From contig NC_009523.1 in the NCBI RefSeq assembly GCF_000016665.1, positions 372,001-436,000 on the forward strand: DNA of 64,000 nucleotides, given 5' to 3'. The notes below the pieces were generated by a model. That model did not search any database, was not told where the DNA came from, and saw nothing but the letters and a program-made list of their open reading frames with translations. This document shows, piece by piece, positions 1 through 64,000 of the stretch. The translations under genes were made by a program, and so were the position numbers. The stretch comes from Roseiflexus sp. RS-1. Lineage in GTDB: Bacteria > Chloroflexota > Chloroflexia > Chloroflexales > Roseiflexaceae. Numbering within the stretch: position 1 is the stretch's first letter; each line of letters opens with the position of its first letter.

Positions 1-27
1 GCACGGCTCTGCGATAATGTACGCCAT
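1..27 (-). CDS. Ferredoxin, 4Fe-4S type (partial, N-terminus only)
   Basis: Only nine codons are inside the window, reading MAYIIAEPC on the minus strand. This is the characteristic beginning of bacterial 7Fe/8Fe ferredoxins, where the Cys is the first cluster ligand. A good ribosome-binding site (AAGGAG, complement of 35-40) lies 7 bases before the ATG at 27. An extended -10 box lies about 40 bases further upstream. The rest of the gene is off the left edge. The identification rests on very few residues, but the opening is distinctive; the expected role is an electron carrier in the cytoplasm. Confidence 0.7.
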
Positions 28-69
28 ATTCTGTCTCCTTATGGATAAGGAAAGATCTCCACGCCCGCC

Positions 70-78
70 ATCATAGCA
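70..78 (-). promoter_or_regulatory. Extended -10 promoter for the ferredoxin gene
   Basis: On the minus strand this reads TGCTATGAT, which fits the extended -10 consensus TGNTATAAT with one mismatch. It lies about 43 bases before the ferredoxin ATG, leaving a short leader that contains the AAGGAG site. No clear -35 hexamer is visible at 17 bases, as is usual for extended -10 promoters. Confidence 0.45.
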
Positions 79-139
79 CGCACATCTCAACTTTTCTGTG
101 ACTTTGGTACCACACGACAGGGCATCGTGGCAGGCAATG

Positions 140-796
140 CTACTCGCCATTGCCGACGCGCGCCAGTCCATCGGGATCGAGCACCACGATGCGTCCCCGT
201 TCCAGGCGCACAAGCCCTTCCTGCGCCAGCTGGCGCAGCGCTCTCCCGGCGATTTCGCGCACGGTGCCGGTTCGTTCCGCCAGTTCCTGGTGGGTCAGTT
301 CCGCTGCACCCTCGCGCGCTTCACGCAACAGTTCGCGCGCCAGCCGCTCACGCACCGACCGGAATGCCAGATCTTCGACCAGCACCGCCAGACTGCGCAA
401 TTGCCCCGCCATTTCGCGCAACATCGCCAGCGCCAGATCGGGATGCCGGCGAATAAGGGTGATCAGCGCGTCTCCCGGCAGAAGCAAACAGTGGACGGCG
501 CTCATTGCGCGCGCGGTCGTCAGGTTGCCGTGATTGTCGAAAATTGCGACCGCATTAAAGTTCTCACCGGCGCCAACCATAGCAAGCACCTGCTCACGAC
601 CATCGGGCGCGGTGCGTGACAGACGCACTCTGCCGCGCTGCACAAAGTAAACGCCAGCTGCACGTTCCCCTTCATAGGTGATATATTCACCCGGACGGTA
701 GGTGCGCGCCTGCATATAACGCGCTGTATCGGTCAGGGTGCGATCGTCCAGCGCGGCAAAGAGTGGGATGCGCCTCAGTTCTTCCAACGTTGTCAT
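140..796 (-). CDS. Crp/Fnr family transcriptional regulator
   Basis: The product has about 218 residues. An N-terminal cyclic-nucleotide-binding fold comes first (LFAALDDRTL, then the RPGEYITYEGERAAGVYFV strand region). A long dimerisation helix follows, and then a C-terminal winged helix (LTHQELAERTGTVREIAGRA) near residues 168-190. The HTH matches the Crp family. There is no N-terminal cysteine cluster of Fnr type, so the signal is unknown (a nucleotide, a redox cue or none). I chose the ATG at 796 and not the in-frame ATG at 814, because the latter lies inside a strong extended -10 box (TGCTATACT, 805-813). The transcript would then be nearly leaderless. The gene sits between the ferredoxin and an M1 peptidase on the other strand. 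Confidence 0.88.
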   Translation of the reverse strand: MTTLEELRRIPLFAALDDRTLTDTARYMQARTYRPGEYITYEGERAAGVYFVQRGRVRLSRTAPDGREQVLAMVGAGENFNAVAIFDNHGNLTTARAMSAVHCLLLPGDALITLIRRHPDLALAMLREMAGQLRSLAVLVEDLAFRSVRERLARELLREAREGAAELTHQELAERTGTVREIAGRALRQLAQEGLVRLERGRIVVLDPDGLARVGNGE

Positions 797-804
797 AGCC
801 TGGC

Positions 805-813
805 AGTATAGCA
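805..813 (-). promoter_or_regulatory. Extended -10 promoter of the Crp/Fnr regulator
   Basis: The minus strand reads TGCTATACT. The box ends only 8 bases before the preferred ATG at 796, so transcription would start at or next to the start codon and leave no room for a Shine-Dalgarno site. It also overlaps the alternative ATG at 814, which argues against that start. Confidence 0.6.
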
Positions 814-920
814 TGCTCCTGTTGCACCAACACTACTGCGACGGGTTTCGGCGCAGTTCAAAGCGCCATTGTCCAATAGATGCGGTCGAACGACGGCGCC
901 GAACAGGATGGTGCGTCTGA

Positions 921-929
921 TGGTATAAT
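921..929 (+). promoter_or_regulatory. Extended -10 promoter of the M1 peptidase gene
   Basis: A perfect extended -10, TGGTATAAT, ends 9 bases before the ATG at 939. The geometry implies a leaderless or nearly leaderless mRNA, as for several other genes in this window. Confidence 0.65.
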
Positions 930-938
930 GTGCGCGTT

Positions 939-2453
939 ATGCAGCGATTGCTTACTGCGCATATGCGGAGCCTTGTATGGACGCTGGCAGGAGTGATGAT
1001 CTGGCTCAGCGCCGTTCCGCTGTATGCGACCCCCTCCAGCAGCGACCCGTTTGCAGCTCCGCTCGATGTTCAGCGTCAGGAAGCCGCGTTGTTGCCATCC
1101 TTCGCCGATGATCTCGCTACAGCGGAACAGTGGGATCGCTACACCGTCCAGGCGCGCATCGATCCTGAACAGCGCGTGCTGGCGGGTCTGTTGCGGCTGG
1201 AGTATACGAACCGCGCCCCGGAAGCGCTTGACCGCATCTACTTCTATCTCTTTCCGAACCTGCCGGAGTTTGGCGGTCGTCTTGAGGTGCGCAGGATCAC
1301 GGTTGACGGCGCTCCCGTGCAGGTGCGCTATGAGTCGAATCGCTTTCTGTTGCGGCTCAATCTTCCGACATCTCTGCCTGCTGGCGCTTCAGCAACGGTC
1401 ATGATCGATTTCAGCGCCGCCGCGCCGCTCAACGCCAGTCAACGCTCCTACGCAGCGTTCAACCGTGAGCACGGCGTTCTGGCGCTGGCTTCGGCGCTGC
1501 CGATGGCGGCGCGGCGGGTTGGCGGCGCCTGGCAACTGGCGACTCCGGTCTTCCGCGGCGATGTTGTGACCAGTGATACGGCGCTGTACGATGTGACACT
1601 AACCATTCCCGCCGCCTGGACTGCGGTGACGACCGGAGTGGCAATCGAGAGAAGCGCCAGCGGTGCAACTCAAACGGTACGCTTTGTCAGCGGTCCGCAG
1701 CGTGATTTCACGATTGTGTTGACCCGTTTCCCTTCGATCTCGACCGATGTTGATGGTACGCGCATCACGTCGTACTATCGCCCCGAACATGCCGAAGGCG
1801 GGCGTATGGCGCTCGATGCCGCAGCACGCGCCCTGCGTGTGTTCAACCGCCGGTTCGGTCCGTACCCGCTGGCGGAATTGGACATCGTGCAGATCGACGC
1901 ACGCAAATTCCTCGGCGTCGAGTATCCTGGCCTGATCATGATCGACCGTCTCCTGTATACCGGCGAGCGTGAGGGTCTGGAAATTATCGTCGCGCACGAA
2001 GTCGCCCATCAATGGTGGTACAGTCTGGTCGGCAACGATGTGCAGGCTGAAGCCTGGCTCGACGAAGGGTTGACATCATTCTCGCAGGTGGTGTATCAGG
2101 AAGAAACACGCGGTGCGATGGCGGCGGAACGTGAACTCGACGGGTTCCGCACAATGTATCAACGGGCGCGACAGGCTGGACGCGACGCGCCGCTGAAACG
2201 CCCGGTTTCGGCGCTGCGCGGCAACTATACCGCGATTGCCTACGCCAAAGGAGCGCTGTTCTTTCAGGCGCTGCGTCAACGTATGGGCGAAGCGGCGTTC
2301 GACCGTTTCCTGCGCGACTACTACGCAACCTTTCGCTACCGCGTCGCGTCGAGCGACGATGTGCGCCTTATCGCCGGGCAGTCCTGTAACTGCACTATCG
2401 ACGATCTGTACCACGATTGGGTGTTGACTGCTGCGCCTGTTCCTGTGCCATGA
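939..2453 (+). CDS. Secreted M1-family zinc metallopeptidase
   Basis: The product has 504 residues. The first 30 form a signal peptide or membrane anchor (a hydrophobic LVWTLAGVMIWLSAVPLYA stretch), so it is exported. The catalytic zinc motif HEVAHQWW begins at His353, with His357 and the downstream Glu376 (WLDEG) completing the HExxH-x18-E signature of gluzincin M1 aminopeptidases. The N-terminal half matches the beta-rich saddle domain of the family. The exopeptidase GAMEN motif is not obvious, so the exact specificity is open. A GTG at 930 is in frame but directly abuts the -10 box; the ATG at 939 is more likely. No partner gene is nearby; it seems monocistronic and is followed by repeats. 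Confidence 0.88.
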   Translation: MQRLLTAHMRSLVWTLAGVMIWLSAVPLYATPSSSDPFAAPLDVQRQEAALLPSFADDLATAEQWDRYTVQARIDPEQRVLAGLLRLEYTNRAPEALDRIYFYLFPNLPEFGGRLEVRRITVDGAPVQVRYESNRFLLRLNLPTSLPAGASATVMIDFSAAAPLNASQRSYAAFNREHGVLALASALPMAARRVGGAWQLATPVFRGDVVTSDTALYDVTLTIPAAWTAVTTGVAIERSASGATQTVRFVSGPQRDFTIVLTRFPSISTDVDGTRITSYYRPEHAEGGRMALDAAARALRVFNRRFGPYPLAELDIVQIDARKFLGVEYPGLIMIDRLLYTGEREGLEIIVAHEVAHQWWYSLVGNDVQAEAWLDEGLTSFSQVVYQEETRGAMAAERELDGFRTMYQRARQAGRDAPLKRPVSALRGNYTAIAYAKGALFFQALRQRMGEAAFDRFLRDYYATFRYRVASSDDVRLIAGQSCNCTIDDLYHDWVLTAAPVPVP

Positions 2454-2519
2454 TGATGGAGATTGAGAAATACATCCGGTATGCGCCTCTTGCCGTCGGG
2501 CTCATGGAGATTGAGCGTT

Positions 2520-3391
2520 TATAGCAGTTCTCAGATACGTTGAACCCTTGACTGGATTTCTGGAACGTTCCATCTTCGCCTCAGGCGGGCTGAAGCCCTA
2601 TCTGAGGTCGGACAAGCCCTGCGGGCTGGATCAACCTGGCGACCCCTCGGCATAAAGAAGGGTGATTGGACGCGCCAGCCCCGCAGGGGCTTCCACGCGC
2701 TCAGGGAGGGCTTGAGCCCGCACGCGCTGCGGTCGTCCGAGGAGGTTCAATCTCTATGAGAACTGCTATAATCCGCTATGCCGCACAAGCCGTCGGGCTA
2801 TGGAGGTTGAGAATTTATAGCAGTTCTCAGATACGTTGAACCCTTGACTGGATTTCTGGAACGTTCCATCTTCGCCTCAGGCGGGCTGAAGCCCTATCTG
2901 AGGTCGGACAAGCCCTGCGGGCTGGATTAACCTGGCGACCCCTCGGCATAAAGAAGGATGATTGGACGCGCCAGCCCCGCAGGGGCTTCCACGCGCTCAG
3001 GGAGGGCTTGAGCCCGCACGCGCTGCGGTCGTCCGAGGAGGTTCAATCTCTATGAGAACTGCTATAATCCGCTATGCCGCACAAGCCGTCGGGCTATGGA
3101 GGTTGAGAATTTATAGCAGTTCTCAGATACGTTGAACCCTTGACTGGATTTCTGGAACGTTCCATCTTCGCCTCAGGCGGGCTGAAGCCCTATCTGAGGT
3201 CGGACAAGCCCTGCGGGCTGGATTAACCTGGCGACCCCTCGGCATAAAGAAGGATGATTGGACGCGCCAGCCCCGCAGGGGCTTCCACGCGCTCAGGGAG
3301 GGCTTGAGCCCGCACGCGCTGCGGTCGTCCGAGGAGGTTCAATCTCTATGAGAACTGCTATAATCCGCTATGCCGCACAAGCCGTCGGGCT
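2520..3391. repeat. Triple tandem array of a MITE-like element, 296-bp period
   Basis: Three nearly identical units start at 2520, 2816 and 3112. In each, a 251-bp core (2520-2770, 2816-3066, 3112-3362) is bounded by terminal inverted repeats TATAGCAGTTCTCA and TGAGAACTGCTATA. Pairing continues imperfectly to about 27 bases (…TTGAACC / GGTTCAA…). A 45-bp spacer ending in GTCGGGCTATGG separates the cores. There is no coding potential for a transposase, so these would be non-autonomous elements mobilised in trans. The near identity of the copies suggests recent tandem amplification. The interior contains several short GC-rich palindromic blocks around GGGCTGAAGCCC and CCCCGCAGGGGC. Confidence 0.85.
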
Positions 3392-3465
3392 GAAGCCCTC
3401 GGCTATGGAATGCGAAGCCCGCCTGCGCGGGCTGAAGCGGATTATTTCTTTAAAGACCATTATCT
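3381..3465. repeat. Intergenic repeat block shared with the 53-kb region
   Basis: This stretch is rich in GGGCTGAAGCCC-type palindromes and ends with a segment reading AAAGACCAT. Its reverse complement closely matches 53036-53120: both contain 'ATGGTCTTT', 'ATAATCCGC', 'GCGCAGGCGGGCTTCGC' and 'ATAGCCGAGGGCTT' in the same order. It is therefore a dispersed intergenic repeat present in opposite orientation at two places in the window. Nothing coding is supported between 3391 and 3534. Confidence 0.7.
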
Positions 3466-3534
3466 TTCGTAAATACCGAAACATGCGCTGTGAGCTGGTC
3501 GCCGCACCATTACCACTGTGCCCATCCCCGTGCT

Positions 3535-4497
3535 ATGACGGCTTTACCCTCACTCGTAGCCCATGCCGACTGGGGATCGAGTCCGGCGCGACGGCGTCTG
3601 GCGTATGCGCTGCGCCGATCCGATGGCGCGTACATCGCGTATGCGCCTGGTCCAGCGGGTGATCCACAGACACTGCTACCGCGCCTGCGCTCGCTTGCGC
3701 CGCGCGGCGGCATCCTCTTCGGCGTCGATTTCCCGCTTGGACTACCGGAACGTTACGCTGCGCTCGCCGGGATCACCGACTTTGCAGCGATCCTGCCGCA
3801 GTTAGGGTCAGGTCGATGGGCGCACTTCTACAACGTGGCCGCGCATCCAGGCGAGATCAGCGCCGTTCGCCCGTTCTATCCGCTGCGACCGGGCGGAACC
3901 CGGCAGGCGCATCTGGTTCAGGCGCTCGGAATGACGACCATCGATGATCTGCGCCGTCGTTGCGATCACGCCTCCCCCGCGCGGCGCGCCGCAGCGCCGA
4001 TCTTCTGGACGCTTGGCGCACAACAGGTCGGCAAGGCGACGATCATCGGATGGCGCGATATGCTGGGCGCGGCGCGCCGCGCGTTCACTCCCGATGATCC
4101 GGCATTCCCCTGGCTCTGGCCCTTCGATGGGCGCCTGAACGACCTGATCGCTGCGGAACGATTGGTCGTCGCTGAGACATATCCCCGTGAATGCTACCAT
4201 CATCTGGGAGTTGCATTCCTGGGAAGCAAACGCAGGCAGGCAGCGCGAGCAGTAGCCGGGACGGCATTGCTGAGGTGGGCGGATGCTGCTGGCGTCGTTC
4301 TCGATCCTGATCTGCGTTGTGCGATCAGCGACGGGTTTGGGGCGGCGCCTGGGGGCGACGATGATTTCGATGCAACGGTTGGACTGTTGGGCGTGTTGAA
4401 CGTCGTGCTCGGATACCGCGCCGCTGGCGAACCCGATGATGAGGTCATTCGCCGGATCGAGGGGTGGATCCTGGGACAGGATCAGGGGTCGAGGTAA
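3535..4497 (+). CDS. DUF429-like protein (predicted RNase H-fold, function unknown)
   Basis: The product has 320 residues and starts at the ATG at 3535. Signatures in order are an early acidic-aromatic stretch (AHADWGSSP), a strand plus loop GVDFPLGLP near residue 70, AETYPRECYHH near residue 210, and a C-terminal DDFDATVGLLGVL. This arrangement of 'D..lGlP', 'E.YP' and a closing 'D..DA..aal' helix is what I know from the DUF429 family, which is proposed to have an RNase H-like fold. I infer only distant membership. No neighbour gives a functional clue; upstream are repeats and downstream is a convergent Rrf2 regulator. Confidence 0.55.
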   Translation: MTALPSLVAHADWGSSPARRRLAYALRRSDGAYIAYAPGPAGDPQTLLPRLRSLAPRGGILFGVDFPLGLPERYAALAGITDFAAILPQLGSGRWAHFYNVAAHPGEISAVRPFYPLRPGGTRQAHLVQALGMTTIDDLRRRCDHASPARRAAAPIFWTLGAQQVGKATIIGWRDMLGAARRAFTPDDPAFPWLWPFDGRLNDLIAAERLVVAETYPRECYHHLGVAFLGSKRRQAARAVAGTALLRWADAAGVVLDPDLRCAISDGFGAAPGGDDDFDATVGLLGVLNVVLGYRAAGEPDDEVIRRIEGWILGQDQGSR

Positions 4498-4564
4498 GAA
4501 GCGAGGGGTACAAGGCATAAAGAGTGCGCAGTGAGTCGAAGGCTGAACGTGGAGATTGAACATT

Positions 4565-4594
4565 TATTGCAGCAATTCTCACAGAGGTTGAACC
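4565..4594. repeat. Solitary terminal inverted repeat of the MITE-like family
   Basis: The sequence begins TATTGCAGCAATTCTCA and ends GGTTGAACC. It resembles the left 27-base end of the 2.5-kb elements, with a small insertion. No matching right end is found before the Rrf2 gene, so this is a relic. It occupies the 120-bp gap between two convergent genes. Confidence 0.5.
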
Positions 4595-4617
4595 TGTTGA
4601 GCAAGGTTGAATGCTCT

Positions 4618-5058
4618 TCAAATGTAGTACATCACATTCCCGGAACGCTGCGCCTTGCGCTGGCAGAGGTCTTCGAGAGTAATGCTTGCCAGGTAGCGTT
4701 CGAGCATCTCACGCGCCCCATCCCAGACCTCGCGCACCAGTTCGCGATCCATCGGCTCAGTCGGAGTCGGCGCATCGCGCCCGCTGTCAGCCGCCAGGAG
4801 CGGACCTTCGAGAGCGAGCAGGGCATCGAGGACGGTGATCTGTGACGGATGGCGCGCCAGGCGATGCCCGCCCTGCGGACCGCGAATGCTCTCGATCAAT
4901 CTGGCGCGACGGAGCAGGATCAGTATCTGGTTGAGGTAGTTTTCGTCGATCCCCTGACGCAGGTGGATATCGTGGCTCTGAATGGGTCCTTCGCCAACGC
5001 GCTGCGCCAGATCGAGCAGCGCGCGCAGACCGTATTCGCCTTTGCTAGAGATGCGCAT
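4618..5058 (-). CDS. Rrf2 family transcriptional regulator
   Basis: The product has 146 residues and starts at the ATG at 5058 (MRISSKGEYGLRALLDLA), the canonical Rrf2 opening. The winged helix (DIHLRQGIDENYLNQILILL, then RGPQGGHRLAR) occupies residues 25-75. IscR-type regulators carry three clustered cysteines around residues 90-105 for a [2Fe-2S] cluster. Here that segment (AADSGRDAPTPTEPMDR) has none, and the only Cys is near residue 131. This is therefore a cluster-less, CymR-like member with an unknown ligand. A longer in-frame reading to 5193 lacks family similarity. Confidence 0.88.
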   Translation of the reverse strand: MRISSKGEYGLRALLDLAQRVGEGPIQSHDIHLRQGIDENYLNQILILLRRARLIESIRGPQGGHRLARHPSQITVLDALLALEGPLLAADSGRDAPTPTEPMDRELVREVWDGAREMLERYLASITLEDLCQRKAQRSGNVMYYI

Positions 5059-5691
5059 AGGTGGTAGTCGAGTCGTTTGGTCAACTTTCCTTCTTTGTAG
5101 CATAGCATGGTTTAGAGGGAGAGGCAAGGGAGGGTGCAGAGGCGATGAATCGGTTTGCTGCATTCCACTACATTTTTGCCCCTCGTTCCTCAAAGAATCA
5201 TCTGCCGACGATTCGCATGCGCACGACGGTACGCCGTAGTCCGAATCATTTGCGGATCACGGTCATCGCGCCGGAGTGCGTAAGAGACATGAACAATCCA
5301 GCCATGCTGTGCTATTATCGTAGAAGCGCGCTAACGAGCGCATTTAGCGAAGGAGCGATCCATAAACATCTTATGAATGTCTTCTCTCTGTGGCAGGCAA
5401 CCCGGCACACGCTTCTCCGGCGGCGTGCAGAATGATCGAACCGCAGTGTGTGCCGGGTGCGCAGGCATCCTGCCCGCATGCAGCCAACAAGACGTCAGAA
5501 CCTATGAGGATGGCGATCATGAACTGGCAGCAGCGTATGTTTCGATTCGATTATGCAGGCAGATGCAGGGGATTAAGCGATTCGTCTCTTTTGCTTAATG
5601 ATAGTCCAGCAACTTAACGGACGGCGAATAAGCGGGACGACCGTCTGGTTTCAAAAAGATATTGGCTTATGATGGGCGTAAGGAGGGGAAC
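5059..5691. other. Gene-poor spacer before the darTG operon
   Basis: I see no convincing gene in these 633 bases. There is one inverted repeat, CCCGGCACAC (5401-5410) against GTGTGCCGGG (5448-5457) with a 37-base loop, and a short palindrome near 5328-5345 (AGCGCGCT…AGCGC). The short ORFs present overlap each other and have no recognisable start signals. The stretch marks the left edge of the accessory island. Confidence 0.5.
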
Positions 5692-6372
5692 ATGGCACGA
5701 ATTATGATTCCGACGTTTCCGAAAAAGCCCATTCCGGAAAATCCAAAAATCTACCATATTACTCACGTTGACAATATACGAAACATTGTATCAACAGGAG
5801 GGCTGCTGTCTGACGCGCGCATACTTCAGCAGGGCGGGCCGACGCAAATGATCGGTCTATCCAACATCAAGCGACGTCGGATTGAAGAACTGGAGGTTCG
5901 ATGTCATCCTGGCACAAAAGTGGGTGAATATGTCCCTTTTTATTTCTGCCCCCGTTCGATTATGCTGTATGTGATTCACCGTGCAGACCACCCCGAACTT
6001 ATGTATCGCGGAGGGCAAGATTCGATCGCGCATCTTGAGGCCGATCTTCATCAAGTTGTAGACTGGGCTGACAATAACGGCGTTCGCTGGGCATTTTCAC
6101 TCTCCAATGCGGGCGCCCGCTATACGCAGTTTCGGTCTAATCTGCGCTATCTTCACGAACTCGATTGGGATGCCATCGCCGCGACGGATTTCCGTGATTC
6201 CGATGTCAAGGAGGGGAAACAGGCAGAATTCCTTGTCCATGGCTTCTTTCCGTTCGATCTCGTTGAGCGGATTGGTGTGCATCGTGCTAATATCTGGAAT
6301 AAAGTACGCAGCGTGCTGGCAGGGAGCGGCTATACTCCTCGCGTTGAAGTGCGCGACGACTGGTATTTTTGA
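5692..6372 (+). CDS. darT: DarT-like DNA ADP-ribosyltransferase toxin
   Basis: The product has 226 residues. DarT enzymes use NAD+ to ADP-ribosylate thymidine (DarT1/DarT2 variants also guanosine) on single-stranded DNA, blocking replication of the cell or of an infecting phage. Family hallmarks visible here are the opening IYHITHVDNIRNIVSTGGLL (NAD-binding 'ITH..NL..I...GL.'), the NYFxxRSxMLY-like segment PFYFCPRSIMLYVIHR, and the catalytic Glu179 within GKQAEFLVHGFFPF. A strong AGGAGGGG site lies 5 bases before the ATG at 5692, so I reject the longer reading from 5662. A gap of 15 bases separates it from the macrodomain antitoxin, which matches the classical darT-darG order. Confidence 0.92.
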   Translation: MARIMIPTFPKKPIPENPKIYHITHVDNIRNIVSTGGLLSDARILQQGGPTQMIGLSNIKRRRIEELEVRCHPGTKVGEYVPFYFCPRSIMLYVIHRADHPELMYRGGQDSIAHLEADLHQVVDWADNNGVRWAFSLSNAGARYTQFRSNLRYLHELDWDAIAATDFRDSDVKEGKQAEFLVHGFFPFDLVERIGVHRANIWNKVRSVLAGSGYTPRVEVRDDWYF

Positions 6373-6387
6373 GCAGAGGAGAAGACC

Positions 6388-7452
6388 ATGATCGAATACG
6401 TAACCGGAAACATCCTCGAAGCCGAGGTTGAGGCCCTGGTAAACTCCGTCAACTGCGTTGGAGTGATGGGGCGCGGCGTTGCGCTGCAATTCAAGAAGGA
6501 CTGGCCTGAAAACTTCAAGGCTTATGCCGCTGCCTGTCGTCGGCAGGAGGTTCAGCCCGGCAGAATGTTCGTCTTCGAGACCGGGAATCTTTTCCCACGC
6601 TACATCATCAACTTCCCCACCAAGCGGCACTGGCGCGGGAAGGCGCGCATTGAGGATATCGAGGCGGGGTTGAGCGCTCTTGTTGAGGAAATCCAGCGTC
6701 GCGGCATACGCTCGGTGGCTTTGCCGCCCCTGGGCTGCGGGTTGGGCGGTCTGGAGTGGTCTGAGGTGCGCGCACGCATTGAAGAGACGCTGGCGGGACT
6801 CGTCGACGTTCGCATCCTCGTCTTCGAACCGACTGAGGTACAGCCGCTGCCACGAAGCATGCGCCGGGGTCCGGTTCCCTCTATGACGCCCGGACGTGCA
6901 GCAATGGTCGTCTTGATGGAACGTTACCTGGTCGGCTTGCTCGATCCGTTCATTTCCCTGCTTGAGGTGCACAAACTGATGTACTTCCTGCAGGAAGCCG
7001 GTGAGCCGCTCCGCCTGCGGTTCACGAAGGGTCCATACGGACCCTGCGCCGAAAATCTTCGCCACGTCCTCAGTGCAGTCGAGGGCTACTATATTTCGGG
7101 CTTCGGAAATGGCGGCGACCAACCGGACAAGGTGCTGGAACTGGTACCCGGCGCCATCGACGATGCCCGACGAGTTTTGGATCAGCAGCCAGAGATGCGC
7201 GAACGCTTCGAGCGGGTCGGTCGCCTCGTGGAAGGCTTCGAATCGCCTTTTGGACTGGAACTGCTCGCCACCGTGCATTGGGTTGCCACTCGTGAGCGCC
7301 CGGCGACAGAGGAAGAACTCATCGAACATGTCTATGCATGGGCGGAGAGGAAACGGCAATTCAGCCGGGATCAAATTCTGCTCGCAGCCAGAGTTCTGGC
7401 GGAGAAGGGGTGGATCGAGGGAGTGTTGGCAGAAACGGTAGGAGGTTCGTGA
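6388..7452 (+). CDS. darG: DarG-like macrodomain antitoxin (DNA ADP-ribosyl glycohydrolase)
   Basis: The product has 354 residues. The N-terminal half (1-155) is a macrodomain of the DarG/TARG type, with the ligand-loop motifs TGNILEAEVEALVNSVN, GRGVALQFK and PLGCGLGGLEW. In DarG this domain removes ADP-ribose from DNA. Residues 170-350 form the second, DarT-binding domain, which also appears in other antitoxins (FISLLEVHKLMYFLQEAGEP … KGPYGPCAENL). It is encoded 15 bases after darT with an AGAGGAGA ribosome-binding site and is surely co-transcribed. The stop codon overlaps the ATG of a further, truncated reading frame (7452), suggesting the operon once continued. Confidence 0.92.
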   Translation: MIEYVTGNILEAEVEALVNSVNCVGVMGRGVALQFKKDWPENFKAYAAACRRQEVQPGRMFVFETGNLFPRYIINFPTKRHWRGKARIEDIEAGLSALVEEIQRRGIRSVALPPLGCGLGGLEWSEVRARIEETLAGLVDVRILVFEPTEVQPLPRSMRRGPVPSMTPGRAAMVVLMERYLVGLLDPFISLLEVHKLMYFLQEAGEPLRLRFTKGPYGPCAENLRHVLSAVEGYYISGFGNGGDQPDKVLELVPGAIDDARRVLDQQPEMRERFERVGRLVEGFESPFGLELLATVHWVATRERPATEEELIEHVYAWAERKRQFSRDQILLAARVLAEKGWIEGVLAETVGGS

Positions 7453-7485
7453 TGAGTGAACGACAGACCCTGCTCGAATCCATTA
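7452..7485 (+). pseudogene. Truncated third ORF of the darTG operon
   Basis: The ATG at 7452 overlaps the darG stop codon (TGATG), a translational-coupling arrangement. The frame reads MSERQTLLESIR and then runs into sequence that looks like the terminal repeat of an IS relic (from about 7486). I infer that a small gene coupled to darG was cut by an insertion. The 11-12 residues left are too few to name it, and a chance start codon cannot be excluded. Confidence 0.35.
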
Positions 7486-7625
7486 GAGCCTGTCCGAATA
7501 ACCCGGCAGCAGGCAGGGCGATCACGCCACAGGCGAAGTGGAGGAAGGCAAGATGATGCTCAGGCTTCTTCACCCACGGCGCCAGCGTCTGGCGACATCG
7601 ATTGAGCCGTTCGATCACAATGTGG
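7486..7625 (-). mobile_element. Relic of an IS5-like element (transposase C-terminus and one end)
   Basis: The minus strand encodes VIERLNRCRQTLAPWVKKPE followed by HHLAFLHFACGVIALPAAGLFG. This is the usual C-terminal helix pattern of IS5-family DDE transposases ('..R.NR.R.l...WEkK.e.YlalLhfAca.i..ra.GLFG'). Immediately after it comes GAGCCTGTCCGAATAAC in the opposite orientation (7486-7502), which looks like the element's terminal repeat. Everything upstream of this last roughly 45 codons is missing. It sits between darG and the helicase gene. Confidence 0.6.
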
Positions 7626-7631
7626 TATAAG
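7623..7631 (+). promoter_or_regulatory. Possible promoter of the helicase-methyltransferase operon
   Basis: TGGTATAAG fits the extended -10 pattern seen elsewhere in the window with one mismatch. It lies 73 bases before the ATG at 7705, just downstream of the IS relic. If used, it would uncouple the restriction-like operon from darTG. Confidence 0.4.
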
Positions 7632-7704
7632 ATCAGGGATCATCCGCCAGGCACAGCAAAGCCAGGGGACTGCACATAACCGGCCATCTGATTCGAGGCG
7701 ATCC

Positions 7705-10700
7705 ATGCCCAACATCTACGACAATATCGAGTCGCAGTTCGTTGAAGAACTGCGCCGTCTCCTTCCAGAAGCAGTCGCGTGCTCGTTCTGCGTTGGTTAC
7801 CTGAACCTGCGCGGCTGGGATCAGGTCGCCGATGCTATCGAGCATCTGAGCGGAGCGGATGAACGTCACGCCTGTCGCGTCCTGGTGGGCATGCATCGCC
7901 CGCCTGAAGAGGAGATGAAGAGTCTGCAACGTGTCCATCGCAGCCAGGCGGGCATTGACGGTCCAACCGCAGCGCTCCTTAAGCGCCGTATCACCGAGAG
8001 CTTCAAAGAGCAGCTTGAATGCGGCGCGCCTTCCAATCAGGCGGAACGCACGTTGCAACGGTTGGCCCGGCAACTGCGGGAACGAAAAGTCGTTATCAAA
8101 GCATTCCTGCGCTATCCGCTGCACGCGAAGCTGTATCTGATCGAGCGCAACGACACCAAAACGCCGCTGATCGGCTTTGTGGGGAGCAGCAATCTCACCC
8201 TGGCGGGTCTTTCCCGACAGGGCGAACTGAACGTGGACGTCGTCGAGCAGGATGCCGCGCGCAAACTTCAGCGCTGGTTTGATGAGCGCTGGAATGATCC
8301 GTGGGCTGTTGATCTGACCGAAGAACTGGCGCAACGTATCGAGAACAGTTGGGCGCGCACAGAACTCGTTCGCCCTTACCTGATGTACCTCAAGATCGCC
8401 TATCACCTCTCGGAGGATGCGCGCCAGGGCGAACGCGAGTTCAAGATGCCATCGATGTTTCGTGATGTGCTGCTTGATTTTCAAAAAGCCGCCGTGTCGC
8501 TTGCGGCGCGCAAACTCCATCGTCACGGCGGTGTGCTGCTCGGCGATGTCGTGGGCCTGGGGAAAACACTGATGGCGACGGCTATTGCCCGTCTCATGCA
8601 GGAAGATAGCGGCGACAATACGCTGGTCATTTGCCCGCCGAAACTCGCGCCCATGTGGGAGCGCTCCCTGCAAGCGTATCAGATCGTCGGGCGGGTGCTT
8701 TCGCTCGGGCGCGTCATTGAAGAACTGCGGGACCTTCCGCGCTACCGACTGGTCATTGTTGACGAAAGCCACAACCTGCGCAACCGCGAAGGGAAACGCT
8801 ATCGCGCCATCCGTGAGTACATCGAGCGCAATGAATCCCGTGTGCTGCTGCTCACGGCGACGCCCTACAACAAGCACTACACCGACATCAGCAATCAGTT
8901 GCGCCTGTTTCTCGATGAAGACCGGGACCTGCATGTGCGACCGGAACGCTACTTCCGCTGGCTGGCACAGACGCGGGGTGAGACGGAGGCCGATTTTATC
9001 GCCCGTTTCCAGACCTCGCCGCATAGCCTGCGCGCGTTTGAGCAAAGTCTCTTCCCTGAAGACTGGCAAGACCTCATGCGCCTGTTTCTGGTCAGACGCA
9101 CGCGCCAGTTCATTATCAGGCACTACGCCCGATTCGACGAGAAGAAAGGGCGCTATTACGTCTGGCGCAACGGTCAACCTCACTATTTCCCGTTGCGCCA
9201 ACCCAAACGGGTTGACTTCACCATCGACGAATCAGACCCGAACGACCAGTACGCCCGGCTCTTTCGCGATGAGGTGGTGAAAGTTATCGAAAACTTAGCG
9301 CTGCCGCGCTACGGGCTGGCAAACTATCTCAAGCCCAATGCTGAGAAAGGCGCTTCTGACGAAGAAAAACGCATCCTCAACAATCTCAACCGCGCCGGCA
9401 GACGGCTGATCGGTTTTTGCCGCACGAACCTCTTCAAGCGCCTCGAATCGAGCGGCCAAAGCTTTTTGCTCTCTGTGCAGCGCCATATTGTGCGCAACCT
9501 CACCACGCTCTACGCGCTTGAAAACGGCCTGCCCGTCCCCATCGGCGCGCAGGATGCCGCCATGCTCGATCCAACCGTCAGCGATGCTGATGAAACGTTG
9601 ACCGACATTCCTGATGCCGGCGAGTCTGCTGAAGACGCAGGAATGATCGGCGCACGGGTGCGCGGATTGGATGCCTGCCATGCGCGCGCTGCGACACTCT
9701 ACGCGCTGTACCGCAGTGAGTACCGCGATCGGTTCGATTGGTTAGACCCCAGGTTTTTCCGGCCCGACCTGGCAACCTGGCTCCGCGCCGATGCTGCGGC
9801 GCTCGCTGGCATCCTGGAGCGGGCAGGCGATTGGAATCCCGGCGCAGATGCCAAACTGCACGCGCTCGCCAGCCTGGTGACGAACGACCACCCCAATGAA
9901 AAGATCCTCATTTTCACCCAATTTGCCGATACTGCCCTGTATCTTTACGAGCAGCTTCGCGCCAGAGGCATCGAAGACGTCGCCGTGCTGACCAATCAGG
10001 AAGGTGACCCGGTAACCCTCACCCGTCGCTTCAGTCCATCTACGAACGGTGGACTGGCTGAAGGTGAGACTGAGTTGCGGGTGCTCATCGCCACCGATGT
10101 GCTGGCTGAAGGTCAGAACCTGCAAGATGCCCACATTCTGGTCAACTACGACCTGCCCTGGGCGATTGTGCGCCTCATCCAGCGCGCCGGGCGCGTTGAT
10201 CGCATCGGCCAACAGCACGATACGATTCGCATCTACTCGTTCTGGCCCGCCGAAGGGGTTGAGAAGATCATCCGCCTGCGTGAACGGCTTGTCTCCCGCC
10301 TTCAGCAGAATCAGGAAGTCATCGGCGCCGACGAGTCCTTTTTCGGTGAGGAAGCCGCTCAGCGCCTGCGCGACCTGTATACGGAAAAAGCCGGCACGCT
10401 TGACGACGAAGGCGCCGACGAAGATATCGACCTGGCAAGCCTGGCTTTGCAGGTATGGAACAGCGCCGCTGCAGATGACCAGAAGGCGTCCCGTGCTCTG
10501 CCGCCGATTGTCTCGGCTACCCGCGCGCTGACGTCAGGTACGGCAGGACCTCCCGGCGTCGTCGCCTATCTGCGCTACCCCAACGGCGCCGACGCTCTCA
10601 TCCGCGTGGACGAACAGGGCAACCTGGTTTCCCAGTCGCTCTCAGCGATCTTCCGCGATATTGCCTGCCCGCCGGAAACGCCTGCGCTTGAGCGTACAAA

Positions 10701-11091
10701 ATACCATCACGACCTGGTGGCGCGCTGCGTCGAGATTGCGACGGAAGAGCAGGTCACAGGCGGTCACCTCGGCAGCCTGCGCAGCGTGCGGCGTAAACTG
10801 TGGGAGCGGTTGAACACCTACCGCGCTTCCCTGACCACTGTCTCGCCCGACCGGCTTCAGCAGCTCGATATGGTCCTCGATCTGATCTGGCGGTATCCGC
10901 TCAAGAGCGCTGCCCAGGAGTCCATCAACCGACAAATGCGACTGGGTATTTCCGATCCTGATCTCCTCGACATGCTTGCCCGACGCGCCGGGGAGGGCGT
11001 CCTCTGTGAAATCCAGGATCAAGAAGCGGACGAATCCGCCGAGCCGCACATCATCTGCTCGTTGGGATTGGTTGCAGCAGGAGCGAAGTGA
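7705..11091 (+). CDS. PLD-nuclease / SNF2-family helicase fusion, putative defence effector
   Basis: The product has 1128 residues. Residues 1-200 are a phospholipase D-type nuclease domain with one HKD motif: LHAKLYLI (His140, Lys142) followed by GSSNLT near residue 160. PLD nucleases with a single motif act as dimers. A SNF2-like superfamily 2 helicase follows: Walker A LGDVVGLGKT with Lys287, DESH box at 353-356, LLTATPYNK, then the C-terminal RecA lobe (ILIFTQFADTALYLYEQL, TDVLAEGQNLQDAH, QRAGRVDRIGQ around 827-837). The last 200 residues are unassigned. The stop codon overlaps the start of the methyltransferase gene by 4 bases, so both are made together. I infer a restriction-like complex in which translocation leads to cleavage by the PLD domain. 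Related helicase-PLD proteins occur in DISARM-, Dpd- and BREX-like systems, but the companion genes of those systems are absent. Confidence 0.88.
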   Translation: MPNIYDNIESQFVEELRRLLPEAVACSFCVGYLNLRGWDQVADAIEHLSGADERHACRVLVGMHRPPEEEMKSLQRVHRSQAGIDGPTAALLKRRITESFKEQLECGAPSNQAERTLQRLARQLRERKVVIKAFLRYPLHAKLYLIERNDTKTPLIGFVGSSNLTLAGLSRQGELNVDVVEQDAARKLQRWFDERWNDPWAVDLTEELAQRIENSWARTELVRPYLMYLKIAYHLSEDARQGEREFKMPSMFRDVLLDFQKAAVSLAARKLHRHGGVLLGDVVGLGKTLMATAIARLMQEDSGDNTLVICPPKLAPMWERSLQAYQIVGRVLSLGRVIEELRDLPRYRLVIVDESHNLRNREGKRYRAIREYIERNESRVLLLTATPYNKHYTDISNQLRLFLDEDRDLHVRPERYFRWLAQTRGETEADFIARFQTSPHSLRAFEQSLFPEDWQDLMRLFLVRRTRQFIIRHYARFDEKKGRYYVWRNGQPHYFPLRQPKRVDFTIDESDPNDQYARLFRDEVVKVIENLALPRYGLANYLKPNAEKGASDEEKRILNNLNRAGRRLIGFCRTNLFKRLESSGQSFLLSVQRHIVRNLTTLYALENGLPVPIGAQDAAMLDPTVSDADETLTDIPDAGESAEDAGMIGARVRGLDACHARAATLYALYRSEYRDRFDWLDPRFFRPDLATWLRADAAALAGILERAGDWNPGADAKLHALASLVTNDHPNEKILIFTQFADTALYLYEQLRARGIEDVAVLTNQEGDPVTLTRRFSPSTNGGLAEGETELRVLIATDVLAEGQNLQDAHILVNYDLPWAIVRLIQRAGRVDRIGQQHDTIRIYSFWPAEGVEKIIRLRERLVSRLQQNQEVIGADESFFGEEAAQRLRDLYTEKAGTLDDEGADEDIDLASLALQVWNSAAADDQKASRALPPIVSATRALTSGTAGPPGVVAYLRYPNGADALIRVDEQGNLVSQSLSAIFRDIACPPETPALERTKYHHDLVARCVEIATEEQVTGGHLGSLRSVRRKLWERLNTYRASLTTVSPDRLQQLDMVLDLIWRYPLKSAAQESINRQMRLGISDPDLLDMLARRAGEGVLCEIQDQEADESAEPHIICSLGLVAAGAK

Positions 11092-14000
11092 TGAGCAATC
11101 TGGAACGCATCCGTCAAGCCCTGGAATCGTGCGGGCAAAATCAGGGGAACATCCCCGACCAGATAATGTCGCTCTTTTGTAAGGAACTCGGCTGGGGCCG
11201 CCCACGTGGTCTGATGCCACGCACCCTGCAACCGGGCGCTCCTGTCTCGCGCCAGGTGACGGCTGTGCCGGTGGCGCAGATGAGCGATCTGCCGGTGTAC
11301 CTGGTTGACTGGCCCGATGACAGACTTCCCGGAACCACTGCGCGGCGCGCCGTGCAGCGGGCGCTTGATCCAACGCATGCCGAACATGTGTTGGTGTATG
11401 TTGCCCGGAACCGGCGCCAGCTTGCCTTCACCCGGGCGCGCCAGCGTTCTGACGGAAAGATTGAACTGCGCACCCTGCCGTATGACGTCGGCTCACCGGC
11501 CCGCACCACCGTCGAGCGGCTGGCGGAACTGGCGTTCAGCCTCGATGAACTCAGTGCAGGCGAGCCGCCGATAACCCGCGTGACCGATAAGCTCAATGCG
11601 GCGTTCAGCGTGGAGGCGGTGACGAAGCAGTTCTACCAGGAGATTGCCAGCTGGTACTTCTGGGCGCTGGAGCATGTGCGCTTTCCGAAGGATGCGCCAA
11701 AGACCGACGGCAAAGATCACGTGAGTCTCATCCGCCTGATTACCCGTCTTATCTTTTGCTGGTTTCTGAAAGAAAAGGGTCTCATTCCGGCAACCCTCTT
11801 CGATCCGAAATCGTTAACTGCAATGCTCAACGGTTTCGCGCCGCATGCGATGCACGACACCTCCTCCGTCTTCTACAAAGCTATTCTGCAGAACCTCTTC
11901 TTTGCCACGCTGAACACGGAGATGGGCAGGCGCGACTGGGCAAAGGACGAACAGAACTTCATGGCGCACAATCTCTATCGACACAGGGAACTGTTCCGTG
12001 ATCCGGAGACAGCCCTGGAACTGTTCAAGGACATCCCCTTTCTCAACGGCGGTTTGTTCGAGTGCCTCGACCGTATCGAAGGCACAAAGGATCAACCGCG
12101 CTACATTCGGATTGATGGTTTCTCCCGTCGCCCAGACAGCCAGCCGGTTGTGCCGGACGCTCTCTTCTTCGGCGAGGAACGGGAAGTCGATCTGAGCAAA
12201 ACCTACGGCGAAGCGCGCTACCGCCGCACCCGCGTGCGTGGTCTGATGCACACCCTTGCTTCCTACAACTTCACGCTTACGGAGAATACGCCTTTCGATC
12301 ATGATGTTGCGCTTGATCCAGAACTGTTGGGCCAGGTCTTCGAGAACCTGCTGGCTGCCTACAACCCGGAAACCCGCACCACCGCACGCAAAGCTACCGG
12401 CTCCTACTACACCCCACGCGAAATTGTGGACTACATGGTGGAAGAAGCGCTCATCGCATGCCTGACACTCAAACTGGAAACCGCGATCCCTGACATCCAG
12501 AACGTCGAAGCGCGTCTCCGCCATCTTTTCGCGTACAACGATGAACCGCACCAGTTCACGGATGCCGAAGTTGAAGCGCTCATCCACGCCATTGACCACC
12601 TGAAGATTCTCGACCCCGCCTGCGGATCGGGGGCATTTCCGATGGGTATCTTGCATAAGCTGGTGTTTATCCTCGGCAGGCTCGATCCCGGCAACGCCCG
12701 CTGGAAAGAGCGGCAAATCGCCAAAGCCCAGGAGATTCCCGACCCTGCCGTGCGCGACAAAGTGATTCACGATATTGAGCAGGTCTTCACCGCCAACGAA
12801 CTCGACTACGGACGCAAGCTCTACCTGATCGAGAACTGCATCTACGGCGTAGACATTCAGCCCATCGCGGTGCAGATCGCCAAACTGCGCTTCTTTATCT
12901 CGCTGGTGGTGGATCAGCGCGTCAATCCGAACGCGGAAAACCTCGGCATCCTGGCGCTGCCCAATCTGGAAACGCGCTTCGTGGCGGCCAACACATTGAT
13001 CGGCATCGATCGACCGCAGCAACTCGCATTCCGCAATTCGAGGATCGACGAACTGGAGCGCGAACTGGCGCGGGTGCGCGAAGCTCATTTCACCGCCAAA
13101 ACTCCTGCCACCAAACGCAAATACCGCGAACGCGACGCCGCATTGCGCGCTGAGATTGCCGAAATACTGAAGACCGACGGCTGGGACGACAAAACCGCCC
13201 GCATGCTCGCCGGGTGGGACCCCTACGACCAGAATGCCTCAGCGTCCTTTTTCGATCCGGAGTGGATGTTTGGCATCCGCGACGGCTTTGACATCGTTAT
13301 CGGCAACCCGCCGTATGTGCGGCAGGAGGAGATCAAGGAGTTGAAGCCATTGCTGCAAGCCCAGGGGTATCAGTGCTATACCGGTACGGCAGACCTCTAC
13401 GTGTATTTCTACGAGCGCGCCCTCAATCTTCTTCGCCACGGCGGCATTCTGTCCTTTATTTCCAGCAACAAGTTCTTCCGCTCCGCCTATGGTCAGAAGC
13501 TGCGCGAACTTCTCGCCCGCCAGACCCTGCACTGCATTATTGATTTCGGCGACGCGCCGGTCTTCACAGCCATCGCCTACCCGACCATTCTTGTCCTGAG
13601 CAAAGCACCAGCGGCTGACTCCCAACTCCGCGCCCTGAACTGGCAGCCCGGGCCGCCGGTGGAGGAATTTCCCCATGTCTTTCGCGCCCACAGCTTCCTG
13701 CTCGCACAACGTGAACTTCGTCCTGACGGCTGGCGACTGGAATCGCCCGTCAACCTCCGGCTGCTGGACAAACTCCGCGCCGCCGGCACACCGCTGGGCG
13801 AATACGTCAACGGGCGGCTCTATCGTGGGATATTGACCGGTCTGAACGAAGCCTTTGTGGTAGACCGCGCCACCCGCGACCGTCTCATCGCCGAACATCC
13901 TTCATCCGCCGACGTGCTCAAGCCTTTCCTTCGCGGCCGTGACATCAAACGCTGGCGGGTGGAACCGCAGGATTTGTGGCTCATCTTCACCAGGCGTGGG

Positions 14001-14555
14001 ATCAACATCAAAGAGTATCCGGCTGTTTACGAGCATCTTCTGCCTTTCAAAAAGCGTCTGATGCCCGGTGTGCCCGGCGGCAGGAAGCCCGGCAGCTACG
14101 AGTGGTATGAAATCCAAGACAACATTGCCTACTGGCAGGAATTCGAGCGGCCGAAGATTGTGTATCCCAATATATGTAAGCAAAATGAATTTGCTTGGGA
14201 AGACAGCAGTTTTTATACAAACCAAAAAGCCTTTATTATTACCGAAGTAAGTAAATATCTACTGGGGATTCTAAATTCATCTGTCATTATGTGGCTTTTT
14301 ACTCAACTACTGGCAAAGTTACAAAATGATTTTTATGAGCCAAGCGCCATATTCATGAAAAAATTTCCAATACCTAACCCACGAACCGAAGAGTGCAAGG
14401 TTTTAGAGACATTGGTGGACAGGATTCTGGCGGCAAAACAAGCCAATCCACAGGCGGACGTGACAGACCTGGAACGCGAGATTGACGAGCGCATCTATCG
14501 TCTCTACGGACTGACGCCGGAGGAGATAAGGATTGTGGAGGAGTCGTTGAAATAA
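11088..14555 (+). CDS. Eco57I-type N6-adenine DNA methyltransferase with specificity region
   Basis: The product has 1155 residues. The SAM-binding motif I, LDPACGSGAF, spans Asp509-Phe517, and the catalytic NPPY is at 740-743, so this is a gamma-class adenine methyltransferase like those of type IIG/ISP enzymes and PglX. Residues 1-200 form an N-terminal domain in which I recognise no PD-(D/E)xK nuclease motif; any cleavage would come from the upstream PLD partner. Residues 850-1120 should hold target recognition. Within this part, 14160-14400 is strikingly AT-rich (about one third GC in 14161-14220) compared with the surrounding coding sequence, which suggests an exchanged recognition segment. 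The gene is translationally coupled to the helicase gene (ATGA overlap). Confidence 0.9.
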   Translation: MMSNLERIRQALESCGQNQGNIPDQIMSLFCKELGWGRPRGLMPRTLQPGAPVSRQVTAVPVAQMSDLPVYLVDWPDDRLPGTTARRAVQRALDPTHAEHVLVYVARNRRQLAFTRARQRSDGKIELRTLPYDVGSPARTTVERLAELAFSLDELSAGEPPITRVTDKLNAAFSVEAVTKQFYQEIASWYFWALEHVRFPKDAPKTDGKDHVSLIRLITRLIFCWFLKEKGLIPATLFDPKSLTAMLNGFAPHAMHDTSSVFYKAILQNLFFATLNTEMGRRDWAKDEQNFMAHNLYRHRELFRDPETALELFKDIPFLNGGLFECLDRIEGTKDQPRYIRIDGFSRRPDSQPVVPDALFFGEEREVDLSKTYGEARYRRTRVRGLMHTLASYNFTLTENTPFDHDVALDPELLGQVFENLLAAYNPETRTTARKATGSYYTPREIVDYMVEEALIACLTLKLETAIPDIQNVEARLRHLFAYNDEPHQFTDAEVEALIHAIDHLKILDPACGSGAFPMGILHKLVFILGRLDPGNARWKERQIAKAQEIPDPAVRDKVIHDIEQVFTANELDYGRKLYLIENCIYGVDIQPIAVQIAKLRFFISLVVDQRVNPNAENLGILALPNLETRFVAANTLIGIDRPQQLAFRNSRIDELERELARVREAHFTAKTPATKRKYRERDAALRAEIAEILKTDGWDDKTARMLAGWDPYDQNASASFFDPEWMFGIRDGFDIVIGNPPYVRQEEIKELKPLLQAQGYQCYTGTADLYVYFYERALNLLRHGGILSFISSNKFFRSAYGQKLRELLARQTLHCIIDFGDAPVFTAIAYPTILVLSKAPAADSQLRALNWQPGPPVEEFPHVFRAHSFLLAQRELRPDGWRLESPVNLRLLDKLRAAGTPLGEYVNGRLYRGILTGLNEAFVVDRATRDRLIAEHPSSADVLKPFLRGRDIKRWRVEPQDLWLIFTRRGINIKEYPAVYEHLLPFKKRLMPGVPGGRKPGSYEWYEIQDNIAYWQEFERPKIVYPNICKQNEFAWEDSSFYTNQKAFIITEVSKYLLGILNSSVIMWLFTQLLAKLQNDFYEPSAIFMKKFPIPNPRTEECKVLETLVDRILAAKQANPQADVTDLEREIDERIYRLYGLTPEEIRIVEESLK

Positions 14556-14774
14556 CAATGTCGTGTTCAACGTGCCAGATCCCACGACAGGCGAACGCGC
14601 TGCGGCGACGTTATCTCAAACACGTCACGCGCACACTCCCGGTTGGCGAACTGTCGATTCCACGATTCGGTCGAGGGTCGTCGCTCACGTAGCCACTTTC
14701 GAGATGCATCCGGTACATAAGGCAAAAGCGGCGCCGGTGCGGGCGCAGCCGGAGAAGGCGAGGAGCGTGTAGCC

Positions 14775-15356
14775 ATGCGGTATGACCCCCAGAAGCATCA
14801 CCGTCGTTCCATCCGCCTGAAAGGGTACGACTACACCCAGGCGGGGGCGTATTTCATCACCATCGTGACGAAGGATCGGGCATGTTTGTTTGGACGCATT
14901 GTGGATGGCGAGATGCGGTTGAGTCACGTGGGGCATATTGTTCGAGCGTGCTGGTTGGCGATCCCTGACCATTTCCCTCATGCCATGGTGGATGAATTTG
15001 TGGTGATGCCGAATCATGTGCATGGCATCATTGTGTTGAATGAAACAGAACATGTCGGGGCACGGCATGCCGTGCCCCGACCAGAACCAGAACAATTCGG
15101 GAAACCCGTTCCCGGTTCTATCCCCACGATTGTCCGTTCATTCAAATCCGCCGCCACGAAATGCATCAATGAATACCGCAGCACACCCGGCGCGCCTGTC
15201 TGGCAATGCAATTATTACGAACACATCATCCGCACTGAGGAATCCCTCAATTGCATCCGCGAATACATCCTGACCAACCCGTTGCGGTGGCATCTGGATC
15301 GTCAGAATATGCGCGCCACCGGAACCGATCCGATGGATGTAGAATGGTTCGATTGA
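14775..15356 (+). CDS. REP-associated tyrosine transposase (RAYT, IS200-like Y1 HUH)
   Basis: The product has 193 residues. The HUH motif is HVH at 81-83 in VVMPNHVHGIIVL. The catalytic tyrosine is in WQCNYYEHIIRTEE (Tyr147 or Tyr148). The opening RRSIRLKGYDYTQAGAYFIT is typical of the transposase_17/TnpA_REP family, as are the closing residues NPLRWHLD. RAYTs nick and join single-stranded DNA at palindromic REP sequences and are usually immobile, domesticated single copies. No REP pair flanks this gene clearly, but a 28-base perfect palindrome lies inside the gene (15054-15081). It sits directly behind the methyltransferase operon. Confidence 0.9.
   Translation: MRYDPQKHHRRSIRLKGYDYTQAGAYFITIVTKDRACLFGRIVDGEMRLSHVGHIVRACWLAIPDHFPHAMVDEFVVMPNHVHGIIVLNETEHVGARHAVPRPEPEQFGKPVPGSIPTIVRSFKSAATKCINEYRSTPGAPVWQCNYYEHIIRTEESLNCIREYILTNPLRWHLDRQNMRATGTDPMDVEWFD
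15054..15081. repeat. Perfect 28-base palindrome inside the RAYT gene
   Basis: The two 14-base arms are GTCGGGGCACGGCA and its exact reverse complement. It encodes the residues VGARHAVPRP in frame, between the HUH motif and the tyrosine. A palindrome of this length would form a stable cruciform or mRNA hairpin and is shaped like a REP target of the enzyme itself. Confidence 0.85.
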
Positions 15357-15499
15357 CAAAACCTCCCCAATCCGACCGTTGGACGATGGACGAGGCGGTG
15401 TTTAGCGTGTTGAGGTTGACGGCAGGTGAACGCGCGAGGGTGTATGAAGCAGTAGCAGTGTTGGTGCAGGCGCGGCTGGAAAAAGCGCCGGGCGTATGA
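15344..15499 (+). pseudogene. Detached C-terminal fragment resembling a DNA methyltransferase
   Basis: The frame reads MVRLTKPPQSDRWTMDEAVF followed by SVLRLTAGERARVYEAVAVL and VQARLEKA. Eco57I-type methyltransferases often end with a segment of the pattern 'DeaVfdaLgLt..Er..VYeav..LV..RL.kA', so this looks like the last 40-50 residues of another such enzyme. No upstream part is present; the RAYT gene takes its place. The similarity is from memory of the family ending and needs an alignment. Confidence 0.45.
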
Positions 15500-15527
15500 C
15501 AAAATAGAAGAATAAAGGAGACGTGCT

Positions 15528-16199
15528 ATGGATACATACCATCTCAAAGAACTACGAAATCGGCACGAGGTTATTCGCTACTTCGATGGCTATATGTCGG
15601 AGCGGTTCGACGAGCTTACGGAGAAGAAGCTCAGGCGCCCCCTGATAAAAACTCAACTTTTAGAGCTTCGGGACGGGCCGGAGGAAATACCATCCCCGAA
15701 AAACCTTCTCCTGACGGAACTCCTGCGGCGACACAACGTGTGGACAAAGCAGCTCGATGAAACGATGTTTCTCCTCCACGATGAAGCCGAGGGTGAGATA
15801 GGGTTTCTCGAGGTCTTACGGCCGCGAATCCTGGCAGTGTACAGTCCATTGCCGAGTGATCGTTTCAACCGATGGGTTCGGCGTCTCGTCTTTAGCCATC
15901 CCGATCTGGACTATGTATGGCTGAGTGGGTTGACCTTTAATGTGCTGTGGGAACTCGTTACTCGATTGAGCCGTCCACATCGCTTCACGCGGATTGTGTT
16001 CACCCATGATAGCATTTTTGAGATAGACCAACCGGAGATGGAGTTGGACGAGAAAGATCAGGAATTTGAAGAGCTTGCAGAGGATCAAAATGAAGAGAGT
16101 GAAATTATTGAGCGCCGAGCAACGAGTTTTCGTCTTGTGGATCGTGTGGGCGTTCTTCAGGAGAAGCTGAAGGAACTGCAAGAGATTTACTCTCCAATA
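15528..16199 (+). pseudogene. Unrecognised gene, 5' part, cut by an IS5-family insertion
   Basis: This is an open frame of 224 codons starting at an ATG with a good AAAGGAG site (15515-15521). It is interrupted by the IS at 16200. I recognise no family. The predicted protein is charged, and residues 175-205 are very acidic (EMELDEKDQEFEELAEDQNE), likely a linker or coiled coil. Removing the IS together with one copy of the duplicated TA joins this frame without a shift to the ORF beginning at 17326, so the pieces belong to one gene. Its position behind the methyltransferase fragment suggests another component of a damaged defence cassette. The reading frame visible past 16199 is IS sequence. 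Confidence 0.75.
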
Positions 16200-16206
16200 G
16201 ACTTCA

Positions 16207-16734
16207 TCAAGATTCGTTTTGATTTTTGGACTGCTTTTTGCGTTTCAGCCAAATTCGGAAGTTATGCAGCCCGCAACATGTTTCCATGACCATATCCCGA
16301 AATTCGGAACAACTGAAGCGGATAATGTCGTGAATGATTCGATACCGCTTGATATCGCCGATAACATGTTCAATACGAACGCGAACGGATGAGATACGCC
16401 GGTTTTCCTCCTTTTCCTGCGGCGTGAGGGTTCCATTGCGCGGCTTCTTCTTTGGCTGCATAATCTGGACGCCAGGCAGGGTAAATCCTTGAAATCCGGC
16501 GTCTTGATAGAGAATGCTCGCGTTTGGAAGGGTGTATCCCGCTTCATCCGCAATACATTTATCGTGGACCCTTCCTTCGTAGGTGTCACTCAAAAAGTGA
16601 ATAGAGCCAAACTCATCAATGATGAGAACGTTCTTAAGCGTATGTCGTTTCTTCTTACCGCTGTAATACAACTCCCGGTCGACTTTGTCGCTTGGACGGC
16701 GAATGGGACGTTCTACGCCGTCATGGATAAAAAG
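16207..16734 (-). CDS. IS5-family transposase, second frame (DDE domain)
   Basis: Read in the -1 frame from the C6T5 run, this gives FIHDGVERPIRRPSDKVDRE, then LYYSGKKKRHTLKN, LIIDEFGSIHFLSDTYEGRVHD and VRVRIEHVIGDIKRYRIIHD. These are the DDE_Tnp_4 catalytic blocks (the D..ER…, D…G..HD and E…K signatures). The frame has no good start codon before an ATG at 16671, which would remove the first catalytic Asp. Expression as a frameshift fusion with the first frame is therefore likely, as known in IS427-type elements. Confidence 0.82.
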   Translation of the reverse strand, partial: LFIHDGVERPIRRPSDKVDRELYYSGKKKRHTLKNVLIIDEFGSIHFLSDTYEGRVHDKCIADEAGYTLPNASILYQDAGFQGFTLPGVQIMQPKKKPRNGTLTPQEKEENRRISSVRVRIEHVIGDIKRYRIIHDIIRFSCSEFRDMVMETCCGLHNFRIWLKRKKQSKNQNES

Positions 16735-17264
16735 GGGGGCGCTTTTGTCGCATGCGACGGTTCTTCACACGACGGTTCTTCACACGACGGTTCTTCACAC
16801 GACGGTTCTTCACACGACGGTTCTTCACACGACGGTTCTTCACACGACGGTTCTTCACACGACGGTTCTTCCTGCAATCGCCTCGCCAGGTCGTCGGCAG
16901 TGCGCGCAGGCAGGAGATTTTGCTGTGAAAGCGCATAGTTCAGCGCTCCGTGCAAAAGATGCACCCATTTGCTTACGTTTGATTGGCTCATTTGAAAGAG
17001 GTGTCCGTGCATCACTTGCGTTGGGTTTTGTTTTAAGTAGGTCAAAATAAAGAGCAATTTATCTTCTGTTGTCGGAAGCGGCGAGTTTGCATACGAGACG
17101 TAGCGACGACAATATCGGACGCGGCCATCAATCGTGCGACGTTTCATATACGCTTCAAATGCGGCGTGGAAGATCGGAACCAGCGCGTGGAACTCTTCAA
17201 CGGTCAGTCCGGTCATAGAGCGTAATTTCTCCGGATTTTCGATAATGGATCGATACTTACACAT
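16713..17264 (-). CDS. IS5-family transposase, first frame (HTH part)
   Basis: The product has 183 residues. The N-terminal MTGLTVEEFHALVPIFHAAF and the LLFILTYLKQNPTQVMHGHL … MSQSNVSKWVHLLHGAL segment match the helix-turn-helix (HTH_Tnp_4) of DDE transposases. The frame then runs through a 15-base tandem repeat that encodes EEPSC eight times, and ends shortly after a C6T5 run (complement of 16729-16739). The catalytic domain lies in the -1 frame that follows. The EEPSC repeat is not a normal part of the family and probably arose by slippage. Confidence 0.85.
   Translation of the reverse strand: MCKYRSIIENPEKLRSMTGLTVEEFHALVPIFHAAFEAYMKRRTIDGRVRYCRRYVSYANSPLPTTEDKLLFILTYLKQNPTQVMHGHLFQMSQSNVSKWVHLLHGALNYALSQQNLLPARTADDLARRLQEEPSCEEPSCEEPSCEEPSCEEPSCEEPSCEEPSCEEPSHATKAPPFLSMTA
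16729..16739 (-). other. Homopolymer run at the transposase frame junction
   Basis: The minus strand has six C followed by five T. Here the first transposase frame must pass to the -1 frame to continue into the DDE domain. This is a plausible programmed slip site, although it is not a textbook X XXY YYZ heptamer in the zero frame. Confidence 0.5.
16756..16871. repeat. 15-bp tandem repeat within the transposase gene
   Basis: The unit GACGGTTCTTCACAC occurs seven times without a mismatch (16756-16860), followed by an eighth partial copy (16861-16871). On the transposase strand each unit encodes EEPSC. Because the unit is a multiple of three, the number of copies can vary without breaking the frame. 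Confidence 0.97.
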
Positions 17265-17325
17265 CGTTTTTCTCCATTTTCAGATTGTACAAAAATAGTA
17301 TATCACTAAATCTTGATGATGTCTA

Positions 17326-18763
17326 ATGTATGCGATCAGTCAATTGCGCTTCCCTTCACCGGTGGGAAAAGGTGGACATGATTTTTACGACAATGGGCGC
17401 GTTACCAATCGAAGTGAGAGCTTCCGCGACCATCGCAGCCATCTTCTGTTTGTTGTCAGGATTTATGAGAAGTTATTGAAATTGACTGAGCAACACGCCT
17501 GGTATGGCATTCAGGAGTCTGTTGATGTGCCCGGTGGGTTTCGCAGGCTGGTTGGAGCGCCTGTCACGATCCATTTCCAGGAACCGCTGACGCAAGAGGT
17601 ATTTGACCATTGGATAAAGGCGACGTTTGAGCGCAGGCGGAATAAGTTCCGCCTCTGGGGTCACCCGATACGCCTGGGACCCACAAAAGTTCATGTCTAT
17701 GGCGTAGATCGCCATCTCTGGCAGCCTCTCTTTCTGGAGCTTACTACCCAGGGGCTTGTGGCGATACTGCCTCGCGGCACTTGCGGCAACACGGTACATC
17801 GGTTGGTCACCAATGTTCAGCGTTACCTCGATCCGGGGGCTACTGCTTTCATCGGCGATATTCATTACACATCTATGGTCGAAAAATCTACAGAGGCAGC
17901 AAAGAGTCAGGCCTGATGTGGTCTTGAAACGTGAGACAGATCTCAAATTCGCCCTGGTAGAATGCAAAGCGAGTTCTTTTGGTGTTGCGACAGAGCAGGC
18001 AATTCAGGCTCGCACATTTCTGCTGCTGGCAGATGAGCCGCTGGCAGAAGCGTTAGGTCTGAGTCCTGAGCAGATACAGGCTTCAATTCTCGCGTATGCC
18101 CTCCCTGCTCGTGAGAGCGCACGCCTGGAAGCCACTCTCAGTAGATTGTCGAATGAGTTGAGAAGACACCATTTACCGGCTGGCGACTCAACAATGATAG
18201 GGCTTGACATTGACTCTTGGGATGTGCGTGTAGTGTTTGACTGGAGTGGAAGTCAATTCTTTAGCATCGCTCCCGGCAGCCATCCAGTTATGCGGGTGCA
18301 GCCAGGTGACGATCCACGTCCGCTTTACTTCATTCCTTATGATCCAGACGTGCATCAGTCTCCAGAGGAAAACCTCTTTTGCAAGCGGATTCTATTCGAA
18401 AGAATTCATAGCGCGGTGCTCGCTGCCGTAGGAAGAGCCAGCTTACAAACGAATCTAACGCTGAACATTAATAATCTGCTGAATGACGCAACGTTTGGAA
18501 TGTTCGGCCTGTGGGAGAACAGAGAGTCCTTGAAGCACATGCAGAGGATGTGCAGACAACTGATAACTGCCCTGTCCAGGGCCGTCAATAAGGAAGTCAG
18601 CAATTCGTTGATCTATGAACCTCCTGAGGACTTGAAGGTAGTGCTGTCTGATCCACATCAACACCATCAGGTACTTGCTGCTATTGAGCGCTTCTCCTGT
18701 GAAAGCATGGACTTGAGGGAGCCACCCATGCCTGATCTGTTCGATGATCTGTTCGATGCATAA
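17326..18763 (+). pseudogene. Unrecognised gene, 3' part, with an internal frameshift
   Basis: This continues the 15528 gene after the IS. The first frame runs from 17326 to a stop at 17916 (…DIHYTSMVEKSTEAAKSQA). The +1 frame is open across the end of that region and on to 18763, and reads QRQQRVRPDVVLKRETDL then KFALVECKASSFG. I infer one ancestral frame broken by an indel between about 17850 and 17905, possibly at the A5 run near 17882. The pattern PDVVL…LVECKAS is reminiscent of a PD-(D/E)xK nuclease core, but I see only that segment. The joined gene would have encoded about 700 residues. Two overlapping separate genes are a less likely alternative, because the second part has no proper start. 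Confidence 0.6.
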
Positions 18764-19287
18764 TGGATTCTCGCAGGTCCATACACGTGATCCTTGCGCA
18801 CCTCCTCGAGAATTCGACGCGGTGCTCCATGCGACAACAATCCGGAGACGGCAGTAATTCGTATCAGGCACGACTCGCACAGCGCGCTTGCTTTTCCTCC
18901 CGCGCGGACTGAATCCTGGCGTTCAACTCTCCATCGCTCAAGGGTGGGAGATCAATAGCAGCCAATTGCCCGATCGTGTTGCACAGGCGCTCGCATCTGC
19001 GTTGGCGTTCGACTGCCGCGTCGATACATTGCTACAATGCCATCGGCGTCAGCAAACCGTGCGCCTCTTCCTGGCGGTGATTTCTCTGATGTGCAGGAAC
19101 ACCAGGACAACGAACGACTTATGGAGACGCCCGTGGATCCCGTTCCAGCATCATTGACGGGCATGTCGGTACACCCGGCACTATCGTAATTCCGCCTGAG
19201 GTGTGCTACAATAGAAAAAACGTGCTATGGGTGCATACCATCGCTCGCCGCCGGGCACGCTGATCCAAAAGCCGAGGCATCTTCCGG
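18764..19287. other. Spacer without a recognised gene
   Basis: Several short overlapping frames exist, none with a recognisable family or start signal. Two points are visible. A GCACC…GGTGC hairpin around an EcoRI-like GAATTC lies near 18798-18826. At 19220-19245 the text ACGTGCTATGG…CATACCATC repeats the start region of the 15528 gene (15521-15545). The latter suggests a decayed copy of that gene's 5' end. Confidence 0.5.
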
Positions 19288-20181
19288 ATGAATGTCATGC
19301 TGTACCGTCGAAAAGTTCTTTTAGCATTGATAGACATCTTTGGTGGTGCTATAGATAAACTTTTCTTGCAGAAAATGCTTTTTTTGCTGAGTCAGCGGCA
19401 GGAAAAACCAGTCTATGAGTTTATTCCCTATAACTACGGTGGCTACTCGTTCACTGCTCAGTGGGACATTAATGGATTGTGTGCCAGAGCTTTGTTGCAG
19501 GAAGATGAGTATACGATTACTCTTATCGAAAAACAGAATAGCCTGAACAGTCTTCATCCCCGTGATACCTGGATCATTCGTGAAATCTTGCGGAAGTATC
19601 GGAAGAAACAGAGAAATGAGCTGCTTCGTGAGTTGTATGAGCAATATCCCTACTATGCCACACGCAGTAAAATCCTGGAAGAAGTCCTGGATAAGGAAGC
19701 GCAAAAACGAGTAGAACAGTATAGATATGTGGAATATCGAACCGTCTTGTTTACTATCGGCTATGAAGGACGTTCGCTGGAAAATTATCTTAATGCCTTG
19801 ATCAGAAACGGCATCAGGGTGCTGGTCGATGTTCGCAATAACCCGGTGAGCAGGAAACCAGGGTTTAGCAAGCGCCAGTTGGAACGGATATGCAGGAACG
19901 TTGACATTGAATACCGACATTTTCCAGACGTGGGTATTGCCCCTGAGTTGAGAAAAGGCTTGAAGACGCAAGATGATTACAACGAACTATTTGCCGCATA
20001 TCGCCGCAAGGTTTTACCTGCTACGGTATCTACCCAACAAGAAATCCTGAACATTCTTCAGTGCTATCGCCGTATCGCTCTTACATGCTTTGAAGCTGAG
20101 AGCCAGCGCTGCCATCGTCATCATCTGGCCGAGGCTATCAGTAAGTTGCCTGGCTTTGCTTACGAGGTGGAACATCTGTGA
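19288..20181 (+). CDS. DUF488 protein fused to an N-terminal SocA/DUF4065-like domain
   Basis: The product has 297 residues. Residues 150-297 are a DUF488 domain: FTIGYEGRSLENYLNALI, VDVRNNPVSRKPGFSKRQLE, YRHFPDVGI and CFEAESQRCHRHHLAEAI. The closing Cys/His-rich segment is diagnostic. Residues 5-95 (ALIDIFGGAIDKLFLQKMLF, EFIPYNYGGYSF) resemble the domain of SocA-type antitoxins and related phage-linked proteins; this part is tentative. DUF488 has no established biochemical role. Base composition is clearly poorer in GC than the surrounding genome, as in the next gene, which starts 12 bases later. The pair looks horizontally acquired. Confidence 0.75.
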   Translation: MNVMLYRRKVLLALIDIFGGAIDKLFLQKMLFLLSQRQEKPVYEFIPYNYGGYSFTAQWDINGLCARALLQEDEYTITLIEKQNSLNSLHPRDTWIIREILRKYRKKQRNELLRELYEQYPYYATRSKILEEVLDKEAQKRVEQYRYVEYRTVLFTIGYEGRSLENYLNALIRNGIRVLVDVRNNPVSRKPGFSKRQLERICRNVDIEYRHFPDVGIAPELRKGLKTQDDYNELFAAYRRKVLPATVSTQQEILNILQCYRRIALTCFEAESQRCHRHHLAEAISKLPGFAYEVEHL

Positions 20182-20192
20182 GGTGATTCGTC

Positions 20193-21020
20193 ATGCGCAT
20201 GAACGTCCTGATCACCGTCAAAACATATCCGACAATTTCGGTCAAATACGACGAACTGGTTTGTACTGCCGGATTTCGTGAGGATGGTTCCTGGATAAGG
20301 ATTTATCCCGTTCCTTTTCGTAAGAAAACCTATGACGAACGGTACAAAAAGTATGATTGGATCTCCGTCGATCTGGAAAGAAACGAGCAAGATTTCCGCC
20401 CGGAAAGCTACAGACCCGCACCGGGATCAAAAATAGAAGTCATTAGACATATCGATACAGAGAATAATTGGGAAAAGCGGAAGCATATTTGCCTAAAAAA
20501 CGTCTATGACGATCTCGATGCTCTGATCGAAGAGGCCAAAAACCCGAAAATTTGCACATCACTAGCCACCTTTAAACCCAAAGAAATTCTTGATTTCTAC
20601 GCCAAACCAACTGAAAGAGAATGGGATATGGAGAAAGTCATGAAAATCCAGGCAGATCGCCGACAGTTAAGACTATTCCCCGATGAAGAAGAAGACCTGG
20701 AGAAAGAATTCCAGATAGTAAAGAAACTTCCCTACACATTCAAATATCGCTTTAGAGATAGCAATGGCAAAGAGAGCAATCTGATGATAGAAGACTGGGA
20801 GACAGGTCAACTTTTCTGGAATTGTCTACAGAGACATGAAGGAGACGAACAAAGGGCAATTGAAGATGTTCGCAGAAAGTATTTCGATGATTTTGCTCAA
20901 ACAAAAGATTTGTACTTCTTTTTAGGCACGACGCTACAGTATCACAAAAGGGCACCCAACCCTTTTATCATCGTCGGTACATTTTATCCGAAGAAGGATG
21001 AACAGTTGAGGATGTTCTGA
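20193..21020 (+). CDS. Unknown protein partnered with DUF488
   Basis: The product has 275 residues, with no family I can name. It starts at the ATG at 20193, 12 bases after the DUF488 stop and following a GAGGTGA site. The beginning MNVLITVKTYPTISVKYDEL plus CTAGFREDGSWIRIYPVPFR looks like a beta-rich domain. The end (HKRAPNPFIIVGTFYPKKDE) is a conserved-looking strand-loop. I recall similar proteins annotated next to DUF488 genes, so a two-component function is likely. It is low in GC and has no signal peptide or membrane segment. Confidence 0.6.
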   Translation: MRMNVLITVKTYPTISVKYDELVCTAGFREDGSWIRIYPVPFRKKTYDERYKKYDWISVDLERNEQDFRPESYRPAPGSKIEVIRHIDTENNWEKRKHICLKNVYDDLDALIEEAKNPKICTSLATFKPKEILDFYAKPTEREWDMEKVMKIQADRRQLRLFPDEEEDLEKEFQIVKKLPYTFKYRFRDSNGKESNLMIEDWETGQLFWNCLQRHEGDEQRAIEDVRRKYFDDFAQTKDLYFFLGTTLQYHKRAPNPFIIVGTFYPKKDEQLRMF

Positions 21021-21097
21021 AATCACAAAGAGCCAGCCATTGCGCATCGTAGAAACGCAATGCGCAGCGCAACTGGCGTACTGTTGAGAGACGACCA

Positions 21098-22231
21098 TCA
21101 CCTGGCGGAGTGGGGCAGCGGCGTCTCCACCGAAAGTTCCGCCTGCTGCCGGTCGAACGCCTGGCGCGCCTGATCGATGCGGCGCGCCGCTTCCGCCATT
21201 GCGAGCGCGGCGCGATTGGCGTCTTCGGCGCGAAAACTGCTGTAGAACGCCAGCATATGGTCGAGCGCCGTCAGTTCGAGTTCCAGCCCTTGCAGGTAGA
21301 GTGCGTGCGCTTCGGCAAGCGCATCCGGCGGTTGCACTGCTGCGATGACTGCGTATGCCTGCTCGATCTCATCCCGCAGACGCTGCGCCGAGGTCGCATG
21401 GATGATCGACGAGCCGCCGGGTCGACTCGTGGCGTTGCGGTACGACTCGATTGCGCCACGCAGACGGGCACGTGGCGCTTCCAGACGACTCAGGTATGCC
21501 AGCGTCGCGGCATTGCGCTCCTCCGCCAGTGTGGTTTCGAGCAGCGCCGGAACAGCAACGACCGGTTCCTCCGGCGTCGGTGCTGCCTCTTCCCCGGCAG
21601 CGATCGCGCGCTGCGTCAGTTCCGCCTGAACGAGCGCCTGGTTCCGCTCCACTGCGGTGCGAAGCGCATAATTGAGTGCGAGTGTGAGCGCCAGCAGCAA
21701 AATCGGCATACTCCAGAGCAACACGCGCGCCCGACTCATCTCCTGACGCGAGAGACGCCATCCGACCCACCAGGAATCGGTGTGATCCCGCGACGGCTCA
21801 CGCGCCGGAAACAGAAAACCGATCAACCGCGTGCGCCACAGCGATGGCGATGGTGCAGCGACCGCGCCATCACTGCCATTTGAGACGCTCTCTTCCGCCA
21901 CATTGGGCGCTGCACGCGCAAACGGCGCCGTGATGTCGGCATCGCCATCGCGCAGCAACTGGCGACTCTCCAGCCACGCCAGTCCGCGCCGGGCGCGCTC
22001 GTTCTGCGGGTTGATCGCCAGCACTGAACGCAGACAGAATGCGATCTCCTTCGGATCGTCGAGAACGCCGGAGAGCCACAGCCATCCCATCTCGTGCTGC
22101 GGATCGAGTTGCACAACGCGCGCCAGCAACACCGCCGCCAGACGACGCTGCCCGCCGCGCGCCGCCGCCACGCCGCGCACGAAGAGTTGCGCCGCCTCGC
22201 GCTGATTCGCCTTGATCTCCGTCCTGACCAT
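21098..22231 (-). CDS. Membrane protein with N-terminal tetratricopeptide-like repeats
   Basis: The product has 377 residues. Residues 7-95 form two to three TPR-like helical pairs (AQLFVRGVAAARGGQRRLAA, WLWLSGVLDDPKEIAFCLRS, NPQNERARRGLAWLE). One transmembrane helix (VLLWSMPILLLALTLALNYA) lies near residues 175-195, and a helical extracytoplasmic domain follows. The function is unknown. Its start codon overlaps the stop of the GH18 gene, so the two are translationally coupled and probably work together at the cell surface. Confidence 0.7.
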   Translation of the reverse strand: MVRTEIKANQREAAQLFVRGVAAARGGQRRLAAVLLARVVQLDPQHEMGWLWLSGVLDDPKEIAFCLRSVLAINPQNERARRGLAWLESRQLLRDGDADITAPFARAAPNVAEESVSNGSDGAVAAPSPSLWRTRLIGFLFPAREPSRDHTDSWWVGWRLSRQEMSRARVLLWSMPILLLALTLALNYALRTAVERNQALVQAELTQRAIAAGEEAAPTPEEPVVAVPALLETTLAEERNAATLAYLSRLEAPRARLRGAIESYRNATSRPGGSSIIHATSAQRLRDEIEQAYAVIAAVQPPDALAEAHALYLQGLELELTALDHMLAFYSSFRAEDANRAALAMAEAARRIDQARQAFDRQQAELSVETPLPHSAR

Positions 22232-23511
22232 CAGTGCTCCGGCAATAACCGACTCAACACGCGCTGCGACTCATACGGGTCCTGCAGCAGGCGACTGCGA
22301 ATGACCTCCCAGTTGCGCGGGTCTTCGCCGCCGAGCCGCCAGATCGCAATACCCGCCAGGTCGAGTTCCTGCACCAGACGCAGTTTCGCGTCCAACCCGC
22401 TGCTGGTGGCGAACCAGACCTCGCGCCGCCCTTCTTCGCGCGAACTGTAGGTGATCCAGTTTTCCTGCACCAGACCGTTCTGGTTGCTCTCCATCAGATT
22501 GACCGACAGGCGGTATGTCTGAATGATATCGTTAATCATCGCCCACGTTTGCCCGCGCGCATTGCCGCCGCCGTCACGAGGCCAGTTGTAGCCGTAGAAC
22601 GGCACGCCGATGATGACCTTTGCCGGATCAACGACCGTCACCGCATAGCGGGCGACACGTTCCACCCAGTAGACCGGCGCTACCGGACCGGGACCGCCGC
22701 CGCGCCAGTGGTAGTCATACGTCATGATCCGCAACCGGTCAACAACCTGACCGATGACCGCCCAATCCTGAAATCCTCCCAACCCGCAGTAATCGCAATC
22801 CTTGGCATGCACGGCGACGGTCAACAGTTTGCCGTGAGCGTGGAGCGCATCGGCGAGTTCGATAATAAACGCACTGTATTCATCACGCAGACTGCTGCTG
22901 ATAAACTCATAATCGATATCAATCCCATCATAGTCATAGGTGAGCACTTCATCGACAATCTGCTGCACGTGGTACGAGCGCAGGCGCGGGTTGCGCAGAA
23001 TGCCCGGCGCCGGGTCATCGCCGGTAACGACATTGTGCACCGTTGGAATGACCAGCACATTCTTGCTGCGCGCCAGTTCGATCAGCGTGCGGTCGCGCGC
23101 CTCGCGCCCGAAGCGTAGCGTGCCGGCTGGCGACGGCGAGTACCAGAACGGGCTGATCTCGTCGAGAATATCGGCGTTCGCCTCGAACGACTCGCGATTC
23201 TCGGAGCCGAACGAGTTGGGGAGCCAGGCAGCAATATACCGCCCCGTCTTCGGATGAAACCATGCGCCTTCTTCGGGGAGCGCGGACACAGGCGAAACCG
23301 TTCTCTCTGTCTGAACCGACGGGATGATCGCCGGCGCCGGCGTCGGCGTGTCTGCAACCGGCGTGACCGGCGGTAGCGTTGGAGTTGGAAACACCGGCGG
23401 TTCTGTCGCGCGCACGGCGAGACCGACAGTATCGACAACCAGCAATGCCCAGACGATCAACGACACAGCGTAGATCGACACAAACAGCGGTGATGAGAAA
23501 ACGTGTCGCAT
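22231..23511 (-). CDS. Membrane-anchored glycoside hydrolase family 18 protein
   Basis: The product has 426 residues. An N-terminal membrane anchor (residues 10-32) is followed by a Thr/Pro-rich linker (PTPTLPPVTPVADTPTPAPA). The GH18 barrel starts near residue 90. The catalytic signature DxxDxDxE is Asp195-Asp198-Asp200-Glu202 (DGIDIDYE), with Glu202 the general acid. MTYDYHWRGG and the closing GIAIWRLGGEDP (conserved Trp) fit the spore-cortex hydrolase/YaaH-like branch, not true chitinases. A peptidoglycan or surface-polysaccharide substrate outside the cytoplasm is likely. Confidence 0.88.
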   Translation of the reverse strand: MRHVFSSPLFVSIYAVSLIVWALLVVDTVGLAVRATEPPVFPTPTLPPVTPVADTPTPAPAIIPSVQTERTVSPVSALPEEGAWFHPKTGRYIAAWLPNSFGSENRESFEANADILDEISPFWYSPSPAGTLRFGREARDRTLIELARSKNVLVIPTVHNVVTGDDPAPGILRNPRLRSYHVQQIVDEVLTYDYDGIDIDYEFISSSLRDEYSAFIIELADALHAHGKLLTVAVHAKDCDYCGLGGFQDWAVIGQVVDRLRIMTYDYHWRGGGPGPVAPVYWVERVARYAVTVVDPAKVIIGVPFYGYNWPRDGGGNARGQTWAMINDIIQTYRLSVNLMESNQNGLVQENWITYSSREEGRREVWFATSSGLDAKLRLVQELDLAGIAIWRLGGEDPRNWEVIRSRLLQDPYESQRVLSRLLPEH

Positions 23512-23557
23512 GACCGAACAATGGTGAATGGCGCTCGCTCAGCGAGCGTCCACGTCC

Positions 23558-23923
23558 TCAGTAGGCGTCCAATTCGTGCAACCGCTCATCGCTGATGCCG
23601 AAAAAGTGGGCGATTTCGTGCAGCACCGTGCGCCGCACCTCTTCGCGCAGCGCATCACGCGAGGGAAAATCACGCACCAGCGGCGCCTGAAAGATCGTAA
23701 TGACATCCGGGATCAGCGGATCGCCGTCAGTGCGCTCCGTCAGCGGCACCCCTTCATACAGCCCATAGATCGTTTGCCAGGGGCGCAAACCCAGTGCGCG
23801 GCGCTGCTCGCGGCTGGGGCGCGCTTCGATCCGCACTTCGACATTCGTAAGATAGCGGGCAAATTCAGGCGGCAGCGAGTCCAGCGCCTCGATAACGATT
23901 GATTCGAATGTTTCGCGATCCAT
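23558..23923 (-). CDS. Minimal zincin metallopeptidase (DUF1025 type)
   Basis: The product has 121 residues, starting at MDRETFESIVIEALDSLPPE. The zinc motif HEIAHFFGISDERLHELDAY is at the very C-terminus (HExxHxxGxxxxxH/D). Members are small soluble proteases of unknown target, widespread in Actinobacteria and Chloroflexi. The longer frame to 23959 adds residues unlike the family, so the later ATG was chosen. Confidence 0.85.
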   Translation of the reverse strand: MDRETFESIVIEALDSLPPEFARYLTNVEVRIEARPSREQRRALGLRPWQTIYGLYEGVPLTERTDGDPLIPDVITIFQAPLVRDFPSRDALREEVRRTVLHEIAHFFGISDERLHELDAY

Positions 23924-24060
23924 ACCGCTTCCATCGCCAGAAGAAACCCTCCAGGGCATTATACGCGGGCGATAGAAGGGGCGTCAAGCAGCACCGCATA
24001 AAAGCGGCATGCGGCGAACACGAAACGCCGGAGATGATAGAACCGGGGATTGGAACGCAC

Positions 24061-24654
24061 CTATGAGGCAACGATCGGTTGATGCGCCGGATGGTCGGCA
24101 AGCGCCTCGGCAAGGCGCGCCAGCCCGCGGTGCTGGAGCGCTTTCACCGAACCAACCGTGCGCCCAAGCGACTCGGCAATCTCGGCGAGCGAGCGATCCT
24201 CATCGAACCGCAGGCGCAACACAAGACGCTGATCACGGGTCAGGATGCGCATCACGCTCTGGAGTTCATGGTATGCAATCCGCGAGATAACCGCTTCATC
24301 CGGGGGTTCGAGCGCTTGAGGCGCACTTTCATCGAGTGGAACGGATGGGCGTCGGCGCGCCTGGCGGAGCATGTCCATGGTGCGCGCGTAGGCAATGCGG
24401 TAGAGCCAGGCAGAAAAGGGCCAGCCGCGATCTTCATATCGCTCCAGTCCTTCCAGCATCCTGACGAACACATCGCTGCATACATCCTCAGCGAGCACGG
24501 GATCGCCCAGTCGGGAAGCGATGTAACGATGCACCTGCGGAGCATACCGTTCGTACAACTGCCCGATCGCGTCGGCGTCGCCAGCCTTTGCGCGCGCGAT
24601 GATGTGCGCTTCGCTCTCATAATGGTTGTCGGCAGGTGTGGATTTGACCGCCAT
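24061..24654 (-). CDS. RNA polymerase sigma factor, ECF type
   Basis: The product has 197 residues. Region 2 is visible as LYERYAPQVHRYIASRLGDP with AEDVCSDVFVRMLEGLERYE and WLYRIAYARTMDMLRQARRR (residues 28-100). Region 4 is ILTRDQRLVLRLRFDEDRSL followed by AEIAESLGRTVGSVKALQHR (140-180). No anti-sigma gene is adjacent, so regulation is not evident; the downstream zincin is separated by 137 bases. Confidence 0.92.
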   Translation of the reverse strand: MAVKSTPADNHYESEAHIIARAKAGDADAIGQLYERYAPQVHRYIASRLGDPVLAEDVCSDVFVRMLEGLERYEDRGWPFSAWLYRIAYARTMDMLRQARRRPSVPLDESAPQALEPPDEAVISRIAYHELQSVMRILTRDQRLVLRLRFDEDRSLAEIAESLGRTVGSVKALQHRGLARLAEALADHPAHQPIVAS

Positions 24655-25317
24655 CGTCCGCCTCTCAACAATGCAGAACCGATCGACCGCCTGATGAATG
24701 ATGTGTGCGATACGTTCTGGAAACACTGTCAGTGTACGCCGCAAAGATGAATGAGTTGTGTCATCGGTCTGCGACGCGCGCGCTGCGAGAGCGGACAGGA
24801 CGATGACCGGCGCCGACGTTCACGGTGTGTATATGTGCATCGGTATGCTCATCAGAATGCCATGGTTCCAGACAGGAGATCCGCCGATTGCTGATCGCCC
24901 CAGCAATTAGCGCGCCCGGCGTGCCTGCAATGATGATTCATAGATAACGCTACGACGCGCAGTCATAATGAATGTTCATTCACAGCGCCGTCCATCGCTG
25001 GCTTCACCACCACAGGATATTACCGCTTCTTAACACATTTTTAGCATAATCGGTGTACAATATCCGCTACCATACGTGGCACTGAAAGGATGGATCAGCG
25101 ACATTCAACATCCAGACGATGTTGACTCTGTCCGGCGACCACGCCTGCCGGTTCCAAAAGATCACCGCGCGGCGCCCGCAGTGATAGCCCGCACCTGCCG
25201 TCACTGCGAGCCTGCGGAGCGTTGCAATCTCCCTGCACAGCAGAATGCCACGTCGTGCTCGCAGTGACACACATAAGAGAATTGGCGCGTGACGGAGCGC
25301 GCGAAAGTGAGAACAGC
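24655..25317. other. Non-coding spacer between sigma factor and phoU
   Basis: No gene is supported in these 663 bases. The region holds an AT-richer stretch around 25000-25070, with promoter-like text on the plus strand (TTAACA at 25030-25035 and TACAAT at 25056-25061, but with a 20-base spacer). It also holds an inverted-repeat element at 25200-25268. Both precede phoU. Confidence 0.5.
25200..25268. repeat. Palindromic intergenic repeat (GTCACTGCGAGC type)
   Basis: GTCACTGCGAGC at 25200-25211 pairs perfectly with GCTCGCAGTGAC at 25257-25268. The interior includes GCAATCTCC. This arrangement (…TGCGAG…GCAATCTC…CTCGCA…) is known from dispersed bacterial palindromic repeats. It lies 50 bases before phoU and could form a hairpin in its leader. 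Confidence 0.7.
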
Positions 25318-25974
25318 ATGCGGGATCATTACATCAAGCAACTGCAATCGGTGCACGACGATCTCCTTCGCATGGGGAGTCGCGTCGAACATCAACTTGC
25401 CGACGCTATCAAGGCGCTGGATCGGCTCGACATCGAACTGGCGCGCGAAATTGTTGCGCGTGATCGTGAGATTGACGCTGCACGCAACGCTATCGACGAG
25501 CATGTGTTCCAGTTGATCGCCACCCAACAACCGGTCGCCACCGATCTGCGCAGTCTGCTGGCAGCAATCGCAATTGCCGGTGAACTCGAACGTGCCGCCG
25601 ACTATGCCAAGGGCATCGCCAAAAAAGTCGAGCGCAGCCTGCAAACGCCATCGATCATTGAAGCTCCGATGGAACTCCACCGCCTGGGGACGCTGGTTCA
25701 GACCATGTTGCACACCTGCCTGGACGCCTTTGTGCAACTTGATGTGACGCTGGCGCGCTCGCTCGGCGAAAAAGATCAGGAAATCGATGCCCTGGAAGAC
25801 CGTGTGATCGAAACGTTGAAGAATGCAGCGCGCCAGGATCCGCGCAAACTCGACTGTGCGCTGCTCCTGATCGATACCGCGCATGTACTCGAACGTCTTG
25901 CCGATCGCACCACCAACATAGCGGAACGGGTCATTTTCATCGCTACCGCCAGGGCGGAGGAAATTAACACATGA
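25318..25974 (+). CDS. phoU: PhoU-family phosphate-signalling regulator
   Basis: The product has 218 residues made of two three-helix PhoU repeats, each with the acidic metal-binding signature: REIDAARNAIDEH with LRSLLAAIAIAGELERAADY (first), and QEIDALEDRVIETL with LIDTAHVLERLADRTTNIAE (second). PhoU links the Pst phosphate transporter to the PhoR kinase. Here no pst or pho genes are adjacent; the next gene is acylphosphatase, with overlapping stop and start. I chose the ATG at 25318 because the PhoU similarity begins there (MRDHYIKQLQSVHDDLLRMG). Confidence 0.93.
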   Translation: MRDHYIKQLQSVHDDLLRMGSRVEHQLADAIKALDRLDIELAREIVARDREIDAARNAIDEHVFQLIATQQPVATDLRSLLAAIAIAGELERAADYAKGIAKKVERSLQTPSIIEAPMELHRLGTLVQTMLHTCLDAFVQLDVTLARSLGEKDQEIDALEDRVIETLKNAARQDPRKLDCALLLIDTAHVLERLADRTTNIAERVIFIATARAEEINT

Positions 25975-26252
25975 TGGACATGGCTCGCGCACACGTCTTC
26001 ATTTCAGGTCGCGTTCAGGGAGTGAATTTTCGTGCCAGCGCACGTAATTACGCTCGTGAAGTCGGTGTCTCCGGGTGGGTGCGCAACCTGGAGGACGGGC
26101 GCGTCGAGGCAGTCTTTGAAGGTGAACGTTCGGCGGTGCAGAAGATGGTCAGCTGGTGCTACAGCGGTCCGTCGCATGCCCGCGTCGAAGCAGTGGACGT
26201 GCGCTGGGAGAAGCCAACCGGCGAAGAACGCGGTTTTTCGATTATCTGGTGA
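25971..26252 (+). CDS. acyP: Acylphosphatase
   Basis: The product has 93 residues and hydrolyses carboxyl-phosphate bonds. The signature GRVQGVNFRASARNYARE carries the catalytic Arg, and VSGWVRNLEDGRVEAVFEG carries the catalytic Asn. The ATG overlaps the phoU stop (ATGATG), so the genes form an operon. An alternative in-frame start is 9 bases later (MARAHVF). Confidence 0.95.
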   Translation: MMDMARAHVFISGRVQGVNFRASARNYAREVGVSGWVRNLEDGRVEAVFEGERSAVQKMVSWCYSGPSHARVEAVDVRWEKPTGEERGFSIIW

Positions 26253-26273
26253 GTCGACATCCTGCGCCGATCG

Positions 26274-26640
26274 GTGGTTTATTCCTGAATAGAACACGGA
26301 TGAGCACGGATGTGACGGATCGGCACGGAAGGAGTAGACCACGGATGGGCACGGATTATAAATGAAACATCCGTGCCCATCCGCTTAATCCGTGGCAATC
26401 CGTGATTTTTATGAATAGACCACGGATGGGCACGGATGTGACGGATCAGCACGGATTAAGAAAGAAAAACATCCGTAGCAATCCGCTTAATCCGTATATA
26501 CCCGTGGTTTATTCCTAAACAGCACATGGATGAGCACGGATGCGACAGATCGGCACGGATTAAGAAAGAAAAACATCCGTGCCCATCCGCTCAATCCGTG
26601 GCAATCCGTGGTTTATTCCCAAAGAGACCACGGATTGGCC
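26274..26640. repeat. Array of degenerate palindromic repeats (CCACGGAT / ATCCGTGG)
   Basis: A block built from CCACGGATGGGCACGGAT, GGATTAAG and its complement CTTAATCCGTGGCAATCCG, each ending GTGGTTTATTC, recurs with landmarks at about 26274, 26402, 26504 and 26608 (spacing 128, 102, 104). Each unit folds on itself because its halves are complementary. It is not a CRISPR, since repeats and spacers are not distinguishable. It fills the gap between acyP and the next gene. Confidence 0.8.
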
Positions 26641-26759
26641 TGGTGCAGGAAACGCCGAACGTGCCCAGGCAAAAACCGGTCGGCAATACCATCAGGTCTC
26701 GATCACAGAATCGTAAGCGCTGCTCCCTGTCTATCCTACCATACGATCACCATTCAGGC

Positions 26760-26791
26760 GCGCCAGAAAAGGACTTTCGGGCGCTTTTTTT
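26760..26791 (+). terminator. Intrinsic terminator
   Basis: The stem GCGCC (26760-26764) pairs with GGCGC (26780-26784) and GAAA with TTTC, enclosing a loop of five bases, followed by seven T. It would end transcripts that run through the repeat array from phoU-acyP, 66 bases before the next gene. Confidence 0.8.
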
Positions 26792-26856
26792 ATTATGCGA
26801 CAGTTGCTATGCTATGCCTGTCATTCGGCTATATTCGACCCGACAGGGAGCCTGCA

Positions 26857-27699
26857 ATGAGCGAAGCGACTTCTCAACCCAACACCTACCACGCTGCAGC
26901 CGTCGGCATTCTCGACGTTCCATCCGCGAGTCGCCAGAACCTGCACCGCCGCCCGCACCTGCGCATGACGGGTCCGCTCGGCGGCGACTTTCGTCTGCCG
27001 ATCCGGGTCATGCGTGAAATTCCCGGCAGCGAACTTCTTGATCACGCGCACCACGGCGCGCGCCTGCTGATCGAAGGGCGTCTGGAGTGGAACAAGTCGT
27101 CTGACGCCGCTGGGCTGCTGCCGACGCTCATCGCCGATGCAGTGCGTCCCGTGACCCCTGACGACGAAGAGGGGTGCGATGTCCGCCTGTGTGGCGAAGT
27201 CACCGCCCCGGCGCGCATCCGGCGCCATCCGTTGCGCCCCGGCATCGCCATGGCGCATGTGACCCTTCGCGTCCAGATACCACGCACGCGCGCAGCAAGT
27301 CGCGCAGTGATCACCGAAACGGTAGGGATTCCGGTCGTTATCCCGCTCAACCATCCCGACGCGCCGGCGCTCCTGCGCCCCGGCAACCGCGTCCTTGTCG
27401 AAGGGTTGCTGGAACAGGCGCCGTTGCCCCGCAACGGACCAGAGGTCGATCAGACGCTGGCAGACCTTGACGAAACGGCGAAGCAGCGCGCAACCTGGGC
27501 GATGACACCAGAAGAAACGCGCGCAGCCGAGCGGGACTACACCCGGCGCCGCTGGGAAGCGACCCACACCGTTATCTATCGGGTCGTTGCAGGATATGTC
27601 GAGTTGTTGAACGGTGCGCCCGCCACCATCCGCGAGGCGCGCGAACTGCGCCGCGCCGAACTTCAGCGTCGCGCGCAACGGCAGCAGTCGTCGTCATAA
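26857..27699 (+). CDS. OB-fold protein resembling single-stranded DNA-binding proteins
   Basis: The product has 280 residues, starting at the ATG at 26857 with a CAGGGAG site. Three strand patterns look like SSB/OB-fold elements: HGARLLIEGRLEWN near residue 70, VRLCGEVTAPARIRRHPLRP near 110, and LRPGNRVLVEGLLEQAP near 185 ('G..V.veG.l' is the usual SSB strand). The C-terminus is a helical, Arg-rich tail ending QRRAQRQQSSS and has no DDxPF tip. I infer nucleic-acid binding; the exact role is unknown. Confidence 0.5.
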   Translation: MSEATSQPNTYHAAAVGILDVPSASRQNLHRRPHLRMTGPLGGDFRLPIRVMREIPGSELLDHAHHGARLLIEGRLEWNKSSDAAGLLPTLIADAVRPVTPDDEEGCDVRLCGEVTAPARIRRHPLRPGIAMAHVTLRVQIPRTRAASRAVITETVGIPVVIPLNHPDAPALLRPGNRVLVEGLLEQAPLPRNGPEVDQTLADLDETAKQRATWAMTPEETRAAERDYTRRRWEATHTVIYRVVAGYVELLNGAPATIREARELRRAELQRRAQRQQSSS

Positions 27700-28224
27700 A
27701 TCGTTGGTGACCGGCGGTCGGTTGTCCGGGCCGCCGAGACCAGGCCCGCCCACCAACTCCCCTCCCGTACCGGCGAGACGGTCGGCTGGCTTCGTATCAC
27801 CGGCCCGGTTGGGGCCGGCAGCGAGTTCCTCGCTGCATTGCACCCTGACAACCCCATACCATATCTGGCTTTCTGATGCGCGTTGACGCGCGATTGACGC
27901 ACACGCCTTCGGAAAGAACATCAATGGCGCGTCATGCGCCGGATTTCCTGCTTGTTCCTCTGTCGGTCACCGGTCGGTTCAGCCGCGACGCCTCGCGCGT
28001 CACTCGTATCCGCTGCGCCGCCCGGCGGCGCACCAGTCTCAGGAGGAAATCGCCCCCATACGCTTACCGTGTGGTGCGGCGCCACGACCATCACGCGGCA
28101 GCATGACGCTGCACTTATTGTCCATTTGCCCCCGCGCGGGACACACCAGCTTTCTGGAGTGTCCCGCACGGGACATACGGAACGTCGGTGTGCTCTGCGC
28201 TCCTGAATTCAAAAGGAGACAGCA
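27700..28224. other. Spacer with palindromes, no gene recognised
   Basis: The first 200 bases are GC-rich and contain complementary blocks (GGCCCGGTTGGGGCC, CGGCGAGACGG). The last part has a hairpin at 28131-28172. No frame has a supported start or a recognisable product. The minus strand includes GAAGCCAGCCGACC, a motif like the cobalamin riboswitch, but no gene follows it on that strand. Confidence 0.5.
28131..28172. repeat. Hairpin upstream of the 28225 gene
   Basis: CCCGCGCGGGACAC (28131-28144) pairs with GTGTCCCGCACGGG (28159-28172) with one mismatch and a 14-base loop. There is no T-tract on either strand, so it is a leader structure or a repeat and not a simple terminator. Confidence 0.6.
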
Positions 28225-28662
28225 ATGATCATCCACGGCGTTCCGGTGTTCCCCACTGCTTTTCCGAATCGTGTCGTTCTGGGTTACGCGGATGACACCA
28301 TCCGCATGGCAATGAATGTGCCAACGGACAGAGTGTTCTTTGAAGTGCTCTGTCACGGCTCACGGCCCAATAAGAACGGCAAAACGTATGCTGTTCCGTT
28401 TGTGACTGTACCCCTCCGGGGCGAACCGATCGATGCTCAGAAGTTGTTCGATATCATTCTCGCCTGCCGTGAGTATCGCCTGGGACAACCCGTGCGACTG
28501 CTTATGTGCTGGGTGGGATACGGTCCGGACTCGCTGGCACAGCAACTCGCAGACCTGCTGGGAACCGTTGTGCTGGCAGCAAATGAGCGCATTAACGTGA
28601 AAACGCTTGAGCCAAAAGATGGCGGCGTCTGGCTCACGTTCACCCCACGTTACTGGAAGTAA
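28225..28662 (+). CDS. Small unknown protein, polymorphic-toxin-like segment
   Basis: The product has 145 residues, with an AAAAGGAG site before the ATG. The central PVRLLMCWVGYGPDSLAQQL followed by ADLLGTVVLAANERINV resembles a segment often found near the ends of RHS/polymorphic-toxin proteins ('vrLl.C.tG…AqqLA..lg.pV.Ap'). No signal peptide or catalytic set can be named. It is followed 165 bases later by another small protein of immunity-like character. The function remains unknown. Confidence 0.55.
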   Translation: MIIHGVPVFPTAFPNRVVLGYADDTIRMAMNVPTDRVFFEVLCHGSRPNKNGKTYAVPFVTVPLRGEPIDAQKLFDIILACREYRLGQPVRLLMCWVGYGPDSLAQQLADLLGTVVLAANERINVKTLEPKDGGVWLTFTPRYWK

Positions 28663-28827
28663 TCTCAAATCCGAATGAACTGGTACAGAGACGTCACAGG
28701 AGGAGCGGTTTGCCGACCGCCCCTCCTCCTTACATTAGCAACGGTGAATTCAGGGTGCGATCACGACAATTGGTTCAGGGGGGAGATAACTGGAGCGGAC
28801 ATAGCAATCAATACTGGAGGAATATCC

Positions 28828-29310
28828 ATGTACTTCGCCGATCTCCAACCTTATACGTGGTTTACCAGCAAGCGGTCGGGATACACCGCCCTGGCGGTCG
28901 GCTGGCTCGACTCGCTGTTTCCTTACACGATTGGTCCAACACCGCCAGCATTTCAGGAGCGTCTGCGCGAGCATTGTGCATGCGGCGTCCACGCTCCGAT
29001 GCTTGGCTTCCACGAATGCGATTTTTGCGGGAAGTCTCATATCTTTCTGGAATATGGGAGTAAGAAGGTGATGACCAACAACGGTGAAATCTGGATTCTC
29101 GACGGAAACATTGTCTATGCTGCACCGGTCATGATCCACCACTACGTTACAGATCATAACTATCGACCGCCGCAGGTGTTTATTGATGCGGTTATGCGCT
29201 GCCCTCTGCCTTACGAAGCGGCATACCAGGAGATCATGCAATCGTGGGGAGAGACGACGTTCGATTATAGCCGTGATTACCCGTTCATATGTTCGATACG
29301 TACCCCATAA
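28828..29310 (+). CDS. Small unknown protein (YFADLxPY family, DUF7919-like)
   Basis: The product has 160 residues and starts at the ATG at 28828 behind GGAGGAAT. The opening MYFADLQPYTWF with VGWLDSLFPYTIGPTPPAFQ, then HECDFCGK and a C-terminal FDYSRDYPF, is a pattern I associate with small soluble proteins found singly in many bacteria. The Cys pairs suggest a metal or structural site. The longer frame from 28675 has no family resemblance in its extra part. It may form a pair with the 28225 gene. Confidence 0.6.
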   Translation: MYFADLQPYTWFTSKRSGYTALAVGWLDSLFPYTIGPTPPAFQERLREHCACGVHAPMLGFHECDFCGKSHIFLEYGSKKVMTNNGEIWILDGNIVYAAPVMIHHYVTDHNYRPPQVFIDAVMRCPLPYEAAYQEIMQSWGETTFDYSRDYPFICSIRTP

Positions 29311-29457
29311 CCAGCGTTGACATCCTCTGGTAAGCGCGGGAACACTTGTATCGGCATGCTGCCCGACCGTTTCAGGTTGGCGCTTCTGCCTGCGGATGGC
29401 GCGGGACCTGTGAGACCCGGCGTCTTGGGAGTAACTGCACTGCCGGAGGCGCCTCTG

Positions 29458-31905
29458 TTACTGCGCACGTTGCCGCCTGCGCGGAGGAGTGTTACGAAAC
29501 GGTGAACGCAGCGCTGCGCCGATCCGCCCGACGAGCAGTGCGACCAGTTCACGCCGCAATGCCTGCCAGTCTTCTTTCGGTAACTGATTGTTCGCGGTAT
29601 GCCCTGGATGGTACCGTTCGGCGACAAAAGCGCTGACGATCCGATCAATAGTGCGTTTCTGGCGGGGAATGCGTTCACCGATCAGCGCGCCATACTCATA
29701 CGGCGTCGCATCGGGTGGCGCGTGCACGCCAGCCCACCCGGACAATCGCGTCAGACGCGCATAGGCGGTTGCGGCAGGTGACAGGCCGCGCACATCCCAG
29801 TGCAACCACAGCGCTCCGGCGCCGATCAGTGCTGTCAGGAATGCCAGCGATCCGCCGATCAGCGCCGCCAGGCGCAATCGCTCCTGCATGCGCTGCGCTT
29901 CGATCTCGCGCTGCAACGCATCCGCGTCGCTGATCGCCGGACCGGTATTGCGCTCGATCATTTCACGCAGCATGGCTTCCGGATCGCTCAGCGCACCTCC
30001 CAGGCCCCCGGTTGTCTCCGGTCGTTCAGCCGCATCTGCCGGCGGAAACGCCGGACGAACCGGCACACTGGCATACGGCGCTGGCGTTGGCTCGAAGCGC
30101 TGCCAGCCATAGCCGGGGAAGTACACTTCGGGCCAGCTATGGGCGATATTTTCGTGAACCAGGTACACCCGGCGATCCGGATCGAGTTCGCCGCCAGCAT
30201 ACCCCTGGACCCAACGCGCCGGAACGCCCCCGGCGCGCAGCAGCACCACCATTGCTGAAGCAAAATCGTCGCAGTAGCCGCCCGGCGCATCGAACAGGAA
30301 CCAGTCGACCCAATCGCGGTCTTCCGGCGGCATCGGGCGCTGATCGTTGTACGGCAGGGTGCGGAGATACTCCTGGATTGCCAGCGCCTTGTCGTAAGGT
30401 GTGACCGCACCGGCATTGCGAACAATTGTTGCCGCCAGTTCGCGCACCCGTGGCGTCACCGTTTCGGGTAATTGCAGATACGACATGCGCACCCATTCCG
30501 GGTAACCGGTTCCGCTTTCGCGCAGGCTCTGCTCATCGACGGTCGAAAGATACGTGGCGACGGTGTAGGTTTGCGATGCCTCCAGCGGCGCTGCGGCGAC
30601 AACCGTCGCCGTTTCGGTGAAATTGGGCAACAACTCGCCATCTATGTCGAGATACCCGTGCTGCATCAACACCGGCAAACTGGTCGAAGCCAGCGCTCCG
30701 CCGACCATCACCAGCCCGTCGGATCGCGTTTGCGCCAGTTCAAAGGTCGTCGTCACCAGCGTCCGTCCCCGCAGTTCAGGTTGTTCAAGCACTACGCCAG
30801 GCGCCAGCGGCGTGCGCGCGTCTTCAGCAGTCGTCACTCCCAGTGCGGCGCGCGCCCGTTCACCCACTGCGTTCTGCCACATCCGACCGGTGTAGCGGTC
30901 GAACGCGGTTGCGCGCCAGTAACTGTACTCACGGGATCGCACCGTCATCACCAGCGCCGTTCCCAACTGACGGGGACCGCCAACCCGCGCATTCCGGGTC
31001 AGAAACGCACCGGTCGTACCGGGTGGCGCATTGATCGTGCTGAATGCATCCTGCCATCCCTCGCGCAACGCTGTGATCGGTGCGCGAATGGTGCGCCAGA
31101 GGCGCGCCAGGTGTTCATTGTCCGGGCGGTTGGGCAGGAAGGCAGTGACAATCGCAAGCAGAATGAAGGTGACAAACGATGCCAGCAGCATGCGCGCCGG
31201 CAGAAAGTCGGGAAACTCAACGCGCGTTGCCCGCCAGAGACGCTGGTTTGCAACAATGTGCTGGTAGACGATCAGAAGCAGGGCAGCGATGAAAAAGAGA
31301 AAGAACAAACCGGTTGGTTTGGGCCAGGCGTAGGTGTAGTTGATCAGCATGATGCTGGCATTCAACCCAACCGCGATCCAGGCGCGTTGATGGCGGAATG
31401 TCAGCCACCCGGCGGCATACCCGACACCCCAGACAATCAGCGCCAGGGTGACGACGAACAGCACAATGTCCTCGCCGCGACCACCTGCCTGAAGCGTGCG
31501 TATCCAGATGAGCGCGCGTAGCACAACTTCCGCCGCATAATCGCCCCAGGTTACCAGGCGCTGCGCCTTCGTCGATCCAAACTCAGCCGCCGCCTGCGCA
31601 CCAATCACTGGACTGATCTGACGGATAACAAACACAAGACCGGGGAGCGATGCCAGCGGATGCGCCAGCCACGCTGGCATCCATGAGACGCGGGCGAAGA
31701 TCATACCGGTAACGAGCGCCGTCAGACCGATCCCGGTCAGCATGGTGAGACCATCCGCCCAGTTGGCGACTTCGAGGCTGCGCGTCACGCTCCAGGTGAT
31801 AGTGACGGTCAGCAGAAACGGGATCACGAGCGATCCGATCTCGAGACGCGCAAACCAGGAACGCGATGGGGTCTCATTCGGAACGGTGGCAACCGGGAAA
31901 CTCAT
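29458..31905 (-). CDS. Transglutaminase-like membrane protein (TgpA type)
   Basis: The product has 815 residues. Residues 20-260 contain six or more transmembrane helices. A large extracytoplasmic domain follows, with the transglutaminase core: GGYCDDFASAMVVLLRAGGV (nucleophile Cys) and NIAHSWPEVYFPGYGWQRFE (His). A last transmembrane helix (LAALIGGSLAFLTALIGAGA) precedes a cytoplasmic DUF4129-like tail. The start at 31905 overlaps the TatD stop codon, so the pair is coupled. In some bacteria such proteins form a cluster with a MoxR ATPase and a DUF58 protein; neither is here. The substrate is unknown. Confidence 0.9.
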   Translation of the reverse strand: MSFPVATVPNETPSRSWFARLEIGSLVIPFLLTVTITWSVTRSLEVANWADGLTMLTGIGLTALVTGMIFARVSWMPAWLAHPLASLPGLVFVIRQISPVIGAQAAAEFGSTKAQRLVTWGDYAAEVVLRALIWIRTLQAGGRGEDIVLFVVTLALIVWGVGYAAGWLTFRHQRAWIAVGLNASIMLINYTYAWPKPTGLFFLFFIAALLLIVYQHIVANQRLWRATRVEFPDFLPARMLLASFVTFILLAIVTAFLPNRPDNEHLARLWRTIRAPITALREGWQDAFSTINAPPGTTGAFLTRNARVGGPRQLGTALVMTVRSREYSYWRATAFDRYTGRMWQNAVGERARAALGVTTAEDARTPLAPGVVLEQPELRGRTLVTTTFELAQTRSDGLVMVGGALASTSLPVLMQHGYLDIDGELLPNFTETATVVAAAPLEASQTYTVATYLSTVDEQSLRESGTGYPEWVRMSYLQLPETVTPRVRELAATIVRNAGAVTPYDKALAIQEYLRTLPYNDQRPMPPEDRDWVDWFLFDAPGGYCDDFASAMVVLLRAGGVPARWVQGYAGGELDPDRRVYLVHENIAHSWPEVYFPGYGWQRFEPTPAPYASVPVRPAFPPADAAERPETTGGLGGALSDPEAMLREMIERNTGPAISDADALQREIEAQRMQERLRLAALIGGSLAFLTALIGAGALWLHWDVRGLSPAATAYARLTRLSGWAGVHAPPDATPYEYGALIGERIPRQKRTIDRIVSAFVAERYHPGHTANNQLPKEDWQALRRELVALLVGRIGAALRSPFRNTPPRRRQRAQ

Positions 31906-32675
31906 AGCCCGAATATCGCTTTCGCATTGCGCCACACGGCATCAACCAGCGCATCGAGCGGCATTTCGCGCAGCACAGCAAGACGTTCGGCAATCAGACG
32001 AACATTGGCGGGTTCGTTACGCTTTCCACGCAAGGGGTGCGGCGCCAGATAGGGGCTGTCGGTTTCGGTGAGAAGCCGGTCGAGCGGGGTGCGTCGCACC
32101 ACCTCGTGCAGATCGACGGCTTTCGGGAAGGTGACCGGACCACTGAAGGAGAGAGAGAAGCCAATCTCCAGGCAGTGCTCAGCATACCTCCAGTCGCCGG
32201 AGAACGAGTGCATAACGCCGGTCAGACCACGCGCCGCATCGCGTAACACGCGGATCGTATCATCATGCGCATCGCGGCTGTGAATAACGACGGGCAATCC
32301 CAGTTCACGCGCCAGATCGAGTTGCGCCCGGAAACAGGCTTCTTGCTGAGCGGCCGGAGCTGCATTCCAGTAGTAATCCAGACCGATCTCGCCAATGGCG
32401 ACGACCTTCGGTTGCCCTGCCAGCGCACGCACCTGATCGAGCCAGTCGTCCGGCAATTCGGCCACATGGTTCGGCTGCACGCCGACAACCGCGTAGATCG
32501 GTTCGTGCTGCGCCGCAAGGGCAACCGCAGCGCGCGACGTTGCCAGGTCGTAGCCAATTTCTACGATCCGCACAACCCCGGCAGCTGCGGCGCGAGCCAG
32601 AACAGCGCCGCGATCCGCATCGAACTGAGCCAATCCAAGATGAGCATGCGTGTCGATAAAGTGTGTTGCATCCAT
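31902..32675 (-). CDS. tatD: TatD family metal-dependent hydrolase (DNase)
   Basis: The product has 257 residues. It has the metal-binding opening FIDTHAHLGLAQFD, AIGEIGLDYYW, LPVVIHSRDAHDD, GVMHSFSG and LLTETDSPYLAPHPLRGKRN, all TatD landmarks. It starts at the ATG at 32675, 10 bases behind an extended -10 box on the same strand, so the transcript is near leaderless. A longer reading to 32927 runs back through the histidine-kinase promoter and is rejected. Confidence 0.94.
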   Translation of the reverse strand: MDATHFIDTHAHLGLAQFDADRGAVLARAAAAGVVRIVEIGYDLATSRAAVALAAQHEPIYAVVGVQPNHVAELPDDWLDQVRALAGQPKVVAIGEIGLDYYWNAAPAAQQEACFRAQLDLARELGLPVVIHSRDAHDDTIRVLRDAARGLTGVMHSFSGDWRYAEHCLEIGFSLSFSGPVTFPKAVDLHEVVRRTPLDRLLTETDSPYLAPHPLRGKRNEPANVRLIAERLAVLREMPLDALVDAVWRNAKAIFGL

Positions 32676-32685
32676 CGCGTCTGGT

Positions 32686-32694
32686 ATTGTACCA
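32686..32694 (-). promoter_or_regulatory. Extended -10 promoter of tatD
   Basis: The minus strand reads TGGTACAAT, an extended -10 with one mismatch, ending 10 bases before the tatD ATG. It faces the promoter of the histidine-kinase gene only 35 bases away. Confidence 0.6.
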
Positions 32695-32728
32695 TGCAGA
32701 CGGTCGTCTTCGCCGACCGACTGAGCCG

Positions 32729-32737
32729 TGATACAAT
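32729..32737 (+). promoter_or_regulatory. Extended -10 promoter of the hybrid kinase gene
   Basis: TGATACAAT ends 6 bases before the ATG at 32744, implying leaderless translation. No ribosome-binding site is present between them. Confidence 0.6.
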
Positions 32738-32743
32738 AGCGCC

Positions 32744-33967
32744 ATGCAACACCAGGTCTGCATCCTGATCGTCGAAGATGATCCGACGATCGCCAGTCTT
32801 GTTGGGATCGTCCTGCGCGAAGCCGGCTACCGGACGTTACACGCCGACACTGCTGCCGACGCTCTTCGGCTCGCCGAAACAAACCCCTTTGACCTTGTGG
32901 TGCTGGACTGGATGCTCCCCGACACACCGGGGGTTCAGATCTGCACTGCCTTGAAAGAGCGAGCGGGACGGCGGTTTCTTCCCATTCTGATGTTGACCGC
33001 CAAAGGCGAACTCTCCGACCGGGTCACAGCGCTCGATGCCGGTGTCGATGACTATCTGAGCAAGCCATTCTATATTGAGGAACTGATGGCGCGCGTGCGG
33101 GCGCTGCTCCGCATTCGCGCAGCGGAAAACGAACGCGACGCTGCGATGGCGGCGCTCGAAGCGCAAAATGATGCACTGCGCGTTGCCAATGAGCAATTGC
33201 GAACCATGCAGGCGCAACTTGTTCAGAGCTCGAAACTCGCCGCTCTGGGTGAGATCGTTGCTGGCGTGGCGCATGAACTGAACAATCCGCTCGCGATCAT
33301 CCTCGGCAACGCCGAACTGCTATCACCGCAACACGATCCGGAGGATCAACGATCAGTCGCGCAGATCATCGAAAGCGCCAAGCGCGCCCGCCGTGTCGTT
33401 CAGAGTCTGGCAACCTTCGCCCGTCGCGGACCGATGGCAAAAGAGTGGACGTCGCCGACCGATCTGATCGAGCGCGTGCTCGATCTCAAACGGGCTGCTC
33501 TGCGATCTTCCGGCATCGCCCTCGAAGTTGTCTGTTCGTCCGATCTCCCGATGATCTGGGTCGATATTCCACAGATGCAACAGGTTCTGCTCAATCTTCT
33601 TCACAATGCTGAGTATGCTCTGGCTGGCATGCCCGCGCCGCAGGTGTGGTTGACGGTCGTGCGCGGACACGCTGAAAAACCGCCGTTGCCCCCGGCGCAA
33701 GCCGCCAGTGCTGGCGGCGCATTCGTGTGCTTCGATGTTGCCGATAACGGACCGGGCATTCCCGATCATGTCATCGAGCGATTGTTCCAGCCATTCGTCA
33801 CCACCCGCCCTCCCGGTCGGGGATCGGGACTGGGTCTGGCGATAGCATACGGCATTGTGACCGGGCATGGCGGTCAGATCCTGATCAATACGCAAGCGGC
33901 TCAAGGAACCGCTGTGCGGGTCGCACTGCCGGTCGATCCGCCGGAGAGCGTTTCGGGGCAGGAATGA
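32744..33967 (+). CDS. Response regulator-histidine kinase hybrid
   Basis: The product has 407 residues. Residues 5-120 are a receiver domain (phosphoacceptor Asp55 in VVLDWMLPD, Lys in YLSKPF). A coiled coil (120-165) follows, then the HisKA domain with His177 in AGVAHELNNPLAI, and an HATPase domain with N box LLNLLHNAEYA, G1 DNGPGIPD and G2 GRGSGLGLAIAYGI. It has no sensor or membrane segment, so it probably receives phosphate from another kinase. Its stop overlaps the start of the UDG gene, and three genes follow in tight overlap. Confidence 0.93.
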   Translation: MQHQVCILIVEDDPTIASLVGIVLREAGYRTLHADTAADALRLAETNPFDLVVLDWMLPDTPGVQICTALKERAGRRFLPILMLTAKGELSDRVTALDAGVDDYLSKPFYIEELMARVRALLRIRAAENERDAAMAALEAQNDALRVANEQLRTMQAQLVQSSKLAALGEIVAGVAHELNNPLAIILGNAELLSPQHDPEDQRSVAQIIESAKRARRVVQSLATFARRGPMAKEWTSPTDLIERVLDLKRAALRSSGIALEVVCSSDLPMIWVDIPQMQQVLLNLLHNAEYALAGMPAPQVWLTVVRGHAEKPPLPPAQAASAGGAFVCFDVADNGPGIPDHVIERLFQPFVTTRPPGRGSGLGLAIAYGIVTGHGGQILINTQAAQGTAVRVALPVDPPESVSGQE

Positions 33968-34545
33968 TGATTTCCCTGGTGCAGCAGCAACACTGTGTGC
34001 GTTGTCCAGCGCTTGTCGCCAGTCGGCGGCGCATCGTTCATGGCTACGGCGACGTGATGAGCGGCATCGTCTTTATCGGCGAAGCGCCGGGGCGTCACGG
34101 CGCCGATCAGACAGGCATTCCGTTTTGGGGTGACCGCTCAGGACGCATCTTGCGCCGTATGCTGGTCCGCATGGGTCTCGCCAGCGACGAAACCGCGACA
34201 GCGTCGCTGCGGTGTTTCATCACCAATACGGTGCGCTGCTGTCCACCGGGAAACCGCACCCCCACGGCTGCAGAAGTGCAAGCCTGTCGTGAATGGTTGG
34301 ACACTGAACTCGATGCGATCAAACCACGTCTGCTCGTTCCGGTTGGGCGCATTGCGCTCCAGGAGGTGGGCAAACGGTATCTGGAAGGTGCGCCGGGCGC
34401 CATCCGCACGCTCCACGCAACCGTACTTCGCGGCAGAGAGGTCACCATCCTGCCCATGATGCACCCGGCGCGCATCAGTCGTGTCGATGCTGAAGCGTTC
34501 ATTGCGGCAATGCAGCCGCTCGTTGACGGAAGGAATGAACCATGA
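33964..34545 (+). CDS. Uracil-DNA glycosylase, family 4/5 (Fe-S)
   Basis: The product has 193 residues and removes uracil from DNA. Cys pairs CVRC at the start and CFITNTVRCCPP in the middle are the expected 4Fe-4S ligands. The active-site loop GEAPGRHGADQTGIPFWG and the closing MMHPARISR fit the thermophile family 4/5. The Gly-Glu-Ala-Pro-Gly motif indicates family 4. It overlaps both neighbours (ATGATG at 33964 and ATGA at 34542). Confidence 0.9.
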   Translation: MMISLVQQQHCVRCPALVASRRRIVHGYGDVMSGIVFIGEAPGRHGADQTGIPFWGDRSGRILRRMLVRMGLASDETATASLRCFITNTVRCCPPGNRTPTAAEVQACREWLDTELDAIKPRLLVPVGRIALQEVGKRYLEGAPGAIRTLHATVLRGREVTILPMMHPARISRVDAEAFIAAMQPLVDGRNEP

Positions 34546-35693
34546 ACTTTGATCTGACTCCTGAACATCAGCGTATTCGCGCAGAAGTACGACGCTTCGC
34601 CGAGCAGGAGATTGCTCCACGCGCCCGTCACGTCGATGAGACGGGAGAGTTCCCGGCAGCAACCCTGCGAAAAATGGCGGAACTGGGTCTGATGGGTTTG
34701 CCGTTCCCTGAAGAGTATGGGGGCGCCGGCGCCGACAGTATTTCGACGGCGATTGCAATCGAAGAGGTTGCCCGCGCCTGCGGCTCTACAGCGCTGATTT
34801 ACTCCGCGCATCTTGGGCTGGGGTGTGCGCCGATTGCCATGTTCGGCACCGAGGAACAGAAACGACGCTTTTTGCGACCGGCCGCCGAGGGACGGCATTT
34901 AGGCGCATTTGCGCTAACAGAACCGCACGCCGGTTCTGATGCTGGCGCCACCCGCACAACCGCGCGGCTCGAAAACGGAGAGTGGGTGATCAACGGCGCG
35001 AAGATGTGGATTACAAGCGCCTCGGTTGCCGGGCATCTGATTGTCACGGCGGTGACCGATCCGGGGGAGCGCCACTCGATCAGCGCTATTATTGTGCCCG
35101 CCGGAACGCCGGGGTTGAGTTTTGGCAAACCGGAAGCCAAGATGGGGTTGCGTGGCTCAATCACGAATGCGGTGACCTTCGAGGACGTGCGGGTGCCTGA
35201 AGAGAATCTGCTGGGACGACGCGGGCGCGGTTTGCAGCAGTTCCTGGCTGTGCTCGACGGTGGGCGCATTGGGATCGGAGCGATGGCAATCGGGCTGGCG
35301 CAGGCGGCGTTCGAGATTGCATCCGCCTATGCGCGTGAACGTACTGCCTTTGGCAAACTCATCGGCGCTTACGAGTCGGTCTCGAACATGATCGCCGACA
35401 TGGCGGTGGGGCTGGAAGCGGCGCGATTGCTGGTGTATCAGGCGGCGTGGTTGAAAGACCAGGGACGCCAGTACAGCCGTGAGGCGGCGATTGCCAAACT
35501 GTACGCCTCGGAGGTTGGCGAGAAAATCTGCCGCGACGCTATTCAGGTGCTCGGCGGGTACGGCTACAGCAGCGAATATCCGCTCGAACGCATCTACCGC
35601 GATCAGCGCCTGCTTACCATCGGCGAAGGAACGTCGGAAATCCTGCGTGTGGTGATCGCCCGCCAGATTCTGGGAGAGTTCGTTGGACGGTGA
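34542..35693 (+). CDS. Acyl-CoA dehydrogenase
   Basis: The product has 383 residues and is an FAD-dependent alpha,beta-dehydrogenase of acyl-CoA thioesters. Family motifs are GAFALTEPHAGSDAGATRTT, the helix AYARERTAFGKLIGAYESVS, and YGYSSEYPLERIYRDQRLLT with GEGTSEILRVVIARQIL, which contains the catalytic Glu position of short-chain/butyryl-type enzymes. It is the last gene of a tight three-gene overlap run with the kinase and UDG, although their functions seem unrelated. Confidence 0.95.
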   Translation: MNFDLTPEHQRIRAEVRRFAEQEIAPRARHVDETGEFPAATLRKMAELGLMGLPFPEEYGGAGADSISTAIAIEEVARACGSTALIYSAHLGLGCAPIAMFGTEEQKRRFLRPAAEGRHLGAFALTEPHAGSDAGATRTTARLENGEWVINGAKMWITSASVAGHLIVTAVTDPGERHSISAIIVPAGTPGLSFGKPEAKMGLRGSITNAVTFEDVRVPEENLLGRRGRGLQQFLAVLDGGRIGIGAMAIGLAQAAFEIASAYARERTAFGKLIGAYESVSNMIADMAVGLEAARLLVYQAAWLKDQGRQYSREAAIAKLYASEVGEKICRDAIQVLGGYGYSSEYPLERIYRDQRLLTIGEGTSEILRVVIARQILGEFVGR

Positions 35694-35986
35694 TATAGAG
35701 TGGAAAGTTGGGAGGTGGAAGGTTGGATAGGGGTTCTCAAAGTTCTCATCTTTTACTCCTGTGAGGGCGAACGCCAATGCGGGCTGCACGGCAATCACCC
35801 GTTGCGCATCAGGAAGGTGCCAATAGTCCATGCGCGGGCTAGACCGAATAATGCTTGATCCCGTTGCAAAACGTACCGCCGAGACGCCGGGTGCGCAGAG
35901 ATTGCGATCGATCGCCTCTGAGTCCGCTGCGTCTCGGCGGTGACATGACGGTTTTGCAGGAGACTCATTCTTAAGCCTCACTATCC
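35694..35986. repeat. Spacer with a composite inverted repeat
   Basis: GCAAAAC (35866-35872) and CCGCCGAGACG (35876-35886) have complements CGTCTCGGCGG (35930-35940) and GTTTTGC (35951-35957). They form a two-part stem of about 92 bases overall between convergent genes. It could act as a transcription barrier or be a small repeat. No gene is seen in the spacer. Confidence 0.6.
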
Positions 35987-39474
<3,488 letters not shown>

Positions 39475-39486
39475 GGCGCCACCACA

Positions 39487-41370
39487 TTACGACGTGCGCA
39501 ACCGGATGACAAACAGGGTCAATCCCTGCTGCGACGCCGATCGACCGTTCATTTCGAGCGGAACGGCAGGTGTAGCGCTCCAACCGATCAGATACACACC
39601 CTGCGCATCCAGCGGTGATCCGATAGACGGACGCATAAGGTTATTGTTGAAGAGTTGGAACAGGATCTGACGTCGATTGAACATCCGATCGTCACTGATG
39701 GTCACGCCAAAAGGGAAACTGCCACGCGACCCGCTGAAATCGAACCGGGCGCTGGCGCCTGGCATCAGATCGCCAAGTTCCTGAAACATGCCCTGGTGGA
39801 CGACAATCGCCTCTTCAATCGCAACCCGCCCGACATTGCGCACCTCACCCGCGAGATCGCTGTCATCAAGGCGAATAGCGCTCTCGACCTGAACCGGCAT
39901 CTCAACTGTCGTCTCGGCAATCAGCGTCCGAATTGAGGCGACATCGACCAGCAGGTCTGGAACTTCGACGCTGGCATCATCGGCAGTTGCAATCAGCGGG
40001 CGGGCGGTGAAGTCGTCGAAACTGCGCGTTTCGCTCAACAAACTGCCGGCTGGCGCGCGCAGGGCGTAACTGCTGCGTAACGGCGAGAATAACGCCAGAT
40101 GCGCCGTGGCGATGCCGCGGGTCTCGCGTTCTGTTCCCTGAATGATGGACACCTGATAGAGTTGCGCCTGCCCGCCACGAAGCACAAATCCGACCACAAA
40201 CACCCCACCGGCAAACAGGGCTACGATGAGCGGGATCGTCCACCATGCCCATTCGAGGCGTCCGATCCGGCGGAGCGCCAGGTAATTCACCGGACCCACC
40301 ATCAGGATGTACGCCAGCAGAAATGCCGCCAGCGCTGACGCTGGCGGCAACTCCGCAGACCGGATCTGCAACACGTTCTGCATCAGACTGATCTGATTCA
40401 ACCGTCCCTCGAACGCTGGAACGAAGAGCGGAATCGGTTGCAACACGCGCGACCAGAGTTGTGGCTCTGACGCCCAACCCCGCAGCAGCGCCAGATCGAA
40501 TGTACTGAAGATAACTACGCCGTTACCAGCGTGTCTGCGGTAGATCAGCGAACGATCTGCTGGCAGCGCTTCCGCGCCGGGACGTGGCAAGACCGTGAGC
40601 AGCGGACCGGTCGATGGCTGCGGTTCACTCCCGCCAAACTGCTCAAGCGGCGATAGATCGCCCTGGTTGAGCGTGCGGGTGACCTCAACTGGCAGCAGGT
40701 CGGCAAGACCGGCTGCGGCGCGCTCGCCATTGATCCCGCCACCCACCACGAGTTGCCCGCCAAGATAGACCCAATCGCGGAGTGCGGTTCGCTGATCCGC
40801 CGAAAGAGCGGCAGTATCAACATCATGGATAAAGATAGCGTTGACGCCGCGCAACACGAGCGCGTGCAGAGGAAGGTCTTCCGGCGAGATATGGCGCACC
40901 GTCACTCCACTCACGCCGCTGATCGGCATTGCACTGAGACTCGTCAGCAGCGCCGGATCGGAGCCGACGATAAGGATCAGGAACCGATCAGGTTCAACGG
41001 CTTCGACCCCGACGCTCTGCTCGAACAGCACAGTCCCATTTTCGATCAGACGCAGCGTGCCATTGCGCGCGAATCCAGTGGCAAACGCCTCCAGCATCAC
41101 GCGCTTCCGCGAACCGCGCGGCAGATCGATAGTGCGGCGGAACACCGGTTGGTTTTGCCATCCCGGAAAACTCCACTCCAGCACACCCTGAATATCGCGC
41201 CCATCGTTTGCAACGTCAACCGTAATCGGAAACCATTCACCCAATCGATACGCACCGGCATAACCGGGGCGCAACGTCATGGTCAGTCCCGACGCCTGTT
41301 CCTGCGCCGCAACCGGCATGACCGACAATACGCACAGCAAGGCAATCAGGACAGCACGCAGATATAGCAT
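39487..41370 (-). CDS. Exported multidomain membrane protein of unknown function
   Basis: The product has 627 residues, beginning at the ATG at 41370 with a GAAGGAAG site. It has a signal peptide (LYLRAVLIALLCVLSVMPVAAQ), a beta-sandwich region, a glutamine-amidotransferase-like fold (VNAIFIHDVDTAALSADQRT … LRDWVYLGGQLVVGGG, residues 160-230), two transmembrane helices around residues 395-460, and a cytoplasmic or periplasmic tail. Such proteins accompany membrane-complex genes in Chloroflexi. The gene lies 20 bases after the PH-domain protein gene, so they are likely co-transcribed. Confidence 0.75.
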   Translation of the reverse strand: MLYLRAVLIALLCVLSVMPVAAQEQASGLTMTLRPGYAGAYRLGEWFPITVDVANDGRDIQGVLEWSFPGWQNQPVFRRTIDLPRGSRKRVMLEAFATGFARNGTLRLIENGTVLFEQSVGVEAVEPDRFLILIVGSDPALLTSLSAMPISGVSGVTVRHISPEDLPLHALVLRGVNAIFIHDVDTAALSADQRTALRDWVYLGGQLVVGGGINGERAAAGLADLLPVEVTRTLNQGDLSPLEQFGGSEPQPSTGPLLTVLPRPGAEALPADRSLIYRRHAGNGVVIFSTFDLALLRGWASEPQLWSRVLQPIPLFVPAFEGRLNQISLMQNVLQIRSAELPPASALAAFLLAYILMVGPVNYLALRRIGRLEWAWWTIPLIVALFAGGVFVVGFVLRGGQAQLYQVSIIQGTERETRGIATAHLALFSPLRSSYALRAPAGSLLSETRSFDDFTARPLIATADDASVEVPDLLVDVASIRTLIAETTVEMPVQVESAIRLDDSDLAGEVRNVGRVAIEEAIVVHQGMFQELGDLMPGASARFDFSGSRGSFPFGVTISDDRMFNRRQILFQLFNNNLMRPSIGSPLDAQGVYLIGWSATPAVPLEMNGRSASQQGLTLFVIRLRTS

Positions 41371-41389
41371 GATCTTCCTTCTTGGAGGA

Positions 41390-43051
41390 TTACGAAGGTT
41401 GTTCGCTATTGCGACGGCGCATCCGTTCGTGCAACGCGCGGATCGCTGCACGGCGGCGCGCATTGCGCGCCACGCGACGCAGATGAGCATCGATCTGTGT
41501 CGCCACAGCGCCGTTAAGCGTGTCGACAGTCGTTTCGTTTGCCGATCGATTGTTGAGCGAGCGCCCGATCAGTTCTTCAACCGCCTTCTCGAAACTCTCG
41601 CGATCCATTTTTTCGCCATGCTCGCGCTGAACCTGATCGTACTGCTTCAGCAGCGCGAGCGCATCCTGCAACTGACGCTCCTTCTCGTGCTTGCGGAAAT
41701 CGGTCAGGTAGTCGTTGATGGTTGCCTGGACGCCACGCGGATCGGGCACATGGTCGAAGGTGAACTTTCCGCCAGCAGCGCCGCCCGTCTCGATCACAAC
41801 CGTGCCCAACCCCAGGAGGCGCTCGACGAAACTGACATCGAACGAGATATTTTGAATAGCGGAAAGTTGTGCGCGACGGGTGTTTTCAGGTCCTAGCGGA
41901 CGACGATCAATATCGATGATGTCGGTGCGGGTCAGGATGTAGGTGTCGTTGATCAGCGACTCGCGGATCCACCACCCCCACACGCCAAACACCAGCAGGG
42001 CGAGCAGGACGACCAGGCTGACAGCTACGCCGTCGAGCAACCTGAACTGAACCAGAACAGCCGCCACGAACATCGTCAGGGCAAATCCGGTCAATGGGCG
42101 AAACAGTTGCAACAGGACATACACCCACGACGGACGCCAGATGATGCGATCATCACGGATTTCGGGGTTAGGCGGGTAAAGCGCCGGGATGGGGAATCGT
42201 TGCGTGCGGGCTTGCAACGCAGGCGCAGACTGCGGCGGTATCTTGTTGCCGTACACCTGATCTTCGATCAGCGCGCGCAGCAGATCGGGTTGCTGACGAC
42301 GGCGCAGGTTGCGCACCTGATCCATGATCGCCTTTTCGATCTCGCGCGGCTTTGCTGCGAAGTCGAATTCGAGCGTGCGCGGGCTGAACGACCGGATGAT
42401 GATTTTGCCGTACCCGAACAGCGTCGCCTGATAAGTGTCTGCACGCACATTGACCTGCTGAATGTCATCGATCAGGATTTGCTGCCGCACATGGCGGATG
42501 AACATGGTCTCTTCGTCATAGATGACGCGCTTGTTGGTGACAATCAGCACATCATTGCGCCAGTCGTTGTAGAGATAGGCCACTGCCAGCAGCATGAACG
42601 TCGTAATCAGTCCCAGCACGATGTTGATCGCATCGCCAGCGCGTGCATACACCGGATCGATGACGATCAGTTCACCGCCGATTGACCGGAACCAGATCGC
42701 CAGCCCGAGCGCAAGGATTGCCAGCAGGTAGAGAACGTCCGGGTTACGCCAGGGTGTATCCTTGCGGCGATCCTTCTTTGCCTCGCCACGCGCCCAAAGC
42801 GCTACAAGGACGATGGTCAGCGTCAGAAGCGCAACGTTGATCGGATCGGTCAACGGGCGCGAAACGCCCTCACGCATGATCAGCAACGTTCCGCCAGCCG
42901 CGCGAAACAGGGCTACCGCCGCAGTGATAAAGCCGATGACCAGAAAAACCAGACTGGATTGCAACAGTTCGATCCAGTGGCGCTTGCCGACCAGGATAAC
43001 CTGCTCGTCGCTATCAAGTTCCAGCGGGATCGGAAGTTTCGGCTCGGTCAT
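41390..43051 (-). CDS. Membrane protein with two bacterial PH (bPH2) domains
   Basis: The product has 553 residues. It has hydrophobic helices near 30-60, 75-95, 115-130 and 155-175. A bPH2-type domain follows (NDVLIVTNKRVIYDEETMFI with QQILIDDIQQVNVRADTYQA). Another helix pair (residues 330-370) precedes a second such domain (ESLINDTYILTRTDIIDIDR … GLGTVVIETGG). The tail is a charged helix. The start is at 43051, so it overlaps the cmk 3' end by 38 bases. The function is unknown. Confidence 0.8.
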   Translation of the reverse strand: MTEPKLPIPLELDSDEQVILVGKRHWIELLQSSLVFLVIGFITAAVALFRAAGGTLLIMREGVSRPLTDPINVALLTLTIVLVALWARGEAKKDRRKDTPWRNPDVLYLLAILALGLAIWFRSIGGELIVIDPVYARAGDAINIVLGLITTFMLLAVAYLYNDWRNDVLIVTNKRVIYDEETMFIRHVRQQILIDDIQQVNVRADTYQATLFGYGKIIIRSFSPRTLEFDFAAKPREIEKAIMDQVRNLRRRQQPDLLRALIEDQVYGNKIPPQSAPALQARTQRFPIPALYPPNPEIRDDRIIWRPSWVYVLLQLFRPLTGFALTMFVAAVLVQFRLLDGVAVSLVVLLALLVFGVWGWWIRESLINDTYILTRTDIIDIDRRPLGPENTRRAQLSAIQNISFDVSFVERLLGLGTVVIETGGAAGGKFTFDHVPDPRGVQATINDYLTDFRKHEKERQLQDALALLKQYDQVQREHGEKMDRESFEKAVEELIGRSLNNRSANETTVDTLNGAVATQIDAHLRRVARNARRRAAIRALHERMRRRNSEQPS

Positions 43052-43748
43052 AGGCGCGCGTATCCTGCGAGTCGTCCGGGTCGCAATCGATGCGGGAGAC
43101 GACCAGATCAACCACCTGATCCGGTGACAGCCCATCACTGACAATAATACACGCATCGGTCGCTGGCGCGCTCACGTGACGGTCCAGGCTATCACGACGG
43201 ATGATCTCGTTGCGGATGTGCTGAAGATCGGCGCTGCCGCCGCGCTGCCGGATCTCATTGGTGCGCCGTCGGGCGCGTTCATCGACCGATGCGTCCAGAT
43301 AGATCTTGAGCGGTGCATCGGGCATCACAATACTGCCGATATCGCGCCCGACCATCACTACGCGCCCGCGCTGACCAATGGCGCGCTGCCGGTCGCGCAG
43401 GATGGCGCGCACCGCCGGGTGTCGCGCCGTGATCGAAACGATACGCTCAACTTCGGGATGCCGCAATTCCCAGGTGACGTCGACACCGTTGACCAGCACC
43501 GTATACAGTCGTCCATCGGTCGCATCACCGGGTGGATGCACTTGAATATCGAGACGCCGCACCAGCGCTGCAACTGCTTCGTCGTCCTCGGGATTGATTG
43601 AATGGCGCAAAACCGCCCATGCCAGCGCGCGATACATCACCCCGGTGTCGAAGAAGAGATACCCCAGGCGCCTGGCGAGCAACTCGCCAAGCGTACTCTT
43701 CCCGGCGCCAGCAGGACCATCAATCGTGATAATCGACGGAGCAGACAT
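43014..43748 (-). CDS. cmk: Cytidylate kinase
   Basis: The product has 244 residues. The P-loop is DGPAGAGKSTLGELLARRLG, then FFDTGVMYRALAWAVL; the CMP site is VVMVGRDIGSIVMPDA and the lid is YLDASVDERARRRTNEI. It phosphorylates CMP/dCMP. The last 25 residues (CDPDDSQDTRAYDRAETSD) exceed the usual length and overlap the start of the next gene. It is transcribed divergently from the thioredoxin-like gene. Confidence 0.95.
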   Translation of the reverse strand: MSAPSIITIDGPAGAGKSTLGELLARRLGYLFFDTGVMYRALAWAVLRHSINPEDDEAVAALVRRLDIQVHPPGDATDGRLYTVLVNGVDVTWELRHPEVERIVSITARHPAVRAILRDRQRAIGQRGRVVMVGRDIGSIVMPDAPLKIYLDASVDERARRRTNEIRQRGGSADLQHIRNEIIRRDSLDRHVSAPATDACIIVSDGLSPDQVVDLVVSRIDCDPDDSQDTRAYDRAETSDPAGT

Positions 43749-43779
43749 GCAAAAAAGAGCGTATCATGGCTATACCGTA

Positions 43780-43792
43780 TGGTATTGTAGCA
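43780..43792. promoter_or_regulatory. Overlapping divergent promoters for cmk and the TlpA-like gene
   Basis: The minus strand reads TGCTACAAT (complement of 43784-43792), an extended -10 for cmk about 35 bases before its ATG. The plus strand reads TGGTATTGT (43780-43788), a weaker extended -10 toward the thioredoxin-like gene. The two boxes overlap, so polymerase cannot use both at once. Confidence 0.5.
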
Positions 43793-43843
43793 CGCGACGC
43801 TCACGATATGCAAGCAATGTCGGAAGGAATACGGAGCCTTTTG

Positions 43844-44413
43844 ATGATGTTCTCTCGACGTGTATGGGATCTGCTGCTGATTGCAACATTGCTGACCGGC
43901 GGCGCATTCATCTGGGCGACGCGCATCGCTCCAGTCGCTCCTGCAACGGCGCAGGCGCCAGAACCGGCGGCGACGCAACCTGCGCCGCTCGTCGGGCATC
44001 CCGCACCCGGATTTACCCTGAGCGCTATCGATGGATCGCAGGTTGCACTCGACGATCTGCGTGGTCAGGTGGTGCTCATTAATCTCTGGGCGACGTGGTG
44101 CCCGCCATGTCGCGCCGAAATGCCCGCGATTCAGCAGGCTTACGAACGCTTCCGCGATCAGGGTTTTGTTGTGCTGGCGGTGAATCAACAGGAAGACGCA
44201 ACGAAAGTCGTGGCGTATATGAACGATCAACGTCTGACATTTCCAGCGCTGCTCGATAGCGACGCGCGGGTTGGCGCTGCGTATCAGGCGCGTGTGCTGC
44301 CTTCCAGTTTCTTCATTGATCGCAGGGGGATTGTTCGCGCTGTGTATCGCGGACCAATGTCGCGTGGTATGATTGAGGGCACAATCGAGCAGTTGATTGC
44401 TGAGACACCGTAA
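43844..44413 (+). CDS. TlpA/ResA-like membrane-anchored thiol-disulfide oxidoreductase
   Basis: The product has 189 residues. An N-terminal membrane anchor (WDLLLIATLLTGGAFIWATR) is followed by an Ala/Pro linker and a thioredoxin domain with active site WATWCPPC and the cis-Pro loop VLPSSFFID. It acts outside the cytoplasm, probably reducing disulfides for cytochrome maturation or similar. The start at 43844 has an ACGGAG site 8 bases before; upstream ATGs at 43808 and 43817 are possible. Confidence 0.9.
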   Translation: MMFSRRVWDLLLIATLLTGGAFIWATRIAPVAPATAQAPEPAATQPAPLVGHPAPGFTLSAIDGSQVALDDLRGQVVLINLWATWCPPCRAEMPAIQQAYERFRDQGFVVLAVNQQEDATKVVAYMNDQRLTFPALLDSDARVGAAYQARVLPSSFFIDRRGIVRAVYRGPMSRGMIEGTIEQLIAETP

Positions 44414-44414
44414 C

Positions 44415-45155
44415 GTGTACCCGATTATTGAACTCGGACCGCTGAATCTTGGCAGTGGCGCACTGTTGCTGGTGATCGCCGTTTTCATCGGTCATACGCA
44501 GTTTGAACGAATAGCGCACAAACGTGGCGGCGATGAACTTGAGCAGCGTGCTCGTCGCTGTGCGCCATTTGCTCTGTTGGGCGCGGCTGTTGGCGCGCGT
44601 TTGTGGTATGGTCTGTTCAACTGGGATATGTACAGTCAATCACCCGGTCTATTTCTGGCGCTTCGTCTGGGTGATCTGGCGTGGCCCGGCGCATTGATCG
44701 GAGGTGCGCTCGCCGGGTATGCGTACCTGCGGTTGCGACGCCTGGACGCCGCAACTGCGCCGCTGGCGGATGCCGCTGCGCTGGCGCTCCCTCCGGCGCA
44801 GGCAGTCGCGGCGCTGGGCTTGCTGCTCAGTGGCGAAGCTCCTGGCGCCCCCACCGATGTGCCATGGGCGCTGCCATTGTTTGGCGTGCCGCGCCATCCT
44901 GTGCCGCTCTACTATCTTCTGGCGGCGCTGGTTACGTGGGGCGTGCTGGTATGGTTTGCGCCGCGCGTGACCCGACCCGGATCGCTAGCGATGATCTATC
45001 TTGCACTGCAGGGCAGCGCAATGCTGCTGCTGGAAGCGTTGCGTGTCGATTCGCTGGTGACCGTGGGCGGCATCCGCGCAGCGCAGATTGTCGGTCTGGC
45101 GATGCTGCTGATCGCTCTCTGGCAGAAACGAGCGCAGATGGGACGGGCGCTATGA
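44415..45155 (+). CDS. Lgt-like integral membrane protein (prolipoprotein diacylglyceryl transferase family)
   Basis: The product has 246 residues and begins at a GTG immediately after the TlpA-like stop. Similarity to Lgt is seen in VGARLWYGLFNWDMY, LRLGDLAWPGALIGGALAGY and PRHPVPLYYLLAAL. In Lgt the second motif carries an essential His (FHGGLIGG); here the position is Pro (AWPGALIGG). It may therefore not transfer diacylglycerol and could be a paralogue. It has seven or so membrane helices. The stop overlaps the next start (ATGA). Confidence 0.7.
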   Translation: MYPIIELGPLNLGSGALLLVIAVFIGHTQFERIAHKRGGDELEQRARRCAPFALLGAAVGARLWYGLFNWDMYSQSPGLFLALRLGDLAWPGALIGGALAGYAYLRLRRLDAATAPLADAAALALPPAQAVAALGLLLSGEAPGAPTDVPWALPLFGVPRHPVPLYYLLAALVTWGVLVWFAPRVTRPGSLAMIYLALQGSAMLLLEALRVDSLVTVGGIRAAQIVGLAMLLIALWQKRAQMGRAL

Positions 45156-45919
45156 ACATCTTAACCGTACAGGAGCGGGGACTGGCGCTGATCCGCGTCT
45201 ATGGCGATCTGAACGATTTTCTGCCGCCCGGTCGGCGCGAAACGTGGTTTGAACGTCCATGCAAAGGGCACGAGACGATCAAGAACCTGATCGAGACGTG
45301 TGGTGTGCCCCATCCTGAGATCGGCGCGCTGATCGTTGGCGGTCATCCGGTCAATTTCGACTACCCGGTGCAACCGGGCGACATGATCGAGGTCTTCCCG
45401 ATCACCATGGCGCCCGCCTCGTCAGTCACACTGCGTCCCCCGCTTGATGAACCACGCTTCGTACTCGATACGCACCTGGGGCGACTGGCGGCATACCTGC
45501 GGATGCTGGGCTACGATAGCCTGTACTGGAACGATGCGCACGACGCCGAACTGGCGCGTCTGGCGGGTGAGGAACGCCGGATCTTGCTCACACGCGACCG
45601 GGAATTGCTCAAACGAAGCATTGTTGTCTATGGCTCGTTTGTGCGCGAAGTTATTCCGGCGCGTCAGATTGTCGAAGTCATGCGGCGGTTCAACCTGACG
45701 CCGACGTCAACCGTTTTCCAGCGTTGTATGCGGTGCAACAGTCTGACGACAGCGGTCGAGAAAGCCGATATTGAGCATCTTCTCGAACCCAGGACGCGGT
45801 TGTACTTCGATACCTTTCGACGTTGCATTGCCTGTGGCAAGATCTACTGGCAGGGTTCGCATTACACCCGCATGGCGACGCTACTGGAGCACTCGGTCCG
45901 GTTGAAGGTTGAAGGTTGA
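45152..45919 (+). CDS. Mut7-C RNase domain protein with N-terminal ubiquitin-like domain
   Basis: The product has 255 residues. Residues 1-90 resemble the Mut7-C ubiquitin-like (ThiS/MoaD-type) domain (LIVGGHPVNFDYPVQPGDMI). Residues 100-250 are the Mut7-C PIN-like RNase: FVLDTHLGRLAAYLRMLGYD, ILLTRDRELLKR and the zinc ribbon CMRCNS … CIACGKIYWQGSH. The target RNA is unknown. It is translationally coupled to the Lgt-like gene. Confidence 0.9.
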   Translation: MNILTVQERGLALIRVYGDLNDFLPPGRRETWFERPCKGHETIKNLIETCGVPHPEIGALIVGGHPVNFDYPVQPGDMIEVFPITMAPASSVTLRPPLDEPRFVLDTHLGRLAAYLRMLGYDSLYWNDAHDAELARLAGEERRILLTRDRELLKRSIVVYGSFVREVIPARQIVEVMRRFNLTPTSTVFQRCMRCNSLTTAVEKADIEHLLEPRTRLYFDTFRRCIACGKIYWQGSHYTRMATLLEHSVRLKVEG

Positions 45920-46023
45920 GCGCGACTGCGATGGCTTTCCAACCGAACCATTGTGTGGCAGACGGAACGGCAGGGGCGCAACGGCGCTGCGCTCCTGCTT
46001 TACACGAAAGGAGGCAATGACCT

Positions 46024-46971
46024 GTGCGTATCGCAGTTGTTGGTGTCGGCGGGGTGGGCGGCTACTTTGGCGGGCGGTTAGCGCAGGCTGGCGCGGATGT
46101 GATCTTTATTGCGCGCGGCGACAATCTGGCTGCGCTGCGCGAACAAGGATTACGGATCGAGAGCATCATTGGCGACGCTCACGTCGCGCCTGTCCAGGCG
46201 ACCGACGATCCAGCGCAGGCGGGTCCTGTTGACATGGTGCTGGTCGCCACCAAAACCTGGCAACTCGATGAAGCGATCGATCTCATGCGTCCACTCATCG
46301 GACCGGAGACTGGCGTTGTCCCGCTGCTCAACGGCGTCGAGGCTTCTGATCGTCTGGCGGCGGCGCTGGGCGAATCGCACGCATTGAACGGCATCTGTTA
46401 CATTTTCGTCGCGCGCGTGGCGCCGGGTGTCGTGCGACACTCAGGGATCCATCCGCTGATCATCTTCGGCGAACGTGACAACCGTCGCACAGCGCGGGTC
46501 GAAGCACTGCGCGACTGGCTGGAACGCGCCGGTGTGCGGGTGACGATTCCGCCGGACATCGATGCAGAGGTCTGGCGCAAATTCGTCTTTGGAGCGACAA
46601 CCAGCGGATTGGGAGCGGTCACACGCGCGCCCATGGGACTACTGCGCGAACTTCCAGAGACGCGCCCACTGTTCATCCAGGGTATGCGCGAAATCGTTGC
46701 AGTCGCACAGGCGTGCGGCGTCGCTCTTGGCGAAGAAGCCGTCACCGCCGCCCTGGCGCAACTCGATGCGCTACCCTACGAAACGACCGCCTCCATGCAA
46801 CGCGACATCATGGCCGGTCGTCCATCAGAGTTGGAAGCACAGAACGGCGCTGTTGCGCGTCTGGGTGCAGCAGCTGGCGTTCCAACGCCGCTGCACGCAT
46901 TCATCTACGCCACCCTGCTGCCACAGGAACGGATGGCGCGCAACCGGCGCCTGAACGAACAATCGCAGTGA
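46024..46971 (+). CDS. panE: 2-dehydropantoate 2-reductase (ketopantoate reductase)
   Basis: The product has 315 residues and starts at a GTG with an AAAGGAGG site. The NADPH fold is RIAVVGVGGVGGYFGGRLA, then VDMVLVATKTWQ and the substrate region EVWRKFVFGATTSGLGAVTR with the catalytic Lys, followed by PSELEAQNGAVARLG. It supplies pantoate for coenzyme A. A perfect hairpin follows the stop. Confidence 0.92.
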   Translation: MRIAVVGVGGVGGYFGGRLAQAGADVIFIARGDNLAALREQGLRIESIIGDAHVAPVQATDDPAQAGPVDMVLVATKTWQLDEAIDLMRPLIGPETGVVPLLNGVEASDRLAAALGESHALNGICYIFVARVAPGVVRHSGIHPLIIFGERDNRRTARVEALRDWLERAGVRVTIPPDIDAEVWRKFVFGATTSGLGAVTRAPMGLLRELPETRPLFIQGMREIVAVAQACGVALGEEAVTAALAQLDALPYETTASMQRDIMAGRPSELEAQNGAVARLGAAAGVPTPLHAFIYATLLPQERMARNRRLNEQSQ

Positions 46972-46980
46972 AACAGAACA

Positions 46981-47009
46981 GGGTGGTCGCATACACAGTA
47001 CGACCACCC
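46981..47009. terminator. Hairpin between convergent panE and spoVS
   Basis: GGGTGGTCG (46981-46989) pairs perfectly with CGACCACCC (47001-47009) over an 11-base loop. It sits exactly in the 47-base gap between the two stop codons. The T-tracts are poor, but the position fits a bidirectional terminator. Confidence 0.65.
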
Positions 47010-47018
47010 TTCCGTGTC

Positions 47019-47360
47019 CTATCGTCGTTCAACCAGCAGGCGGATCGCTGTGCGCTCTTCATCATCGATGGCGACATCAATGAACGAAGGGGTGCAAACA
47101 ATGTCAATACCTTCTTCACTGAGATAACTGCGCGCAATTGCCACTGCTTTGATCGCCTGGTTGGTTGCGCCTGCGCCGATCGACTGCACCTCCGCCACAC
47201 CGCTATCGCGAATGACGCCGGCAATGGCGCCGGCGACCGCACTGGGACGCGAGCGTGTGGAAACCTTCAGAACCTCAGCGCTTTGCCGCTCGACCACGTC
47301 GGCGCCACTTGCGCCAACGGCGCGAGTGGCAGGTGTGGAGTGCGAAAGATTGCTTGCCAT
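47019..47360 (-). CDS. spoVS: Stage V sporulation protein S homologue
   Basis: The product has 113 residues. The SpoVS/Alba-like core is EVLKVSTRSRPSAVAGAIAG with SIGAGATNQAIKAVAIARSY and a SFIDVAIDDEERTAIRLLVE end. There is an N-terminal extension of about 25 Ser/Ala-rich residues. In Firmicutes it affects sporulation; here the organism is not expected to sporulate, so a nucleic-acid-binding role is more likely. It is encoded just downstream of rny in the same direction, a linkage seen in several phyla. AGGAGG precedes the ATG. Confidence 0.92.
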   Translation of the reverse strand: MASNLSHSTPATRAVGASGADVVERQSAEVLKVSTRSRPSAVAGAIAGVIRDSGVAEVQSIGAGATNQAIKAVAIARSYLSEEGIDIVCTPSFIDVAIDDEERTAIRLLVERR

Positions 47361-47549
47361 ACGTGCCTCCTCCGAACTGGGTTGGGCGCCGGCCGATGCG
47401 CCGGCTGGTAACTTGCGATGGAATGACCAGAATCGTCGCCATAACGGGGAAGGACCCCCGCATCGGCCACAGAGAGAGTGTGCGGCGCGGTCGGCGTCGA
47501 GGCCGTCCTGTGCCGTGAAGCGTTCCGTCGCTTCGGGTGCTGTTCCGAA

Positions 47550-49082
47550 TCAACGTGCATAGTCCACTGCGCGCGTCTCGCGGATGACCGTCACCTTGAT
47601 CTGGCCGGGATACTGAAGACTCTCCTCGATCTTTTTGGCAACATCACGGGCAAGGTGAATACTGCCGAGGTCGTCGATAGCATCCGGTTGCACCATCACG
47701 CGAACCTCGCGCCCGGCCTGAACAGCAAAGGCGCGTTGAACGCCTGTAAATGACGTTGCGACCGTTTCGAGCGCTTCGAGGCGCTTGATATACAGGTCGA
47801 GCGTTTCGCGGCGCGCTCCGGGGCGCCCGCCGGAGATGGCGTCGACAGCCTGCACCAACCAGGCTTCGACGGTTTGCGGTTCTTCATCGTTATGATGGGC
47901 GGCAATCGCGTGCACAATTGCCGGCGATTTTCCAAGGCGACGCGCAATCTCAGCACCGATCAATGCGTGCGGTCCCTGCACTTCGTGGTCGACTGCTTTC
48001 CCGATATCGTGCAGTAACGCGGCAGTTTTCGCCACATTGATGTTTGCGCCGATCTCGGCAGCAATATGCGCTGCGAGCAGAGCGCACTCCAGCGAATGCT
48101 GCAGAACATTCTGCCCGTAACTCGTGCGATATTTCAGTCGCCCCAGCAGTTTGATCAGGTCGGGGTGCAACCCCTGAACGTTCGCTTCGTAGGCGACTCG
48201 TTCGCCCTCTTCGCGCATGATCTGTTCGACTTCCTGCTGGGTTTTGCTGACGACTTCTTCAATCCGCGTCGGATGGATGCGCCCATCCTTGAGCAACTTG
48301 ATCAACGCCAGTCGCGCCACTTCCCGCCGCACCGGATCGTGGCACGAGAGGGTCACCGCTTCCGGCGTGTCATCGACAATAATATCAACGCCGGTAAGTT
48401 GCTCGAAGGCGCGAATGTTGCGCCCCTCACGCCCGATGATTCGTCCTTTCAACTCTTCACTCGGGAGCGCGACGGTGGAGACGGTCACTTCAGCGACATA
48501 CTCCGAAGCGCACCGCTGAATGGCCATGCTGATCACTTTGCGTGCCAGTTTATCCGCCTCTTCGCGAACGTTCTTTTCGATTTCACGAATACGGCGTGCC
48601 GCCTCGTCGCGCGTTTCATCCTCGACGCGTTTCAGAATAATCGCACGGGCTTCTTCCTGGCTCAACGCGGAAATCCGCTCGAGTTCCGCGCGTTGCTGCT
48701 GACGCAGTTGTTCAGCTTCCTGATGAAGTTGCTCCATCTGGCGCTCGCGTTGCTGGAGTTGACGTTCACGCCGTTCGAGTCCCTCGATTTTGCGGTCAAG
48801 ATTTTCCTCTTTCCGTTGCAACCGTTCTTCCTGCTTCGCCAGCGCTGCGCGCGCCTCGCGTATTTGCGCCTCGGCTTCAGCGCGGAGCCGAAGCGCCTCG
48901 TCGGTCGCGCGCAAAATGAGATCTTTCTGCTCAGATCGCGTCGCTTCCAGTTGCAGTCGGGCTTCCGCCTCGATCTGTCGAATCTGGCTCTGTACACTCT
49001 TTTTGTAGATAAGAATGCCTATGCCTGCGCCAATGGCAAGTCCGATCACCAGGGCAGGCAAGGCCCATATGAGCCATTGCAC
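47550..49082 (-). CDS. rny: Ribonuclease Y
   Basis: The product has 510 residues and is an endoribonuclease that starts mRNA decay at the membrane. It has an N-terminal membrane helix ([20 protein letters not shown]), a long coiled coil (40-190), a KH domain ([20 protein letters not shown]), and an HD domain with [12 protein letters not shown] followed by AIAAHHND. I chose the GTG at 49082, five bases after AGGAGG, since the membrane helix begins there; the longer frame to 49157 is less likely. A promoter is visible at 49185-49214. Confidence 0.95.
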
Positions 49083-49184
49083 AACATCCTCCTGCTCGAT
49101 TGTAAAGGTGCAGCATGCTACAGCCCAGTGCCGGGCTGTGGCCACGGGCTCAAACATGCGCTAACGTGTGGGTGAGTACATGCT

Positions 49185-49214
49185 ATATTACTCTGCGGAT
49201 ACATCTTCTGTCAA
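49185..49214 (-). promoter_or_regulatory. Sigma-70-type promoter of rny
   Basis: On the minus strand TTGACA (complement of 49209-49214) is followed after 18 bases by TAATAT (complement of 49185-49190). The expected leader to the GTG at 49082 is about 95 bases. Confidence 0.65.
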
Positions 49215-49240
49215 GATGAACGGATTGTCAAGAGTGTTGA

Positions 49241-49249
49241 TGGTATAAT
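49241..49249 (+). promoter_or_regulatory. Extended -10 promoter of smc
   Basis: TGGTATAAT is a perfect extended -10, 32 bases before the ATG at 49282. It diverges from the rny promoter. Confidence 0.65.
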
Positions 49250-49281
49250 ATCACGCCATCTTGCATGGATGTTGCAAACCG

Positions 49282-52200
49282 ATGTATCTGCGTCGTCTCG
49301 AAATCCAGGGGTTTAAGACATTCGCCGGGCATACGCTGTTCGAGTTTCAGCCTGGCATTACTGCGGTGGTTGGTCCCAACGGCAGCGGGAAGTCGAATCT
49401 TGTCGATGCCATCCGCTGGGTGCTGGGTGAACAGCATCCAGGGGCGCTGCGCTGTAAACGCACCGAGGACCTGATCTTCAGCGGCGGCGGGCGGCGAGCG
49501 CCTGCCGGTTTTGCGGAGGTCTCGCTGACGATCGATAACAGTGATCGCCTGCTATCGGCGCCGTATGGCGAAGTGACGATTACCCGCCGTGCGACACGCT
49601 CTGGCGATCAGGAGTACTTCATCAATCGTCAGCGGGTCCGGTTGCGCGACGTGCAGGAGATTGCTGCACCAATCAATGGCGCCTACGCGATCATCAATCA
49701 GGGTCTGGTCGATGCCGCGCTCAATCTGCGTCCGCTGGAGCGGCGGCGCCTCTTTGAGGATGCTGCGGCGATCAGCGTGTACGAGCAGCGCCGCACCGAC
49801 GCCGAACGTCGTCTGCGCGAGACGAACGCGAACGTTGCACGTTGCTCCGATATTCTGGCGGAACTCGAGCCACGATTGCGCTCACTGAAGCGCCAGGCGG
49901 CGCTTGCTCGCTCCCATCGCGATCTGATGGCTGAGCTTCATGAGTTGTTGCAAACGTACTATGTCCGTCTCTGGCTGACAGCGCAGACAGAGTGCGCTGC
50001 CACTGAACAAGCAGCGCAGACGCTGGCAGCGACCCTTGCTGTGCGTCAGGCAGAGATGACTGCCGTCTCAACCGATCTCCTCCATCTGCGGGAGCGCATC
50101 CGTGCCATCCGCGACCGGATTGGATCGCTCCACGCCGAGAGCAGCGCCCTGCACGCGCGCGCCGGGTCGGTGCAACGCGCACTGGCGGTTGGTCAGGAAC
50201 GACTCGCGGCGTTATCGCGTCAGATCGAGGAACAGGATCGCGCACTCCGCGATCTGGATCACCAGCGCGCTGCCCGGCACACGGAACAGGAAACGGTTGC
50301 CGCCCAACTTGCCAGCGCTGAGCAACGCCTGGAACAGGTGCGGCAGGAGTATGCCGCGCACGAAGCGCGTCGCGCCGAACGGATCGCCGGTCGCGCTGCG
50401 TTTCACCAGGCGTTTGATGCCGCTCGCCGCAGCCTGATGGAGATTGGCGCAGCGCTCGGCGCAGTGCAACGTCAGATCGCGCAGATCAACGACCAGCGTG
50501 ATCGCCTGATCCGCGAACGTGCAACTGCCGGGGAGGCGCTGGCAATTGCTCAGGACGAACTGGTAGCGCGCCGCGCCGCCGCCGTTCAGGCGGATGCGCA
50601 CGTGACGGCGCTGGAACAGGAACTGAACGACGCAGCACGTCGCGTCGAACTGACAACGGGCGATGTCGAACAGCGCCGCCGACAACGCGCCGCTGCCGCT
50701 GAGACGCTTGAAGCGCTGCGCCGGCAGCAGATGGAACTGGAAGCGCGGTTAGAAACATTGCGCCGTCTCCACCGCAGTTATGCTGGAACGTTCGCCGGGG
50801 TGCGGGCAGCCATGCAGTGGGCCGAGTCACAGCACCGATCCGGATTTGCTCTGGTGGCGACCGTCGTGCGTGTGCCGGCAGAACTCGAAACAGCCATCGA
50901 AGTGGCGCTCGGTTCACGCCTGCACAATATCGTCGTCAATCGCTGGGAAGATGCAGAAGATGCTATCGAAGCGCTCAAACGCAGCGGTGAGGGTCGCGCC
51001 ACGTTCCTGCCGCTGGATACGATCCGCCCCCGTAATGCTGACGGGGTGCGCATACGATTACACACTGCTTCAGAAGATGGCGTCCTGGGGGTTGCCGCCG
51101 ATCTTATCGATGTTGACGAACGCTACCGACCGGTGGTGGAACTGCTCCTCGGTCGCACGCTGGTTGTTCGCACGCTGGCGGTCGCCCGACGAGAACTCCA
51201 GCGCATCGGCGGCGGATGGACAATTGTCACGCTGGCGGGAGAGCAGGTGAGCGCCGGAGGCGCAGTCACGGGAGGCTCGGCAGCGAAGGAGAGCGGCACG
51301 CTGCGGCGCGAGCGAGAATTACGCGAGCTCCCCGAACGCCTGGAAGCCGTTTCACGTGAAACAGAAGCGGCGCGCGTGCGCCATGTCGTTGCAAATGAAG
51401 CCTATGTCGCTGCCGAACAGTCAGTACGCGACGCTGAACGTCACCAGCGCCAGGTCCAGCGACAACTCGACCAGGCGCGCGTTGCTGCGGCGCAGACGCA
51501 GCGCGCCGTTGACCGCGCCGAAGCTGAGTATCTTGTGTGTCAACGGCGTATCGAGCAGATCGATGCCGGGATGACCACGCTTCTTGATCGCCTGCAAGCG
51601 GCAATCGCCGAGCAGGAAGAGTTGATGCAGCGGGAAGATGCAGCGCGCGCGCAGGTCGAGCGTCTCCACGCTGAAGAAGCGGTGCAGCGCAGCGCAGACG
51701 CTGCCGACGACGAGATCCTGGCGCACCTGCGCACGCGCCTCGCCGATGCTGAGGGCGACGTGCGCACGGCGCGCGCTATCCTGCACACGGTTCATCAGGC
51801 GCTGGCGCGTATCGACGAGCAGCGCGCTGCGCTGGCAGAGCGCATCGAACATCTGCACCGCGAACGTGCTACGCTCATCGATGAACTGACACAAACCGCA
51901 GCCGAACATCAGGCGCTACTGGCGCAGATCGACACCCTGCGTGCGCAGATCGAGCCGTCCGAGGCAGAGTTGAGCGCGCTGGAACAGCAACGCGAAGCAC
52001 ACGAAGTGCGTGTGCAGGCGCTCACCACCGCACTGATCGACGCCGAGGCAGCCTGCAACCGCGCAACGGTCGATGCCCAGCGCGCGCGTGATCGTCTGGA
52101 GGTGCTGCGGGAACGCGCCGCAGGCGATGCCATCGATGTCGAATCCGCTGCTCAATCCTGTGCAGACCCATCGTCGGACGCCAATGTGGAAGACATGCAG

Positions 52201-52887
52201 CGACGTATCGATGATCTGAAGCGCCGCATCGCCCGCCTGGGGATCATCAATCCGCTGGCGCTGGAGGAGTATGATGAAGCAGCAGCGCGCTATGAGTTCC
52301 TGAGCGCCCAAATGAACGATCTTCGTGCAGCATCGGCAACACTCAACGAGTTGATTGCCGAACTGGACAATGCCATTCGCACCCGCTTTGAAACGACGTT
52401 TCAGGTCGTCGCTGCGGAGTTCGAGCGCAGTTTTACGAATCTGTTCGGTGGCGGCGAAGCACGCCTGGCGCTGATCAACGACGACGATGATGCTGCCGAT
52501 CAGAACGGCGGTAAACCTCCCGGCATCGCCACGCTCGGTGTGGAGATTATCGCCCGTCCGCCGGGGAAACGTCAGCAGCATCTGGCGCTACTGTCGGGCG
52601 GCGAGCGCGCGCTAACCGCTGCGGCGCTGCTCTTCGCCATTCTGAAAGCCAACCCGACCCCCTTCTGCGTCCTCGATGAAGTCGATGCCGCCCTGGACGA
52701 AACAAATGTCGGGCGTTTCCGCGAGGCGCTTGTTGGGTTGAGCGAAAAAACACAGTTTATCGTTGTTACTCACAATCGTGGGACGATCGAGGCTGCCGAT
52801 ACCATCTACGGCGTGACCATGGGCGACGACGGCGCCTCACGGGTGCTCTCGCTCAGGTTAGAAGAGGTCGGTGAGAGAGGTCGGTGA
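49282..52887 (+). CDS. smc: Chromosome segregation protein SMC (condensin)
   Basis: The product has 1201 residues. Walker A is VGPNGSGKSN with Lys37. Long coiled coils run from about 170 to 490 and 680 to 1000. The hinge (about 500-670) includes GFALVATVVRVPAELETAIE. The C-terminal ABC signature LLSGGERALTAAALLFAILK and Walker B FCVLDEVDAALDE close the ATPase near residues 1104-1140. SMC dimers organise the chromosome; the partners ScpA/ScpB are not in the window. The real start is MYLRRLEIQGFKTFAG at 49282; a TTG seven codons earlier is unneeded. Confidence 0.97.
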   Translation: MYLRRLEIQGFKTFAGHTLFEFQPGITAVVGPNGSGKSNLVDAIRWVLGEQHPGALRCKRTEDLIFSGGGRRAPAGFAEVSLTIDNSDRLLSAPYGEVTITRRATRSGDQEYFINRQRVRLRDVQEIAAPINGAYAIINQGLVDAALNLRPLERRRLFEDAAAISVYEQRRTDAERRLRETNANVARCSDILAELEPRLRSLKRQAALARSHRDLMAELHELLQTYYVRLWLTAQTECAATEQAAQTLAATLAVRQAEMTAVSTDLLHLRERIRAIRDRIGSLHAESSALHARAGSVQRALAVGQERLAALSRQIEEQDRALRDLDHQRAARHTEQETVAAQLASAEQRLEQVRQEYAAHEARRAERIAGRAAFHQAFDAARRSLMEIGAALGAVQRQIAQINDQRDRLIRERATAGEALAIAQDELVARRAAAVQADAHVTALEQELNDAARRVELTTGDVEQRRRQRAAAAETLEALRRQQMELEARLETLRRLHRSYAGTFAGVRAAMQWAESQHRSGFALVATVVRVPAELETAIEVALGSRLHNIVVNRWEDAEDAIEALKRSGEGRATFLPLDTIRPRNADGVRIRLHTASEDGVLGVAADLIDVDERYRPVVELLLGRTLVVRTLAVARRELQRIGGGWTIVTLAGEQVSAGGAVTGGSAAKESGTLRRERELRELPERLEAVSRETEAARVRHVVANEAYVAAEQSVRDAERHQRQVQRQLDQARVAAAQTQRAVDRAEAEYLVCQRRIEQIDAGMTTLLDRLQAAIAEQEELMQREDAARAQVERLHAEEAVQRSADAADDEILAHLRTRLADAEGDVRTARAILHTVHQALARIDEQRAALAERIEHLHRERATLIDELTQTAAEHQALLAQIDTLRAQIEPSEAELSALEQQREAHEVRVQALTTALIDAEAACNRATVDAQRARDRLEVLRERAAGDAIDVESAAQSCADPSSDANVEDMQRRIDDLKRRIARLGIINPLALEEYDEAAARYEFLSAQMNDLRAASATLNELIAELDNAIRTRFETTFQVVAAEFERSFTNLFGGGEARLALINDDDDAADQNGGKPPGIATLGVEIIARPPGKRQQHLALLSGGERALTAAALLFAILKANPTPFCVLDEVDAALDETNVGRFREALVGLSEKTQFIVVTHNRGTIEAADTIYGVTMGDDGASRVLSLRLEEVGERGR

Positions 52888-52993
52888 GAGGTGACGTTCG
52901 CAACTGTCCGATTGTGCATACAAACAATATCTCATTCGCATCCAATCCGAAGCGCTCAATCGCACAGGGGTCGGGGTTTATGGTTGTTTCGGT

Positions 52994-53145
52994 GTAGCCT
53001 GCGCAGGCGGGCTTCGCCCTGGATAGCCGAGGGCTTATGGTCTTTGAATACATAATCCGCCATAGCCCGCGCAGGCGGGCTTCGCCCTGGATAGCCGAGG
53101 GCTTGAGCCCGACGGCAAGAGGCGCATGCCGGATTAAACGCTCAA
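52994..53145. repeat. Dispersed intergenic repeats, two direct copies
   Basis: The block GCGCAGGCGGGCTTCGCCCT followed by GGATAGCCGAGGGCTT occurs at about 53001-53036 and again at 53070-53104. The second copy continues with GAGCCCGACGGCAAGAGGCG, GGATTAAACGCTCAATCTCC and CATAGCCCC. This is the reverse complement of text near 2474-2520 and 3390-3460. No gene is seen between smc and 53413. Confidence 0.8.
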
Positions 53146-53181
53146 TCTCCATAGCCCCACGGATAGTTCGGCATACCGGAT

Positions 53182-53351
53182 CATAGCAGTTATCACAAAG
53201 ATTGAACCCAATGGACGAGGTTGAACATTCCCGGAGTCGCGCGCCCCACGCGGCGACCGAAATGAATTTCGGTCTACACTTCGCCGGAAGCAGGTGTCTT
53301 GCGCGACACGGCAGACCTAGACAAAGGTCAACGTATCTGAGAACTGCTATA
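53182..53351. repeat. Shorter member of the MITE-like family (170 bp)
   Basis: The ends are CATAGCAGTTATCA (53182-53195) and TGAGAACTGCTATA (53338-53351), the latter identical to the right end of the 2.5-kb elements. Its inner extension GTCAACGTATC matches the complement of GATACGTTGAAC there. The interior is different and contains GACCGAAAT/ATTTCGGTC. Confidence 0.75.
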
Positions 53352-53412
53352 AATGCTCAATCTTCATCAGCCCCACAACCGGAACGTTCGGTGTACCGGA
53401 TTAGCCGCCGGG

Positions 53413-53703
53413 CTACCGGGCGAATACCGGATCTTTAGACGGTGGACTCCCGCGCTGCAAGGCAAGCATCTGTGATCGACAGACCGGGCGCCAGCGAAAG
53501 AATGGTCGATGCAGCACAAGAAAGTGTGATAGATGAGCGCCACAAATCGGACATTCGTGGCGTTCTCCCCTGAACAGGAAAGAGCGCACGTCTGGCGAGA
53601 GCCGAAAGAAGAACGCGGCAAACAGGAAATCAACAGCACGGCGTAGACGGTCGTGTGAACGGAGCGCGACGGATATTCGAGAAAACATCGTTGTCAGAGA
53701 CAT
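53413..53703 (-). pseudogene. Truncated gene start: zinc-ribbon leader of a methyltransferase-like protein
   Basis: The frame opens MSLTTMFSRISVALRSHDRL, continues AVDFLFAAFFFRLSPDVRSF and has the zinc ribbon HECPICGAHLSHFLVLHRP with a second pair degraded (RWRPVCRS). This arrangement is typical of the first 90 residues of some SAM-dependent methyltransferases ('CPvCg..f..F…..R….CP.CgSLeRhRl'). The rest is missing, replaced by unrelated sequence and repeats. It is a remnant; the family call is from the pattern only. Confidence 0.45.
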
Positions 53704-53739
53704 TTCACTATGCAATTCACCAATAAGGAGTATATCACG

Positions 53740-54408
53740 ATGATCACGTTCGGAGCGGCAATCTTTGATATGGACGGCACTCTGCTCGACAATATGCCAC
53801 TCTATTTTCGGGCATTCCGGGTTTTCATTGAGCGACATGGGTTGCAACCACCCCCGCCATCCGAAGCGGCGCAGTTGATTGGCAGGCGACAGAGCGACAT
53901 CTTTCCGGCGCTGTTCGGGCGACCATTGACGCCAGAGGAAATCGCGCGCTACAGTGATGAAGCAGCGCAGATCTACCAGGACTTGCTGATTGGAGTGACC
54001 CCATTGCCGGGATTGGTGCGATTCCTTGATCTTCTTGAACGGCGTCGAGCAAAGATCGGTCTGGCAACCTCAGCGCCGCAGGCGACTGTCGCGCCGACGC
54101 TGGCGGCGCTGGGCATCACCGGACGGTTTGCTGCCGTCACCCTCGGCGATGAGGTGCCGCGCGGCAAACCGGCGCCCGACATCTTCCTCGAAACTGCGCG
54201 TCGCCTTGATCAACCGCCTGATCGCTGCGTGGTCTTCGAGGATTCGCTCGCGGGAATTGCAGCGGCGCGCGCCGCCGGGATGCGCTGCATTGCGCTCGCC
54301 ACGACCCACTCCGTCGCTGATCTGCGCGCTGCTGCGCCCGACCTCGTTGTTGCCGACTACGATGAACTGCTCCGCGTACTGCCGGAACTTGCAGTCGAGG
54401 AAGGCTGA
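53740..54408 (+). CDS. HAD-superfamily phosphatase, beta-phosphoglucomutase-like
   Basis: The product has 222 residues. Motif I is FDMDGTLLDN, motif II appears as IGLATSAPQ, the Lys as PRGKPAPDIFLETARRL, and motif IV as CVVFEDSLAGIAAARAAGMR. It belongs to the subfamily with an alpha-helical cap (sugar phosphatases/phosphoglucomutases). The ATG at 53740 has an ATAAGGAG site. The substrate is not predictable. Confidence 0.92.
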   Translation: MITFGAAIFDMDGTLLDNMPLYFRAFRVFIERHGLQPPPPSEAAQLIGRRQSDIFPALFGRPLTPEEIARYSDEAAQIYQDLLIGVTPLPGLVRFLDLLERRRAKIGLATSAPQATVAPTLAALGITGRFAAVTLGDEVPRGKPAPDIFLETARRLDQPPDRCVVFEDSLAGIAAARAAGMRCIALATTHSVADLRAAAPDLVVADYDELLRVLPELAVEEG

Positions 54409-54853
54409 ACATCGAAGGAAGAGGGTGTCACATCGGCGCTGCCTGCTCAGATGGGTGCTACAGAATTACCCATCCGGGCAATCGAAGGGATCATATTGTA
54501 GGGTTGCTGGTGGCAAGGACAGCCATCGTCGCACATGCAGACAAAGAGGAGAAGGGGTGCAGGAAGGTGCTCACAGGGGTGGGTTTTTTGGAAGCCCCTG
54601 CATGTCATCTTCCGTTTCAGGCATCAGAACGCCCAAAATCCTCCTTCTCCTCTTGTGGGAGAAGTGGGCAGAGGGATGAGGGGGCAAAAGTGCACCGGAA
54701 TGCAGAAAATCACTCATCTCTCCCAAGAACTCTACACTTGAGAGGGCGGGGATGTGAGGGAAAAAGGGCTTCAGAATGGGGCAAACGCCTGCGTCCCTGA
54801 ACAACTCTTTACCTGCAAGAAGAGAAGTCTGAGTTAGTACAGGATGACGCGCC
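54409..54853. other. Spacer without recognised genes
   Basis: No frame is convincing. The text contains the phrase TCCTCTTGTGGGAGAAGTGG…GAGGGATGAGGGGG, which looks like a dispersed low-complexity intergenic repeat. There is no clear hairpin terminator. Confidence 0.45.
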
Positions 54854-55306
54854 TCACATCAGCACTTCTTTCTTCAACGCTTCCAGACTCTTCAACGCCC
54901 GGTCAGCGTTACGGCGCAACAGTTCATACGTCTCGAGCGATGTGTCGTCTCTGAGTTGCCCCTGGACGATCATATCCGCCGCCAGCACCAGTACGGTGAG
55001 GCACTGAATAAGTTCTGTTGCCGCAGAAGAGCCGGTGAGTTGATACTCGCGCAAGCGGCGCAGCGCCTCTTCGGCCTGGCGGGCATTTGGTTGCAGCCAG
55101 ATCAAGAGCGACTGCGACACGGCGCCACCCCTGCGTCCCTGGGTGAGCATATCGGCTGCGCTCGCCAGGACGGTGAGCGATTTATTGAGCTGGCGCATGA
55201 TCGCCTGGAGCGCTGTGCGCGTGTGGTGATTGGTGCGTGGATCTGTGGGCGCCGCCTGTGCGCGATTGGTCAGCACAGCGGGCTGCGCCGGATATGGCTC
55301 CATCAT
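54854..55306 (-). CDS. Unknown helical protein with an internal duplication
   Basis: The product has 150 residues and starts at one of two tandem ATGs (55306 or 55303) behind CAGGAGC. Two similar helical segments follow each other: LNKSLTVLASAADMLTQGRRG … NARQAEEALRRLREY and LIQCLTVLVLAADMIVQGQLRD … NADRALKSLEALKKE. Each resembles a two-helix histidine-phosphotransfer-like hairpin, but no His is in the expected place. I do not recognise the family. Confidence 0.6.
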   Translation of the reverse strand: MMEPYPAQPAVLTNRAQAAPTDPRTNHHTRTALQAIMRQLNKSLTVLASAADMLTQGRRGGAVSQSLLIWLQPNARQAEEALRRLREYQLTGSSAATELIQCLTVLVLAADMIVQGQLRDDTSLETYELLRRNADRALKSLEALKKEVLM

Positions 55307-55569
55307 AATACTGCTCCTGCGATGACTGGATGAGACAGGCTGCGTCTCATCAGCATCATGTCGCGGATGCTCTCCAGTCATAATGCGAACACTCTCAGAT
55401 GAACATCCTGTCATTTTCATTAATAAATAGTATACCGTTTGATCCAGGGCTTGAGCAACGTACCATGAGTCCTGATGTTGAACAGTACTTACGCTGGTCT
55501 GTAGCAAGGCGCAATGGGTCTAACCTTCTGTTACAATCATCGTTGATAGTTGCGCAACGAGGTGGAAGG

Positions 55570-57510
55570 ATGCAGATAGCGGAGCAGAACGCTGCGAGCG
55601 ATGCAAGCGTATGTGCAGAACACCGGGCTGCTCGTGATGTTTTGAAGGCGCCGATCATCGCGCTGATGCTTGGTGTGCTTGCACTTGCGCCGCGTGTCAT
55701 CGGGCTTGCCGATTTTCTCACCACCGACGAAGCGTACCACTGGATCCGTTTTACCGAACGTTTCGATGCAGCAATTTCCGAGGGGCGCTGGGCTGATACC
55801 ATTTTCGTCGGGCATCCCGCCATCACGATGTTCTGGTTGGGGCGCGCAGGATTGGTGCTCGAGCGCGCTGCGCGCGATTTGGGCTGGATAGGCGCCCCTT
55901 CGATGATCGAACATCTGGCCTGGCTGCGGCTGCCGGGGGTGTTCCTGCAGGTGGTGTTTGGGGTAACCACCTGGATGGTGTTGCGTCGCCTCGTTGATCC
56001 GATGGTCGCGCTGGTTGCGGGATTCCTGTGGTCTACATCGCCATATCTGATTGCGCACGGGCGGGTGCTGCATCTCGATGCACTGCTGACGGGGTTGCTC
56101 ACACTGAGCCTGTTGCTCCTGCTGGTTTCCTTGCGGCAACAGCAGGCAGGCGCAGGCGGATGGACAGCGCTGCTCGGTTCCGGTGCGTTGACCGGACTGG
56201 CGCTCCTGACCAAAGGACCGGCGATCATTTTTTTGCCATTTGCCGGTCTGATGCTGTTCGCTCTTGCGCCTGCGAAAGACGCCTCGAACCGACGTGTTTC
56301 CGGCGTGGTGTCGGATGTATTTCGTCGCCTGAGGTATGCGATCGTGCGTTATGGCGTATGGCTGGGGGTTGCGCTCGGTGTTGCATTCGCCGGATGGCCC
56401 GCGCTGTGGGTGACGCCGGAAGCGGCACTGCAAGCCTATGTGGGTGAAATTATCTTCAACGGCGGACGTCCCAACGGCGATGGGCAGTTCTTCAACGGTC
56501 AGGCAGTTGGTGATCCTGGCGTGTGGTTCTATCCGGTCGCCAGTCTGTTCCGCACGACGTCGGTGATGTTCATTGGTTTGGTCGCTTTTGTGGTCTTTGC
56601 GGTGATCGATGGCCGCCGCTTCTTCACGCAACGCGATGCCGTCATTCCTGTCCTGATCGCTTTTGCCGCCTTCTGGACACTGGTCATGACGCTGGGTCCA
56701 AAGAAGTTCGACCGATATGTCCTTCCGATCTGGCCGGTGTTGCTCGTGCTGGCGGCAACCGGAATCGTGCGCGGGTACAATGCTGCGCGGGCATGGTGCA
56801 TCCGGCGTGCGATTGTCGTGCCCCGGGGCGGTGATTTTCTCAAACGCGCGCCTCTGGCGGGGTTGCTGATAATGGGCGCAATAGAGATCGGTCAGGTCGT
56901 CTGGTACCATCCCTACTATCTGAGTTACTACAATCCCTTGTTCGGCGGCGGTGCGGCAGCGCAGCGCATGTTTCTGATCGGATGGGGAGAGGGTATGGAT
57001 CAGGTCGGCGCATGGTTGAGTTCACGCCCTGATATCGGGTACGGACCGGTTATCTCGGCGCTCAGACCAACGTTGCAACCGTTCGTTCCGGTCGATGTTC
57101 GTGACATCACCGATCTGGGGAAACTGCCGGTCAACTATGCCGTCGTCTATCTGGAGTCGATCCAGCGCGGCGCGCATCCTGATATCTATCGCCAGTTCGA
57201 GCCGATGACTCCCATCCATACAATCACCATTCATGGCATCGAATATGCAAAGATCTACCAGTTGCCGCGCCCATACCGGCAGCCGGTCGGCGCGCGCTTC
57301 GGCGATGCAATCATGCTCCACGGCGTCTCAGTCGAATATGATCAGAACCATCTGACGGTCACGCCTTCGTGGGGGGCGCTGGCGCCTCCGCAGGGCGATT
57401 ACGTCGTATTCCTTCAGGTGATCGATGCACAGGGACAGCGGGTTGCCGGTGTGGACGTACCGCCATCCGGCGTTGGGGGGATGCCGACCGGCGCCTGGCT
57501 GCCGGGGTAG
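55570..57510 (+). CDS. GT39/PMT-like membrane glycosyltransferase, ends at an in-frame amber codon
   Basis: The visible product has 646 residues. About ten transmembrane helices are present, and the first extracytoplasmic loop carries the acidic TTDEAYHW motif of PMT/ArnT-type (GT-C) transferases that use lipid-linked sugars. The start ATG at 55570 follows GGTGGAAGG. The frame stops at TAG (57508-57510) in the C-terminal soluble domain, but remains open for 58 more codons that look like the missing end of that domain. The gene is therefore probably a recent nonsense mutant or a case of readthrough. Confidence 0.85.
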   Translation: MQIAEQNAASDASVCAEHRAARDVLKAPIIALMLGVLALAPRVIGLADFLTTDEAYHWIRFTERFDAAISEGRWADTIFVGHPAITMFWLGRAGLVLERAARDLGWIGAPSMIEHLAWLRLPGVFLQVVFGVTTWMVLRRLVDPMVALVAGFLWSTSPYLIAHGRVLHLDALLTGLLTLSLLLLLVSLRQQQAGAGGWTALLGSGALTGLALLTKGPAIIFLPFAGLMLFALAPAKDASNRRVSGVVSDVFRRLRYAIVRYGVWLGVALGVAFAGWPALWVTPEAALQAYVGEIIFNGGRPNGDGQFFNGQAVGDPGVWFYPVASLFRTTSVMFIGLVAFVVFAVIDGRRFFTQRDAVIPVLIAFAAFWTLVMTLGPKKFDRYVLPIWPVLLVLAATGIVRGYNAARAWCIRRAIVVPRGGDFLKRAPLAGLLIMGAIEIGQVVWYHPYYLSYYNPLFGGGAAAQRMFLIGWGEGMDQVGAWLSSRPDIGYGPVISALRPTLQPFVPVDVRDITDLGKLPVNYAVVYLESIQRGAHPDIYRQFEPMTPIHTITIHGIEYAKIYQLPRPYRQPVGARFGDAIMLHGVSVEYDQNHLTVTPSWGALAPPQGDYVVFLQVIDAQGQRVAGVDVPPSGVGGMPTGAWLPG

Positions 57511-57687
57511 CAGGCGGCTGTGCCGCTGCCGCTATCGCTGCCGCCCGATCTTCCGACAGGCGAGTACGAGGTTATTCTGGGATTGTACGATGCCGATAGC
57601 GGCGAACGGTTGCCTGTCAGCGGCAACTTCGATCCGGCATCCACCGCAATGCGCGCCATCCGGGTGGCCACGTTAACGTATCCGTAA
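57508..57687 (+). other. In-frame continuation of the glycosyltransferase after TAG
   Basis: Beyond the amber codon the same frame reads QAAVPLPLSLPPDLPTGEYE, VILGLYDADSGERLPVSGN and ends RVATLTYP at a TAA (57685-57687). The pattern 'lPpdlp.GeY.l.lGlYd..tGeRLp' is the usual ending of such C-terminal domains, so this tail was coding until recently. A downstream gene follows 13 bases later. Confidence 0.8.
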
Positions 57688-57700
57688 AGGAGGACCGGTT

Positions 57701-58834
57701 ATGAAAAAAGCGCTCGTCCTTTCCGGCGGCGGCGGTCGTGGCGCCTACCACGTCGGCGTGATCGAGGCGCTCGTCGAACGTGGCTGGATGCAGGATGGCG
57801 TCGGACCGGATATCATTGCCGGGACCTCGATCGGCGCGATCAATGCTGCGGCGCTGGCGTCTGGTTTGACCGTCGCACAACTGAAAGCGCGCTGGCTCGA
57901 TATGCACACCGAGGATGTGCATCGACTATCAGGCGATCTGCCAGCGGTCAGTCGACCGCTCGTCCGTTTTCTGATGCGCAGCGTCTTGACCTCAGAAGCG
58001 CACGGCGGCGCGAGTGTCGTTTTGCCGCCTGAAGAGCGCAGCATGAGTGCCCAGGGATTGCTCGAGCGCATCGGTCAGGTATTCCGCACGCGCCCATTTC
58101 GCAGTCTGCTCGATACTGCTCCCTGGCGTCACACGCTGAGTCGCTGGATGGACTTTGACCGGATCAACGCGCCGGATGCGCCTGCACTGCTGCTGACTGC
58201 GACCGATCTCCAGACCGGCGACCTGCGGGTGTTTTGCAATCGACCGCTCCGTGACCACCCGGCTGACCGGATCACTCTTGACCATCTCATGGCGTCGTCG
58301 AGCATTCCGACCGTCTATCCCTGGACCGAGATCGATGGTCGCAAGTACTGGGACGGGGCGGTGCTGGCGAATACTCCGTTAGGACCGGTGATCGATCTTG
58401 CGGCGGGCGATGATGTCGAGATTGTCGTCGTTATGATGACGCCATGGGATGTCGCGCCGGAAGCGATGCGTCAGCAGTTGCAAAGCGTGCCGGAAGACCT
58501 GGTGCAGGCATTATCGTTGACGCTGGATTGGGCGCTGCTGGCATCGTATCGCGCGGCTATCAAGATGCTGCGCGCATACAATCGGCTGGCAGAGGCGGCG
58601 CGAAAACTTGAGCGGGCTGCACAGCAAACCGGCGACCCGGCTCTGACTCTGGAAGGAAACATTCCCCGCATCATCGCCGAGCCGCTGGTCATTGCGCCAC
58701 AGCAGTTGATGCCGCTGGAATGGATTATCGATTACGAAGAGCGCAATCATCTGGCATTGTTCGAGATGGGGCGGAATGACGCCCTGCGCGCACTCGACAC
58801 GCGCCTGCTCAATCGGTTGCTCGACCAGCCATGA
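57701..58834 (+). CDS. Patatin-like phospholipase
   Basis: The product has 377 residues. The oxyanion loop is LVLSGGGGRGAYHVGVIEAL, the nucleophile elbow IIAGTSIGAINAAALASG (GxSxG), and the second catalytic residue is in KYWDGAVLANTPLGP (DG[A/G]). This is the Ser-Asp dyad of patatins, acyl hydrolases. A GGAGGA site precedes the ATG. Its end overlaps the next ATG by 4 bases. Confidence 0.93.
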   Translation: MKKALVLSGGGGRGAYHVGVIEALVERGWMQDGVGPDIIAGTSIGAINAAALASGLTVAQLKARWLDMHTEDVHRLSGDLPAVSRPLVRFLMRSVLTSEAHGGASVVLPPEERSMSAQGLLERIGQVFRTRPFRSLLDTAPWRHTLSRWMDFDRINAPDAPALLLTATDLQTGDLRVFCNRPLRDHPADRITLDHLMASSSIPTVYPWTEIDGRKYWDGAVLANTPLGPVIDLAAGDDVEIVVVMMTPWDVAPEAMRQQLQSVPEDLVQALSLTLDWALLASYRAAIKMLRAYNRLAEAARKLERAAQQTGDPALTLEGNIPRIIAEPLVIAPQQLMPLEWIIDYEERNHLALFEMGRNDALRALDTRLLNRLLDQP

Positions 58835-59691
58835 TCGATCTGCACATTCACACCAACGCAACACCTCACCACGCGACCTGGACGCCAGACACATTGATGG
58901 CAGCGGCGGTGCGCGCCGGATTGCAGGTGATCGCCGTCACCGATCACAACACCACTGCAAGTGTCCGGGCAGTGCAGGAAGCGGGTGGGCGCACCGGCAT
59001 CCACGTCATCTCCGGCGTGGAGATCGATGCCGGTTTTCCCGCAGGGCAGCGTGATGATCGGCTGCCGTTCAAACTCTGGCATGTCCTCGTATATGGCGCC
59101 GATCCGGAACATCCTTCGCTCCTGGCGTTGTGTCGCTCCGTCGATGAGCGCAACCTGGCAGATGCGGACGGGTTGCAGCGACACCTGATCGCAGCAGGAT
59201 TTCGACTGCCCGGCATCGACGCGATTGAACGTCCGCCACGTGTAGCCGACATTGGCGCGGCGCTCGGACGGGCGAACGATCTTCCCGATCGCGCGCCAGA
59301 GGACGACGATGAGAGTGCCGGGATGCGCTATATTCTGACCCGCCTGCCGGGTATGTATCGTCCCCCAGGGGTGGAGGAGATCGTCGCCGTTGCCCGCGAA
59401 ACCGGCAGTGTGGCGGTGCTGGCGCATCCCGGTCGCTCAAAGGGTGTCTACGCCATCCCGGCGACTGCTGAAGACATCGCCGTAATGGCGGAGGTCGGAT
59501 TGGATGGCATCGAAGTCTACTACCCGACTCATCGACCGGAACAGATAGCGATGTACCGTCATCTGGCGCAGCAGCACCGATTGCTCATAACCGGCGGGTC
59601 GGACTCGCACCATCCGCACCAACCGCTTGCGCGCTGGCCCGCTGCGTGGTGCCGGGCATTTCTTGAGCGTGTCGGGTGTGTTACAAACTGA
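58831..59691 (+). CDS. PHP-domain phosphoesterase
   Basis: The product has 286 residues. The metal-binding motifs are MIDLHIHTNATPHHATWTP, VIAVTDHNTTASV, VISGVEIDAGF, VAVLAHPGRSKG and ITGGSDSHHPHQPLARW. The family includes nucleoside 3',5'-bisphosphate and RNase AM-like phosphatases; the substrate is not assigned. It is translationally coupled with the patatin. Confidence 0.93.
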   Translation: MIDLHIHTNATPHHATWTPDTLMAAAVRAGLQVIAVTDHNTTASVRAVQEAGGRTGIHVISGVEIDAGFPAGQRDDRLPFKLWHVLVYGADPEHPSLLALCRSVDERNLADADGLQRHLIAAGFRLPGIDAIERPPRVADIGAALGRANDLPDRAPEDDDESAGMRYILTRLPGMYRPPGVEEIVAVARETGSVAVLAHPGRSKGVYAIPATAEDIAVMAEVGLDGIEVYYPTHRPEQIAMYRHLAQQHRLLITGGSDSHHPHQPLARWPAAWCRAFLERVGCVTN

Positions 59692-59730
59692 TTACGATTG
59701 GCGTTGTGTTGCTGGAAAAGCATTAAGATA

Positions 59731-59739
59731 TGGTAGAAT
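59731..59739 (+). promoter_or_regulatory. Possible promoter of the response-regulator gene
   Basis: TGGTAGAAT is an extended -10 with one mismatch, 175 bases before the ATG at 59914. The leader contains a hairpin, GATAGAGA (59814-59821) against TCTCTATC (59830-59837). Confidence 0.4.
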
Positions 59740-59913
59740 AGGAGTATCATTACCGTGTCCTCCGGCGTTTTCATGCATGAGGTGCAGTGACCAGTCAGGG
59801 AAGCCAGACTTGGGATAGAGACGGATCATTCTCTATCTTGATCATATGTCTCTACGGTCAGTCAGGATGGTCGCCAACGGCTCCAGGATATGCAGAGCAA
59901 TGGAGGGGTGTGT

Positions 59914-60333
59914 ATGTCTGTGACGACGGAACGGTCGCATAATGGCCACAATGCTGATACGGTGCTGATCGTTGAGGATGATGCGGCAACCCGGCGTCTG
60001 TACAAGTTCCTGCTGTCGAACGGCGGGTATGTCGTTCTGGAAGCCGAAGACGGCGTGGCGGCAGTCGAAGTGCTCCAGCGTCATCGCTGCGACCTGGTGA
60101 TTACCGATATGAATATGCCGCGGATGGACGGGCTGGATCTGATCCGGACGATTCGGCGCGATTTTGGTGATATCTATGTTATTCTGATTACGGCGTTCGG
60201 CACCCCCGATACCCAAAAGCAGGCTATGCGCCTTGGCGCCAACGACTATCTTGCCAAACCTTTCGACTTCGAAGAACTCGAGCGGCGGGTGCATACCTAC
60301 TTTCAGAATCGCCCTCGCCCCTCCGCTCCGTAA
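59914..60333 (+). CDS. Single-domain response regulator
   Basis: The product has 139 residues and is a receiver domain only: VLIVEDDAATRRLY, phosphoacceptor Asp65 in VITDMNMPRMDG, ITAFGTP (Thr), and Lys115 in YLAKPFDFEELE. There is no output domain, so it signals by protein contact. A terminator follows. A GTG and an ATG further upstream (59890) are possible starts, but GGAGGGG precedes 59914 best. Confidence 0.92.
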   Translation: MSVTTERSHNGHNADTVLIVEDDAATRRLYKFLLSNGGYVVLEAEDGVAAVEVLQRHRCDLVITDMNMPRMDGLDLIRTIRRDFGDIYVILITAFGTPDTQKQAMRLGANDYLAKPFDFEELERRVHTYFQNRPRPSAP

Positions 60334-60357
60334 TCGCACCTCCAGGCGACCTGGTTT

Positions 60358-60394
60358 GACCGCGCGGCAGTCTGCTGGCGCGGTCGTTTCTTTT
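60358..60394 (+). terminator. Intrinsic terminator after the response regulator
   Basis: GACCGCGC (60358-60365) pairs perfectly with GCGCGGTC (60378-60385), loop of 12, followed by GTTTCTTTT. Confidence 0.85.
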
Positions 60395-60531
60395 CGACGC
60401 GCATACCCTCGGGCGAATCGACAGGTTCATTGCATGCGCCCCGCAGCCGCTTGATCCCGCCAGAGCCAGGCCATGCGCGCTGATTACAGATGGCGCCACA
60501 AACTGGTACGCTCAAAGAAATGCCTGCGCGC

Positions 60532-60537
60532 TATAAT
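60532..60537 (+). promoter_or_regulatory. -10 box upstream of the HD-GYP gene
   Basis: A perfect TATAAT (within GCGCTATAATGG) lies 43 bases before the ATG at 60581. No good -35 is seen. Confidence 0.5.
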
Positions 60538-60580
60538 GGCAACCTGGAAGATATGGCATCCACCAACAAGTGAGGCGGTG

Positions 60581-62122
60581 ATGAATCAGTCCCTGTCGAC
60601 GAATGCCGATCCAGTTTCGATCCTGGTCGTCGAAGACGATCCGATGGTCAATAGTTTCTGCGCACGGTTGTTGCACATGAAAGGGTACAGTGTCAAGACC
60701 GTGTTCAACGGGCGAGAAGCGTTGACCATGCTCCAGACAAACCGGTTCGATCTGGTGCTGACCGATCTTCAGATGCCTGAGATGGGCGGTATGGAATTGC
60801 TGCGGGAGATGCGCGAACAGCATCCCGATATTGATACCATCATGTTCACCGCATATGCAACCGTGGAAACGGCGCGTGAGGCGCTGAAGCTGGGTGCATT
60901 TGATTATCTGACCAAGCCATTCAGTGTCGATGAGCTGGAACGAACGGTGCGGCGCGCCGTCGAGTGGCGGCGGGTGCGCCAGGAACGCCAGCGTCTCTCG
61001 GAAGTGGTGGCGCTGTACGAGATCAGCCAGGCATTCACCAGCACCCTCGATACTGAAACGGCAGTGAATGAGATTGTTGGTCTCCTGTGGCGGCGTTTTT
61101 CACCGGCAACGCTCTCGCTCTCACTGGTGCATCCTGACGATAACGAGCTGGAACTTCTGGCGCTGCGAGGAACTGCGTCACGTGTTGCTGTCGGCGCACG
61201 TATTCCGCTTCAATGCACACCGGGGAAAGAGAGTCTTTGCGAGGATCACCTCCGTCTTACCGGTGCTGCGGTGTCCGTCCCTTCCACGCATGCCGCGCGT
61301 TTTGTGTTGCGCAGCAACGACCGGATCGTCGGGGTGCTCGATCTGAGTCGGGCGCCTGATCAACCGGGGTTCGATCAGGATGACCGCACCTTGCTGACGA
61401 TCTGCGCGTCGCAGATCGCCGCATCGCTCGACAACAGCCGTCTCTATCGCCAGTTGAAACAGCAGAATATCGAGATGATCGCAGCGCTGGCCGCTTCGAT
61501 CGACGCGCGTGATCCGTACACTGCCGGGCATTCGATGCAGGTGATGCGTTATGCCGTGCGTCTTGGCGAAGTCATTGGTCTCGACGCTGCCCGCATCGAA
61601 GCGCTGCGCTACGGCGGGTTGCTGCACGACATCGGCAAAATCGGTGTGCCCGACGCCATCCTGCTGAAACCTGCATCCCTGTCGTCGGAGGAGATGGAAA
61701 TTATGCGCGCCCATGCGGTTATTGGCGTCGAGATCGTGCGTGGGGTGAAAGCATTGCGCCCGGTGCTGCCGGTTATCCGGCATCATCATGAGCGCATTGA
61801 TGGCGCCGGCTACCCCGATGGACTGTCCGGCGATCAGATTCCGCTCGAAGCCCGGATCATGGCAATTGCCGACGCCTACGATACGATGACCTCGGAGCGC
61901 GCCTACCGTCGCGCAATGACGCAGGACGAGGCAATCGCCGAACTGCGACGATGTCGCGGTGTGCAGTGGGATGCCGATCTGGTCGACCGATTCGTCGAGT
62001 TGCTGAAATCTGAGGCTCAGGCATTGCGCCTGCAACCGCGAGCTGCCCAGGCATCGCTCGACCAGAATGTGCTCCACGTTCCTCATCTGTTTGTGTCGCT
62101 GGGGGATCTGCACATCGACTAG
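60581..62122 (+). CDS. Response regulator with GAF and HD-GYP output (c-di-GMP phosphodiesterase)
   Basis: The product has 513 residues. It has a receiver domain 12-130 (Asp62 in VLTDLQMPEMGG, Lys in YLTKPFSVDELE), a GAF-like domain 150-290, and an HD-GYP domain 300-480 with GGLLHDIGKIGVPD (His349-Asp350) and RHHHERIDGAGYPDGL. HD-GYP domains degrade cyclic di-GMP. It starts at MNQSLSTNADPVSILVVED with GAGGCGGTG before it. Confidence 0.94.
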   Translation: MNQSLSTNADPVSILVVEDDPMVNSFCARLLHMKGYSVKTVFNGREALTMLQTNRFDLVLTDLQMPEMGGMELLREMREQHPDIDTIMFTAYATVETAREALKLGAFDYLTKPFSVDELERTVRRAVEWRRVRQERQRLSEVVALYEISQAFTSTLDTETAVNEIVGLLWRRFSPATLSLSLVHPDDNELELLALRGTASRVAVGARIPLQCTPGKESLCEDHLRLTGAAVSVPSTHAARFVLRSNDRIVGVLDLSRAPDQPGFDQDDRTLLTICASQIAASLDNSRLYRQLKQQNIEMIAALAASIDARDPYTAGHSMQVMRYAVRLGEVIGLDAARIEALRYGGLLHDIGKIGVPDAILLKPASLSSEEMEIMRAHAVIGVEIVRGVKALRPVLPVIRHHHERIDGAGYPDGLSGDQIPLEARIMAIADAYDTMTSERAYRRAMTQDEAIAELRRCRGVQWDADLVDRFVELLKSEAQALRLQPRAAQASLDQNVLHVPHLFVSLGDLHID

Positions 62123-62503
62123 CATCGCCTGCGACACCCCTACCACGCCCGCAAAAGGCGTGCCAATCTCCGGAGGCGGCAGCGTCTCTCCCGCACGCTG
62201 CCGCGTTCCGTCGATCAGGCGCTTGTGCCAGCGTTTGCACAAGCCGTTCCGACACTGATTGTTGATACGATTGGGCAGCAATGCCGCGTCGTCGCTCCGG
62301 CGGCGGAACGTTGTCGGGATGTCTTTCGCTTGACAAATGCTTCACCTGTCGGTACCATAAAAAAGAGCGCAGAATTTCTTTGATCAAAATCTATACGTCC
62401 CTCTCCGCAGGCGCTCTACACGTGTGCGTTGCACAACAAACAACGCTGATCCGCCAGATCGCCTGATACCGAAGTTTCTTGCTGCAACGAAAGGATCGGT
62501 TCA
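62123..62503. other. Leader region of the cox operon
   Basis: No gene is present in these 381 bases. The region carries a strong promoter (62330-62358) about 145 bases before coxG, plus a GGCAGCG…CGCTGCC palindrome near 62172-62203. Confidence 0.55.
62330..62358 (+). promoter_or_regulatory. Sigma-70-type promoter of the CO dehydrogenase operon
   Basis: TTGACA (62330-62335), a 17-base spacer and TACCAT (62353-62358). The -35 and spacing are ideal and the -10 weaker, which fits a regulated promoter. The leader to the GTG at 62504 would be about 140 bases. Confidence 0.65.
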
Positions 62504-63229
62504 GTGAAGATTTCCGGTAGCTACACGATTGACGCGCCACGCGACGTCGTGTGGGAGGCGCTGAACGATATCGAGGTGCTGGCGCGGTGTGTTCCAGGTT
62601 GCGAGCGTCTGGAACAGGTCGGCGACAATGAGTACGAAGGGACGATCAAGATCGGCATCCAGGCAATCCGTGGCGTGTATAGCGGTCGCATCCGTATTGA
62701 AGACATTGATCCGCCGAACCACTATAAACTGATCGCCAGCGGGAAAAGCGCCAACGGCGTGGTCGACGGGGTCGGCACCGTTGATCTCGTGGCGCAGGAT
62801 GGGAAGACGTTGCTCATGTATGGCGGCGAGGCGCAGGTCGGCGGTACGCTGGCAAGCGTCGGGCAGCGCCTGATCGAAGGCGCTTCGCGTCAACTGATCA
62901 ACCAGTCGCTCAAGGCGCTTGCCGAACAGGTCGCCACCCGCGTTGCTGCACCGGTGGCTGCGGCTGCGGAGGCGCCCGCTGCTCCGAGCGCTGCGGAAGC
63001 CCCCGCCGCGCCGGCGGCTGCAGTTGCGGAAACTCCTGCCGCTCCTCCGCCACCCACACCCGAACGTCGCACAGTCGTGGTGCCGCCTGAAGAACAGTTG
63101 CGTCCCGAATCGGTCGTTTTCGGCATCATCAACGATTTCATCTCTGAGCGCCCGTGGGCGCCCTGGATTGTCGTCGCTTTCCTGCTCGGCTACATTCTCG
63201 GACGGTCGCGCAGCCGCCGGGAACGCTAG
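62504..63229 (+). CDS. coxG: CO dehydrogenase subunit G (CoxG/SRPBCC, membrane-tethering)
   Basis: The product has 241 residues and starts at a GTG. Residues 1-150 are the SRPBCC-type CoxG domain ([20 protein letters not shown] … [17 protein letters not shown]). Residues 150-195 are an Ala/Pro/Glu-rich linker. The end has a membrane helix ([16 protein letters not shown]) and a basic tail. CoxG is known to recruit CO dehydrogenase to the membrane for electron transfer; the linker plus helix here fits that. coxS follows after 50 bases. Confidence 0.9.
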
Positions 63230-63279
63230 CATATCTCCCCTGCTCCGTCTATTCGCTGCTCAATGAGGAGGTGTCTACA

Positions 63280-63762
63280 GTGGCAACAATTACGGTTACG
63301 GTCAACGGCAAATCGTACACCAGCGAGGTTGAACCGCGCACGCTGCTCGTTCATTACCTGCGCGAGCATCTGAACCTGACCGGTACGCATATCGGGTGTG
63401 ATACCAGTCAGTGCGGCGCGTGCGTGGTGCTGGTCGACGGCGTCAGCGTCAAGTCGTGTACGATGCTGGCAGTACAGGCGGATGGCGCCAATGTGCTGAC
63501 CATCGAAGGTCTGGCGCAGAACGGTCAACTCCATCCGCTCCAGGAAGGGTTCTGGGAGTGCCACGGTTTGCAGTGCGGCTACTGCACGCCGGGCATGATC
63601 ATGGCAGCATACGATCTGTTGCAGCGGAATCCTGAACCAACCGACGAGGAAGTGCGTCACGGATTGGAGGGGAACCTCTGCCGGTGCACCGGGTATCACA
63701 ACATCGTGCGCGCCGTACAGTACGCCGCCGCAAAGATGCGCAGCGAAGAGGTTCCTGCGTAA
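63280..63762 (+). CDS. coxS: Aerobic CO dehydrogenase small subunit (2x [2Fe-2S])
   Basis: The product has 160 residues, beginning at the GTG at 63280 ([20 protein letters not shown]) behind GAGGAG. Plant-type [2Fe-2S] ligands are in [16 protein letters not shown] with VKSC. The second cluster is in [11 protein letters not shown] and [11 protein letters not shown]. This subunit passes electrons from the molybdenum site in CoxL to the flavin in CoxM. It is part of the xanthine oxidase superfamily, so an isoform acting on another substrate is possible, but the adjacent coxG supports CO dehydrogenase. Confidence 0.92.
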
Positions 63763-63838
63763 ATCGCTCCGGTTAAAGTGGATGATTGCACCTGTCGTTC
63801 GACTTCTGGTTTCTCCGCACTAGAAGGGAAAAACAGCA

Positions 63839-64000
63839 ATGACGGCTGAAGCGATGCCGACGAAACTGGTGGGTCAGGCTATCAAGCGCCGCGAAGATCC
63901 GCGGTTGATTACAGGACAGGGCACATTCCTCGATGACATCAAACTCCCCGGCATGACGCATGCGTGTGTGCTGCGCAGCCCTTACGCCCATGCAAAGATC
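63839..64000 (+). CDS. coxL: CO dehydrogenase large subunit, molybdenum-binding (partial)
   Basis: The first 54 codons are inside the window: MTAEAMPTKLVGQAIKRRED … LITGQGTFLDDIKLPGM, then AHAKI at the edge. This is the standard opening of CoxL-type molybdopterin hydroxylases ('vG.p..R.ED.rlltGqG.f.dDi.lpgmlha..lRSp.AHA.I'). The active-site loop that separates form I from form II is off the edge. AGAAGGG precedes the ATG. Confidence 0.93.
   Translation, partial: MTAEAMPTKLVGQAIKRREDPRLITGQGTFLDDIKLPGMTHACVLRSPYAHAKI

Follow-up and report, generated by a model that had tools for sequence, protein, structure and literature searches.

A probable young nonsense allele of a GT-C membrane glycosyltransferase gene in Roseiflexus sp. 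RS-1

The window analysed here, a stretch of 64,000 nucleotides from Roseiflexus sp. RS-1 (NC_009523.1, positions 372,001 to 436,000), contains a gene for a membrane glycosyltransferase, interrupted near its end by an in-frame TAG, and a gene for a patatin-like phospholipase behind it (Table 1). The glycosyltransferase gene starts with ATG at 55570 and exists in one copy in the one-contig assembly of 5,801,598 bases. Translation of 55570-57687 bore out the preliminary description of a TAG near the gene end with 58 open codons behind it: the sense codons occupy 57511-57684, the TAA that follows them lies at 57685-57687, and apart from the TAG at codon 647 the frame is free of lesions across 705 codons. 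Literature searches returned no paper on this glycosyltransferase locus.

Table 1. Features of the interrupted glycosyltransferase gene and its downstream neighbour, in window coordinates
Feature	Coordinates	Strand	Basis or remark
GT-C membrane glycosyltransferase, open part (646 residues)	55570..57507	+	PMT_2/PMT family; translation, Pfam, structure model
In-frame TAG, codon 647, from ancestral CAG (Gln 647)	57508..57510	+	Sense codon in 30/30 homologues
58 cut-off codons and ancestral stop TAA; remaining beta-sandwich strands	57511..57687	+	Translation, homologue alignment, model
Patatin-like phospholipase	57701..58834	+	Own AGGAGG 7 bases before ATG; intact in window and G001

The protein matches the Pfam families PMT_2 (7.8e-11, 42.9 bits with a cut-off of 26.1) and PMT (3e-6, 27.4 bits with a cut-off of 22.7), and the model of its read-through form (pLDDT 88.7, pTM 0.85) has the architecture of a GT-C membrane protein with a beta domain at its C-terminal end. 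Among PDB structures, this model is best matched by ArnT, 5f15 (Foldseek E 8e-9), at a low identity of 15%, and the GT-C assignment is one by fold and domain. ArnT is a lipid A sugar transferase, placed in GT83 by CAZy. The earlier label of a GT39-type enzyme agrees with the two Pfam matches above their cut-offs and is otherwise loose, the nearest solved fold being that of a GT-C enzyme, ArnT.

In the model, the TAG divides the C-terminal beta domain midway, between the strand 624-630 and the strand 648-650, so that the last strands of the domain (648-650, 653-656, 664-674, 683-685, 689-691 and 696-704) are lost, while the open part takes in the first half of the beta-sandwich. The invariant residues D53 and E54 are both upstream of the TAG and therefore kept. 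From this model, we infer a 646-residue product with the membrane catalytic body whole and the beta-sandwich cut mid-way, which would probably be unstable or impaired, perhaps inactive, and which may still work. Re-initiation at a candidate GTG at 57520 was also considered; its product would be a fragment of 55 residues that lacks the membrane part.

The open run of 58 codons is by itself not unusual, being common in the GC-rich sequence here: at least 58 open codons stand behind the stop in 13 of the 48 long open reading frames of the window and in 353 of 1707 ORF stops. The tail exceeds chance because homologues at 30 other loci have C-termini to which the residues behind the TAG can be aligned; together with their structured appearance in the model, this agrees with the earlier proposal that they belong to the normal end of the protein. 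The gene at 60473-62122 served as a control, with a TAG at 62120-62122 and 86 open codons behind it. In G005 and G003, the close orthologues of this gene match no more than the query residues 1-99 and 1-98, respectively, and stop short of the TAG at query residue 107, so this open run is a matter of chance; this second candidate for a TAG extension was thereby ruled out, the 86 codons being unconserved in both genomes.

Homologues ending at the TAG, which would have refuted the preliminary description, were looked for and none was found: each of the 30 homologues outside the window for which a codon aligns there has a sense codon opposite codon 647 and runs on into the tail, with matches ending before residue 640 excluded, the second alignment of L024 (ending at residue 645) uncounted, and one of the 30, L007, reaching its contig end within the tail. 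The codon is CAG in 15 of the 30 and CAA, CGG, AGA, AGG, GAG, GAA, ACG or GAT in the others. It is CAG in all four genomes of the same genus with an orthologue (G001, G002, G003 and G005), among which G002 is Roseiflexus SKYG45 and G003 is Roseiflexus SKYB12. No sequence of Roseiflexus castenholzii was among the hits. The TAG is therefore a derived CAG>TAG transition. A sequencing or assembly error, with the strain really having CAG at 57508, would equally leave one base unlike every homologue in a frame that is otherwise clean; it is considered unlikely, given that the whole chromosome was assembled as one contig and that the sister genome has lost the gene, which makes tolerance of a real lesion plausible.

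A search of 158 genomes of the class gave 129 family matches with E at most 1e-60, and four of these have an in-frame stop, namely those in the window, G011, G069 and G068; the position of the stop is fixed for the window and G011 only, and no other family member is known with a stop at 647. The G011 case (L119, on contig C8) comes from another genome of the family and is a distantly related paralogue, with its own in-frame TAG opposite the window residue 96 and a frame that aligns on both sides. Adjacent same-strand runs of glycosyltransferase paralogues were observed in two genomes of the same order, with four matches on contig C74 of G051 (24751-32948) and five on contig C168 of G079 (3054-18583).

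The genome encodes RF1, the anticodon CTA is found in none of its 48 tRNA genes, all of them typed, and TAG terminates seven of the 48 long (greedy) open reading frames of the window, the glycosyltransferase included. Reassignment of the amber codon was ruled out by these three observations. They bear also on programmed or regulated UAG readthrough that would produce two forms, one shorter and one longer. In its favour are the open, homologue-like tail, though a very recent stop predicts the same, and the many bacterial in-frame stops with dN/dS below 1 described in the survey of Belinky et al. 2021 (PMC7918605). However, RF1 is present, no UAG-reading tRNA was found among the tRNA genes of the genome, the TAG is conserved in no relative (0 of 30), the sister included, and the same survey (PMC7918605) deems most such stops short-lived and not functional recoding, so that readthrough is regarded as highly improbable. 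Thus, of the origins suggested in the preliminary description, the fresh nonsense mutation is upheld by the single CAG>TAG change in a conserved Gln codon, the otherwise intact frame and the purifying selection on the lineage, while occasional readthrough into two protein forms finds no specific support, with no UAG-reading tRNA found, RF1 present and the stop absent even from the sister. Basal leakage at the TAG 57508-57510 is possible. That a leaky UAG acts as a dosage switch, lowering a sugar transferase which this Roseiflexus branch is losing, seems a very long shot; if it were true, the allele would stand partway from a functional gene to a dead one instead of being dead already.

Selection on the gene was assessed by a branch codon model on six sequences (the window, G001, G005, G002, G003 and G009), with nucleotide-homologous codons compared and interrupted codons masked; between the window and its sister G001, 374 of the 646 codons before the TAG were comparable, the rest being deleted or masked. 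In the branch model, omega was 0.048 on the window branch and 1.46 on the branch of G001, with 0.145 for the remainder. For the window branch omega = 1 was rejected (2dlnL 16.1, p 6e-5), whereas the G001 branch did not differ from 1 (p 0.73) and differed from the background (p 4e-5). By parsimony, the derived changes before the TAG were nine nonsynonymous and 12 synonymous in the window against 24 and seven in G001 (Fisher p 0.018), and the nonsynonymous share of the window, 9/21, lies below the neutral share of 0.69 (p 0.011); a further 45 substitutions before the TAG (19 nonsynonymous and 26 synonymous) and one stop-creating difference could not be polarised, the outgroups being far. This shows purifying selection on the window lineage in the past and neutral evolution of the gene in G001. 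Since constraint on the gene covered most of the period after the two lineages separated, the TAG is probably recent.

The purifying selection upstream of the TAG is also what would be expected if the 646-residue form were a working protein, its upstream part remaining selected after the tail had become dispensable, and two of the four polarised tail changes of the window lineage are nonsynonymous. However, past selection is equally expected with a recent stop, the stop cuts a beta-sandwich that the homologues keep, and the tail counts (two nonsynonymous and two synonymous changes plus the stop; omega = 1, p 0.43) are too small to decide, relaxed and constrained evolution being indistinguishable in so short a tail. 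Such a functional truncation is accordingly held to be improbable.

The sister genome G001 is Roseiflexus sp. 629F.7, with a contig coverage of 358.8. Five indels interrupt its glycosyltransferase gene (deletions of 798, 4 and 6 bases; insertions of 4 and 1 bases). In addition, codons 16 and 601 are stops, but codon 647 is CAG. Judged by this decay, the gene is disposable in the nearest known relative, which lends credibility to a genuine nonsense mutation in the window. Two genes downstream, the PHP-domain gene (58831-59691 in the window, 5045-5960 in L032, the G001 locus) is open in the window; in G001 it has three frame-shifting indels of 5, 1 and 1 bases, and the patatin gene between is intact, so the G001 lineage seems to be losing two cluster genes while patatin stays. 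The window segment 56859-58818 is 92-97% identical to L032, except for one 150-base block at 88.7%, with flanking blocks at 77-93%. This high-identity tract of about 2 kb, spanning the 3' part of the glycosyltransferase gene and the patatin gene, may be a recombined one.

In G005, G002 and G003, the glycosyltransferase stop overlaps the patatin start (ATGA), while the window and G001 have 13 bases from the ancestral stop to the ATG of patatin, the AGGAGG being located between the two. With the early TAG, translation ends some 190 bases before patatin is reached, and some polarity is possible. However, patatin has its own ribosome-binding site and is probably little affected; it is intact in G001 despite the wrecked gene before it.

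In-frame stops in bacteria are described as widespread, mostly short-lived and persisting in a polymorphism-like manner by Belinky et al. 2021 (PMC7918605). The present case resembles those treated there by a single sense-to-stop change in a gene with dN/dS below 1, and the worked example given there is also a TAG/CAG one, as at codon 647; it differs in that the survey kept stops common to at least two species, whereas the TAG 647 is found in one genome only. With nonsense-type bacterial pseudogenes it shares one truncating lesion in an ancestral frame otherwise intact, the sister showing advanced decay, and is unlike them in its complete catalytic membrane part and in a product that may still work. 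With ArnT/PMT-like GT-C glycosyltransferases it shares the GT-C fold together with the PMT_2 and PMT matches. The case in the window is most likely an ordinary young nonsense allele, a sequence error being less likely.

A recent nonsense allele of a GT-C (PMT_2-type) glycosyltransferase gene that is dispensable in this Roseiflexus branch is, therefore, considered the likely explanation. A recent C>T change at 57508 would have converted the conserved Gln codon CAG into TAG in a gene otherwise intact, ribosomes would stop there with RF1 and yield a 646-residue protein, and this product, probably unstable or impaired, would mark an early stage in the loss of a gene that has become dispensable in the branch. 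An annotation should label the gene a probable young nonsense allele and give 57687 as its ancestral end. The window and G001 together would then form a small worked case in which one glycosyltransferase is being lost in parallel, at an early stage in the former and an advanced one in the latter.
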